DNA of 64,000 nucleotides, taken from Branchiostoma lanceolatum (lineage: Eukaryota; Chordata; Leptocardii; Amphioxiformes; Branchiostomatidae). The notes under the pieces are model-generated. The model did not search any database. It had not been told where the DNA came from and was given only the letters and a program-made list of their open reading frames with translations. The stretch lies in NCBI RefSeq assembly GCF_035083965.1, contig NC_089736.1, positions 263,001 through 327,000 on the forward strand, read 5' to 3'. Of this stretch, positions 1 through 64,000 are shown piece after piece (the first letter of the stretch is position 1; every line of letters starts with the position of its first letter). The position numbers and the translations under genes were made by a program.

Positions 1-297
1 TACTTGAACGTTTAACATTTTCCAAAATCATATCCAGTTGTTTGAGTAACTGCTTTTTGGCATATCTTACTTATTACCTGGATGTGAAACCTTCATCGAC
101 GCCTGATATGTGGGTAGGTCTTGATGAGACCCCCAAATGAGTAGATTTTGATTGCCTAGCGACCATCTAAGGTACTGCAAAGAAACTTCCGTTTCTGGTA
201 TCTCGTGTTCTGCACAAGCTATGGTCATGGTTATCTTACTACAGTAAAGTATAGGGTCCAAGTGCAATTTCGCGGCAGTTCTGTTTTCTTTGCCTTA
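1..297. other. Window edge: dispersed-repeat sequence, no gene
   Basis: Contains a copy of the CCAGTTGTTTGAGTAACT / TTTTTGGCATAT module (about 35-70) and a segment resembling the repeat at 3.25-3.4 kb (ATGAGACC, bases near 120-170). No coding exon was recognised. Confidence 0.5.
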
Positions 298-1158
298 AGC
301 CTAGGTTACACATAGCCGAACATGGCTCCCGAACGCTAGCCGACTCGGGTCGGCGGTAGTTCGGGAGCAGTCTGACCAGTTTTTGGGCCACGCCTATCTT
401 TGGCGCCGAACATGCGTCGAAGATGCGCCGATCATCTCCTAACCAGTACACGAATTACTCCCGAATGGGCCCCGAATGCTTTCTAGCTTACTCCCAACCG
501 TCCCGACCTCTAGCCGCAGACTGCCGAATCTCTCCTGACTAAACCCCGACCGATTGCAGACCCTCTCACGAATTTAAATGGACATATTCAGCGACTTTCA
601 AAAGAGGGGCCATTTGCGGTTTTGATTAAAATAATCCATTCTATTATGTTGTTAACATCACCGAGAGATCGAATTCGGATCATGGCTAGCTTTAATACTG
701 CTTTTAGTGTTCTTCTTTGTTTTTGGTCGTGTGAAGGTCGGGGGTGATTCGACCACGTTCCGATAGTAGTCACTTGGTTGAGAATTAGTTAGCAGAGATT
801 TGTCTACGGCCTTGGGGTGAGTTATGGGTAGGTTGGAAACTAGTTGGGAGTAAGTCAGTAGTATTTCTGGCGTGGTTAAGGTTCTAATTTTACTACTGAC
901 TCAATCCCGAATACCAGCCGAACACTAGCCGACCGCGCCGAACACCAGCCGAACACCAGCCGACTCATTTCAGACCCTACGTCCAGAGCCGAATGTTTTG
1001 AAATTTTCAAAACATTCGGCTGGCGCAGCCGAACACCAGCCGACTCAGCCGAACGCCAGCCGACTCGGCCGAACCCCAACCGAGCTAGCTCCCGAATCAC
1101 TCCAACCATGGTCGGGGGAGAGTCGGGAGGCCATGTTCGGCTATGTGTAACCTAGGCT
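298..1158. mobile_element. Non-autonomous PIF/Harbinger-type DNA transposon
   Basis: The terminal inverted repeats match over more than 30 bases (AGCCTAGGTTACACATAGCC at left, its reverse complement at right). They are flanked by a 3-bp duplication TTA (295-297 and 1159-1161), the size and sequence typical of PIF/Harbinger. No transposase ORF. The inside is rich in short GCCGAACACCAGCCGACT-like repeats. Confidence 0.75.
988..1020. repeat. Near-perfect palindrome inside the Harbinger-type element
   Basis: 16-base arms (GCCGAATGTTTTGAAA and its reverse complement) separated by a single base. Could form a cruciform. Confidence 0.8.
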
Positions 1159-1310
1159 TTAGTTTCTTACGAAACAAACCAGCGAGAATGTAGAAGAATC
1201 AGCGTGTTATTTTGACCCATTACTATCATCCAATTTTTGCATGGGCGTTTTACTGCAGATGGTCGGAGGGCCGTTGTACAGTCGTGGTTCGAGATCCATT
1301 TCCATTTTGC

Positions 1311-3205
1311 CTATTGACGTCCTGGAACAAACGAATGAATGAAAATAGCAGGAATGAGATGTGGAATGATGTTTGTTGACATGGTTTATAACAAGAGCAA
1401 TCAAACGTGCTTAGTGTGGTGGATAGATGAAGGGGTTTCAGGAAATGGTACGGTTTACAAAGAGTACCTGGGGCAGCCTGGCATATGAAGCGCTGCACAC
1501 TGTTGCAATAGTAGTCGTTCCACTTGTTTTTCCACTGGTCTCGGGATGAGTCGTAAATAACACAATCTTGGTTGTCCGCATAGTTGTACGTCCCAAGTGC
1601 AGAACCCGGATACCAGGCGTTGTACGTCCCAAGTGCAGAACCATCCACCCACTTAAAGGTACCGTCTTTGCGCAGGCCGAACCAGAAGGCACAATTGTCG
1701 CACACGGACCTGTACAAGGAGATCACGAAGGCGTCGGTCTCAGCGTCTCGGGGCATGGCGAGGGTGCCGCCGTCTACACTACAGGCCGCGGCCGCTCCGC
1801 TGAAGGTTTTCTGGATGTTGAAGGCCTTGTAGCAGATTTCATGCCACATTGTGTAACCTTTAGGACAAGATACTGGAAAGAAATTTCGAGAAGACATTGG
1901 TGTTTTTTGAAATATTCCAGAATTCTATCACTAACAAATCATTGAATTTATTTCATAAGAAGAACATTCGAACATGTACTTTGCGTAGGTTCATTTGATG
2001 CCAGCATTGCAAACAACTACTCTGAGACATTAAAACACTATGTTAGAACATGACAACGGGCTTATACACACAAGTGCGTATATTCTTGATGTGGGAAATG
2101 ATATGAAGCCAGTCAAGGGAGGGAATGAAAACACCCAGGAATGATGCTGATGATGATATGGAATAACGATAGTCAGTTCCACATATCGTCCTATTTTTAT
2201 AAGAGTGATGTTCCTCAATACCATATCACAAACAGTACCTAAAACAGCACAAAACCAACTTACGTAACATCACACTCATCTGGTGAAGACGCTGCTCTGA
2301 GGCAGTAGTTCGGCTTCGCTCCTTGTCCAGGTCGCGCTTCAAGTCGTCAACAGTGGTGGACATGTCGTCTTGGTCGCGCTTCAAGGCGTCAACAGTGGTG
2401 GACATGTCGTCTTTGTCGCGCTTCAAGTCGTCAACAGTGGTGGACATGTCGTCTTGGTCGCGCTTCAAGGCGTCAACTGTGGTGGACATGTCGTCTTGGT
2501 CGCGCTTCAAGGCGTCAACTGTGGTGGACATGTCGTCTTGGTCGCGCTTCAAGGCGTCAACAGTGGTGGACATGTCGTCTTGGTCGCGCTTCAAGGCGTC
2601 AACTGTGGTGGACATGTCGTCTTGGTCGCGCTTCAAGGCGTCAACAGTGGTGGACAGTTGGCGCATGTCGTCTTGGTCGCGCTTCAAGGCGTCAACGGTG
2701 GTGGACAGTTGAGATATTTCCTTTAAACGTATTTGCACAAAATGAGGAAAAAACAGCAAAATTTTCATGATCGATCGCTTTAAAAAAAAACAGAATAAGA
2801 AAATAGTTCGACAACAGGCTTTTTAGTACAAACGTGTTTACCTCTTTATTGATGAACGTCAGAGGGGCAAGTCCCACGGCGAGCAGCACCGCAATCCCGG
2901 CGGCCATGCAGCTACGGTGGGAGCGGATGAAGCTACAGAGACCACGGCGGCCGCTTGCTCCACCCGGATACGTGACGTCTGTAAAAGACACATTTGTCTC
3001 AGGTTTAGAGTGGCAAAATAATGTCCCTTGGATTGTGGCAGTAGGGAATTGAAATTTACTTCATTTATATTGCATATGATTATGTAATCACCGAAACTGC
3101 AAAGAAAATAATGATACTAAGATAACCATCTCTACCGTACATTTATGTTTTTTATTACCTTCGCCGAGAAGGTTATGCAGAGGGTAGCGTTTGTGTGTGT
3201 GTATG

Positions 3206-3237
<32 letters not shown>

Positions 3238-4295
3238 GAGGCAGAATAACCGGAGAAGGCCTTGATACATCGATCGTCTTGATATTTGGTAGGTGTGTAG
3301 ATCTTGATGAGACCTGAAAATGATCAGATTTTGGGTACCCTAGCGGCTTGTCACGGTAACTGGGGAAGAGAGAAATATTATTAGATACCAACTATGCAAA
3401 TGAAGACCTCATTTGCATGATTAATGAGAAAATGCTATAACTCAAGATGGGCTTGATGGATGGTCATGTGACATTTGTAACTGAGAAAGAGAGGAATGTT
3501 GATAGAAAATATGCAAATGAAGACCTAATTTGCATAATTAATGAGACAACTATTATACAATACTAGTAAATGACGGCAATTTCATACTTGTGGCCTATGG
3601 AAGTTATGTGAATGTCAACATCTTTGAATCAAATTATGTTAATAAAGACCTCATTTGCATAATTGATAATGAATGTGAGCATAACCTTCTTTGCTCAGCT
3701 CATACTTTGGACAACCTCTGTTATTTGGGTGGAGAAGACGATCAACTGGTATGATTTATAATTGATGAGAAACACTCATAATACGTCAGTCATAAAGGTT
3801 AAAATCATTTGGTGAAGGTATGAGGTCGTGGAACTCTAGTTGTACAATGAAGAACACGTTGCACAAGCGTCGGCTACCTGCAGCTGCATAACGATTCACC
3901 GCATCGGCTTCTTCCTTCGTGTGTGGAGACGCTTCTTTCTCTTCTTGCAACTTGCCAGAAGCACCTTTGTCATGGCGGCCACGCCCGTGTGAACCACTCT
4001 GAAGGACAGGAGGGGGTTGAGGCGGCGGCCCGCTGGTTTCAACCCCCGGCTGTGGCGACTCCTGCTGCCGCCCCGCCTCACGTAAAGACGGCGGGAGTTC
4101 CTCGTCCTTAATTGTATAGTACACTGTCTCGGCTTCATTGTACGTGTCTGAGGAAGTTCCTCGGACCTCCTGCCGCTTGTCAGAAGCGCCGTTGCGCTGA
4201 TGAACAATCGGAGGGGGTTGGGGCAGCGGCCGGCTGGTTTGGCCGCTGCGGGGGCCTGAAAATGGGGACCGGACCGGCTCTGCTTGCTTGGACAT
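1311..4295 (-). CDS. Type II membrane C-type lectin with 14-residue-repeat coiled-coil stalk (lectin gene 1)
   Basis: Model: complement(1311-1321, 1468-1872, 2264-2720, 2842-2978, 3878-4295), 475 aa, with matching intron phases 1/0/1/1 in transcript order. Residues 1-139 are a proline-rich cytoplasmic tail with a YxxΦ motif (YYTI, 59-62). Residues about 164-182 are a hydrophobic TM segment (AAGIAVLLAVGLAP). Residues 186-337 are a stalk of nine near-identical STTVDALKRDQDDM units, i.e. two heptads each. Residues 338-472 are a C-type lectin domain in a single phase 1-1 exon (SCPKGYTMWHEICYKAF start, FICQAAPG end). The last coding exon adds only 11 bases. The start codon lies 5 nt after a probable 3' splice site (CAG/TCAAAATG), so a 5' UTR exon lies upstream. 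The usual EPN/QPD sugar-binding loop is replaced by an in-frame duplication. The ligand is unknown; a cell-surface pattern-recognition role is inferred from the family. Confidence 0.85.
2290..2712 (-). repeat. 42-bp coding minisatellite of the lectin stalk
   Basis: Nine direct copies of a 42-base unit encode the 14-residue coiled-coil repeat of lectin gene 1. The lectin at 6.7-11.8 kb has three diverged copies, so the stalk length has changed since duplication. Confidence 0.85.
3157..3705. repeat. Dispersed foldback repeat with (TATG)n, in intron 1 of lectin gene 1
   Basis: The left end reads CCTTCGCCGAGAAGGTTATG and the right end carries the inverted CATAACCTTCTTTGCTCAG. A TATG microsatellite lies at 3193-3233. 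Internal ATGCAAATGA-AGACCTCATTTGCAT blocks repeat several times. Related AAGGTTATG ends occur near 6560 and 12945. Confidence 0.6.
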
Positions 4296-4663
4296 TTTGA
4301 CTGTACTTTGCAGACAGCCGTCGCGCAGTGTATAACTCTGACAAAATATATGAATATAGCGAATAACACCTTAATTAGTCTGACGACGTAAGCTCACTTT
4401 TGCCCTTATTTGGAGGTATCATGTGGCATTAGGCGGTGCGAATGGCATTTTGTTTTTCTGCGAGTGGCAGACCAATTTTCTTGGAAAATAAGTTAATCTG
4501 GGAGGGGAGGTAGGCACATCAAAATGTTTATACATGAGAACTCTTAATGTGGTCTATGAATCCCCGTGTTTTTCCGGAGATCCTTCCTGCCATTTTGGAT
4601 ACAACATGTAAAATGTAGAATATAAAACTGTCTGCTGTCGTAACTTACATGTCAGCTGTGACA

Positions 4664-5505
4664 ACAGTAGTTAGAATGTAGCCTCTAACAGACTTCTCTG
4701 GCTCGGTAGTAGTTAGAATGTAGCCTTGAACAGACTTCTCAAGCTCGGTAGTAGTTAGAATGTAGCCTCTAACAGACTTCTCAAGCGCTGTAGTAGTTAG
4801 AATGTAGCCTCTAACAGACTTCTCAAGCTCGGTAGTAGTTAGAATGTAGCCTCTAACAGACTTCTCAAGCGCTGTAGTAGTTAGAATGTAGCCTCTAACA
4901 GACTTCTCAAGCTCGGTAGTAGTTAGAATGTAGCCTCTAACAGACTTCTCAAGCGCTGTAGTAGTTAGAATGTAGCCTCTAACAGACTTCTCAAGCTCTG
5001 TAGTAGTTAGAATGTAGCCTCTAACAGACTTCTCAAGCTCTGTAGTAGTTAGAATGTAGCCTCTAACAGACTTCTCAAGCTCTGTAGTAGTTAGAATGTA
5101 GCCTCTAACAGACTTCTCTGTCTCTGTAGTAGTTAGAATGTAGCCTCTAACAGACTTCTCAAGCTCTGTAGTAGTTAGAACGTAGCCTCTAACAGACTTC
5201 TCTGTCTCTGTAGTAGTTAGAATGTAGCCTCTAACAGACTACTCGGGCTCATATGGTAGTTAGAATGCAGCCTCTAGCAGACTTCTCGGGCTCGGTAGTA
5301 GTTAGAATGTAGCCTCTAGCAGACTTCTGGGGCTCAGTATTAGTTAGAACGTAGCCTCTAACAGACTTATTGGGCTCAGTAGTAGTTAGAATGCAGCCTC
5401 TAACAGACTACTCGGGCTCATATGGTAGTTAGAATGCAGCCTCTAACAGACTACTTTGGCTCTGTATTAGTTAGAATGCAGCCTCTAAAAGACCTTTCGA
5501 GTTGC
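4664..5505. repeat. 42-bp minisatellite, about 20 copies
   Basis: The unit reads TAGTAGTTAGAATGTAGCCT followed by CTAACAGACTTCTCAAGCTC and two variable bases. The left half is nearly uniform, with an alternation of CTCGG and CGCTG variants (a two-unit higher-order pattern). The right end is degraded. It lies 0.4 kb upstream of lectin gene 1. Confidence 0.9.
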
Positions 5506-6590
5506 TGTAAAAATAGTAGAAATTTGCGAAGCAGTCGGAGGGTATCTAGTATCTGCTTCTGCCTTGTATATATCATTGTATTGTTTGTACATGTATGTAG
5601 GCCCATGACCTCTCTGAAAAACAGTCACTAAGAGATCTGAAAAACAGTGCCCAGTCACTAAGAGATATAGCCACGCTGGTAAAAGAAGCAGAAGTAAGCA
5701 GATCATAAATAAATGAAGACCTTTATTGTACATAGATGCCCAGAAGTACATGTCACAACAAAAGAACAGTTTACAGAATGATACATGTACACAATGTCAG
5801 AAGTGCTTATTGTCTGCTAAGTAATTTCGACTTCTCCTCGCTTCTTAATGATGGTGGAAATGTAAGAATAGATATGTAAAATTACATAAAATAAGGTTGA
5901 TTTGACCATATGGATGACAGCCGCGCACATCAATTTTCGTCCGTTCCCCCCCCCCCCCAAAAAAGTTTTCGACCAAATTGTAAATCGTAAAAAGCATCTG
6001 CAAAATGACAAAAATACAAGTTGTAAATTTTAAAAGTATATATCGGAAAACAGATGCAAATGATTATGATGATAATGCTAATGTCTTCGGATGCCAAAGT
6101 ACATTCCAAAGTCAAAAAATAAGTTGTGAAGGGAAAAAAATGAAGAATTTATATTTCGGGAGACCATACCATGTGTATTTAGTTTTATTCATCCCTCCTG
6201 ACCACGTAGATAACAGAATTAAGGCAACCTTTTTCTGCCAAACTTTCATTTGCACGCACGCATCAGTCTTTGGGGTCCTCTGAGGATGTCATCCAAATAA
6301 TCAAATCAATTTGGCCTAATGGATAAACAAATAGATTGTTTGTCAGTGGAGTTAGTGAGCTAAACAGTTCCACAGACAACCCTGTCAAACTTTCGTTCTC
6401 TGGCACACCACACCAAGAAACAGATATTTGATTTCATACGGCCAAACCAGGAGTTTCACCCAAGAGGCTGAGTGCGAAAATTTTTTTAGATTTTCTATAT
6501 GAAAAGTAAGGCGTGACTACAAAGGTACAGTACTGAATTCATTACATTCCATTTATCTTTACCTTCACTAAGAAGGTTATGTTTTCTCTC

Positions 6591-6621
<31 letters not shown>

Positions 6622-6633
6622 ATCTCTGGACGT
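5506..6633. other. Intergenic region between the two lectins, no gene
   Basis: AT-rich sequence with a poly-C tract (about 5945-5958) and a (TC)n tract at 6586-6623. No exon with supported splice sites was found. Confidence 0.5.
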
Positions 6634-6639
6634 TTTATT
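6634..6639 (-). terminator. Poly(A) signal AATAAA of lectin gene 2
   Basis: AATAAA on the minus strand about 50 bases past the TAG of the last coding exon. The homologous place in lectin gene 1 (1248-1253) reads AGTAAA, a known weaker variant, within a conserved short 3' UTR. Confidence 0.6.
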
Positions 6640-6689
6640 GCGGATGGTTGAAAGGCGCGTTGTTCGGTCGCGAGAGTTCAGCCTGTCGT

Positions 6690-9600
6690 CTACAGACGTC
6701 CTGGAAAAATTAATAGAAATTACAGGAATATCTTGACATGGTTTATAACAAGAGCATCGATGATCTAACGTGCTTAGTGCGGTTGATAGTAAAGCAGAGG
6801 CATGATGTTTACTTGGTGGAGGGGCTTCAGGAAATAGTACGGTTAAAAGAAGTACCTGGGACAGCCTGGCATATGAAATAATATGAGTTGTAGCATGGTA
6901 GGTCGATCCACTTGTCTGAGACATAGAAGTAAGCAGCGCAATCTGATTTGCTCCTATAGTTGTTGGGTTGCCCCGGTCCCCAGTTGTTGTACGCCCCAAG
7001 TGCAGAACCATCCACCCACTCAAAGCTTCCCTCTTCGCGCCGATCATGCAGGCCGAACCAGAAGTACGCTCTGGCGTGGAGAGGCTTGAACAAGGAGATC
7101 AGGAAGGCGTTGGTCTCGGCGTCTCGGGGCATGGCGAGGGTGCCGCCGTCTTCACGACAGGCCGCGGCCGCTCCGTCGAAGCTCTTCCCGATTTTGAAGG
7201 CCTTGTAGCAGGTTTCGCGCCACATTGTGTAACCACCGGGACAAGATGCTGGAAAATGGATTTCGAGTCAACAAAACAGGTCGGGGTAGACATTGGTGTT
7301 ATTGAAAATGTAGCTCTAGCTATTCAGCTTATTTTATTCGTTCAAAAAAGTATTTAGTCAATACTTGTGTAACTCATTAAATTACTAGTAAAAGAACTTT
7401 TAGCGATTAAGATAACAAAATAACAAGAGCAACGATGATCTAACGTGTTTAGTGTGGAGCATGGTAAAGCTGTGGAATGTTAACAAGATTGAGAGGATTC
7501 AGGAAACGGTGGGTTTACAAAGAGTACCTGGGGCAGCCTGGCATATGAAGCCATACCCGTAGCTGCAGGGTGTGTCCTCCCACTTGTCAGTCAGGGGTGC
7601 ATAGTTGGAGTAAATACCGCAATCTTCGTTGCCCCTGTTGTCGTCCTGTTCTCCCGAGGCCCAGTTGTTGTACGCTCCAAGTGCAGAACCATCCACCCAC
7701 TCAAAGCTTCCCTCTACGCGCTGATCGTGCAGGCCGATCCAGAATTCCGCTCGAGATCTGATGTTCACGGCCTTGTACAAGGGGACCAGGAAGGCGTCGG
7801 TCTCGGCGTCTCGGGGCATGGCGAGGGTGCCGCCGTCTTCACGACAGGCCGCGGTCGCTCCGCTGAAGGTCTTTCTTGTGTTGAAGGCCTTGTAGCAGGT
7901 TCCGCGGAACATTGTGTAACCTTGGGGACAAGATGCTGGAAAATAGATTTCGAGTCAACAAAACAGGCTGGGGTAGGCATTGGTATTATTGAAAATGTAG
8001 CTCTAGCTATTTAGCTTTTTTTTTCGTTCAGAAAAGTATTTAGTCAATACACGTCTTAAGCACTTGTGTAACTCGTTAAATTACTAGCAAAAGAATATTT
8101 TAATCACTTTCCAGTGAATTAATGAGCTAACAACCCTTTATCTTGTTAATCCACAAGCTATGATGATGAATTCACTAGTAAGAGAATTTTTAATGTCTTA
8201 CTAGTGAATTAATGAGCTAACATACCTCCAACTCATTAAATCTAGATAAAATCTAAATGAAAATAAAAAAATAAAATCATTAGTACCAAAAATTCTTACC
8301 AGTGAATTAATGAGGTAGCATATGTTTAAGTCATTAAATCGCTAGTAATGTACGGTCACATTTCCAAACCGGGGCCCGGCCAGGCTGTTTGCGGGAACAG
8401 AAAATTAAAGTGTATGTCAAGAAATGTACACACATTATGCTGTGTTTTGTTGTCTATTATATCATCCTTTTCGTTCCCGCAAACTGCCCGGCCGGGCCCC
8501 GGTTTGTAAATGTGACCGTAGCATGAGGGAATCTTTCAATCTCTTATTAGTGAATTGAACCTTGAACGCGGACAGCAGCGACGTCATCTCCGGAGACGGT
8601 GGGTTCTTCTGCTGCACTCTGACCTGTCTTCCATTGTCTTCCTGTCTTGCATTGGTGAATTAAAGAGATGAAACATGTTTAACATATGTTATTTGTGCGA
8701 AAAATCACTTATTCCGTCTTTTGGCACCATTTACTAATACTAACTAAACAAATGTGCTAAATAATCAGATGTGAAAATGTTCCAGACTTCCATCACTGAC
8801 CTTTTATTTATTACATTTACTTCATCAGAAGAACAAATCTCCCCATTATGTTGTGTAGTTTTATTCGATACCAGCATTACTGATAACTGCTCTAAGACAT
8901 TAAAACGCTTAAAACATGACAACAGGCATATGGACACATTAGAGTTCATTATTGATGAGGGGAATATTTGGAGTCAGTCAAGGGAGGGGTTTCTCCTGAG
9001 GAGTGAAAACACCCTGGAATGATGATGATGTAATGGAATAACGATAGCCAGTGACACAAATTGTCCTCTTTCAATACCAATAATGTTCCTCAATTTAACA
9101 TCACAAATAGTACATAAAACACCAGAAAACCAACTTACGTAATATTTGACTCGTCTCGTGAAGACGCTGCTCCAAGGCGGCGGTTCGGCTTCGCTCCTTG
9201 TCCAGGTCGCGCTTCAAGGCGACAACAGTGGTGGTCATGCCGTCTTGGTCGCGCTTCAAGGCGTGAATAGTGGTTAACAGTTGGCGCATGTCGTCTTGGT
9301 CTCGCTTCAAGGCGTCAACAGTGGTGGACAGTTGAGATATGTCCTATAAATATATGTACAAAATGAAAAAAAAAGGAAAACGTTCTGCTTTGATTGCTTG
9401 TAAAAAAAATTCAACAGACTTAATGTCACCAAAATTGCTTGATAACAGGCTTTGTAGAACAAGAGTGCTTACCTCTTTATTGATGAACGTCAGAGGGGCA
9501 AGTCCCACGGCGAGCAGCACCGCAACGCCGGCGGCTATGCAGCTGCGGTGGGAGCGGATGAAGCTACAGAGACCACGGCGGCCGCTTTCTCCACCCGGAT

Positions 9601-11773
9601 ACGTGCGGTCTGTGAGAAAAATCAGTTTGGCTCAGATGATCATTATCACCCTTACGGTAGCGTTTTTATTGGTGTTTGTAGATTAGCAGCACAACTCATT
9701 GGGCCATGGATTGATGTTCATGAATGTTGGTATGTGTTTAGGTCTTAAGCAAAGAAATGGTAAGCTGTTTGGGCCCTTGGTGGCTTCCTGTGGCTCTGCA
9801 GGAGTTTATTTGTCTATTATTTGTTTTGTGTTTTATGTTAGTAGATAGCTTTTGTGATCGGGAAGGTGTGTCGTAAGTTTGGGCCCTCTAACAGTTTTCT
9901 TCGGAACTTCAGAGGCGTGTCAGACCGGCTTTGAAACAGAACAGGTCAAAAAGTGAAGAACGATTGTTCCTGATTTTTCCCTTGATGAAGACCAATGTAA
10001 TGGTATATGCCAAAAATAATTACTCAAGCAACTGGATAAGATTTTGAAACAGTCAGACGTTTCAGACAGCATCCACTGTCTTTCGTCAGTGACTAACGAT
10101 AGGACTGAGAACACCAGGTTTTATACCAAAACTCTGAATAGATATGTTAATGAGGTAAAGACAATTTAGGATGTCTTGAAGTAGTCTTCAAAAAGAAGAT
10201 TAATTCAAGACAAAGTTATGCCAATAGTTCAATTAGCTACTGTTGTTCTAGTACAGTAACTAAATGTTGCTTGTCGGGGGGTGGGGGGTGGTGGGCAGTG
10301 CATTATCCCAGGTGCCTGAAAGTTGAACGCGAAGACCGCCTTTCCTGTTGAGGGCGGGGTTGTACATCCTCTCATATATTGCTTCTCTAATTCCCCGTTC
10401 AGGTAATGGTATATGAATCATACTGTAGGGCGGTTCATTGCAAAAGTGGGGGTACTGTATGGAAAACCCAAACTATTCCCCATTTCCTCCATTATAAGTA
10501 AAATGGCATAATTGCATAAACCATTAAGGCATGCATCAGATATTTGCATAAATGTCGCAGCACATGGCATACCGACCGGAAAAAATACCATAAAGGTAAC
10601 AAAATATGGTGAAAATAAGCTGACAAGGGTCTGCTGAAATGATGATGATGATTGGTTTATTTCATATCATTAAAAAGTATCACAGTTTCGCAGTGCACGC
10701 GACGTTTGCACTGAATTGAACTGGGACTACATTATACATTATACATTGTTAGCTTCATAAAATTATAAAATTATGAAAGGCATGACATTAACATTTCTGA
10801 AATCATCTCTTAATGGCCACAGAAAAATGTGGTTTCTAGGAAAAATCACTTCGAGGGCCGATATGCGACTGATGTCGGCACTACAAACGAACCCCAGCAT
10901 GGGTCTATGCGTGGGAGAAAAACTGTTAGAATTAAAATGATATGCAATAATGCCATTACCCTATAGCCAACAAAAGTATTTAAGTGCACTGGTGCACCAA
11001 CTGTCAGAAATAAGGTGCACTACTGCAAATTTGGGTGCACCAACCCGGGCAGTTCTACGGGCGATTCAACGAGAATTCCTTGGTCTTCCGCCTATTGTTG
11101 AACTCTAGTTAAGTTTATGGCCATATGGCGACTCTATAGCTTGATAAACCAATGAATAAATACATTAGAAGACCAAAAACGAAATTTTTCAAAGCTTGGA
11201 TTGAGGCCCGCAGTGTATCTTTGGCAAATCTGTGAATTCCATCAAGGAAAACTGCATGTACTTGATTCCATCAAACTATCAAAACGTAGGTCGATATGAG
11301 AATGTTAGGGTCCCCTGCTGAGGACTTGTACATGAGACACGTATTATAAGAATTCTTCTCGCAGTCGTTGGTAAGTATTCACCTTTCACTTTATATGAAT
11401 ATGAAAACAGGAAGATATTTATCATTCAGATATAACTCGTCAGAATTCCAGATACTGCAAAGTATGTTGGAATACACAAGTGACCATATACACCCTCTCT
11501 AAATCTGACTGTACAAATACCCACTGAAAAGGGCAAGCTACAAAAGCGTCGGTTACCTGCAGTTGCGTGACGTTTCACCGCCTCGGCTTCTTCGTACGTG
11601 TGTGAAGACGCTTCTTTCTCTTCTTGCAACTTGTCAGAAGCGTCGTTGCCATGGCGGCCGCGCCCGCGTGAGCCACCCTGATGGACAGGAGGGGGTTGGG
11701 GCGGCGGCTCGCTGACTTGCCTGCTGCCTGGGTCGGAGAAAAGGGACCTGACCCGCTCTGCTTGCGCGTACAT
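6690..11773 (-). CDS. Type II membrane C-type lectin with two CTLD exons (lectin gene 2)
   Basis: Model: complement(6690-6700, 6856-7248, 7528-7935, 9139-9343, 9473-9609, 11557-11773), 456 aa if both lectin exons are used. It is a paralog of the lectin at 1.3-4.3 kb: same exon order, same phases and a nearly identical TM exon (137 bases in both). The tail is 72 aa, without the second proline block or the YYTI motif. The stalk has only three of the 14-residue units. The two CTLD exons are both phase 1-1 (408 and 393 bases), so they can be spliced in series or used as alternatives. The membrane-proximal domain has W-E-D and the distal one has QPN and W-I-D near the sugar-binding sites. The tail exon starts after a good acceptor (TTCTCTTCACAG/TCGAAATG). 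A poly(A) signal lies about 50 bases past the stop. Confidence 0.85.
8351..8520. mobile_element. 170-bp MITE with about 48-bp terminal inverted repeats
   Basis: The ends TACGGTCACATTTCCAAACC and their reverse complement enclose a short AT-rich middle. The outer TA could be a Tc1/mariner-type target duplication. It lies in the intron between the stalk and lectin exons of gene 2. Confidence 0.75.
9610..11556. other. Long intron of lectin gene 2, repeat-rich
   Basis: Holds a copy of the GCCAAAAATAATTACTCAAG / CAACTGGAT module (about 10000-10090), a G-rich tract near 10275, and other dispersed sequence. No exon was seen. Confidence 0.5.
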
Positions 11774-12589
11774 TTCGACTGTACTGTGAAGAGAATACAT
11801 GAATATGTCAAATAATATCTTGATTAGTCTGGCATCGCAAGTTCACATTTGCCCATATTTGGAGGTATCGCGTGGCATGTTGTTTTTCTACGAGTGACAG
11901 ACTAATTTTCTTGGAAAGGAAGTTATTCAAGCTGGGAGGTTGAAACATCAAAAGTGTTTTTGTGGAAAGTCTTAATGTAGTCGTGTTTTTCTGGAGACCT
12001 TTCCTGCCATTTTGGATACAACACATAAACTGTGCTATAATATAGCACTGTATATACACAATATACACATTATTGTAAATAGGCCTAGGGATATTTAGAG
12101 AGTTTTTATTTCTATTTTTTTTCTATTGTAGATTTACTAGTTTTGAACTTGGTTCACAACCAACAATTTTCACAACCAAGATCCAAATTTGATTAAAATC
12201 ACAACGTCATATTAACAGTCAAAAACACTAGATGAGTGAACAAAATGGATGGCCGGAAAGCAGATAAATATAGTGAAGAAACCTAGCTGCATCCTGCACC
12301 CTCCCCAAAGTTTCGGGCGGCCGTTATGTATGTGTCCTTGGCAAAATTTCACATGGGTTTCGAAACAAATGTCACTCCCACATGCATGGGTAAGAAACTA
12401 AACTTGTAGAAAGTGAAATAACAAACGAATAAGCAAATGTTTTTTATGACAATGTGTGTGATTTGAAGAAAGTTTCAAAGGACTTGTGAATATTTCGAAT
12501 CCAAGCAAGCAGTTTCTTAAATTAAGCAAGTAAATCTATTTTGTTTCAAAACATTCGAGACCCTTTGAGCGAGATACTCCTGTTTCGCA

Positions 12590-12802
12590 CCCCTGTTAGC
12601 GGAGTGGGCTCGCCCGGTGACCTTTGTCCCGAAACTGAGCGTGGGAGGGGGGCGTGTTGTTGGTTTCGGTGCCAGCGCGGCATCAGAAGTTTCTGTAGGC
12701 GTGACGTTACGTAAAGGTGGGCACGTACAGGTGTGTGCAGTGACGCCAGGGGTTTCCCTGTAGTACCGGCGCCACGTGGGGAAGACGTAACGCGACGCAC
12801 AG
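12590..12802 (+). promoter_or_regulatory. Candidate CpG-rich first exon and promoter region of the Ig-TIR gene
   Basis: GC- and CpG-rich island in AT-rich surroundings. It ends in a good splice donor (GACGCACAG/GTGAGAG, junction 12802/12803) about 1.65 kb before the first coding exon, whose own acceptor implies a 5' UTR exon. The link is inferred from position only. Confidence 0.35.
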
Positions 12803-12959
12803 GTGAGAGAACAGGTGTGTACAGCATACAGGTAGGTACTCCACTCAAGTGCTCTTCAGTACTCCGATTATAAACTAATGATAAAGGCCATTTAGTGGTG
12901 TTTTTAGTGCGCGGTTTGCTTTCGTATAACGCGGTGTTGCGTGAAGAAGGTTATGTTTT

Positions 12960-13240
12960 CGGTAACGTGTGTGGCTTTGCGGTTGTATTTGTGGTTTAAG
13001 GGGTTGTATTTGTGGTTTTAGTGTTGTATTTGTGGTTTTACGGTTGTATTTGTGGTTTTAGGGTTGTACAGTCAGACCTGGTCGAGCAACCACCTGACGT
13101 AGGCAACAGTTCCGTCCATTTTACATAGTTATCCCACCCTGTCCTCAGCAACAATTTTCCTCAGTCACTTGGCTGGTTGCCGGATCCAGGTTTGTATTTG
13201 TATTTTTGCGGTTATATTTGTGGTTTTGTGATTGTTTTTG
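12960..13240. repeat. TTGTATTTGTGGTTTTA short tandem repeats
   Basis: Four to five adjacent 17-19-base copies at 12975-13070, with a partial copy near 13190-13230 after an interruption. Confidence 0.7.
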
Positions 13241-13663
13241 TGGCTCAATAGCCTGACTCTTAAGAGGCTATGGCTGGATTGTTCGCGCGTTAGATAACTG
13301 TGGTTGGGTCTTAACGTCTTTGTTATGATTTCAGAGCCTTCTTTTCAAGCTTTAAAAGAATGTGTGTTTTCTGTAAAAATGTTGATGCTGCAGTTTTATT
13401 GTGATGAAAACACTGCTGGTCTATTTAAGGACACAGCTTTCCAACTTCAGACATGTTCGAACTCTAACTAAGAGGTGATATATGTTGATATCTGTTGGAT
13501 TGTTAAGAAAACTTGTTGAGTTTGTAAAGAGAACTACTGTACATCCATTTAGTATTGCGGTTCGTAATTTTCGCAGTTGGCGGCATCACTGTCTCAAATG
13601 TTAGTGATCAAAGATTTGCGATGATGAAACTTTAGCCATTGACTAGTATCTGTATCTATATAG

Positions 13664-13797
13664 CCGGTATACCCGCCATTCGGCGTAACACACCAGCTTC
13701 GCAGGCACGCGGCGCGGCAGCAGCTGGTTATATTACACCGAACGACCTGTCTCGTCTAACCTTCGCATATCTAACTGCATGCATTGTTTAAAGCAGC
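13664..13797 (-). mobile_element. 3' tail of a 5'-truncated LINE
   Basis: Same 3' UTR hairpin as the copies at 21.5, 22.3 and 38.0 kb. It ends (minus strand) in ATATAGATACAGAT. Here only the tail is present. Confidence 0.65.
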
Positions 13798-14468
13798 CAA
13801 AATCAAGTTCCTGTTTACAATTCAAGAATTACAATAGTTAACATTAGACTTAAGAAAACTTGTTAGATTTGTTTAGAAAACTTGTTTCTTGTTGGGTTTG
13901 TTATGAAAGCCTATCTGAAACCACTTTGCCCCAGGTTTTGAAGGGGCGGGTAAGTCTAGGGTAGTGCTTCCCCTTTCTGTGGTGCAGTTTTAGAAACTAT
14001 GATGTGAAAATGGGACTCTTTAAGACTGAGACTTCCATGGGGGTGAAGTTTTAATATATGAGACACTGAAGACTGTTATTACTTTTAGAATTTTCTAGCC
14101 TCTTTTGCTGACTTCTTGGAGTTACAGAATTTATTTTGGGGGAAGCGCTGCTACGTGATTTTTTAAGATTTCTTATCATTTACTAAGGTTCTCTAATAAT
14201 GCCTGCAAAGACAGTTTTGCCGTGCTCTCCCCGGAAAGCCTACAAAAATACTGTATTTTGATTTTTTCACCTCCAACAGAACTTCAAACTTGACCCAACA
14301 TGTACAGGCGGTGATGTACAAGAGGCTAACCAGGCAGCCCGCCAATGAATACAGAAGTGGAGCGACAAGATATGATGATGATGACTGCCCCAGCTCTTAA
14401 TTTTTCTGGAGAACAGATTGAATTGTTTTATCTATTTCCTGTTTCATGTTTGCAGGCCCACAGGAAGG

Positions 14469-17400
14469 ATGGTCCCGCTGTTGGCAGTCCTGCTGACGGT
14501 GTCAGTCGTGGTGACCTCCGGCGGCGCGACCACAGCTCCAACTACCACTGCTGCCGCTACAACACCGCCCGTCTGTCCTGGGGGCAACGCTACACTCTGT
14601 ACGTCTCGTTTGTTTGTTTATTTGTTTGTTTGTTTATTGCAACAATTCTGAAGTACAAAGATATTGTGTCTTGTTTGTTGGCTTATTTGTTTGTTTGTTG
14701 AAACAAGTCTGTAGAACAAAGACACAATTTCTTGATGTTATGATTATGTGGTGAAGAGTCACTGTCTTGTTTTTTTTGTTGTTTATTGAAGCAATTCTGT
14801 AGAACAAAAGACACAAATTAGTGTTATGATTTTAGGGTAAAGCTTAAGGGTCACCATGAAAATGAAATCACCATGAAAGTTTAAATATTTACAGTGGTCC
14901 CTGATTTTTGCTTTACAGGTGAGCCAAAGATCAAGGGTTTTGGGACATTCACGCCGGTTCGTGTCAGCAGAGGATTCTTCCCTCTGAACTGCAGTCTGCA
15001 GAGTGCTGCAGCTGCTGCCATGGCAACGTGGACGTGGAGAAAAGATGGCGTGGTGAGTGTGTTCACCCTGTTAGCAACGCTGATTCAATTAGACTAAATT
15101 GTAACTTAGTCATGGGCAGAAGGGCAAAACTCAGGTTAACCCAGACGTCGCTCACTACTACTATTACCGATACAAATTTCTATATACCAGCACCTTTAGC
15201 AAAGGAAAGGCTAAAGGAATCAATGCAAAACTTGAAAAACCTACTATTCTGTGCTAAATATACCCAAAGTCAGTCGAGAAACCTTCAGCATGGTTTAAAT
15301 GGTGGGAGAGCCCTGAATTATGAGGGACTTATGTAAAACAAGTGAAAACTTGACTTTGGGGTTTATTCACTTTGAATGCATGGTATAGTTGGCTTTTCAG
15401 TTTTAAGTTTTGCTTTCCTTTAATAAACCCTTACCCGACTGACAGCTGCTGTAGCCAATGCAAATATTTACATACCAGCTCCTTTAGCACTTAGACTTAG
15501 ACTTAGGGGCTCCCGTGTCGTTCGACACATGAGGCAGTTAGGTTGGCCCAGCAGGCTCGGTCAGCAGCCTTCCTCCTTACATCCCTCCAGTTCAGGTTGG
15601 CTGCTCGGAGGTCCCTCTCTCCCTTAGCACAGTCAAAGTTAACCCTTGCTGTTTTTCCTCAGGTTTTGCGAGATACCCCGGATGGCCATATCAAACTGAC
15701 AACCGACAGAACATCCACACTACTTACCGTCCAACACGATCTGAGCGACCGCGATGCGGGCAACTACAACTGCAGTGTGACAACCGCATTCGGCACCGAT
15801 AGTTACCAAGGAAGAGTTGTGATTAGGGGTGGGTACCTGCAAAGCAAATTCAAGTCCAGGTCCAGAGAGTCAGGTTCTAGACCTGCACCTGATCATAGTA
15901 GTGCAGTATGTTTCGATAGTACCTGAAGTAACTGGATAGAATTTGGAAATAGAAAACTTGACAGTTAGTCCCAAATTTGGTCCAGTTGCTTAAGTAACTG
16001 TCATTTGGCATATCATGTTACCTGGATGTCTAACTGTTTTACCCTCCATCAACGTGTTTGTTTGTTTGTTTGTTTGTTTGTTTACAGAAAGCCAAGGCCA
16101 TGTGCTTGTTGTGAATGCGGAGCAGACCCAGGTGTGGGCTTGGCCAGGGGAAAATGTTAACCTGACCTGTAACTTAGTTACGGGCAAGGGGCAGGTCCCG
16201 GTACGTACCACCAAACAGTACCACAAACTTCTTTATCTCTGTCTTAGATCCTGGTAGGTACCCAGTCCAGGTACAAACTAATAAACAGTACTTAGATACC
16301 TTGGAAATCATCTTTAGTATTACTTCTTGATTTTCCCCAGGCTGATCGGTGACTGTAGAAAGACTAAATGGTTGTGATGTTTATGTTAATGTAAACTGAA
16401 GGATACTGTTTGTTTCAGCCTTGGGAAACATGCAGAGACTTTTTTGATGATCTTTGTGTTTTCTATAACCACCTTTTTTTTCCTAGACTGGCTCATGGTT
16501 AAAGGAAGGTTCTCCTGTACCTGACATCGCAGGCGGACACACTGAATGGAAACCCGGCCTTGTGAACACCACCGACAAAACCAGAACCACCCGTCAGCAG
16601 ATTCTGATCATCCGCGGAGTCAACGCGTCGGACTACGGGAACTACACGTGTGTCGGACAGCTGAAGGGACTCAGCGACTCCAAGACGATCCAGCTGCTGA
16701 GACAAGAGCCTCGGGAGGGTCAGTATGGAAAGTTCCATCTGGTGTCTCTTTTCAGGCCTCGAGTTAATCACAACTCTAGTGCCTTCTCAGTTGGAGAGTG
16801 TACTAAACATATCCTTAATGTTGTATAATTTCTTTTATTTAGATACCCTTTAACCATACAGCTAGCCTTAAAGGGTCACAGTAAAAAACATTCACATTGC
16901 ACATAATGAAGAAATGACACCATTACGTCATATGACACATTATGACACACATGTGCAAACTAGTCTTTGAAAACATGCATGATGTAAAGCATGTGTTACC
17001 AGATGTTTTGGAGTCAGTCAGTCAACTGTTAGTCTGTTGTTGTTTTGATCAGGCCTCCCCCTACCGGTGACCCTGGGAATTGCAGCTGCGGGCGTGGTTG
17101 CGCTGGTTGCTATGGCGACAGGTTTGGCTATCAGGCGGAGAAAGTATGACCCTGACCTTGGCTGGGACAAACCTGACCCCGAGGCTGAATACAACAGTAA
17201 GGTTTCAGTACAGAACTTCATGTAGATGAATACAGAATAGTGTTTTTGTTTGTTTGTTTATTCGCACTACAAGAAAATACATAATGCGATGGACAACAGG
17301 TCAGGACAGGTGCAGGAGAATACAGCTTATCCTCCTCTATACTAATCAAAATTATTTATAAACCATAAATACTAAAAGTCTCAAATGTTCAAACATTATG

Positions 17401-20400
17401 ATATCCAGTCAAACCTGCCCAAGAAGACCACTCAGGGGTCTGATGAAATCTGGTCTGTGTGGGCAGGTGGTCACTGTAGACATGATTCTTAATTTATATA
17501 ATTTAACCATTTTTTTGCTTTTCCTTCTAAGATTGTTAATTTCTCCCCAGTTCCTTACGAGAATGAGCTTCCGAAGTACGACATCTTCATCTCCTACAGC
17601 TGTAAGGACCTGGCCTTCGCTAAAGACGTCCTCCTTAAGGAGCTCACCTGCCGTGGGTACGAGGTCTGCGTCGACTTTAAGGACTTCACACCGGGTAATT
17701 AATACGTCTTAAAGGCCGTCAGCTGGCTTCTTAACTAAGTAATAGTTCATTGTTTCTTTATGTAGAAACGAATGTGTAGTTGTGACATAACATTTGCAAA
17801 TTTCTTAAAAGTATGTCTTCTAAGTTTTTACGAGGTCTGCGTTGACTTTAAGAACTTCACACCAGGTAAGACGTCTTCTCTCAAGTCTTTAAGTCTGGCT
17901 CCTTTACATTTTCTCATCATACAAGTCTAGAATTGGTAGATGATTAACAGATTATTGGTCATCTTTTTTTGTGTACAACTGTATGTGTATGCAAGGTACC
18001 ATTATCCAAACAACTAAGATAAAATTTGGAAACGGTCAGATATTTCAGGTAGCATCCGCTTCTTTTTATGAGTGACTGTCACTGTCATTTAACATGTCAG
18101 TCACTGAGGATTGACAGTGGATGCTACCTGAAAAAGTCTTGTCATTTTCAAAATCAATCCAGTTGCTTGTCGAGTACTATCCCCCAGTGGAACACCCTGC
18201 CTGGCACGGTTGTGACGGCTCCCACCATTGAGTCTTTCCGTGCCAGGCTGGAGGCCTGCCCACCTTAGCTCGGGACCTCAACTCCCCCCTACCTTGCCCT
18301 TGAAGGGGCTATTTGGGGGTATCATATGTAGATGTAGATCAGTAACTGTTGCCTTGCCTATCTTATCTCCTGGATGTCTGACCTTTCTCAACAAAATGTA
18401 TATAATGTAGTTATAACACTTGCAGATTTATTAGTCTGACTGTTCTTAAAGGCTTTGTTCTGAAGTGTGACAGAAAAGTTAGACATTAGCAAGCTTGTGA
18501 TCCAGAATTTTGATGGCGGCTCATTTCTCTTCTATTCTCCTCCACCAGGGGTGTTTATTGTGGACAACATAAAGGAGGGGGTGTTCCGCAGCAGGAAAAC
18601 CATCATCGTCCTGTCCAGCAACTTCCGCAAGAGCGGCTTCGGGCGCTTCGAGCTGCAGATGGCCGGCGCCAGGAAGTACCTGGAGGTAAGGGTCACACGG
18701 GTTACACAGGGGTCACACAAGGGTCAAACAGAGGTCATATGAAGGTCACAATAGGGTTACACAGGTGTCACAGGTACATAGAGGTTGGAGGTTACAACTT
18801 TCCAGTTCCGCAAAAGTGCAGAAGGCCGGCGCCAGGAAGTACCTGGAGGTAAGGGTCACAAGGGTTACACAGGGGTCACACAAGGGTCAAACAGAGGTCA
18901 CATGAAGGTCACAATGGGGTTACACAGGTGTCACAGGCACATAGAGGTTGGAGGTTTAAACTTTCACAGGAAGTACCTGGAGGTTAAAGGGTCACATAAG
19001 GGTCACACAAGAGGTCACAGGGACATAGAAGTCAGAGGTTCTGCAAAAGTGCAGATGGCCAGTGCCGGAAATACCTGGAGGTAAGGGTCACACAGGGGTC
19101 AGACAGAGGTCACACAGAGGTCACAGGCACACAGGTCAAAGACTTAAGTCATCTAGAGGTCAGAATTGCTATATCTGTTTGTTCTTGCTTTGGGGCAGTT
19201 CAGTTTCTTCAATAGTGGAGAGCTCAACACACAGACCCCCTTGCCTGTTTAGGGTGGAGTTGTGAGTTTGCTCGTAGATGGCTTCTTGAATACCATACTG
19301 ACGTCCAAAGTTCTAAAGCAGCTGACATCGTTGTGTATTGCAGAGGAAGGACGTTCTGATCGTGGTGAAGATAGACCAGTGCAAGGTTCCCACTATGCTG
19401 ATTGGTCGAACCTTTCTGGACTGGACCAATGAGAACGTCCGACCGCACTTCTGGCAGCGGCTTGAAAACGCCATCGGACCAGACCAGAAGGTAACAAACG
19501 CTAAGCAAACTCTTCTGCTTTCCGTGAATAGTTTCATCAGGTTGGTATAGTCTCTACCAGACTAACAGCGTCGGCTATAGAGAGAACATTTGCCGGGGGA
19601 CTTTGGCCATGGAGGTTAACATTTCCATCCGCTGCCAGGGTTGCCTATTTGACCCTCTCTCCATAGCCAACTCCCTTCATACAATTGACTCTATTCGGCC
19701 AAATTTCTACTATTTTCTCAGCGACCCGCGGAGACTGGTTGAGGCTAAGGTTGGTAAGTCACTGAAGAAAAAGACTCTTTGTACCCAACCAAGTATTTTA
19801 TTCAACCCATGGTTTCGGTGACCGTCTGTCACCTTCCTCAGGGCAATGATGACTGGTTCACATAGTACTGCAGCACAGGTGGCGCTGCTTATAGATGTGT
19901 TCCTAAATGCATATCTTTTTATTCACCCAGTTCTGCTGCCTTACAGGGTGGCAATATAAGTTCCTGCTTTATTTTCTCTCTCTCCAATTTTACGTTTTTT
20001 GTTCCCCATCATATATGGGGGTTGGACATGCTTGTATATGGATGGAGGAGCCCCAGAACTCCTCATCAAGTGCAAGTCTTTTATTGAAGCAAGAGTTTTT
20101 ACTGCTGGATGCCCTTCCTAACGCCAACCCAAACCCTACTGTTGGGCTTAGGACATGGGAAATGTGTGTTAAGTGCCTTTCCCAAGGGCACAACGTCTGG
20201 GTGCATGTCCGGACATGTCTGGGCACTCCACTGGGGATTGAACCTGGGTCTTATTGGTTCATAGCCGGATGCTCTGCCACTATGCCACACAGACGCCACA
20301 GTTTATTAATATAAAATAGCAAGAGGGTAACTCAAACTTGGTACCGCAGGATTAACATTCCCACTTATGCTAAGGTTACAATTCCTAACTGGTGATGTCT

Positions 20401-20614
20401 TACACAGGTGAGAGACAGGAAGGACCACAAGGATAATCAAGAGGAGGAGGCGGAGGAGAAAGAGGAGGAGGAGACCATCACCGCAGAGGACGATCGTGAT
20501 CACAAGAACAACGCCGTAAACGGACACATCGCTAACGGAGGACCTCACATCCTGGGCCTCCCTGAAACAGACCTGCTGGAAAATGAAGACCGACCTCTGC
20601 TGGCAGTGGTGTGA
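14469..20614 (+). CDS. Ig-TIR receptor of the IL-1R/TLR superfamily
   Basis: Model: join(14469-14598, 14919-15052, 15663-15828, 16088-16200, 16487-16718, 17053-17196, 17551-17694, 18549-18685, 19344-19490, 20408-20614), 517 aa, all phases consistent. It begins with a signal peptide (MVPLLAVLLTVSVVVTSGG) and a short Thr-rich stretch. Two Ig-like domains follow, each split over two exons (Cys...Trp...DAGNYNC, then Cys...Trp...SDYGNYTC). A TM segment (IAAAGVVALVAMATGLAI) has a basic stop-transfer RRRK. The cytoplasmic TIR domain spans three exons: box 1 YDIFISYS, box 2 FKDFTPG, box 3 FW. The tail is acidic (runs of Glu). The exon with the ATG has an acceptor just upstream (TTTGCAG/GCCCACAGG), so the 5' UTR is split. 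Two Ig domains are fewer than the three of vertebrate IL-1R and more than the one of SIGIRR; I do not assign orthology. Confidence 0.88.
17823..17875 (+). repeat. Duplicated 3' end of the first TIR exon, with its donor
   Basis: TACGAGGTCTGCGTTGACTT and the following bases repeat the last 44 bases of the exon at 17551-17694, ending in an intact donor (CACACCAG/GTAAGA). Without an acceptor it is probably a relic. Confidence 0.75.
18172..18330 (+). mobile_element. LINE remnant: reverse-transcriptase ORF C-terminus and 3' UTR
   Basis: The ORF end IPQWNTLPGTVV...SFRARLEA then stop matches the usual last residues of LINE ORF2 proteins (WN.LP...S..FK..L). A G/C hairpin and a GATGTAGAT tail follow. 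It lies in an intron of the Ig-TIR gene. Confidence 0.6.
18686..19140 (+). repeat. Tandem copies of a TIR exon end and its splice donor
   Basis: After the exon ending at 18685, copies of CCAGGAAGTACCTGGAGGTA and the GGTCACA-rich intron start recur at about 18828, 18968 and 19061. At least three retain a GTAAGG-type donor. Confidence 0.8.
19545..19752. mobile_element. MITE-like foldback element, copy 1
   Basis: Right half (CGGCCAAATTTCTACTATTT...CAGCGACCCGCGGAGACTGG) matches the element at 63722-63945. The left end AGTCTCTACCAGACT is an imperfect inverse of the right end. It lies in the last intron of the Ig-TIR gene. Confidence 0.55.
19990..20300 (-). mobile_element. tRNA-derived SINE
   Basis: Read on the minus strand, the head has TGTGGCATAGTGGCAGAGC (A-box-like) and an exact B box GGTTCAATCCC. 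The body has a GTGCCCTTGGGAAAGGCACT hairpin common in marine-animal SINEs. A sister copy lies at 54.4-54.6 kb. Confidence 0.7.
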
Positions 20615-21543
20615 CTCCTCGCTCCCTCCAGACATTGTTCTGATTTTCATCATCGAGGTTTTACGGTTTTAAATCCAAGAATTGAATCGTTGTGGCCTCT
20701 TTGGATAGGACATGGCATATCAGGGCATTCCCCCATTTTACAGGGTATTACACTTTTTCAATCCATTATCATTTGTGTTTTGAAAACAGTGAATTGACTC
20801 ACCAAAGTGAGCTTAAACACTAAAAGATATGCAAAACATGATAAAACTTTAATAGAAACACTGGAATTAAATTGTGTAAAATCCATCTAAAACTAGGAGA
20901 AAGGTGTCAAAGGTCTAGTCTACTGTAGCGTGTATATATACTGTTGTAAATACAAAAAGGGATTTAATAGATTTTTAAAAAATCTTTAGGGGTTTTTACA
21001 AGCAAACGTCTGCCTGGTGTAGGTTTGCAGATTTGGAAATGCAGCAAAATAGTTTTATATTAATCTATTTTCTTAATTGTATCATTGTAATGGAAAGGAG
21101 AATATATTTATAAGGTAATCTTTTGATATTATCAGAATTTGCTAAGGGGAATTTAGAAATAACCAACTGTTGTGATCTCTTCTGCTCTTTATACATTGTT
21201 ATTATATATATAAATATGATAACAATGTATATTATATTAAAATATATTATATGTCAATCATATAATTTCTCATACGCTATCAAATGTATGTCAATCATAA
21301 GATTCCAGCTGTCTGACTGGCTTCTGTAAGTGATATTGAGGCAGTTTTAATATCATATTTGCCCAATTGTGGGTCTTGTGTTTTGGTAGACTTTAAGATG
21401 CTGGATTTTAGTTTGTGGGCCAAATATTAGCGTGAGGATAAAAAGAAAACAGAGTATTGGGAGGAAAATTTGAATCCACCCCTTGAAACTGTGTGAACCA
21501 AGGTACAGACTTTCCTGTCAGTCTCTGTTTTTATGTTATTTCT

Positions 21544-21880
21544 ATCTATATAGCCGGTATAACCGCCCTTCAGCGTAACACACCAGCTTTGCAGGCACGC
21601 GGCGCGGCAGCAGCTGGTTATATTACACCGAACGGTCTGTTACATCTAGTCTTTGCATATCTGACTGCAACCGTTCTTTAAAGCTACTTAGTGAGGAAGC
21701 TCCTACAGTACTTGATGACAACGAGTTCCATTCTACTATGGTTCTCGGGAAATAAGAATTTTTGAACACATCAATCCTTGGCTGATAACTCAGGTACTTA
21801 AAGGCATGACTATTTCTTGTCCTTTTCTGAGCTGGTATTAGATAATTATCAGTCGGTACGTCCACATGTTGGTCTTCCAT
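21544..21880 (-). mobile_element. 5'-truncated LINE: RT ORF end plus 3' hairpin UTR
   Basis: Minus-strand ORF ends FPRTIVEWNSL...SLSSFKERLQ, the typical C-terminus of a LINE ORF2 reverse transcriptase. It is followed by the GC-rich 3' UTR hairpin and an ATATAGATA tail. Confidence 0.75.
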
Positions 21881-22299
21881 CTCATTCCATAAGAACCAAA
21901 GATCATAGTGGATTTGTAAATTTACAACATTTGGTTCCAGATGTACATAGTTTTTCCTTCAAACTCTATGCACTGCCTTGTTTGTAGAATAACTCACATT
22001 TTTTGTTACACTTCTGGTGTTTCTTCTTTATCTTCTAGTTTATGTATACATTTAACATTTATAGATAGGCTTAAATTCTGAATGATTTGTTTTATTCAGT
22101 CTGAGATTAAGACCACCAATTCGAATTTAAGATTATATATTTCAACTTTTATCCCTCCAGTATTGGTCAGTGTCCTCATTTAAAAACCGCCTTTTCTGAA
22201 TCTGAAAAATTGCCTCAAACAGCTTGGCCCGTTGCCATGGGAACAAGGCAATAAGAGATGGCAGACTTCGCCCCCTTACCCATACTGCTCTACAACTCT

Positions 22300-22525
22300 G
22301 TATCTGTATAGCCGGTATAACTGCCCTTTGGTGTAACACACCAGCTTCGCAGGCACGCGACGCGGCAGCAGTTGTTTATATTACACTGAACGGCCGGTCA
22401 CAACTAACTTTTGCACATCTGACTGCAACCGTTCTTTAAGGCAAGTTAGTGAAGGTGTTCCTACAGTATTTGATGACGCAGTTCCATTCTACTATGGTTC
22501 TCGGGAAATACGAATTTTTTAACTC
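22300..22525 (-). mobile_element. 5'-truncated LINE, diverged second copy
   Basis: Same order as the copy at 21544-21880 (ORF end FPRTIVEWN, 3' hairpin, GATACAGAT tail) but with ORF-breaking changes. Confidence 0.7.
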
Positions 22526-22959
22526 TTTAGCCCCACAGGCAGAAATAGCAGCTGTGAGGATGTATTGCAGTGCGACATTGTGGGTACATTTTGTATTGGG
22601 AATTCCAGAAACATGACAGACACACGCACACACAGAAAGACACAGACAGGCCAACTACAATAGCTAACTTCCTTTGAAGTAATGGCCACAGGCTAGTTGG
22701 GCAGCTCTGGCTGTGTGTGCTGAACAGCCAAATAAATAAATAAATTTCCTTTGAGTGAAGTAATTAGAGAAAAAAATTAAGATTATATCCTTACTTTATT
22801 TCAGTGCATATCTTATTAGCTTGTAGCAGTCCTTGAAAACACACACAGGCACACAAGCCAAGTACAATAGTTAACTTGCTTGGGGTGAAGTAATGAGAGG
22901 AAAGGATTATATCTTTATTTCAGTGCACATTGTAGTGAAGCTTGTACGCATAAAGCGCC

Positions 22960-23138
22960 ATCTGGCGCCGCTTTGGGTACTGCAACTCCAGCACACCTGC
23001 CTCATGATTAGCATAACAAAGGCTGCCGGTAGTCGCCGTGACGTCACTAACCCGGAAGTCAGGTACGGTTTGGAAAGAGGAACTACTTTTCCTTCTCGGT
23101 TTCTCCAGGCCAACAGAACTTCCCAAGAACACCTTAAG
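22960..23138 (+). promoter_or_regulatory. Candidate promoter and 5' UTR exon (CRE plus ETS sites) for the ankyrin/LRR locus
   Basis: A palindromic CRE (TGACGTCA, 23039-23046) is followed six bases later by an ETS core (CCGGAAGT, 23052-23059), a pairing common in TATA-less promoters. A strong donor (CACCTTAAG/GTAAGTACG, junction 23138/23139) follows with no ATG between, as expected for a 5' UTR exon. The target gene is inferred: it is the next plus-strand gene downstream. Confidence 0.4.
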
Positions 23139-23559
23139 GTAAGTACGGGAGGGCTTGCGAGGACAGTATATAGACCCACTGGGTTTCAGGTAAGGTGCCT
23201 CCTGAATTTTGGAACACCTTAAACCTCCGAGTCTTGAACGAAACTTCCTACCAAAAGCTCTGTAAGGTTGAAACGTCAAGTTCAAGACTCGTACCAAACA
23301 GCATCTTAGATTCTGTCTGGAACACGAGTTCTCTCCGAAGGATTCTGTAAGTTGTAAGGATATACTCAAGTCATGAGGCACTGACGGAATCTTGGCTTCG
23401 ATGTCAGTTTGATCAAAGAAATTTGAAGTCAAAGTGAGATAACTTGTGTGTGTATTTGCCCCCCCCCCCCTCCGTATCTGAGGCACTGAACAGGTGTTGT
23501 ACAGATTCTGTGCAAACTTCGTTATAAAGTTTAGCTCTCGATCATGTTACATAATGGAA

Positions 23560-25200
23560 GGGTGAGTTGTGTTGGGTTGTTTATCTTTATTGCTGCCAGA
23601 AAAAAAAACTTTGACTACAGCAAGACCTCATAGAAGTCATGAAAGTGTAACCAATTCCTATGTGTTTCGTGCAGTACAACCTACTAATTAGTTCAGACTC
23701 TGCACTCTGGAACTCATGTGTTTTCCTGTGCAACTGTTACACGTTTACTGAGTTTTAATGTTGAATTTGTGACAACTGATCCTCGGTGCGTTGTTTGCTT
23801 CCAACTCCCTGTGTGTCCATATAAGGGAGTCCATGCGTGACACCTGCTGTTCCGTCGTGACCTTGAGCTTGTTATTGACGTTTAAGTTAACTTAGCTGAG
23901 GAAGAACACAGTAAACATCCGTCTAGGGGACACCTGTTAAGCTTTAAGGATGCTCCGTATCTCCTTAGTTTGGTTCATTTTGCTGAGAACACACAAAATA
24001 AAAACAGACACATTGTTGTTTACCCTGTTACTGTGCCTGTACCCAGCAAATCACCTGTGAACTTGTGACCAAGATGGCGCATGCGGTTCTACATGTCTAA
24101 TGTTCCTGCGTACTTGGTATTATTTGTTTATTTGTGTGTATATGTGTGTTTGTGTGTGTGGGGGGGGGGGAATTTAAGGCGAGAAAACTTCCAAAGTTGC
24201 TATCGTTGTCGTCTGACATGTCGATGACGTCACTAGGGTGGACTGTCTTGACCTTAGACACCAGATCACACAAAGTGAGGTAACGTTTGACACCTGTATG
24301 TTTACACCGCCAAATATCACGGCAACGTCTGTCTGCAACACTCCACAGGACTGGTGCTCTATAGCTCTACAGATTCAAACTTCAGACGATGTCAAAAGGT
24401 TTAGCTCTCATGTTACACCAGGGATTGTTATGAAGTGTTGTTTTTCTTTAATTTAGTCTTGTGAGGAAAGATGAATTTGACACGAATGTTCAAAATTACA
24501 GCAAGACCACATGAATTATGACAGTAAAACCAGGCTTGTGTGGTTCGTGCAGTAACTGTTATATAAGTTAAGTAAGCACTACACACCCCACCCTCCACCA
24601 TTCATCACAGGTGTTTTTCAGAGCAACCGTTACACGTTAGCCGGTTGGACACTCACATTGTATTTGAGGTAACCGAATCTTGGTGCATTGTTTGCTGCCA
24701 ACTCTTTCCTGTGTGTACTTATACACAAGGGAGTTCATGCGTGACGCCTGCTGTTTTGTGGTTAACTTGTTATTCTTACTGACGTTAAGTCGACGAAGTT
24801 AAGGAATAACAAATACAATATCCGCATGAGAAATACCTGTACAGGATGTTTCGTATATCTTTCATTTGGTTCATTTCGCTGTGAACACAAAAGATCGGAC
24901 TCAGTGTTGTTTACCTTGTTACGGTACCTGCACCCAACAAAGCACCTGTGAACTTCTGACCTTGTGACCAAAATGGCGGATGGCATACAACATGTCTGAC
25001 CTGTATGTATTTGTGTACTAAGTGATGTATATTTGTGGAGGGGGTGTAGTCTGTCAGTGTGTATTTACTGACCCCCGGCGAGACGCCTTTAAACATGTTG
25101 CTGTGGTCGTCCTTGACGACGTTATCATGACTTTTGCTACCTTATAAAGTGACACCAGATATCTGAACAGGTTCATGCACACTGGGTATACGTTGGACAC
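23560..25200. repeat. Diverged tandem duplication of about 0.9 kb
   Basis: Landmarks recur in order: GGTGCRTTGTTTGCT (23784 and 24681), GGGAGTYCATGCGTGAC (about 23825 and 24729), ACCTGTGAACTT then ATGGCG (about 24050 and 24945). No coding exon was seen; it lies between the candidate promoter and the ankyrin exons. Confidence 0.6.
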
Positions 25201-26156
25201 GTGTATGTTTAAGCGTGACTTGGCTGAAAACGCCAGCCGTAGCGAAACCGGATTGCACTACTACTTAAGTTATATGAAAATAAAAGCACACTCGGTTGAA
25301 AATAACTGCTTTACATTTATCTTTTATAAAGAACTAAAAACTATTTCAGAATCTGCTGAATCTGGCCTGTCACATTTAGGGCGTCATCACGAGGCACTGG
25401 TGTTTGACAACAGCAGAACTATGGCAGGAAAATAAACATGGAGGGGAAAGAAAAGGTTGGTGAAACTCTTCTTCTTCTAATCTTCTTCGAATAGTTGGGG
25501 AAAATCTATTTATGTGAAGTTCACAGTCTGAAAGAACGACTAAAGCATGGCTGCATCATGCAAGTAGGATAATGCACCATGAGGCTTAGTAACGGTAGAA
25601 ATCAGAGAGGCTGATGAACATGTTAATCTTCCAACTTCTTCTAACAATTTGAAAAGAAAAACAGTTTTGTTTGCGAGTAACCTCTACCTTCCCGCAGATC
25701 ACGTAGTAGATGACCTGTTTGATGTTTAGACTCGGCACATAGATGACACTAACAATATTATTGTAACATAAACTCCTGAACAGAATCATAAAAGGCCTGA
25801 AATGTTAATAATAATAATAATATCAGGTGTATTTGCAGCCAGTGCCACAGGCAGGTACCCAATGTGTAGGGTAATGAGGCTGTTTAACGTGTTCGAGGCA
25901 CCTCCTCGAGCACGGGACCCCCGTTTTACGTCCCTCCCGGAAGACGATTTCGTGGAAAGCTTCGTGAGGCTACAGCAACCCGGAAAAGAATCGATGAGTA
26001 GTAATTCTAGCAAGTCTGGTCTACAAGATTATGAGTAACACCTTACATGTATAGAGCAAGGAGGTTTTATCCTCCTTGTATAGAGTAAGACGTAAGAAGC
26101 CGGATCCGAAGATACAAATATTGTTTTTTAGTTAACCGGACGGTTCTGTTCCACAG

Positions 26157-27754
26157 GAGCTGAGAAAAGCCGCCGGGCGAGGTGACGAGGTCAGAGTTCA
26201 GCAGCTCCTAGCCGAGGGAGTCGATGTCAATGCTGCCAACGACGCCGTGAGTTAACATGTCTGTCTGTTGTTTGCTCAATTTCATGAAATCATTTTTAAG
26301 CACTAAGTTTTTTCCCTTTTTGATATTGAAGTGCGCGGTGTAACAGATGAACTTGATCTTTACACCAGATCAACACTCTGTGCTAAGTAATGTTGCACAA
26401 TTTGCATATAAGTGCACCTGATAAACATCCTCATGTCATCCACGTTCTTACACTATACGGGAAGTTCCTGGAAGGCTGAGAAGGCCACGGTCGGTACAAG
26501 TTCATGTCTCAACCTTGATCTTACATGGAGTTTCTTTACTGTCTCTGTACAGGGATATACTGCTCTTCACGATGCAGCACAGAACGGCCACACGGGAACT
26601 GTACAAGCTTTACTCAAAGCTGGGGCGACGGTCGACGCACGAACCATGCAGCACATGGGGGTAACTTTGCTGTTTACTTAGGCCTGTCTAACTGTCAAGT
26701 AATGAGTTTGTATATACTGTTGGAGCAACAAGGCATAGAAAACGATAATTGCGCTGATACCTCGGTCTGTTTCGTTGTCCTGAAATCAGACACTCGTTTG
26801 TTCATGTAGAACCGGACGCCTCTCCACCTTGCTGCCGAGAACGGCCACACAGGACCTGTACAAGCTTTGCTGGCAGCTGGAGCGGACATTAATGCACGAG
26901 ACATCATGGTCAGTTGCTTAATGTAGAGCCATGTTGAGTGACCTAGAACCTGCTCAGATGTGTGGCATGACATGGTCCTGCAAACGGATGAACTGATAAA
27001 ATGTGCTCAGGCACACTATGTACATTATTATTACCGGGTTCCTAACCATGTTCCTAACCATATTTCTAGATGAAATCGTTTTGTTATCAATCACAGTGAA
27101 CCCTCTCATGGTTAGTGTGTAAATCCTGCATCTGGCACTTTGTTTTATCTACAGAAAAAGACTCCCCTTCATCATGCGGCAAATGATGGACATCCCGAGT
27201 GTGTTAAAGTACTGCTGAAGGCTGGAGCCAACACCGTTATTGGAGACGAGGTAAATGTTTTTGTTTTTAATCGTCTCATGTCAAATGTCAATCGATGGTG
27301 CCGAGAGAGCGGATATGATTTGTAACGTTTCTAACTCACAGACTTTATTCTGATGTTGTACATGTCGTTCTACATGTATCTTAGACAATCTTCTTGAGAA
27401 TAGGATACACCAACACGGAGTAAACATTATCATCTAACACAAACTCCCTTTACACAACCTAAAGCATCTAAAGGACAGATGTTGATGACTATGTAATAAT
27501 GACGTTTAGTTTCAGTAAAAGTTTCATAGGTTGTGTTGGTTTTACCTACAGCATAAGAAGACAGCGGAGGATCTTGGAGTACAAGAGGATGTGCTGAAGG
27601 TGTTCCAGTTCTTCAAAGTAAGCCCAAAATACACCCGTTAGTAAAACACGTGGCCCGTGACTAAACCTTGTGCCGCATTTGATTTATAATCGTCACTTGT
27701 AAAATTCTAAACGTTGAAATTCTGTTGTTCCTGCAGGGTAAGACATCGGCGTAG
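26157..27754 (+). CDS. Ankyrin-repeat exons: separate small protein or N-terminus of the LRR-ROC-COR gene
   Basis: Coding blocks 26157-26246, 26553-26660, 26810-26908, 27155-27250, 27552-27617, all phase 0, so each exon is about one ankyrin repeat (GYTALHDAAQNGHTG, RTPLHLAAENGHTG, KTPLHHAANDGHPE motifs, then a capping helix KTAEDLGVQEDVLKVFQFFK). A sixth block starting at 27737 reads Gly-Lys-Thr-Ser-Ala then TAG at 27752-27754. The transcript may end there, or only the first base of that block may be used, linking to the LRR exon in frame. No certain start was found. One candidate is ATG at 25438, which encodes MEGKEK and is followed by AAG/GTTGGT, a usable but weak donor in the right phase. 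Ankyrin repeats bind proteins; the partner is unknown. Confidence 0.75.
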
Positions 27755-28266
27755 ACGGTGGTCGAAGCAGCTTAACGTCGGTGAGATGTATTTTTCCATT
27801 GAACACTGGTGGTCTCTGATAGAAGAGTACCGGTTCTATCATTTTCACTTCAATGTCGTCCTGTCTTTTTATCACAAAGGTTTTGTTTAATTCTGTGACT
27901 TGTAAATTTGCTTTTTCTACCACATAGAAGTGACTTAAGAATGATTATAAAAAATATATATAAGATTATGTGCATACAACTCATATGCATATAGATATCA
28001 GCGATGTTTATCATGCAGGCCATCAATAACGATTACGTTTTGTCATATGTTGCATTATATTTCTACATGTAAATGACATGAAGCTAGAGTCATATTTTAC
28101 ATTCAGTGCGTTCTGTGTTGCTTTATCAAGTACAAGTAAGTCGATTCTTTACTTTGAGAGTTATTCATGTAAGTTGCAATGTATCTACATTGAACCACGT
28201 TTTAAGACTTTACTGCAACAGATCCCATAATAAGACTTCAAAGCGATTTATTTTCACCTTTTTCAG
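27755..28266. other. Gap between ankyrin and LRR exons
   Basis: AT-rich. An ATG at 27786 opens a frame that could join the LRR exon in phase 1 through AAAG/GTTTTG (junction 27879/27880), but that donor is weak. No AATAAA was found that would end the ankyrin transcript here. Confidence 0.4.
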
Positions 28267-31200
28267 CCCTCCAACCTAAAGTGGTGGATAACCTGTTCAC
28301 TATCGACCTCAGCGGCAAAGGTCTGACCTCCGTCCCAGCCGAGGTGTTTGACGCCAAAAATGTTGAACGCCTTGTCCTGTCTGACAACAGGCTGACGAGC
28401 ATATCCGAGGAGATAGGCCAACTACAGAAGCTTCGTGACCTTAAACTTGACAACAACCTGCTGACACAACTGCCCCAGGCAATCACTACTCTACCTGACC
28501 TACAGCACATTGACCTGTCGGCCAATAGATTAAAAGAAATACCAGATGTAGTTTGTTCACTTCTTCAACTCAAGACCTTGTACGTAGGAAGCAACCCCCT
28601 CAAGTGTCTCCCTGACAAGATATCTCAGCTCACAGGACTGAGGAGGCTTGAAATAGATAGTTGTCGATTCGATGAGTTCCCCAGACAGGTGCTGCAGCTG
28701 GAGGGTCTAGTGAGGCTGCGCATGGCGAACTGGGCTGGGGAGGGCAAACCTTCACCTGTACCTGAAGACATCGGCAGGCTGAAGAATCTACATACTTTAT
28801 ATCTGGATGATAGTGGCTTGGATTCACTACCGGACGGTGTTGGGGAACTGGGGCAGTTGACGCACTTAGACATTTCTCGGAACAGATTCACATCAGTTCC
28901 TGAACAGATCATGAACCTGCCAAACATTGGGGAGCTTATATTGCATAGCAACAGAATCTCCCATCTTCCCCTGACTCTGAACCGATTGGCCCGACTGTAT
29001 ATCATAGCAGTCTACGGAAACCCCCTGGCATACCCTCCTCCTGATGTCTGTAAGAAAGGCGCAGCCGCCATCATGGACTTCCTGAGAAGAGAGGTGAAGG
29101 AAAAGGAAGGTATGTAGGAACGAAAAATGGGGGAGGAGCAGAATTCACAAAATTCCATTTTCATTTGGAAACTGATTACTGTTGAATGCCTTATTAAAGG
29201 TGTAGTAAAATGACTTTGGTATTATTGGATCTGATGACAGAATGTTTCATATGATTGTTATTTTTGTATAATTTTGACCTATTTCTTTATAGATTGTTAT
29301 TCATTATAATACTTATTATGTTTACAACTCAAAATTCACTTTGTACTTCCTATTATTTTCATTTGTTTCATTAGGATTTATGTTGCAATTCCAATTTCTT
29401 CTTTCGTTAATTTTTCTTAGTTTTGATTATATATAATCTTGTAAGAATTCCATTTGTGTAGTTTAGGGGAGGCCCCCGAAAAGCCTTATAGGCTTCTGGC
29501 CTCCCCTGCATGTATTCTTTGCTCTATTTATCTTTGTTCTATATTGTACATATGCAAATAAACAATAAACAAAAACCTCTCAACCCAAAACCATGTTTAC
29601 TGTAGGTGATTTGTTGCTTTCCTGACATAACTTAGTAAATTGCTGTAAGGTTCTGCATTTTATTGATGACTCGGCCTTTTATTGATGACCATCTGATTGG
29701 TGCTAGCTTAAGCTACAAAAAATGCATAAAACTTGAAATATTTACGATCACCTTTAATCATTAGGATGTCTTCTTTCTTACAGACAAAGAGCTGGGGAAA
29801 CTGTTCTTCCGCTTCTCACAGAAAGTGACGCAACGACCTGAGGTGGAAGCTCTGGCCACAGTAGCAGGACTTAAACCAAACGAGAGAACAAGCATCCTGG
29901 TAAACATTTCAGTCTCATGATAGAGAAGTCTCGAAGATCAATGATGTCCAAAATAAAACAATAACATTTGTCAAACTTAACAGCAGTGCACGTAACCTAT
30001 AATCTAAATCAGCAGCGTACGTAACCTGTTATTAAAATCATATTGATCATTGATTGATTTATTGATTAAATTCTTTGACTGCATACAATTAGAATGTCCA
30101 GCAATACAGCTTTGGCCGATGTTCTGCTTTTAGGGTAAGGACAAGGCGAATCCGAGTTACCAGGCCCATAACGTGCTGTTGAAGTGGATAGAGAAAGACC
30201 GAGAAGCGTCCATGGACAAACTTCAGCAGGAGCTGAGTGATATCGGCATGGGTGGACTGGCAGAGGAGGTTGGCAGGATCAAGGTATGTGGAAACACCAA
30301 CGCACAAGTACCATAATACTGTGTGAACATTACAGCCAAGTAGACTGCGGGACGCGCTCTTATTTTGCGAGCAATTTTTTTTTTTCTTCTTCAGTAATTT
30401 CAAACCTCTATATTCCAGGCCGAGCGACTCAAGCGGCCGGCAGATGCATCGGGCGGGCCTCCAGCCAAGCGGCAGGCAGCCGGAGGGTTTTCTCGTGTTG
30501 GGCATCAGGAGGAACAGCAGACCAAAGGGAAGATCAGACAGGCAGAACAGAAACTTGTACGGATGCAGCATCACAGCGAGACTCAGCAGGCCGCGTCAAC
30601 CCAGGTTGCAGAGCAGAGACCAAGAGGTCAAGTTGGGTTTCCTCGTGGTGAGTAACTCAAATGAAAGAACGAAATATACATAGATTAGCAGAGCATATAT
30701 GTTTACATCCTACAAAGATAATGACTTTTTCACGCCGTAACAATGACTATTTTTATCCAGCATCAGTGCCGACTGAAGTGGAGATTGGGGGTCCAGAGAT
30801 GGTGGTTCTCTATGAGAAGGCCTGTAAAGAGGGGACCACTGAAGTCTACCACATCAGGCTGATCCTGGTAGGGAACCACGGGAATGGGAAAACCAGTTTG
30901 ACAAACAGCTTCCTTCAACTAAAGTTCAACAAAGATGAAAAAAGCACAGATGGCATTGTTATCATTCCATGTCTCATGACTGGGAAGGAACAGTGGCAAA
31001 TTACTGAAGGTATATGTGATTTTTTTATATCTGCATACCTGCCTCAGTGCCCAGCCTAGACGGAAGCAAACAAACAAATCTATACGCGGTCCCTTTGTCA
31101 AATTTGACCTACTTCCCGTTGAATAAAGTCAAGATCAAAAAGAGGGCAGCACGAGGGCAATGATTGCAGGGGGCGATTTTACAGCGCGTTGCTGGTAAGG

Positions 31201-34200
31201 ACATATATGAATCAACACATAATAAACAAGAGTCCGAAGACCCAAAATCTCCATGAAATTTGTTTTGATATATGATGTGTTTTATTTGCCCCAGTTGTTT
31301 GTTTTTGCCGCTGGTTGTTTTATTTTATGTGCCAAAGGGTATCCACACACAGGTTTAGTAGTGTTCCCATTTGTGGTTTGACCACCAGCTGTTGGGACCT
31401 TGGGAATAGTTGACCTACATAAGAGACCAAAAGCCCACAAAAGAGTAGATATTTCTCATTATTTATGCAAATTCAGTCCGAATTTGCATAATTACCACTT
31501 CAGTTTGTACATCTCTGTCCAACCCACCTGCGTACCAAATATCATGAAAATCTGTCGCTCCTATCTTCAGTTATTCTCCTTTGAATATTTTTACAAATAC
31601 GCCATTGCAGTTCCAATGACACACACCAGGGGGCCCAAAATCGACCTTGACGTTTCTCCTCCCAGCACCTACCCACATATCAAATATCATTACAATCCAT
31701 CTACACGTTCTATAGTTATGCTGATTTTACGCATCCGGTGACACATACGTACACACACGGTGACACAAACATACACACACGCGCACACACGCGCAAACAC
31801 ACTAACTTTGCATGATTTGCACTTCAGTGTGTACATCTCTGTCCAACCTACCTGCGTACCAAATAACATGAAAATCTGTTGTTCCTTTCTTCAGTTATTC
31901 CCCTTTAGAACATTTTTACAAATAGGCCATTGTAGTTCCAGGGACACAAACCAGGGGGCCCAAAATCGACCTTGACCATTCTCCTCCCAGCGCATACCCA
32001 CTTACCAAATATCATTACAATCCATCTACACGTTCTACAGCTATGCTGACTTAAAGCATCCATCGACACACATGCAAACGATTTACCTCCTTACTTATGC
32101 AAATTCGGTCTCATTTGCATAGTTTGCACTTAAGTGTGTACATCTTGGTCTAACCTACCTGTGTACCAAATAACATGACGATCTGTCGATCCACTCTTCA
32201 GTTCTTCTACATTGAAGATTTTTACAAATACGCCATTGCAGTTCCAGTCACACAGCCAGGGGGCCCAAAATCGACCTTGACCTTCCTCCTCTTAACACCC
32301 ACCCACAAATAAAAAATCATTACAATCCATGTACAGGTTCTACAGTTATGGTGACTTTAAGCATCCGGTGACACATACATACATACAAACACCAAACGCA
32401 AGCAAAACAGTATATCCATGAAAAAGCCTTTTTTCATGGAGATAACAACATCTTACAAATTGAGTTATACATTTAATAAGTCTAATTCTGAAGGCAAGGT
32501 AATAATCCGACCAAATTGAAGCTTCGGTTTAAAAGGTGCTACATTCAACTTAAAACATTTAATGATGCATAGGAGTGACAGTACATACATTTATTTGTTG
32601 ATGTTAGGAACAAATGATCAACAATTTGCTCACGCTGTTGGCATGGAGATGAAGAAGATGAAAGAAAAGGAAAAGCCAAGTGTACCCAGGAAGAAAACAG
32701 GAGACAATAAGCCAAAGGAAGCCCCGGAAGTCAAACCTGTCCCAGCCAGCTCTAGAGGTACAGAATTGATTACAGAAATTCCTTGAAACTTTCCGTACTG
32801 CTGTCTTTTCTGTAAGTTGAGTACCAAACATGTACTACTAGTACATGGAATCTAATGTGTAGAATTTTTCTGCTCTCAACAGATACAGATCACACAGACC
32901 ACGTAGATGTACCGACGGTTACAAAACCACCCGATGAACATGCTGCTAGGAAACAGAAGACGACAGAAACGCCAGCTAGCCGGTCAGAGGACTACGCACT
33001 TGCCACCCAATTGGCTCTCGGCAAAGACGACCTGTCCAATCTCGTCGGATCTAAGAAACATCCCGCCATGTCCATCTGGGACTTTGCCGGACACGATGTC
33101 TACTACAGCAGCCACCACGTCTTCTACAGCCATTACGCCATCTTCATCCTTACTTTGAATCTCACCAAAGCTCTCAGCGAACCGCTTGAACATTGGGACG
33201 GTAGCTGTGCAGAAGCCCTTCAACTCAGAACAGAAGCAGGTAATTACAGAAACTCTGTTTTAATTCTAATCATTGGTGTCTCTATGCAAAAGGTTCAACT
33301 TTAATCAAAGGTTTAAACTAAGGGATAATAATGTTTCCCAAGTCTTTAAGTTAGCAGCCTGGTTTTAAAATACAGATGAAGTACGGTAGATAATTAGAAA
33401 CTTCAAAGAGCAAATTCTGAACTTTCTATCACTTATTTAGATGTAGTAGACTACCATCTGGAGGCCATTCAAGCACACACCATGCCAAGCAGGTCTGTTG
33501 GTGGTCTGGGGGAAAACCAAGAACAGGGGCCTCCCGTGATTGTGGTGGGCACACGAAAGGACCAAGTAGGAAAGGTTTGTGTGATTGCCAACTCATATTT
33601 TTGCAAACTTGTTTGACTGATTGACTTATTGATTTATTGATTGATCGATCATTGATTGATATACACTTTGGTAGTGTAGGAGTGATTTAACAAATGAAAT
33701 AACTTCATCTTATCCTTCGTATTTTAGAAAAGGATCAAGGATTTCTTCGCCAAACTCAAACATCATTTCAGGGGAAAGGCCATTGGCAAACACGTCCATG
33801 ACAGGTACTTTGCCATTGACAACACCAAGCGTGATCCGGAAGATCCAGAGTTGTCAGATCTGAGAGATTGCATCCTCAAGATTGCCCAACAGCAAAACCA
33901 CATGGGCAGGAGAATCCCAATCAGTTGGCTGGAGCTGAAGTCCAAGCTCATGGAAATGGAGAAGCAGGGCAGGAAGTACTGCAGCCTCCAGGATGTGATG
34001 GCTGCTACTGACAGCTCTCGCGTACCGGAGGGATTCACGCCAGAGGAAAATGCTGTCATCATCCTGAGGTTCTTCCATCTGTGTGGAGACATCCTCTTCT
34101 TCAACACCCCAGCACTCCGCAAGTTTGTCGTCCTGGACCCGCAGTGGTTTATCGATGTCGAGAAAACCATCATCACCATCCCCCAGTTTCGGGATCCTGC

Positions 34201-37023
34201 AGTAAAAGGCGAATGGGAGCGGTTGGAGTCTACAGGAGTGTTAGAAGATAGCCTAATCGAGAACGTGTGGAGGAACAGACAAGAGGAGCTCAAGTGCGAC
34301 CTTATTGCTCACAAAGACGAGCTGCTGAAGATGATGGAGCAGTTTGACCTGGTCCTGCGGTGCAGCACTGAGAGTGAAGATAAAGCAGGTGGAGTCACGC
34401 CAAGTTCAGAGAGCACCACTTACTTTGTTCCTTCCCTCCTCACCACGGTCAAGGACAGAGAAATACTGTACCCAAGCGGCACAGAATGCAGCAAGCCTAT
34501 TTATGTCGTATTTGATGACAAGTTCTTCCCTGTCGGCGTGTACCACCGCCTCGTCATCGCCAGCATGCGTCGATACAACAAGCGGAAGCCACTGGCATAT
34601 GCACGCTGTGCGAAATTTATCACAAGCAACCCAAGGCAGACCTTCGTCATCACCAAGAAAGATCACTACCTGAAGGTGGAGCTGTTGTCATCAGAGAAGG
34701 AAGAGTCTGCCCGCTTCAGCCATGGTCCGGGTGTCCGGAAAGGTCTGGATGAAGACCTGCGGGAGATCATTAACAAGTGGATTCCGGGCATAAGGTACAA
34801 GTGGTGTCTCCAGTGTTGCTGTGCCTGCCACAGTGAGAGGGAGCTGGATACCAGCAGCTTCATTCCAATCACAAGTGTCACAGAATGGTTCATGGATGGA
34901 GAAGTTGTTTGTGAAGCTTACTCACCTGCCACAACCACCATTCAAGATATCGGCCTGGCACAGTGGTTCCAAAGTCCGTAAGTAGCTGAATATGTATATA
35001 TTTTGTATTGCAAAAGGATGACTAAAACATTTTTCAGTCTGTAGTTATTATCATCACGACATCAGAAGATGTAAACACTCAAGACTGCCAGGGAAGGTTA
35101 GAATATGTTATATATTTGGAAATACTTCATCTTATATAGGGTTTGTGATAGTTCTTTTGCACAAACTTTCCAGATTTTAGGTTTCTCAGTGCCATGCAAG
35201 TTCATAGTTTCATATTGCCATCGGACATTAGACAGAGTGACATTAGGCAAATATGCATGTCTTTTGCTCCTTGTTCATCTGCCCTTAGCCTGATGAATGA
35301 TGTTTTTGTCTGTAGGCATTCTGGTCAAAGCAGCAGAGCCATGCACCAAGGATCAACTGCATCAGCGGAAACAGATGGACATGATATCTTATGTACGTAA
35401 CTTACACATCCATTCATGTCCATTGATATCATTTGGAAAAAGTTGTAATGCAAGTGTTCACCCTGTAGCAACAAATCATGTACATATTTTTGTAACTTTA
35501 AAAAGTTTGATGACTTATGTATGACGACTAATGTTACATTTTTTTGGTTTTATTCAAGCTGTTGCAGAATATTTCTCCACTGTTGTTGAAACGAAGCCAC
35601 CATGGAAGGATCTTGGGAGAACCCTGGGCCTGTCCGATGCTGACATCCAGCAAATCAGACAGAAGCACCTAGATCACGCGTCATCATCATCGCCGCATGA
35701 TGAGACATGTGCACAGTGCTGTTTGGCAGTGCTAGAAGTGTGGCTACATCTGTCTGGTTCAATCGCATCTGTAGAAGGACTGAAGAACGCGCTGGCCACA
35801 GTAGGACTGGGGGACATGGCGGAGAAGTTGAACACAATGTAAGTTCAAAGATTTCATCTTTCATTGATCAGCAAATATCAACTAGTTAATTGATTACTTG
35901 ATTGGTGCTTTTCGTGCTTCCCTCATGTAGCTGATAACAGTGGATGCAAATCTTATTCTCATAATATTCTAAATGTACAGACCACAAACTAAACAGTTAC
36001 AGATGTGCAGTTGTGGTCAACATCTGTCTACTATTTTGTCCCATAGGATCGTCTTTAAGAATATACATGTATTGGGGCGCTTTTACTTCATAGGAACATA
36101 CATCTTAAATGTTTCTACTTTTCAGAAAACAGATCATGGGTACAAAGCTCCTGGAGTTGCAAAGTCAAGTGACAAGCATCGTGCGCGCTGACTTCCCCAA
36201 CCTGGACTTTGTCCAAGCTGTGAGCAAGAAAGCAGACAAGGAGAGGGAACAGCTGAACAGGAAGACACTCCGTGAGGAACTCTTCTCCAGTAGTTTTAAC
36301 TATTGTCTTTACTCAGATGTCTATGATGTGATAAAGGACAGGAAGCGATCAGTGTGCCGTATTAACTGGCCTGGGAGTTCTGGAACTGGGTTCCTGTTGA
36401 GTAAGAGAAAGATTCTCACATGTTTCCATGTGTTTAAAGACTTGCACGCTGCCACACTAAGGTTCACTGATTTAAGTTTGTTCACCGCAACGTTCTTTGT
36501 GTCTTCAACTCAAGAATACAAAGTTAGCTTTCCTGCAACCACTCTCAAATGTCATAGCGAAGACCTAGACTATGCCATTCTGCAATTGTCCGTTGATGAT
36601 GACATAGCAAGTGTCATTGACAGCCTGCCTTATCTTGGCCGCTATATCTCGGAAAGTGTAGACGACAGAAACATGGTGGTTGTTGTTGGTCATCCCTACG
36701 GTGGGAGTAAGATTGTTGATTTCTGTCCCATCGCTGGGTTGGACCAAAGTTATATCATCCATGTTCGCTTTGGGAACCCTGAGTTTCCCCAAGAAGACCC
36801 ACGCAAACCCCTGTACCACACAGGTGTCATGTTCCACGGGTCCTCAGGCTCCCCAGGGTTTGATACGCATGGTAATGTGGTGCTCATGCACACCCGGGGA
36901 TTCTTCCCCGACAGGAGCAGGCAAAGCCTCGTTGAGCGCGGGGTGCGTTTGTCTGCCATCAGAGAACATGCGCGTAATGATCCGAACCTGGCACCTGAGG
37001 TCTTTAGTGAGATCTTTCCCTAG
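28267..37023 (+). CDS. LRR - Death - ROC GTPase - COR - Death - trypsin-like protease protein
   Basis: Exons 28267-29109, 29784-29899, 30134-30283, 30419-30647, 30761-31009, 32608-32757, 32883-33239, 33441-33574, 33728-34977, 35316-35392, 35559-35838, 36126-37023; about 1577 aa, entered in phase 1 from an unresolved 5' exon. About ten LRRs (1-281) end in GNPLAYPPPDVC. Death-type helical domain at 282-370. ROC GTPase at about 447-743: P-loop GNHGNGKTS, switch WDFAGHD, G4-like GTRKD, with a charged Lys/Glu-rich insertion. COR at 743-1160 (LDPQWFIDV). Second Death-type domain at 1186-1279. The last exon is a chymotrypsin-fold protease with an apparent intact triad: His in LTCFHVF, Asp in DLDYAIL, Ser in GSSGSPG. 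LRR-ROC-COR resembles MFHAS1/LRRK and Death links it to DAPK/PIDD-type signalling; the protease end is unusual. No signal peptide or TM was seen. An intracellular immune or death sensor is inferred. Confidence 0.85.
29465..29575 (+). mobile_element. Retroelement 3' end with hairpin and AATAAA repeats
   Basis: Strong hairpin (AGGGGAGGCC...GGCCTCCCCT with an inner AAGCC/GGCTT stem, 29465-29507), then AAATAAACAATAAAC. In the intron after the LRR exon. Confidence 0.5.
31440..32370 (+). repeat. Three tandem copies of a roughly 310-bp repeat
   Basis: CCTGCGTACCAAATA(A/T)CATGA, CAGGGGGCCCAAAATCGACC and ATCATTACAATCCATCTACA recur three times in order. CA-rich microsatellites separate the units. The array fills the intron between the two first ROC exons. 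Confidence 0.8.
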
Positions 37024-38019
37024 AGTTAATAATTAAAGACAGTTTCCATTTGGCCCACAAACTGTCAGCTGAAACTACTGACATTTTGTAATGACTAAGT
37101 ATGCTTACTGTGTGTTTCAACTTTGCACCAACCATACGTCCATGATGACCTTAACAGTGATTGATACATTTATATGTCATTGAGGTTTCACTAAACCAGC
37201 TTACACAAAGGTTGAAACCAGGAGGAACATGATAGAACCAATTGTACGTTTGAGGGACTGGTTGAATTTGATATTTTGTAGAATGATGATTGAAAAGCTT
37301 AATGGCTGATAATCATAACCTTGTTGAACTTTTAATATACGCAGATGAAGCTTCAGGTTGATCTGCCCATACACGATTGTACATTTTCTCAAGCTGAAAT
37401 TATTTCTGTATAGATGGTGTGAGGTAATAATGTTCTACACTGTACATTTACCCAGGAAGAATTGTCTGAACAATTGATGTACTTGACTTTTGTGATAGGC
37501 ATAAGGTTGATGATTTAGAAATCCATCTAACCAATTTTGATATGAAGGAATATATGTAGTTTATTCCTGTACTACATTCTAATTATTACTAATTAACTCT
37601 AAGCTAGGGAGTGAAGATTTGTTTTTTGATTTCCTGTCTGTATTTTGTGTGCATTTTCCCGATTCCGCAATCATTACCATCGGTTGACTGCAGCGCAATA
37701 TAAGTGTATGTACAAATGTAACGCTGCGTTGCCAAAGATCCTCAGTGCTGCTATTGCTGTGTTGTCGCAAAGCAAAGAAGGCAAAGGGGTGAAGTCTGCC
37801 ATCTATGATTGCCTTGTTTGTCAACAACAAAAACTTTGACATAAACTTAAATCTATCCCTGTTGCCTTTGCCTCGACCAAGTGATGACAGACATATATAT
37901 CAAAACCTACTGTGATAGAAATATATATATTTACTGCATCCTGTATTGTAGTACTTTGGGGATAAAAAGACCAACATCCAGGTATTGACATTGTCACATA
38001 ACGGCCATGGAAAGACTAG

Positions 38020-38132
38020 GTGTAACAGACCGTTCGGTGTAATATGACCAGCTGCTGCTGCGCCGCGTGCCTGCGAAGCTGGTGTGTTACGCCTAATGGT
38101 GGTTGTACCGGCTATATAGATACAGATGGAAG
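38020..38132 (+). mobile_element. LINE 3' tail, plus-strand copy
   Basis: GTTCGGTGTAATATGACCAG... hairpin UTR ending GGCTATATAGATACAGAT, the reverse orientation of the copies at 13.7, 21.5 and 22.3 kb. Confidence 0.65.
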
Positions 38133-39292
38133 GCCCATGTATTTTGCATACATAAAGGGATTACAAAACCGAACTGTGTTCACTGAAGCTGCGCCCCCAT
38201 ACACCCTGGTAACAAAGAATGCCATCAGAGGATCATATATGTAACACAACAATCTTTAATATGGAATGTTCGTTCACATGTATTATATGGATATGTTCAG
38301 TTACTAGTATGTCTCACTGCATAGATGATTTATTGATATCATTCCGATCTTTTCACAAACGTGAACTGCAACATTTCTTACTCCTGACATTACAACCCTA
38401 CCATTAGTTAATACTGCCTCTTTCTGCACAAACTGTTCTGTGCACGTGTCGAATATCATTAACCTTTAATGTGCTAAGGGTGGCTTTTGTTGCCAAGGGT
38501 GTACAGTTTGTACCTAGGGTGTACAGTTGTCTTACAAACACAAACTGTTAAAGCAACAAGGCTAACACTTTGAATAAACCTTTTCCTCTATATGGCCACT
38601 TTGTTTAGTGTTACCCCAATATAATACACATTAGTATGTATATATATATACACACTACATGAATCAACATCGTGAATTGACCTCTTTTGTAGATTGCACT
38701 AGTGATTGATATGGCAAGATAGATACAGTTTGTAATTTTACCTTTCTTGTAACATCTGGGTGAAAAAAAATTCATGTTTGCTTGGCTAAGGCTTATAACT
38801 GTTAACACATCTAAATTTGAGAAGTACTTGTGTCCACTTCGACGCATATTTGTGATCATGGCAGTGACAATCTAAAACTTCATGATTCCCAAACTGCACT
38901 TGGCTTGTCTAAGGTTTGGAAACGATGACCATTTACCTCAGCATTTTGCCAGACAAATCATGTGAACTGTGCAAACATGGCTTTAGCCTGAACCTATAAC
39001 ATGACATGCACAACATGCAGTGGTTATTGCATACATGTGTATGGCTTAGCCTACTTATTTCAATACCATAGCACCACTACTTAACCTTCTCCCTGCTGCC
39101 ATATCCCGTAACCAATACAAATTAGGTGCCAAAAGGCTTCCTTAGTATGGGAAGGTTAAAGGTTTCCACATTAACAATGTTGTAGTATCTAACATAGCAG
39201 CTTAATCACTGAGTTGAGACTAAACTTTGTCGTAAAAATGATTTTCTCTTTTTCATATGAAAATTCTTCTATGACAGTAATTGACATACATG

Positions 39293-39505
39293 TACTGTAA
39301 ATGCAGAAATGTTTGCAGGGATTTAATTTTGTGGTAGGGAGAAAATGGAGTGTTTGCGGTGGTTTTGAGTTTGAGTTTGAAACAACAGTAGCGCTACAGT
39401 CACACAATGTAACAGCGTTTTGTGGTGGTTTTAAGTTTGTGGTAAAGAGTTCACTGCAAAAACCGTGAACATAAAACCACCGCAAACATTTCTGCATTTA
39501 CAGTA
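39293..39505. mobile_element. 213-bp MITE with TA ends
   Basis: TACTGTAAATGCAGAAATGT at left and its inverse at right (TTTCTGCATTTACAGTA). GGTGGTTTT-type sub-repeats inside. TA at both ends fits a Tc1/mariner-type target site. Confidence 0.75.
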
Positions 39506-40279
39506 GTTGGTAAGCACTTTACTTTGAGTACAGAATTAGTGTGTAACATTTTTACTGTGTAGATTTCTCAATTCTTGTCATTTGCCTGTCCCATGTTTCT
39601 GATGGACATATCTACATGATTAGAACAAATATAACACATACACTACATCATAATCCTTACTGCTATTTGCATATTTCCGAAGAATTCTATTTTGTCTTGC
39701 TGTCGTGGTTCCTTATTCAACATTAGCCAGACCAGTCCTATAATACAGCATGAAACATTTAGATGATTACACTCAGATATAACCTCCATTAACATTAATC
39801 CGCCGAGTTAAATAAATCCACCACTTTGAAAACTGCGTTTGAGAGATCTCTAGCACAGTATCCCCAGGTATGCACAGTTTAGATATACAGGAGTGCATTA
39901 TACTGGGGGACGTTGGGTTGGAGATCTGTTTGGACGTATCTTTTCAGGGTGGTGGAATTATGTACCCTGATGAAATGATGTTAGTAGATGTTCGCACTAG
40001 CAGCTCCAATGGTAGAAAACTAAACTTAATTTCTAAGAAACTACAGTAAAAAAAACTACTGTGCAACAAAGTTCATCATTTGATCTTATTCCACAGTTCA
40101 GGTATCTGTACAGGATACTAGTACTTGATTTCTTGGAGTTGGAAATTGGTTTCAGAACTTTTGAATTTGTTTTCGTAAAACAGATGACTTGACTATCCAC
40201 CAAACTGTTTGACCCGGTAACTTTCTTTTAGGCTGTGTTACAGAACATGATTTTCCAACACTGTAGAAATTCTGCCTTC

Positions 40280-40640
40280 TTTAAAAAGTCCTGACTTGAC
40301 AGCACAATAGTCTTGAACGCAGACGTGATCAACTGTGTAATTATAACCAGAACTACAAGTCCCAAACTGTCTACCCAACATTAGAAATACTGCCTTAATT
40401 TTTCTATAAAGTACTGACTTGGCAATACAATATAGTCTGTCAATATCGAACTGGTCAAGAGTGCCCTCTAGTAATCAGAAATGGAACTACAAGTCTCAAA
40501 CTGTCCATTCAACACTAGAAAATTCATCTCAATGTTTGCTACAAAGTCCTGACTTGGCAGTACAATAGTTTGTCGAACATGGATCCAATCAGCAGTGCCC
40601 CCTTGTGGAAACTGGCCACACTGCAGCCCTGTAGTTTTGT
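40280..40640. repeat. Tandem copies of the PON last-exon end and 3' UTR
   Basis: The block CAAAGTCCTGACTTGGCAGT with neighbouring ACAATAG and AGTGCCC elements occurs at about 40546 (functional exon end) and, diverged, at about 40410 and 40288. Spacing is about 120-140 bases. Confidence 0.7.
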
Positions 40641-43600
40641 GCCGTTGTTGACAAACAGTTCGGTGATGTCCGGACCCCTCACCGCATTTTTCACACGCAA
40701 AACCTGCAGCCAGAAACAGGGAAACAATCCATGCATCAAGTCATATCTGAGACTGATGTATCGTTTTATGGTACGCTGTATTCTTTGAAGATACAACGAT
40801 TTATATTGAAATATACAAAGGTAGAGAAATAAAATAAATTTGCTTGGCATTTGCTTCTGTAAGAACACTGAACATCAACAGAATAAAGTACAAATCACAC
40901 CTCTATATGTATAATGTATGTGCACCCAGTCTTCATGGCTTCTAGTGTACCACGGGTGTTTTTTCTGTAACAGTTTCTTTAAACTCACCTGTGCCCAGGG
41001 TGGGTCGTAGTGTATCATAATTGTACTGAACTGAACCTTGGGTGGGTTGTAGTCTATCATGGGTGTACTTAACTGTGTCCTGGGTGGGTTGTAGTGTATC
41101 ATGCTGGGTGTACTAACCTGTGCCCCAGGTGGGTCCCATGGGTTGTAGTGTATCATGGGTGTACTAACCTGTGCCCCGGGTGGGTCCCATGGGTTGTAGT
41201 GTATCATGCCGGGTGTACTAACCTGTGCCCCAGGTGGGTCCCATGGGTCGTAGTGTATTATGGGTGTTTTTCCGATGACTGGGTGCAGGCCGATGTACAG
41301 GTCCCCAGTCTGTGGATCCACCTCGATGTTATCCACAAAACTGTGCAGAGGAAGTGACTGGGAACAGAAAGGCAACAAGGTCAAGGTTAAAGGTGAAAGT
41401 TGAACCCAAACCCATGGAGGAGGGTGAAGGTTTGTGTACAATCTTTGACATTGGTTGCATAATTGTTATGAATATCTAATAAAAGCCTATAAAGTTAACT
41501 TTCACTAACCACCACATGACCTCTCTATGACATTTTACTACCTGACCTTGACCCCACTGACATTTGACCCAAGTGACCTCTATCTGACCCTTACTGACCT
41601 CTATCTGCACCAGGCTGTTGTTTGCGAACCTCCTGAAGATCCGGAGCTCTTCTGTGAACCCTGCTCCAACATACAGGTACCTGGAAAGGTAACACACAAT
41701 CAGGCCTATTTTCTCTAATTCTCAGACTTTCAGTGAAGATTTAGTAAGAGTTCAAGATGAAAACAGAAGTCTGGGAGGAAAGCTTGAAGCTGACTCTGTC
41801 CATCCCCTGAAGCTGTGTGTACCAAGGTACAGACTTTCTCCTCAGACTTTACTTTCATCTGGATCTTCCAGTTCAGCAATATTCACAGAAACAAGAACCA
41901 ACAAACGAACAACAAAAAACACATCACAAAAGCATTTAATTGCTCTTTCCTTGACAACGAGTGGAGTTTTGGAATTTGGGTAGGTCTCATTTTTGTGTTG
42001 GGAATTACAGTTCAACTTTGAAGCAGAAACAGTGAATATGTTTCTTGCAACACAGATGAACGTCATGTGGCCCAAACTAACAAAACTTTGTGTATTCTGA
42101 TACAGGTTTTCCCCTCAGACTCTCAAAGTCACCAGTTCAGCATTACTACATCAAATATGAGAACCAAAATTCTGACTTGTTGTGGCCCAAACTGACCTCC
42201 TGTCCGGTGACATGTTGACTCCGTTGGGAAACACGAGACCCTCCGCGACCGGCCGCGCCTGCGTGCCGTTGTAGAACACGACATTACCAAACGGCAGCAG
42301 GAGGTACGTCTCAAGTTTCCGTGCGAGCGTTGATCCTCTCGCGCCGTGTGAGACGTCGTTGGACAGGTAGAAGGAGTCGGGACCCAGGGCCAACAAGTCG
42401 TTACCACTGGGAAACAGTAAACCAATCAATCAATCAGTCAATTATCTATCAATCAATCAATCTCAAGGAAAAACACTTGAAAGGGCCAAAAAGTTGTTAC
42501 CACTAGGGGAACAGAGTTTGGTTTTCAAGATAGAAAAAGGTTAAATCCCTTTGGTGTGTATGGGAAGGGCTAGAAAACCTTACATAAATATACCCTGCTA
42601 CAGAAACAGCCAGGAAACTTGCCGGCCTTTGTGCCACTGGGCACTACAAGGTGAAACAGCTTTCGGTGTATAGGGGCAGTGCTCACCTCCATTTCTAAAG
42701 CCCTTGGGCCACACAGGTCACTACAGTAGGGGGCTAGTCTGGATGTCTAGCCTTCATCGACGTACCTGTAAATTAACTCGTCCCTGATGGTCTCCTGATG
42801 TTCCAGTGTTTCCGTGGCGACGTCGTAGGTAAACACCTCTACCTGGTCCTTCCGCCTCTGGTGACTGATCACCAGGACACTAATCCTACCTGATTGTGTA
42901 AACAAACAAACAAACAAAGTTGTAAACAACAGCAACTTGCACTTGTCTCTTGTGACAATGTCCATGTTCTAAAAGAGATAGACATTGAATCGGACATCCC
43001 TAGACATGTGTGTGTGTGTGTGAATGTGTATGTGTGTTTTTGTACATGCGTGTATGTGTGTGTGTGTGTATGTGTGTTTTAAATAAATAAATGTGTGTGT
43101 TTCTGTGGCACTGCAGTTCCTGTGTGTTCTGCCAGGGTGTGTGTGTGTTTGTGTCCGTCCTTACCCGACAGCGGATCGGTCCACACGCTGAGGCCATGGG
43201 GGTTGAAGCTCTCCCGGTCAAACTCCTCGCTGAAGTTCAGCTCCCTCACACCCTTCTCAGGGTCACTGAAGTTAAAGGTCAGGATGCGACCTCTGGCTTC
43301 TGACCTGCCACGAGGGAACCCTGGGAGCCAGAGACCCTGAAGGAGAAAAATATGTCAAGTAAGCCCATCAATATCTACATGTAGCATCTATGTACTACAT
43401 TAGATTCAGCAGACTTGCTTTGCTTTACAGCAAATTCAGGTGCAAGTTGCGCTATACGCAGAATGCACTGATTATGCTCTGTATTAGATTTGAGTGGTCT
43501 GACTATGAATTACGTTTGAGGATGCGCTCATGTTGAACTGTATCCTTCCGCTAAAAGACTTACCGATGATATAAAGGCCAGGCCGTTGGGCAACGTTGTG

Positions 43601-44777
43601 ATGTCCTCAGCACCATGTTCTGCAAAATGCAGCATTTCATTAGACCAGGTTCCATGCCAAGAATAATATATCAATGCTGTAACTGATTCTCCCAAGAAGG
43701 AATCATATATGAATTGTATATCTCATTACATGTACTAGTACATTTTATTTTCTAATGTTGAAATGATATCTTGGTTTTCTAGTATGTGACACCCCCCTAG
43801 TACCCACACCTGGTACAACCTAGCATGGCCTTATATGGTGGGTGATACCAACAGTACAGGGGGAGGGAGGGACAGGTTAACACCCCCATACTTACCCACC
43901 CCTGGTACGACCCTACACGGCCCAGGTTGATGGTTGTACAGCACAGCCTTGTGGTAGCCCAGAGTAAACCTGCAGTAGGGGAAAAAAATCATAATTTTCA
44001 CACAAAAATCGTTGATATCATAAATAGTAGTGTGGAATCATCATCATATGTACAATTGATTTTTTAATGTTCAAGTCAGAATAATATCTCTCATCTGATA
44101 ATCTTTAACAGGTAGTTCAAACAAGTTATGCAGGGTCCAGGGTTTACACTAGTACTGTTTGTTTGATGTAACCTGACACACCGCCGCCATTGTGTGCCTG
44201 CAAAGTTCAACCAGGGTTTAACCATGTGTTTTACAACTTAGGCCAGAAAAGTGACTGTACTATTACAGGTTCGCCAAGATACTGCTAAAACTGATCTCCA
44301 AACAGGATTTTCCTTTGGCAAAAGATCTAAAACAGTATTCATGGGCCATCGGGATAGACCTACTGCTCTTGCAGCCAGTGATACGTTGAGATTTTGCCTT
44401 GCTACATCTGCTTGGAGATTAAATTTGAAATGGATCGTTCAATTCATTGGTCATCGTATTTTTGGCTGGTATTTTGTCTAAACAATGATGTAAACAAATC
44501 CTAGACCACATGCACCATATCAATAAGGTGTTCTATAGTTCATAAATTTAGACGACGTTTTTCAACGAAACCCTTTGTAATCATTTGTGACGCGAGGGTG
44601 GGGGGGTAGCAGCACTATTCCGCTACTATCTCACCTATTATTCCCCGGATCGCCCCGCGTTTATGTCCACAGGTCCCCCACCATACCCGCCGTGACTTAC
44701 CACAGTTTGATGAGATGCTGCAGGACTCCCCACGCCAGGAACACGATCACAATCCACCGCATGTACGCGGGAACCAT
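40539..44777 (-). CDS. PON: Paraoxonase/arylesterase (PON family)
   Basis: Model: complement(40539-40703, 41223-41357, 41599-41680, 42197-42406, 42766-42889, 43165-43336, 43564-43619, 43896-43969, 44701-44777), 364 aa against about 355 in vertebrate PONs, all phases consistent. The N-terminus is an uncleaved-looking signal anchor (IVIVFLAWGVL). Family landmarks are present: Cys of the conserved disulfide (PGPCRVV and C-terminal LYCQV), calcium ligands in GAEDI, SNDVSHG, FPNGVN and VDNIEVDP, and the two histidines in FNPHGLS and VISHQ. This is a six-bladed propeller lactonase that hydrolyses lactones and aryl esters with calcium, probably at membranes or secreted. The third-last block (41223-41357) may instead extend to 40989 through in-frame repeats, giving 442 aa. 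Confidence 0.92.
40989..41222 (-). repeat. Five in-frame tandem copies of a PON exon end with donor sites
   Basis: Beyond the donor at 41222/41223, the exon end (IHYDPWDPPGAQ) repeats five times in an open frame with VSTP linkers. CAG/GTTAGT donors follow several units and the best donor (CACAG/GTGAGT, 40989/40988) follows the last. Confidence 0.85.
43005..43160. repeat. (GT)n tract in a PON intron
   Basis: Interrupted GT/TG microsatellite. Confidence 0.85.
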
Positions 44778-45643
44778 CTTAGCTTTGTTGTGGTGGAGAG
44801 GTCAGGGGTCAGCATGAGGGCAGCAGAACGCACATGCATTTCACATTTACTTAGTAATAATCTTAGGAAAAAGATAACAGAATATCTGGCCAATACATAA
44901 AATAGATATTTTGTATTGTTTGGTATTTTTTTAAATTTATTGTCAGCTTGCTGAATAATGAACTGTAACAGTAGATTAGATTTGGTACGTTTTGTCGCCT
45001 TCATTTGGAACTGATCCTGACCTTAGTGCTGAAAGGATCATCGGATAGAAAGTCAGAGGTGCCGAACATGCCCTAGATGTTGTTATGGGGCTGTACCAGC
45101 ACTTTAAGAAGACAGGACATTATCGTATTCAGAATCTACAGTACCACAAACAGTGAAATGATGTGAAAGAAATCTAAACACAAGAACTAAAGTACGACAC
45201 ATTATGTTTTATAAGTGTTCAGTCACAGCTCAGAGGTCACAGCTGTCCGTGACAAAACGTGCTTGATTACATCATCAATGCAGTGCATGTCGGGCTGGTT
45301 GTAGCCAGTCCTGCCTCTGTTTGCTCACGGCCCGTCCTGGCGGTATGATTGAGACTTGAGAGGTTGAAGTACTGTCAGTGGAAGACTTGCAGCAGACGAT
45401 CGTCAGAGATCTCCAGACGGTGAACAGGAGATGGAAGGATGCGATGAGACTGGCTGTAGACAGATCTAGAGCGAGATCCTATAAGTTTTCGTAAGTCTAA
45501 GGACTGGCCTTTACCAATCCAGTGGTTTATTCCAACGTCAAACTTACTATATTCACAAAACTTTTAACTTTATTTGGACCTTTAAAAGGCCTGTGAAATG
45601 AGTATGTGATGCACGCCATTCCCTCATTGGGTATTGCCTCTCC

Positions 45644-46223
45644 CTAAGGCCCAATTTACACTTGTCCTTTTAACTGTAGTACTACACATGGTAGTCAACT
45701 ACTGTAGTAGACTACAGCTTTTTTTCTGGATGTAAAAAGAAAACTACAGCAGAAGTCTACTACAACCTCGGGGGTAGTAGTACTACACTTCGGCGGAGGT
45801 TCTGCGAGACTTCGAACTGGGTGTAAAGCGAAACTGTAGTACAGTGGTAGTAGACTTCACTTCGAAGCCAACAACCATGTTCGATCTAACGTGATTCGAA
45901 CTGATCGCGTGTTCCATTTCGGGTCATTTGCGGTCATTCTCTAGTTTTCTCAGTAAAACCGAGCTGTCAGGCCATTTTCCTTAGTATTTTGCATCAGATA
46001 ACCTTTTCACAAATAAGCAACATGCTGAAATTCCCTTCCGCGATTTTTCAAAGGTCACAATTAAATAGGTTACTACAGTTTCGTGACAATCAGGAACAGC
46101 GGGGTGTCCTGCTAGGCTTCCTGTGTTGAGTGTAAAGTGGACGCAAATTTGAAGTCTACTAAAGTAGTAGACTACCATGTGTAGTACTACAGTTTTATTG
46201 AACAAGTGTAAATTGGGCCTTAG
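45644..46223. mobile_element. About 580-bp non-autonomous foldback DNA element
   Basis: CTAAGGCCCAATTTACACTTGT at left and its exact inverse at right. Inside each end lies a second inverted block (GTAGTACTACACATGGTAGT). No ORF. Confidence 0.75.
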
Positions 46224-46257
46224 AGAGTGAAATATTCTTTGAGCTTGTTTTTTTGTT

Positions 46258-46264
46258 TGTTTGT

Positions 46265-46307
<43 letters not shown>

Positions 46308-46345
46308 TGTGTGTTTGTTTGTGTGTGTGTGTTCGTATATGTGTG
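46258..46345. repeat. (GT)n microsatellite
   Basis: Long GT run with TTTGT interruptions. Confidence 0.9.
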
Positions 46346-47747
46346 CTTGTGTTTGTGTGTGAAGTGTAGAAGGGTCGCCAAGCAGTATGGGTAAATGGGT
46401 AAAGTCTGCCATCTCTCATTGCCTTGTTTCTCGGCTGTGTCCATCCTTATACCCTTCTCCTTACCAACTTGTTCATATCCCCTCGCCCCCCTCTCCCTAA
46501 ATAAACACCATCGTGGACAGACCACCACAGAGAGTCGGAGCCGCGTTAGTTATTAAGTTAACAAAAGTTTAATGAAACCACACGCGTCATCTGGCCAGAT
46601 AACTACGGCGTAACCTAGCAACCCAGTTTAGTTATCGAAACCATCCAGTTTAGTTAACAAAACCATCAATTCTCTCCACACGGACGCAACCATATTCAAA
46701 ATAAGGGGGTCTAAAACATAACACACAAATGTACAAAAAGGGTCTTCAGTAGTAATATGGGGATATTTTGAGTCCCATGGATAGTTCTCCGGTCCACAGA
46801 CCTTTGTCTTTCGTAGATACATTATCATACTTCAAATTATTCAGCGGTCTAAGCGTTGAAAAAAGCAGGAACGGTGGCGATTCCGAAAGTATGGCTGATT
46901 TACCCAGAAAAAAACATTTTTGTTATTGTCTTTTTTATGTTTCGTCATTTCACAAAACCAGTCACTATACATCACGCCACGTTACGTTACTGTGCAGGAA
47001 GTGATGTCACTGAACAGGATGTGACGTCACAAAACCGCACGTGACGCAAAACCTTGCCGTATTTTCGGAGTCGCCTGCCGTTTTACCAACTAAAGCAAGT
47101 AAAGACAATAACATATAAAGCCGAGTGCTTGGCGATATGTGTGTGCTGGTTTAAATACTGACGTACCAAAGATCGTAGCCCTTCAGCATAAGGTGTTTTA
47201 TCTTTATTTCTAGAATGTCCAAAAGTCTAGTATTTCCATCAATCGTTGGATCGGAACCAAGAAAACGACAATCCGGTGGGAAACAGGCCCGAGAACAACT
47301 ACCGCAGGAACTTCGGTGAGAGACCATTCTTTGATTTTTTTTGCTTTTTACAAAATAAAGCAACTTTTTCAGGTCAAGAACAACTGCAATGTCTTGATCT
47401 CGGCGCTATTTCCACATCGACGACGCTGTGTTCGTTTCGACCCAACGATTTCGAGGCACTCATTCACATAAACTCTTATCTCTATAAGGGGCACAATTTG
47501 CACGTGTTATATATGGCTTTACGACAGTACATGGATTGAAAGTCTGTTTATTTCTTCTCTTTACATTGTCTTTGCATGTACAGCAATCGTCCGTCTGACA
47601 CTGTTTTGAAATTTCTTATTTTTGACAGTTATTTTCAACTCCTTGATGGACACCTGTCCTCTACCACCTGTTCCGCTCTACGTCTATGTTTGGGTGCAGC
47701 GGATGTGACGTCCCCTCTCCACCGGACGTGACGTCAGGGTCACGTGG

Positions 47748-50700
47748 TTACTTGACAGAGACTGCGCAGAAGGTCCTATCCTTGCCCATGTCGTTCTCGA
47801 CTTCGATCTCGTATTTTCCCGCGTCTTCTTCCGTCGCGCCCTGGATCCTAAACAAAAAGACATGATAGATAAATAAGATTGTTATTAAGTGGACTTCATG
47901 ATCATGTAACGCCAAAATTCGTCGATTTCAAATCGCCACCGCCATGCTGGTATCCGATAGTTCGAGGATGGATCCAACATGGCGACAGCTAGGTCATGTC
48001 GGAATACAGAAAATGATTTTATTGAAAGAAAGAAATTATTCATAACCAGGTACTCTTAAAATATGCAGAGGCAAGAAACAGACATTCCGGTGTTAAATTG
48101 AATACAAGCATTTAAGGCCTTTTAAACTTTGCGTGTCCTCAGTGCTATAACGCCCCCTAACGGAAACCAAAGCCAGTGCAGTAATGTGACGAACCTTAGG
48201 ATGGAGTACGTGTCCGTGTCCTCGTAGCTGTAGCGCCCCCTAACGGAAACCAATGCCAGTGCAGTAACGTGACGTACCTTAGGATGGAGTACGTGTCCGT
48301 GTCCTCGTAGCTGTAGCGTCCGCCCTCGTTGATCTCCTTCTTCTTGTGCTTCCAGATGACGTCAGCTTCCGGGTCACCCTCGATCTCCACCTGGGGTCAA
48401 ATCAAGGCCAAGGGTCAGCCAATCAGAGATCGATTTTCAGGACGCGTAATGAATTTCGAAATTTTGATGACTTGCCTTTGACAAAATATATTCATTCACA
48501 GTCCCTCCTTAGGGAACCTGTACCTACCCGCATGGTGATGGTTTCTCCCTTCTTGGCCGTGACGTTCTCTGGGGGCTTCATGACCTTGGCTGGAACTGAA
48601 GGACAATTAAAGAAAGGTCAGACATATTTGCACCATGTTTAAGAGACCTCCATGGAACAGCAACATTGTGTCCAATACAATAATCCGCTTCACGGGTTGA
48701 ACTGCTCGTGCGCAGTGAAATGCATTGTTAGTAACATGTCAAATGTGAACGCTCTGAGATATATATATATCATAACATGTCTAGACAAGAGCTGCTCAAA
48801 AGTTAGGATACATCACCTTTGACCCCGCGCATGAGCAGTGAAACCACGAACTGGCTTATTGTCGTGCAATAAAGATTAATAGTTTGATTCGTTGATGAAG
48901 CGATCCAGGTAATAAGATACGCCAAAAAAAGTTTTGAAAAATTTATCCAGTTGCTTGAGTAACTATTTTTGGCGTATAATAGTTTGATCGATCGATCGAT
49001 CAATTGCTTAATTGATTGATTGATTGATTGATGTATTGATTGATTTGTGACTCACTATCGACGATGAGCCGTGCGGAGTCGAACGCCTCCCCGTGGCTGT
49101 TGTTGGCTTTGCAGGTGTACTGCCCCACGTCCTCCCGACTCACGTTCTGGATCGTCAGCGTCGTGCCGTCTGAAAAAAGCGCGGGAAAAGTCAGAGTCAT
49201 GCCGTCTGAAAAATCGTTTGACTGTCTAAATATTGTGATAGGTGCAAAAGTATGACAGAAAAAGTATGTGGTTTCTGTATGTTTGTAATTGCGAGCTTTT
49301 GGCAATTTGGGTTTGAAAAGTTAGAGTCGTGCCGTCTGAAAATAAAAACGCGGGAATAAAACTCAATAATGGAAGAAAAAACGTTTGACGGTCTACATTC
49401 TGTGGGTCGTTTAAAAGTATGACAGATTAAGTATGTAATTTTTGTACCGAAGGCGAGTTTTTTACAATGTGGGTTGAAAACATTAGGAAAAGTTAGAGTC
49501 GTGCCATCTAAAAAAGCGCAAGTCAGATGCCACGATGGAAAAAAAGAACAGTTTGACGGTTTGAATTCTGTGATCTGTGCAAAAGTATGTAATTTGAAAA
49601 TGTGTGTAATTTGTGTACCGCATACGAGGTTATGACAATTTGGTTTTGAAATTTGTTTCTTTATTCACTTGGTCGGTTGTTTGTTCGTTTGTTTATTTGT
49701 TCGTTTGTTTGCACGTACCCTTGCTGTCGAATCCGATCTGAAACTTGGGTCCCTCCTTGATGAGCTCGCCGTCCTTGTACCACGTGATGACGGGGTCCGG
49801 GATGCCCCACACGCGGCAGAAGAAGCTGGTGGCGCTGCCCTCGTACCCGAACATGTCCTTCAGCTCCTGGGGACGAGAAGGAAAAAAATGGTTTACATGG
49901 GAAAGAACATGTCCTTCAGCTCCTGGGAACGAGAACACAAATACACGGTTTATATTGTAACGAACATGACCTTCAGATCCCATTGGAACGAGAACCATAG
50001 TTTTGAGAGCAACATGACCTTCAGCTCCCGGGGACGAGAAGGAAAAAATACACGGTTTACATGGAAGCGAACATGTCTTGCAGCTCCTGGGGACGAGTAC
50101 AAAAAAACACGGTTTACATGGAAGCGAACATGACCTTCAGCTCCTGGGGACGAGTACAAAAAAACACGGTTTACATGGCAGCAAACATGACCTTTAGCTC
50201 ATGGGGACGAGAATAAAAAATCCACGGTTTACATGACTTTCAGAACCTATGGGAACGAGGACCAGCGATTCCATAGTTTCCGTAGCAACAAACATGTCCC
50301 TCAGCTCCTGGGAACAAGGACAAGATGTTCTGTGCTTCACATGGCACCGAACATGACCTTCATCTTATCTGAACGAGAGCAAAGGTTTATTACGTCGTTT
50401 CAAAATCGATAAACATTACCTTCAGCTGCTATGGGAAGCGAGAACAAAAGATTCCATAGTTTTCATATCAGCAAACAACGAGAACTAAACAATCATTTTC
50501 TGTTCTTAAAGTTGAAATTTCAAATGCCATAATTATGCACTGATATAGTTGATGACCGGCCTTACCTGTGTGAAGCTGGGCAGGGACTTCTCCATGAGCT
50601 CCTTGCGGGACTTGTGCGAGCGGAAGGCCGCCTGGATGCGCGTGGCGGCCCGGACCACGATCGGGTCCTTCACGTCAACCCCCTCAAACGGGTTCTTGGC

Positions 50701-51316
50701 CTCTTCCTCCTTCTTCGCCGCGGGCTGCGTGGAAAAGGGGGAGGGGGTGGTGGAGAGGGGGTGGGTAATGGGCACACCAGTTAACATCAATGTAGAAACA
50801 TGGGAGGGAAGGGGTATGGAGAGGGGGTGGGTAATGGGCACACCAGTTAACATCAATGTAGAAACATGGGAGGGAAGGGGTATGGAAAAGGGGGAGGGGT
50901 GGTGGAGAGGGGGTGGGTAATGGGCACACCAGTTAACATCAATGTAGAAACATGGGAGGGAAGGGGTATGGAGAGGGGGTGGGCAATGGGCATTTCAGTT
51001 AACATCAGTGTACAAACATGGCTCAAACATATACATTGATGGAGCAAAAGAGTTCTTTTTTATCACAAACAGGGCGTAGCATAACAACCAACGTTTCGGT
51101 GACCGCACTGCAGCTAGGCGTCGCTGCTAACAATGCAGTCCCAAACGTTTAAACGCAAAGTATCGTCACATAGATAAACAACCATAATGATACTGAAAAA
51201 GGACATCAGTTGAAATAACACTACATGGATAAACATGGCTCGTTACAAGATATCTTCACAAAAACGACATGCTTAAATTTAAAGAAAGCCTTTCGTTGTC
51301 CCACCTGTTTCGGCAT
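47748..51316 (-). CDS. IQ motif plus two I-set Ig domains, SPEGNB-like, intron-rich copy
   Basis: Model: complement(47748-47847, 48278-48390, 48528-48595, 49056-49169, 49719-49866, 50566-50724, 51305-51316), 237 aa, the same size and layout as vertebrate SPEG neighbour protein. The first coding exon is only 12 bases (Met-Pro-Lys-Gln). An acidic/Lys N-terminus leads to an IQ-type calmodulin-binding helix (AATRIQAAFRSHKSRKE). I-set domain 1 follows (FFCRVWGIPDPVITWYKDG...DVGQYTCKANNSHG), then domain 2 (GDPEADVIWKHKKKEI...DAGKYEIEVENDMG) ending at TAA. No signal peptide, so it is intracellular; a sarcomere or muscle role is inferred from related I-set proteins. Tandem copies of its exon ends lie in several introns. 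Confidence 0.85.
48125..48278 (-). repeat. Tandem copy of a SPEGNB-like exon end
   Basis: AGGATGGAGTACGTGTCCGT plus the next bases occur at the true exon end (48278 upward) and again at about 48197, each beside the same CGCCCCCTAACGGAAACCA block. The extra copy carries GTTCGTC instead of the GTACGTC donor. Confidence 0.8.
49180..49520 (-). repeat. Degenerate tandem copies of an exon start with its acceptor
   Basis: The exon start at 49169 (TTTTTTCAG/ACGGCACGAC on the minus strand) recurs at about 49198-49210, 49330 and 49503, each with adjacent GTTTGACGGTCT-like sequence. Confidence 0.7.
49867..50350 (-). repeat. Array of exon-start copies upstream of a SPEGNB-like exon
   Basis: AACATGTCCTTCAGCTCCTG plus GGGACGAGAA (the exon start and acceptor of the exon at 49719-49866) repeats about eight times at roughly 55-60-base spacing, with ACACGGTTTACATGG linkers. 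Confidence 0.85.
50735..51000. repeat. G-rich minisatellite of about 65-100 bp units
   Basis: GTGGGTAATGGGCACACCAG plus TTAACATCAATGTAGAAACA repeats three to four times directly next to the acceptor of the exon at 50566-50724. Confidence 0.85.
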
Positions 51317-54225
51317 GGCGACTGTTTGTACGCTGCTGCACTCTCCTCAGCAATCGGAAGGTGGCGCTGCGATGTTAGCTTCTCCGGCCTCTCCTGAGGA
51401 TGAAGAAGATAACCTTTTAGTTTTCTTTCTTTCCTTCCTTCTTTCTTTCTATTTCTATCTCTTATGCTACCGTATAAGGTAAGGGTTATTTCAATAGAGC
51501 GAAATATGAAAGGCATGAAGCGACAGTAGGGTAAGAAAGTTGGTAACCTTACCGCAGGTGAGAGGACAGGTGAGTCAGACAGTGAAGATGTACAGGTGAG
51601 AGGAAGTCTTCAGGTGAGGAAATGGAGATTGCAAGGAGGAGACAAGATATGCTGCAGTACTGCATGTGATCATTAAGAGGCGCTGCTGTACGGTGGCTAG
51701 TGAGTCGGGAATAAACCATGTTGGCGCTTTTTCGATTTTATGAAGAAGTTGAAATGTATTCTTAACATGCAGAGTTGGTTACTTTCATTTTTAGTAAAGC
51801 TGTTGCAATGTAAATTTTTCTTTACAAAACGGCAATGATCAACATAACTTGTACAGTGACTCCCAACACATGTTTTGAGATTTAGTAGGCTCTGTTGCCT
51901 GTACTGTAATAAAACTAAAACTTTGCGTTTTCTCAAAGAATTTGCTGTTTTATCACGATTCTTTAGGAAGCTATAGTGAATGTACCGCTATATGATAATA
52001 TCATGCATTCCTAACTATGGTCAATCTCGAATCCAGGGCACTTTGGACAAGTCAAGAGATGACCCTGGGTACGAGATTGAAATTGGCCTGACTAACATTA
52101 ACCCTTTCCTCAACAATACACTGCGAACAAAGAATCATACAGAACCACTTCCTTTTATGGGATATTCCCTTCTGTTCGAGTTGTTTTTTCTCACAAGGGC
52201 AGTACGGAAAAGTTTCCGCTACTTCCCGTCATGCTTTGCCCTTGACCTTACCCCGCCAATTTTCAAAATGGCGGACATTAGTGCCGGGTACTTCCTACGG
52301 TAAGTTAGTCTGATTTGCTGGCGTTCTCAGTTCATCTGAGGCAGCCATGTTTTGCTCGAAACTATGATCATGATGATGATGATGTTTGCATGTGTGATAT
52401 ACTGACCAGATAGACATATAGCACACACAACTACACTGTGAATGTCAACAACATAGTTATGTACACAACGGAACCAAAGCAGTGCGATCTTTACTCTGTG
52501 TTGCATTTTGTGCTTATAATGAGTAATTAGATAGTAGAGTGAGTTTAGGGCCGAGAGCGTTCGAAGTAACACAACAAGTCATGTGGAAGGGCTGATATAT
52601 CGTTTTTGTTGTTGTAAATCATGATCGGCTGACAGAAAAAATGTTATAGTCAGGGTCAACATGGGGTCATCTACAACCTCGTGACGCGCTCCTGGCGTCA
52701 TGATGACGTAACGATTCATCATAAACTTTCCCATACATGCAATAGTCTTTCATCCCAGTGACATATAAGTCCAGAGAATGTGGACGACACCTATATCAAA
52801 ATGTGTCCATACGAAAACATAGTAGAATAGATATAACGGTACTAATGTTAGAAATGGTACGATAGACGCGAGCATTTCAAGTGTCAACATGGTAGACTGG
52901 TGGGTTGATTTTGTAGGTTATCATTCAATATTTCCTTGTCTTATATAAATGCATTATTGACGTGGTGCATGTTTGTGAATTCAGTTGAGCATAGTGATCC
53001 CTCATTTATTCGCCCATCCATTCATCCCTCCTTCATTCCTTCACTGACAGTTATGGTTCCTTCACTCATTCATTCATTCCTCCGTTTATTCATTCTTTTA
53101 TTCATCCATTCCTCCATTCATTCATTCATTCATTCATTGAATACTTCCTCCACTCATTCATGTTTATTCATCCTTCCATGATGCATTCACAACAGTGACT
53201 ATTACAATGATAACGAATGCTGATGGTAACGTAAGGTTGCTGCCAGCTGCAAACATTTGTGGATAATAAATCACAAACGTTGCTATATAACTACTCGTGA
53301 GAAACTTGTGCACAACACTCATACCTGACAATTTACATTAAGTTAGCAAGCTTGAGTAGATCATCATCTCAATAAATAGAAGCACATTTTCATTGAACAC
53401 TCCTAACAAAATAGTATTGTGAATATATATGTTGCTATATATCATTGTGAATATATATAATGAACAAAGAATGGACGCTGTCTTCGGTTTCTAGCTAGAA
53501 ACTTTATTACTTGAGAATGTGGCGCCACAACGGAATTACGTACATAATTTTTTTTTTCATACAGAAAGAAAAACAGTGGGGGAATTCTGTGAAAACCTTA
53601 TAGATTTGTTCTTTTTTTATTTATTTATCTTTCATCGTTTTTAACAAGTTTCTTACACACTGAAGCTATTCTAGATAGGCTTAGTCCAAAGAAGCATAGA
53701 ATTACAGACAGAAGTAAACACTTTTATTTCAACAGAAGTGAAAGAACAATGTAGTGAAAAAAATGGTTTCAGCGACACACCATATTCTACGGTAAACCGG
53801 AGAAGACACTCACTGCGATACGTGGTTCTACGGTAAACCGGAGAGGACATTCACTGCGTTACGTGGTTCTACGGTGGACCCGTGATGTCTAGCCAGGGCA
53901 GTTTGTTTGTGTTCAGATATTTACAGGCAGCTCGTTTCTTGTTCTAGCCCAGCCTTTCAATTCTCCCCCGCTGCCGGCTGACTCCGTGTACAGCATGCAT
54001 CTCCATCAATTTCCACCAGGCGGCGCTTCTCTCTCAGTACTCGCCAAGGAGTAACGACTAAATCAGCCCGCCCGGTTGTCAATTTTTTATTATCCTCTCG
54101 GCTAAAATCTCATTGTGCCCTCTAACTGCCAACCTGTGGTCCAAAAAGACATGCCCTTTTTAATTACTTAACAACGAAAAGTGTACATTTACAGAGACGT
54201 TCTGCTAGCCGCCATCTTGCCGACC
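51317..54225. other. Region between the two SPEGNB-like genes, no gene
   Basis: Probable upstream region of the 47.7-51.3 kb gene, with a YY1-like CAAAATGGCGGAC at about 52265, TTCA-type microsatellites at 52990-53165 and a short duplicated GGTTCTACGGTAAACCGGAG at about 53785-53880. No supported exon. Confidence 0.45.
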
Positions 54226-55641
54226 TTAATTCACCTTGACGGTGCAATAAGCGCGGGCCTTGCCAAGGTCGTTCACAATCTCGATCTCGTATTTGCCGGC
54301 ATCTCCTGCCTGTGCCTTCTCCACCCTGCAGGAAGAAGAAGAAACAGAGTTTGTAAACAAGTTGTACGTACAAATATTTTTGAACTCCATGCAACAGATT
54401 TCAGCATTTGCCCTTCTCCCATGCCACGTACAGACAACAATATACCCATTTTTACACCTGAATGGAGTGAGGAAAGTCGTGTTAAATGCCTTTCTCAAGG
54501 GCACATCATCGGTAGCGTCAGGGGATTCAAACCGAGGACCAATAGGTTCTGGGCCGAACACCCTTTCGTTACGCCACACGACGCCACAAACGATATTTTG
54601 GCCGTCACCAAAACAAACAAACATACACAAAAACAAACAAACAAACAAACAAGCAGCCCACCTGAGGATGGAGTAGTCTGGGGAGTCCTCGTAGCTGAAG
54701 CGGCCTCCCTCGTCGATCTCCTTCTTGCCCTTCGTCCAGATGACGTCAGGCTCGGGCTCGCCCGCGATCTCGACCTTGATCTCGAAGTTGCCGCCGGCCT
54801 TGACCGTGATGTTGTCGGGCTGCTTCGTGCACTTGGCGGGAACTGGGGAATGAAAAACCAATGAGTAAATACACGAATAAATAGACAAATGGATTCATAA
54901 AGAAAGAATGGAAGCATGTACGGTTTTAGAATTTGAACAAATATTTTGGCCTTCTTCAGAGAAAATGACTCACTGACATTTAACACGTGACCGTGGGAAA
55001 ATGTTACGTCAGTTTTGGGTCTAAGGTATCCGGGTGGAGTCTGGCCTCTCCAACGCTATTGTATATTACTGCAGACTTTCAAAATGGTGGACTTTGCTGT
55101 TTTTCAAAAAGAAAGCATCCAGACTAGCGCTACCAAATCTGTATGGATACCGGTAATACTATGACATGTTGAAAGCCAGTACTGTACCTTCCAATGCCAG
55201 CCTGGCGCTGTCGAAGGCCTCTCCGAAGCTGTTGGTGGCCTGGCATGTGTAGGTGCCGACGTCATCGCCGTCAGCGTTCCTGATGATGAGGAAGGTGCCG
55301 TCCTTGTCGTCGAACTTGATCTCGTGCTTGGGGCCCTCCTTGACCTCCTGGCCGTCCTTGAACCACTTGATGACTGGGTCGGGGATTCCCCAGACGCGCG
55401 CGAAGAAGGTGACGGCGCTGCCCTCCATGACGAACATGTCCTTGAGGACCTGGGAGAACTTGGGGATGGACTTCTCCTTGAGCGCCATCCTGTTCTTGTG
55501 CATGCGGAAGGACGCCTGGATACGCGTGGCCGCGGAGATGACGATGGGGTCCTTCACGTCCACGCCCTCGAAGGGGTTGGCGGCCGCGGGGGGAGCCGCG
55601 GGCTTGGCCGCCGGCTTGGCTTCCGCTGGTGGCTTAGGCAT
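54226..55641 (-). CDS. IQ motif plus two I-set Ig domains, SPEGNB-like, intron-poor copy
   Basis: Model: complement(54226-54325, 54662-54842, 55188-55641), 244 aa. Paralog of the gene at 47.7-51.3 kb. The N-terminus is Ala/Pro/Lys-rich, then the shared NPFEGVDVKDPIV block, an IQ helix (AATRIQASFRMHKNR), I-set domain 1 (VWGIPDPVIKWFKDG...DVGTYTCQATNSFG) and domain 2 (GEPEPDVIWTKGKKEI...DAGKYEIEIVNDLG). Only the phase-1 intron before VPAK and the phase-2 intron after SILR remain; the other four of its sister are absent. The ATG lies 8 bases after a good acceptor (CTCCCCCTTAG/ACTGAACC), so there is a 5' UTR exon upstream. A tRNA-type SINE sits in its last intron. Confidence 0.88.
54390..54595 (-). 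mobile_element. tRNA-derived SINE in the last intron of the intron-poor SPEGNB-like gene
   Basis: Same head, B box (GGTTTGAATCC) and GTGCCCTTGAGAAAGGCATT hairpin as the SINE at 19990-20300, same orientation. Confidence 0.65.
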
Positions 55642-58600
55642 GGTTCAGTCTAAGGGGGAGAAGGGTGGAACATTAGGACGTTTCATAATCATTGTTAGAA
55701 CGCTTCGTCGTCATGTTTGTAAGTTGTAAAACTTGAGAGCACCACTATGTATCTTTTTTGACAGAAGAAAAATCTTGAAACATTTGTTACAAGATAAAAC
55801 AATATCATTCAGATATCTTACTATCCGTCTGATAGTAGCTCGTGCGCTATCTGAGAAAGAGAACTACTATTCTACTACTATACTACTACGACCCTTACCC
55901 TATTACTTTTTATACGATAGTGCGTTTGATAGCAAATAGTGCTAATACAGTTACTTATCCAACTTTGTAGCCCGTATCATATGTGTTCTAGCAAAATACC
56001 TGCCGGTTACCTCTGCCCCAAACATTCTTATAACCGTGCATACCTGTGTCTGAAGACGTGCGGCTGTGTCTTAAGTCGTGCAGTCGTTCCATGTTGCTCG
56101 GCTAGCTCAAGATGTTCCCATGCACTTTGACCTTGCAGTTTCTTTATTTCCCTGGGCTCCATTTTCTTTCTTATTTCTTTCGAAGACGTCGTTGCGCGAA
56201 AGTGAAGCATTAACATTGCCCGCAAATCATCATCACAAACATTACTCTCCATCACCATATACGTCGTGCAGTTTTCTTCACGCTATCTTCTGCAACAAGG
56301 TTGTTGCCGCATGCCTTTCACCCCCCCCCCTCGCGCGATGTTCTTTGACCTTGACGGACATTCCATGCGATTGTCGTGACTAGAATCTCCAAGGACATTG
56401 CATAGCGCGTCCTTGGAATGACATTGACGAGTTTCTGTCGTGCAGTTGTCCTTCATCCGCCATTCCTGGCATATCCGGTGCCGCGGGAGATTATCACGAC
56501 CAGCATTCCCAGCATATCCGGTCCTTATCACATTCGGTAGACGTGCAAAGATTCGCGAACAGAAATATTTCCTCATTAATTTCTCTGCCATGCTGACGAA
56601 CTCATTTTCAACCACATTCTGTAGACGCAATTGTAAAGTAGAAAAAACGCACCGCATGCAAATGCTTCGAGCGCTCACGAACCCAAGGCTATTTTTACAG
56701 CCCCCATGCCATTTCGATGCTGTCAGCTATGCCGACGATGGCTGAGGAGGTCTAATCTCACGGCGCCTCGCGCGGTGCTAATTACCCCCCGCGAAGGAAA
56801 ACCGCCCATCCCCACTAATCCTACGTCGCTTCACACGGCGACATAATGAGCGGGCCCATCACATATCACAATCCACACTCACTCACTCACTCACTCACTC
56901 ACTCACTCACTCACTCACTCATGACCCATGACTTCAGTGGTCGTAGGGGCGTCATGACAGCCAGCCGTGCCCACAGTCCACACAGACATACTAAATACAG
57001 TCAAAACATATACAAACCATTTAGTATAGATGATAGTATAAAAGCGTTCGCAAAACTGATCTTTTTGCCAGCATATCTTTCTTATCATCATCCATATTCC
57101 ACAATCTACACAGATATACTAGATACAAACCAACATGTACAAGCTATCCAAAGAACACTGTATCAAATGCACTAAGCTTTAGCACTGTTTTCCCCAACAC
57201 AACTTTCTTAAGACTGGACATTTGAAATGAAAAGAAAATGACGTCTTATGTACAGTCATTTTTAAGAGTGCTAGGAGCAGTACAAGCTAGGACGAAATAT
57301 CAAGGTTAAGGTCAAGAATGCGGTAATGATGTGTACAAAATTTTGACGAGCTTGTTTTGGCCGATCTCGGAGCACCACAAATTCTTCTACCAACTCCAAC
57401 ACATGAAGGGTTTCCTCACAATTCCCCTCAGCGATATATCTTAACATGTGTGGAACACATGTTTGTTATCTTCTAACTGTACATGAAGTTCCCCCGTCAC
57501 AATCGCTGATCTGGCTAATTTGTAAGGGTAAGAATCCGGGTTCAGGGCCCGAGGCCTTCCCGCCGACTCTGACATTCACACCGAGGTACACAAGGCCGGT
57601 TTACCTTAACAGGGACTACATGCATCCTGGAACATTCTAGAGACGAAAGCCTAGATCAGGCCGCTTTACTAGGAATTATCTGGAAACATTCTAGATCAGA
57701 TAGCCTAGATCAGGCCGATTAACTAGGAATTATCTAGGAATATTGATGATATTCTCTAGCCTGGAGCCAGACTCTTCAGGATGCTATATTTAAACAGTGC
57801 TCGAAGACTAATAGTTTGGTTTGTGCTGTTAATAGCCTGGAACCAGCTGCGGTGTAACCGATGCGCTTGTTCAGGCGATGAGAAAAAAAAAACAGTGCAT
57901 AATTAGCCTCGCACAGCTTGCTTGGACAGGCCTGTTTTCAAGCCGCCCGATTCGAGGCTAATGTTTAATTCAAACAATCTAAACACCTCGTCAGGGACAG
58001 TAGATAAAACTGTTTAGCGCATAACGATGTTTGTTCAAACTGGAGCGCGTCAGACCCCTTACATCTGCTTGGAGTATGATTTGGCTGGACCCGCAACACG
58101 TTGGTATTCTCACCTCATCCGGGCAAATTGAGTGAGTTCTCAACGAATTTCATCGATTAAAAAAACGAATCTTTTTACGCTTTGTGTGTTTTGTTGTCTT
58201 TTCAGTAATACTTGCGCGTTTTGCATGATATTCACGTTTTAAAGTCAAGGGTAACACAAATCCAATTTAGGACGCAGCGAGGGCGCCAACGTGTCGCGGG
58301 TCCAGAGAGAGGGGGGTTTAACGCATCACAACAGCTGCTCAGGTCCCAACCAACCTAGCCTATGGATAAAGGCCCTAGCTAGATTTCAGCTTGTTTCTGT
58401 TCGCCGTTGTGTGCGCATTATTATATAGTGGAGTCGTTCTACCAAAGGCAAAGATAGCCTGGGTGCCATCTTCGTCAGTTCTCGCTAGCTCCAATACATG
58501 TTGGTAAGAGCGTGTAAGCATGGCAGTTAGCCTACTGCGGATGAAACCCAGGCTACAACAAATGCACTGCTAGAAAATACGGAAGAAAACGTCACAAACT

Positions 58601-60165
58601 GAGAATCAAGTAGTGCGTTTTCTCACTAGACGCCCCTTTCAAAACTGCTTATAGCCGTAGAAGAACAATCTGACGCCTTACATCTGCTTGGAGGTCTCAC
58701 GTCTGTGGCGAGAGCGTGTTAAACTTCAGTCTTAAAGACGACGTCCTTGTTTGGCTCAAGGGCCGATAACATTCCGTCTTAAAGGAAACACGTCCTTCGC
58801 CTTGACTCAAGAAAGTGAAAACAACAAGACGGTCGCGTCTTGAGAACCCGTTCTTAGACCTCAGGAACTAAGGACCAGCAAACATGGGAAAAACCTTACA
58901 GAACAGGGAAGTTTCTCCTGAACGAACCCTATCCCCTCAGGCAACAAGCAGTTGTAAAGTTTCACAAACTTAAGCAACGCACCTTTTAGCGACAACCAAA
59001 CTGCTGTCCACTTCAAGTGGGTCTCAGAACGACTCAGCTTCAAGACAGTAGCGTCTTAAACAACAGAGCACCCTTAATCCCTCACCTTAAGTCTCGCTAG
59101 CTCGTCTTGCCGCTACCTCTCTCGTCAGTTCGCCCCAGAAATACGCGAGCATCCAGAATTCTACCCAACATACCAGTTTTCAGGGACAATCCATTTTATA
59201 TACAGAATGGGTGTGCGGGACCCTCCTTTCTAAGTTATAATCGCTTCCGCTTGATCTATTGTTGCTGCTCCCCTGTTGAATTTTATAATGAGCATCATAG
59301 TCATAATGTAAAGGAATTTTTATGTTATTTGTGAACGTTGGTGAGAGTGTTTTACCATCCCCCGGGTGTATAACGACTCTCCCCTGCAGCTGACGCAGCG
59401 ACTACCCGATACCGAGGCCAGTTGGCGGGAATGCGGGCAAACAGCGCGCACACCTCCTTATTTGGAGGCGGGCCAAGTCGGGCGCCCGGACAGAAATGGA
59501 AAGAACCCCCAAAAGCCGTCCATCGAACCGCCGGTCATGACAGATAGGGGGGTGCTAGGGAAATGGATGGGGAGGATTTGCAATGAGAACTGATTATGGT
59601 GATAACCCTGAAAAGCAACATCACAGTGTTTTCTTTCCGAGCGGATTTTATCCAACTAAGAAACTTTAACAAATACTTTGATTGGAGAATTATTAACAGT
59701 TGTCGCCTAGCTGTCAAATTTAACAGAACCGACTTGATACAGAGAGCAACGTTAGAAGACATTACCAACTGGGAAAAACTTGATATAAAAGAGTACAAGT
59801 AATATTTACGTTTTGCAACTTTTTCGTCTTAAATTTGAAATCTCACCGAAGGCTACCTTTCCACTGGATGGAGACCGTTCAGCGACCAAACTGAATTTGT
59901 ATAACCCATGAGTTTATAAATTGAATATGGTCCATGTAAACATATGATTTGAAAGACAACAATACATATACTGTAATATTATACAAAAGCTATAAAATTC
60001 ACACGTTAGTTTGAAGTACTAAAGTAATGAGAGATTTGGTCAACGGTCGCTGCCTTGGTGTACATGTACAGGGATGTTACTATTGTTAGATCCGACCGAG
60101 TTTGACTGAAGTTTACACAGCCCGCTTGTCTGTGAAGTCGGGGTTTAGAGAAGTCCGGTCTATAT
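55642..60165. other. Intergenic or distal 5' region, no recognised gene
   Basis: Upstream side of the intron-poor SPEGNB-like gene, so a 5' UTR exon may be hidden here. Holds an (ACTC)n tract at 56876-56920 and a short duplication (CCTAGATCAGGCCG) at 57650-57730. Confidence 0.45.
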
Positions 60166-60692
60166 GGAGAGCAAACACGGACACGCGAGCAGCCGGGTGT
60201 TTGGTCAGACGGCAGGGTGTGAACGTAAGGGAGGGAAACTGGGTCGGGATGGGGGAATTAACTTTGTTAGCCTCCAACAGGCTTCCCAAAGGGGTTGTGG
60301 ATAGTAGAATTAGGCAAAAATAGGGAGAGGGATTGAACAGAAGAGTCGGCGAGTGGCCGGGATTTTTGGTCAGACGGCAGGGTGTGAACGTATTAAAGGG
60401 AGAGAAACTGAGTCGGAAGGGAACTTTGTTAGCCTCCAACAGGCTTTCCAAAGGGGTTGTGGATAGTAGAATTAGGCAAAAATAGGCATAGGGAGACTGA
60501 TTGGACAGAAGAGTTGGCGAGTGGCCGGGATTTTTGGTCAGACGGCAGGGTGTGAACGTATTAAAGGGAGAGAAACTGAGTCGGGAGGGAACTTTGTTAG
60601 CCTCCAACAGGCTTTCCAAAGGGGTTATGGCTTTGTTAGCCTCGACCAGGCCTTTCTTAGGGGGTAGCAATAGTAGAATTCGTCAAAAATAG
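60166..60692. repeat. Tandem array of about 165-bp units
   Basis: GGTCAGACGGCAGGGTGTGA starts units at about 60206, 60370 and 60536. Each unit carries TTAGCCTCCAACAGGCTT and AGTAGAATTAGGCAAAAATA. The ORFs across it are products of the repeat. Confidence 0.85.
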
Positions 60693-61669
60693 GGAGAGCA
60701 AGATATCAAAACCAGAAGTTCCGCTGCAGTACCATAACAAGCCGCTACGGAGCGTAAATCTACCCATTTTGAGGTCTCATCAAGACCTACCCACATACCA
60801 AGTATCAAGACAACTCCTGTCATCGGTTACGTCATTATTTAGAACCAAATAAAGGTGCACTCTGTTGTTCTCACATCGTCTATCATTTGGGGCAAAGGGC
60901 AACTATGTTTTCTTTAAAGTCCCACTCCTCTGACAACCACGCATTATTTTTAGACCTCGCGAAAGTCAAGACGTCTTACAAAAATAAGGAAAGGGGCACT
61001 TTACTTAAGACGTGTTATGTCTTTGTAGCCACAAGTCTGTTACAAGACGGGAAAACACGTTAAGTGGCCGCCTGTATCCGACATGCCTCCCCTGGCAGCT
61101 CTGACGTCATAGTTTAAGGCTTCAAACATCAGTGTTTATAGCGTTTGGATACACTCTGCAGCCGCACTTGTCTTTCTGATAATGAAACATTGTTGTAAGT
61201 TTTATTCTCTGACGTCAATCAGTAATTCCTGTCGGGAAACAAAAGATAAATTTGGTATTTTCCGGACAACTTCTAAATTCTCTCCCCGCAAAAAAAGAAT
61301 TTAAAAAAAAGATCAATGAAAAAAAATAAAACAAAAGTGTCTAAATTTCATCAACCGACGTCAAATAGAAACGAATGCCAAGAAATAAAGGACTTTGTAT
61401 TGCGTTGTTTTTTTACTTAAATGCTGTTTTCTTCGATCTTCAGAAAATCGCAAGAAAGATGGTGAGAGTCAGAAGAGGTTGGAGCAGCGACATTTTTGCG
61501 TCATGACGTCACCGCCCCCTGACTTTCCCCCTCTACACCCACAAACACGGCGGGAGGCTTTTAAACTCTGACGTAAGTACGCCATTCTCGGGTCCTTCTG
61601 AGCGCAGCATGTTTAGATAAGGAGTAGGAGAGCTCGTTTTGAAAGTTCTGTGTGATCTAAACCACTTCC

Positions 61670-62045
61670 CGAGATAGCCGTAAGGCTCTCTGTGTGTTTA
61701 CTTCAGCGCGGGGACCTTAAGCTGCCATCCTTAACGTTAATGAAAAAATGTAAGTGCAAGTTTTTGTAAAATTACAGGCCACATCTGTGTCACTTTGATG
61801 TTGGCGAAAAAGTTTTTCTTCAAAAATGTAAAAGAATGTCTTAAAATGTCCTTGTGGTGTAAACAAGCTTCTTGAGATAGCCGTAAGGCTCTTTGTATGT
61901 TTACTTGAGCGTGAAAACCTTGAGCTGAGGCCTCAACGTTAATGGACGGATGTAATCTTGAGAACATTTTTGTAAATTTTTCGGCGCATCTTTTTCATGG
62001 CGACTGTTTTGGTGAAATCGTTCTTTATTTTCTTTAAGAATGTAG
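61670..62045. repeat. Diverged tandem duplication of about 200 bp
   Basis: GAGATAGCCGTAAGGCTCT followed by GTGTTTACTT, CTTAAGCTG and AACGTTAATG recurs at about 61672 and 61874. No gene was seen from 60.7 to 63.2 kb. Confidence 0.75.
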
Positions 62046-63272
62046 TAGTGCGTCTTCAAACGTCCTTATTTAGCCTTTCAAAGGAACCTTTTTTGGGTCG
62101 CCTTTCCAAGGAACTCAAGACCTCTAAGGAACTGATGACCTCTAAGGACCTCACGCATGTCTAAGAACCGTTTCTTATCCCTGACGTCTTCGTGTTAGTG
62201 TCTTCTTGTCTGCGTTTTGTCATCTTGTTTGGACAGTAACACCCCCCCCCCCCATATATAGGAAGCTACAGCACATACATCATTGTTATGTGCTATTTGT
62301 AACCTCGGACACTTAAAGGCTGTGAGGAATAAGAAACAGATGCCCGTGTCTTAAGAAGATACGAGGCGTCTATTTTAGTCTGACAATTTTTACAGCTATT
62401 TTGCTCGCAGTAAATGGTCAGAAGGACTCTCCAGGGCAAGGTATGGTTTAACTTGACCACTTAGAAATAAATGCCATTTTTCTTTTAAAAAATGAATCCT
62501 TCAAAAACAAGCGGATAACATATTCTGTCATTATCGCCTAAGTATAGACAATCCGCCAGAATCGTCTAAATGGCGACTATGTTTTCATTACTGTACCTGC
62601 AATCATATTATATGCAAGATTAAGGAAGAGAAACTTTCTGGGGGGGGGTGTAGTGGTTTTCCTCGCTCTTGACACACTGACCGACTTTAACAGTCCGTTT
62701 AGAAAGAAAGAAGAAGCTATTTACGAAAAAGATGCCATCAAATTCTGGACAGCTTCTAACAAGGCCCGATCCCCTCAGTGTTAGCAACAAATAAGGTCTT
62801 TTGGATGCATTTCGGAACAACTTCTTCATCGATGATCACTACATTCTTTATTTTCATTACACCGAAATGTCTTCACAGCCCTGCGCTAAAGAAACCACGT
62901 GGTGGGAAGAGAGCTCTTGGATCTGGCGGATTCTGGCCAAATGTTTTCACACAGAATAATTGATACTGATACATGTGTCATGTTCGTTTGCTGTATGGCT
63001 ATACAAACACTTGTTTTATGTATGTATCTCCTCATTGATTAAATGTCTATAATTTAGGGTGAAAACTCATGAATGAATTCGCTTCAGAATCATAAATAAG
63101 CCTTTTTACGCCTGAACGATAAAGAAAATACCATACGAAGAGAATTCTCTAGAACCCGGTCAAATCTGCAGCCTCGGGCGCAGGTCTGGGGCATCTCAGT
63201 TGTCACTTAGGCACGCCCCCTGGCGGCTTCCCCGGAGCTACAGGCGATATCGTATCACGCTGTATTTGCGTC

Positions 63273-63720
63273 AGCGGCTTCTCTGTTTACCTTGTAAACC
63301 ACCCGAGCTCTGATAGCCTCTCAAACAGGCTTCGCGTGGCGGTTATGATTTCAGCGGCTTCTCTGTTTACCTTGTAAACCACCCGAGCTCTTATAGCCTC
63401 CCAAACAGGCTTCGCGTGGCGGTCATGATTTCAGCTGAACTCTGTTTACCTTGTAACCACCCGCGCTCTCATAGCCTCTCAAACAGGCTTCGCATGGCGG
63501 TTATGATTTCAGTGGCTTCTCTGTTTACCTTGTAAACTACCCGAGCTCTCATAGCCTCCTAAACAGGCTTCGCGTGGCGGTCACGATTTCAGCGGCTTCT
63601 CTGTTTACCTTGTAAACTACCCGCGCTAGGATAGCCTCCCAAACAGGCTTCGCGTGGCGGTCATTATTTCAGTGGCTTCTCTGTTTACCTTGTAAAACAC
63701 CCGCGTTAGGATAGCCTTAG
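63273..63720. repeat. 79-80-bp satellite, about six copies
   Basis: GGCTTCTCTGTTTACCTTGT and ATAGCCTCTCAAACAGGCTT plus CGCGTGGCGG repeat at regular 79-80-base spacing. It abuts a MITE whose end it resembles. Confidence 0.9.
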
Positions 63721-63721
63721 C

Positions 63722-63945
63722 CTCTACCGGGCTCCAGAGGCGGCTGGAAAGAGTAGAAATTGGCCAAATAGACAGAAAAACATGAAAGAGGAGTTAGTCT
63801 GCTATAGGGGTACAGTTTGCCGTGGATGGCATATTGGACCCTCTCTCCGTAGCCTCCGTACCCTTGGCATACTATTCACTCTATTAGGCCAATTTCTACT
63901 ATTTTTTCAGCGATCCCGCGGGGCCTGGTAGGGGCTAGGATAGCC
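63722..63945. mobile_element. MITE-like foldback element, copy 2
   Basis: The left arm AGCCTCTACCGGGCTCC ... AGTAGAAATTGGCCAAATAG is the imperfect inverse of the right arm (CTATTAGGCCAATTTCTACT ... GGGGCCTGGTAGGGGCT). Confidence 0.7.
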
Positions 63946-64000
63946 TCGCAATAGGCGTCGTAGCTATAGGTTTGCTACATCTTCTAAATTTTTCGTTCTC

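Follow-up and report, generated by a model that had tools for sequence, protein, structure and literature searches.

A lancelet gene model joining leucine-rich repeats, ROC-COR and Death domains to a FAM111-type trypsin-like protease

Leucine-rich repeats (LRRs) at the N-terminus, followed by ROC-COR and a C-terminal effector, make up a class of bacterial conflict proteins, LRR-AP-GTPase(ROC)-COR, for which at least 24 C-terminal domains have been reported, TIR, caspase and trypsin among them (Kaur et al. 2021, PMC8195603). The section of that paper on the class makes no mention of flanking Death domains. Other proteins built around ROC-COR differ in what surrounds it. MFHAS1 (MASL1) has LRR-ROC-COR without a kinase and is described as LRR plus RocCOR only (PMC6337361), DAPK1 (ROCO group 3) begins with a kinase, has no LRR and ends in a Death domain after ROC-COR, and LRRK (ROCO group 2) carries its kinase C-terminal to COR. 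In a placozoan, ROCO proteins are reported to be combined with a range of other domains, CARD and Death among them (PMC11378527), and domain shuffling in amphioxus immunity has been described in a paper whose main text does not contain the words ROC or COR (PMC2575513). The FAM111 proteins, FAM111A and FAM111B, have a C-terminal Trypsin_2 domain with an intact catalytic triad; FAM111A has in addition two ubiquitin-like domains, plus a PIP box in later mammals (PMC9798293). According to the same review of FAM111 evolution, the triad is intact in every protein of the FAM111 tree, the lancelet and coral members are without ubiquitin-like domains (as is a FAM111A-like protein of Branchiostoma belcheri, UniProt A0A6P4ZC58), and an original role outside replication is raised by the authors as a possibility.

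We analyzed a stretch of 64,000 nucleotides from the lancelet Branchiostoma lanceolatum (contig NC_089736.1, positions 263,001 to 327,000, hereafter the window) and rebuilt a gene on its + strand, from 28267 to 37023. Twelve exons, separated by GT-AG introns throughout, were joined by hand into a protein of 1,577 residues with a single stop at 37021-37023 and none inside. This bears out the claim of a sequence-only reading of the same DNA that the twelve exons are in phase and that the protease exon shares the frame of the GTPase. The exon boundaries had been picked with both splice signals and frame in view, and the phase agreement is therefore a consistency check rather than independent proof. 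The introns measure, in order, 674, 234, 135, 113, 1598, 125, 201, 153, 338, 166 and 287 bp. Splice sites were scored with textbook weights and expressed as percentiles of all GT or AG sites of the window (4,219 GT sites). Since the LRR exon opens in the middle of a codon, without an early Met, a first coding exon must have been absent from the earlier 12-exon model. A candidate is located at 28078..28135 (+), starting with the ATG at 28078 and ending at a phase 1 donor (CAA/GTAAGT) in the top 0.8% of the 4,219 GT sites. An alternative in-phase donor at 28168 has a nearly equal score (top 0.9% of the same sites); both join the LRR exon in phase, the first through an intron of 131 bp. By a leave-one-out codon score, the frame used in the model came first in 9 of the 12 exons; since the introns served as its background, the score lends the exon model weak support. 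Seen by eye, intron 5 (31010-32607) contains some three stretches that resemble one another, several hundred bases long and each including a near-copy of gtacatctctgtccaacc...tgcgtaccaaat, which look like a repeat element.

The surroundings of the gene are varied. An ankyrin-repeat gene (25438-27754, +; 164 aa once its exons are joined by hand, Ank 3.8e-30) ends ca. 0.5 kb before the LRR exon. It was considered as an LRRK1-like N-terminus and rejected, since it has its own stop and its phase does not fit, and we treat it as separate; at 27737, the sequence cag/G/GTAAGA could in principle be a one-base exon that connects the ankyrin gene in phase with the LRR exon, and the resulting order, ANK-LRR, would be LRRK-like. 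On the - strand there are C-type lectin exons at 1253-1924 (1.2e-16), 6830-7267 (by likeness only) and 7502-7954 (8.1e-23), accompanied by exons with short coiled-coil-like repeats (STTVDALKRDQDDM, 2229-2822) and, at 4648-5238 (-), by a coding-like frame of tandem repeats (SVRGYILTTTELEK). Further along the same strand are an arylesterase (paraoxonase) exon (42154-42429, 7e-15) and immunoglobulin exons of the I-set type with profile matches at 49003-49320 (7.4e-10) and 55162-55644 (3.8e-26). IQ-like stretches were seen by eye among the latter, and the region 49003-55644 (-) is by appearance a titin- or kinase-like muscle gene.

Searched with Pfam, the joined protein gave matches to LRR_8 (3e-27), COR-A (2.7e-17), Trypsin_2 (6.4e-14), Roc (4e-13) and Death (5.9e-12, in two stretches). 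All exons lie on the + strand. The LRR exon (28267..29109; LRR_8 3e-27) is followed by a first Death-like domain in two parts (29784..29899 and 30134..30283), with a Pfam Death match which, tested alone, stays below threshold (0.00097, 19.7 bits against a cut-off of 22.6). A charged linker rich in Gln, Lys and Arg (30419..30647, from its translation) leads to the P-loop half of the Roc GTPase (30761..31009), with the motif GNHGNGKT. Next come a Lys/Pro-rich insert inside Roc (32608..32757, also from its translation), an exon whose acceptor and donor have the lowest splice scores in the whole gene, then the end of the insert together with switch II (32883..33239), where the DxxG motif reads DFAGH, and the C-terminal part of Roc (33441..33574), with G4 in VGTRKD. 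The long charged insert thus splits Roc into two halves, one with the P-loop and one with DFAGH, and when tested singly, these score 29.5 and 30.7 bits, both over the cut-off of 27. The P-loop and DFAGH switch that had been called intact were located, as was TRKD. The COR domain exon (33728..34977) passes its cut-off when tested alone (COR-A 2.7e-18, 66.7 bits); Roc is directly followed by COR-A, the order by which the ROCO family is recognized. After a short linker exon of the gene model (35316..35392) there is a second Death domain (35559..35838), well above the curated cut-off on its own (7.6e-10, 39.2 bits against 22.6), and the last exon (36126..37023) contains the protease and the stop (Trypsin_2 4.6e-15). 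For the complete model, Pfam reported neither a kinase nor ubiquitin-like domains. The previously proposed order LRR-Death-ROC-COR-Death-protease thus stands by Pfam for the LRR, Roc, COR-A, second Death and Trypsin_2 domains, whereas its first Death domain is sub-threshold when taken alone.

With MFHAS1, the window protein shares LRR-ROC-COR and the lack of a kinase, to which it adds Death domains and a protease. The Death domain after ROC-COR is common to DAPK1, from which it differs by having LRRs and no initial kinase, and the kinase that follows COR in LRRK has no counterpart here. The bacterial conflict class has the same general plan, N-terminal LRR, ROC-COR and a C-terminal effector, with the flanking Death domains as the difference. 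The sequence-only reading was aware of no described ROCO protein ending in a chymotrypsin-fold protease; as a general statement, this is untenable for bacteria, given the trypsin listing of Kaur et al. (2021). In bacteria, LRR-ROC-COR with trypsin is already known, and the animal combination is not found in print as far as these sources go: the open-licence literature searched contained, among the matches listed, no animal ROCO-protease fusion (Death plus FAM111-type protease).

The protease itself could be placed more precisely. Compared with PDB chains, the last exon (36126..37023) had significant matches to FAM111A only (8s9l, 9.2e-10; 8s9k, 2.7e-9), the next among the 6 matches listed being at 0.62, and FAM111A is thus its closest solved sequence. 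Judged by these comparisons, the protease belongs with FAM111A rather than with a generic trypsin. In the alignment to FAM111A, His, Asp and Ser all fall in the catalytic columns, with their codons at 36427..36429 (TCFHV), 36568..36570 (DLDYA) and 36844..36846 (second Ser of GSSGSP), all on the + strand, in agreement with the earlier claim of an intact triad. The second Ser of GSSGSP is taken as the nucleophile because 8s9k, the structure of the S541A mutant, has Ala in that column. In FAM111A, the triad is H385/D439/S541, cleavage of substrates requires dimerisation through the helix preceding the catalytic core, and self-cleavage is reported as independent of dimerisation (PMC10920703). In the window protein, a sequence search with the stretch that runs from before the catalytic core through the first half of the core did not return FAM111A, and the single-sequence structure prediction of the protease exon (mean pLDDT 31.8, pTM 0.20) was too low in confidence to place the triad or the helix. 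LRR-Death-ROC-COR-Death stands in the window protein where FAM111A has its ubiquitin-like domains and PIP box, and the FAM111A-like protein of B. belcheri (PMC9798293) may or may not be the orthologue of this gene.

Relatives of the protease exon were absent from the contig and phage collections searched. Pattern searches gave 55 matches in a genome contig collection and 7 in viral contigs, none of them confirmed, and phages yielded none by tblastn at E 0.01. Inside the window, tblastn at E 1 detected no paralogues besides the gene itself, just a match among the LRRs themselves (E 0.021) and 31 residues on the other strand (E 0.52) that were taken as chance. Among anti-phage models, there were profile matches to RT-Protease_XI (2.6e-9), LmuA (5.7e-8) and Avs1b (3.1e-5), the last with 21 bits against an NCBIfam whole-protein cut-off of 1500. 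LmuA, RT-Protease and Avs1b have a trypsin-like protease part in a defence setting, and their other parts differ from the window protein. The matches suggest, with moderate scores and for a widespread fold, that this type of protease occurs in immune settings.

We also surveyed bacterial ROCO genes. A shortened ROC-COR query found, by tblastn, 3 plasmid records, including those of Haliscomenobacter hydrossis and Nostoc. The H. hydrossis gene (L001:2678-5803) has brxC of a BREX system close by, together with a gene for a macro domain, surroundings in keeping with a defence island, and the Nostoc plasmid gene comes directly after a MoxR gene. Scanning for the pattern of the Haliscomenobacter protein confirmed at least 535 relatives among 581 pattern matches, and the best 80 were retained. 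COR-A was present in 12/12 genomes or records chosen as already yielding a locus and in 30 of 60 genomes sampled from the family to which one cyanobacterial genome belongs. Trypsin_2 places were found in 9 genomes, which also hold 17 COR-A places; compared by eye, no frame contained both. The first 83 loci, with 82 ORFs, contained one GxSG-type motif, located before G3, and a looser motif had 3 matches in 136 ROCO-like frames from 137 loci, every one before G3. Finally, the best-80 relatives and the genome-search loci were pooled, 157 loci in all, and yielded 132 distinct ORFs classed as ROCO-like by a P-loop and G3, some of their frames cut by locus ends; GxSG[GSATN] after G3 appeared in none (0/132). 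In the 33 ORFs that extend >600 residues beyond G3, a Pfam scan identified TIR_2 in 11 and CHAT in 9, with no trypsin family among the 22 Pfam families listed for these long tails; the remaining 99/132 were judged by the GxSG motif alone. The switch-plus-effector plan, including the caspase-like CHAT, is seen in these bacterial ORFs, identified as ROCO-like by P-loop and G3. The case of a bacterial ROCO protein with trypsin rests on PMC8195603, being neither reproduced nor excluded among the ORFs surveyed.

Whether the protease is really part of the same product depends on the last intron. It is only 287 bp long; its donor ranks in the top 1.4% of the GT sites of the window, and its acceptor among the best 1.1% of the AG sites. 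No AATAAA or ATTAAA is present on the + strand between 32309 and 37031, and the first signal since 32308 is the ATTAAA at 37032..37037 (+), after the stop. A short intron with good splice sites and no poly(A) signal upstream makes a fusion likelier than two genes, and in our judgement the fused protein very probably exists as at least one isoform. Left unspliced, the frame of the second Death domain reaches a TAA at 35840-35842, just beyond the exon end (ORF 35525-35842), and the protease exon has a Met as its fourth complete codon, which leaves room for two products. One way to obtain them would be regulated splicing of a single gene into two isoforms: a short adaptor that stops after the second Death domain, with intron 11 retained, and the long protease form. 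Retention would indeed lead to an immediate stop, and intron 11 holds two more acceptors of similar score (36047 and 36094), neither of which preserves the protease frame by coordinates, but the intron lacks a poly(A) signal, and we consider such a regulated pair unlikely. Alternatively, there could be two genes side by side, the first coding for LRR-Death-ROC-COR-Death up to the TAA at 35840 and the second for a separate FAM111-like protease from the ATG of the last exon. They would make use of the same stop and of the same ATG just inside the exon, and a lancelet FAM111A-like protein is in print (PMC9798293), known by name rather than by its full architecture. However, a 3' end and a promoter would then have to fit into 287 bp without AATAAA or ATTAAA, and there is a good donor at the end of the second Death domain and a good 3' splice site right before the protease frame, which makes this arrangement quite improbable. 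Least probable of all is a pseudo-enzyme or scaffold, with signalling through the Death domains only: trypsin domains at one bacterial effector position are nearly all reported as inactive (PMC7159879), which leans against an active protease, but here His, Asp and Ser all occupy FAM111A catalytic columns and the reading frame is undamaged.

The best explanation, which we favor with slightly better than even confidence, is one gene for an intracellular LRR-Death-ROC-COR-Death-protease in which a switch licenses a dimerisation-dependent protease. The LRRs observed would sense a ligand, and ROC-COR, by homology to other ROCO proteins, would act as a GTP-driven switch between monomer and dimer. 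The Death domains, of which the second is clear and the first weak, may recruit Death-domain partners or aid oligomerisation. FAM111A, as an intracellular protease that requires dimerisation, suggests a concrete mechanism for the last step: by analogy, the oxyanion hole of the window protease would form only in the dimer, and a dimerising switch would license the cleavage of substrates. Self-cleavage ahead of the protease could release it, a part of the analogy that is weakened by the self-cleavage of FAM111A without a dimer. A role in cell-autonomous immunity or in the control of cell death is likely. The sensor-switch-effector interpretation proposed earlier is well supported by sequence as regards the single gene, the layout and the intact protease, while proteolysis licensed by a ligand is best kept in the conditional.

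It is possible, although we hold it only tentatively, that an animal has retained or re-invented the bacterial plan of LRR sensor, ROC-COR switch and C-terminal protease, with Death domains added, and that the FAM111 family includes members wired to a sensor and a switch. Should the fused protein be real, the output of an animal ROCO protein would probably be proteolysis, and the GTPase class of LRRK2 and MFHAS1 would be connected with FAM111A as well as with the LRR-ROC-COR conflict proteins of bacteria. The step from switch to effector, in which the GTP state or dimerisation would turn the protease on, would then become approachable in one polypeptide. FAM111A is a human antiviral protease and a host restriction factor of unclear regulation, and if the proposal is true, the lancelet gene would provide a model for the on-demand activation of FAM111-type proteases.
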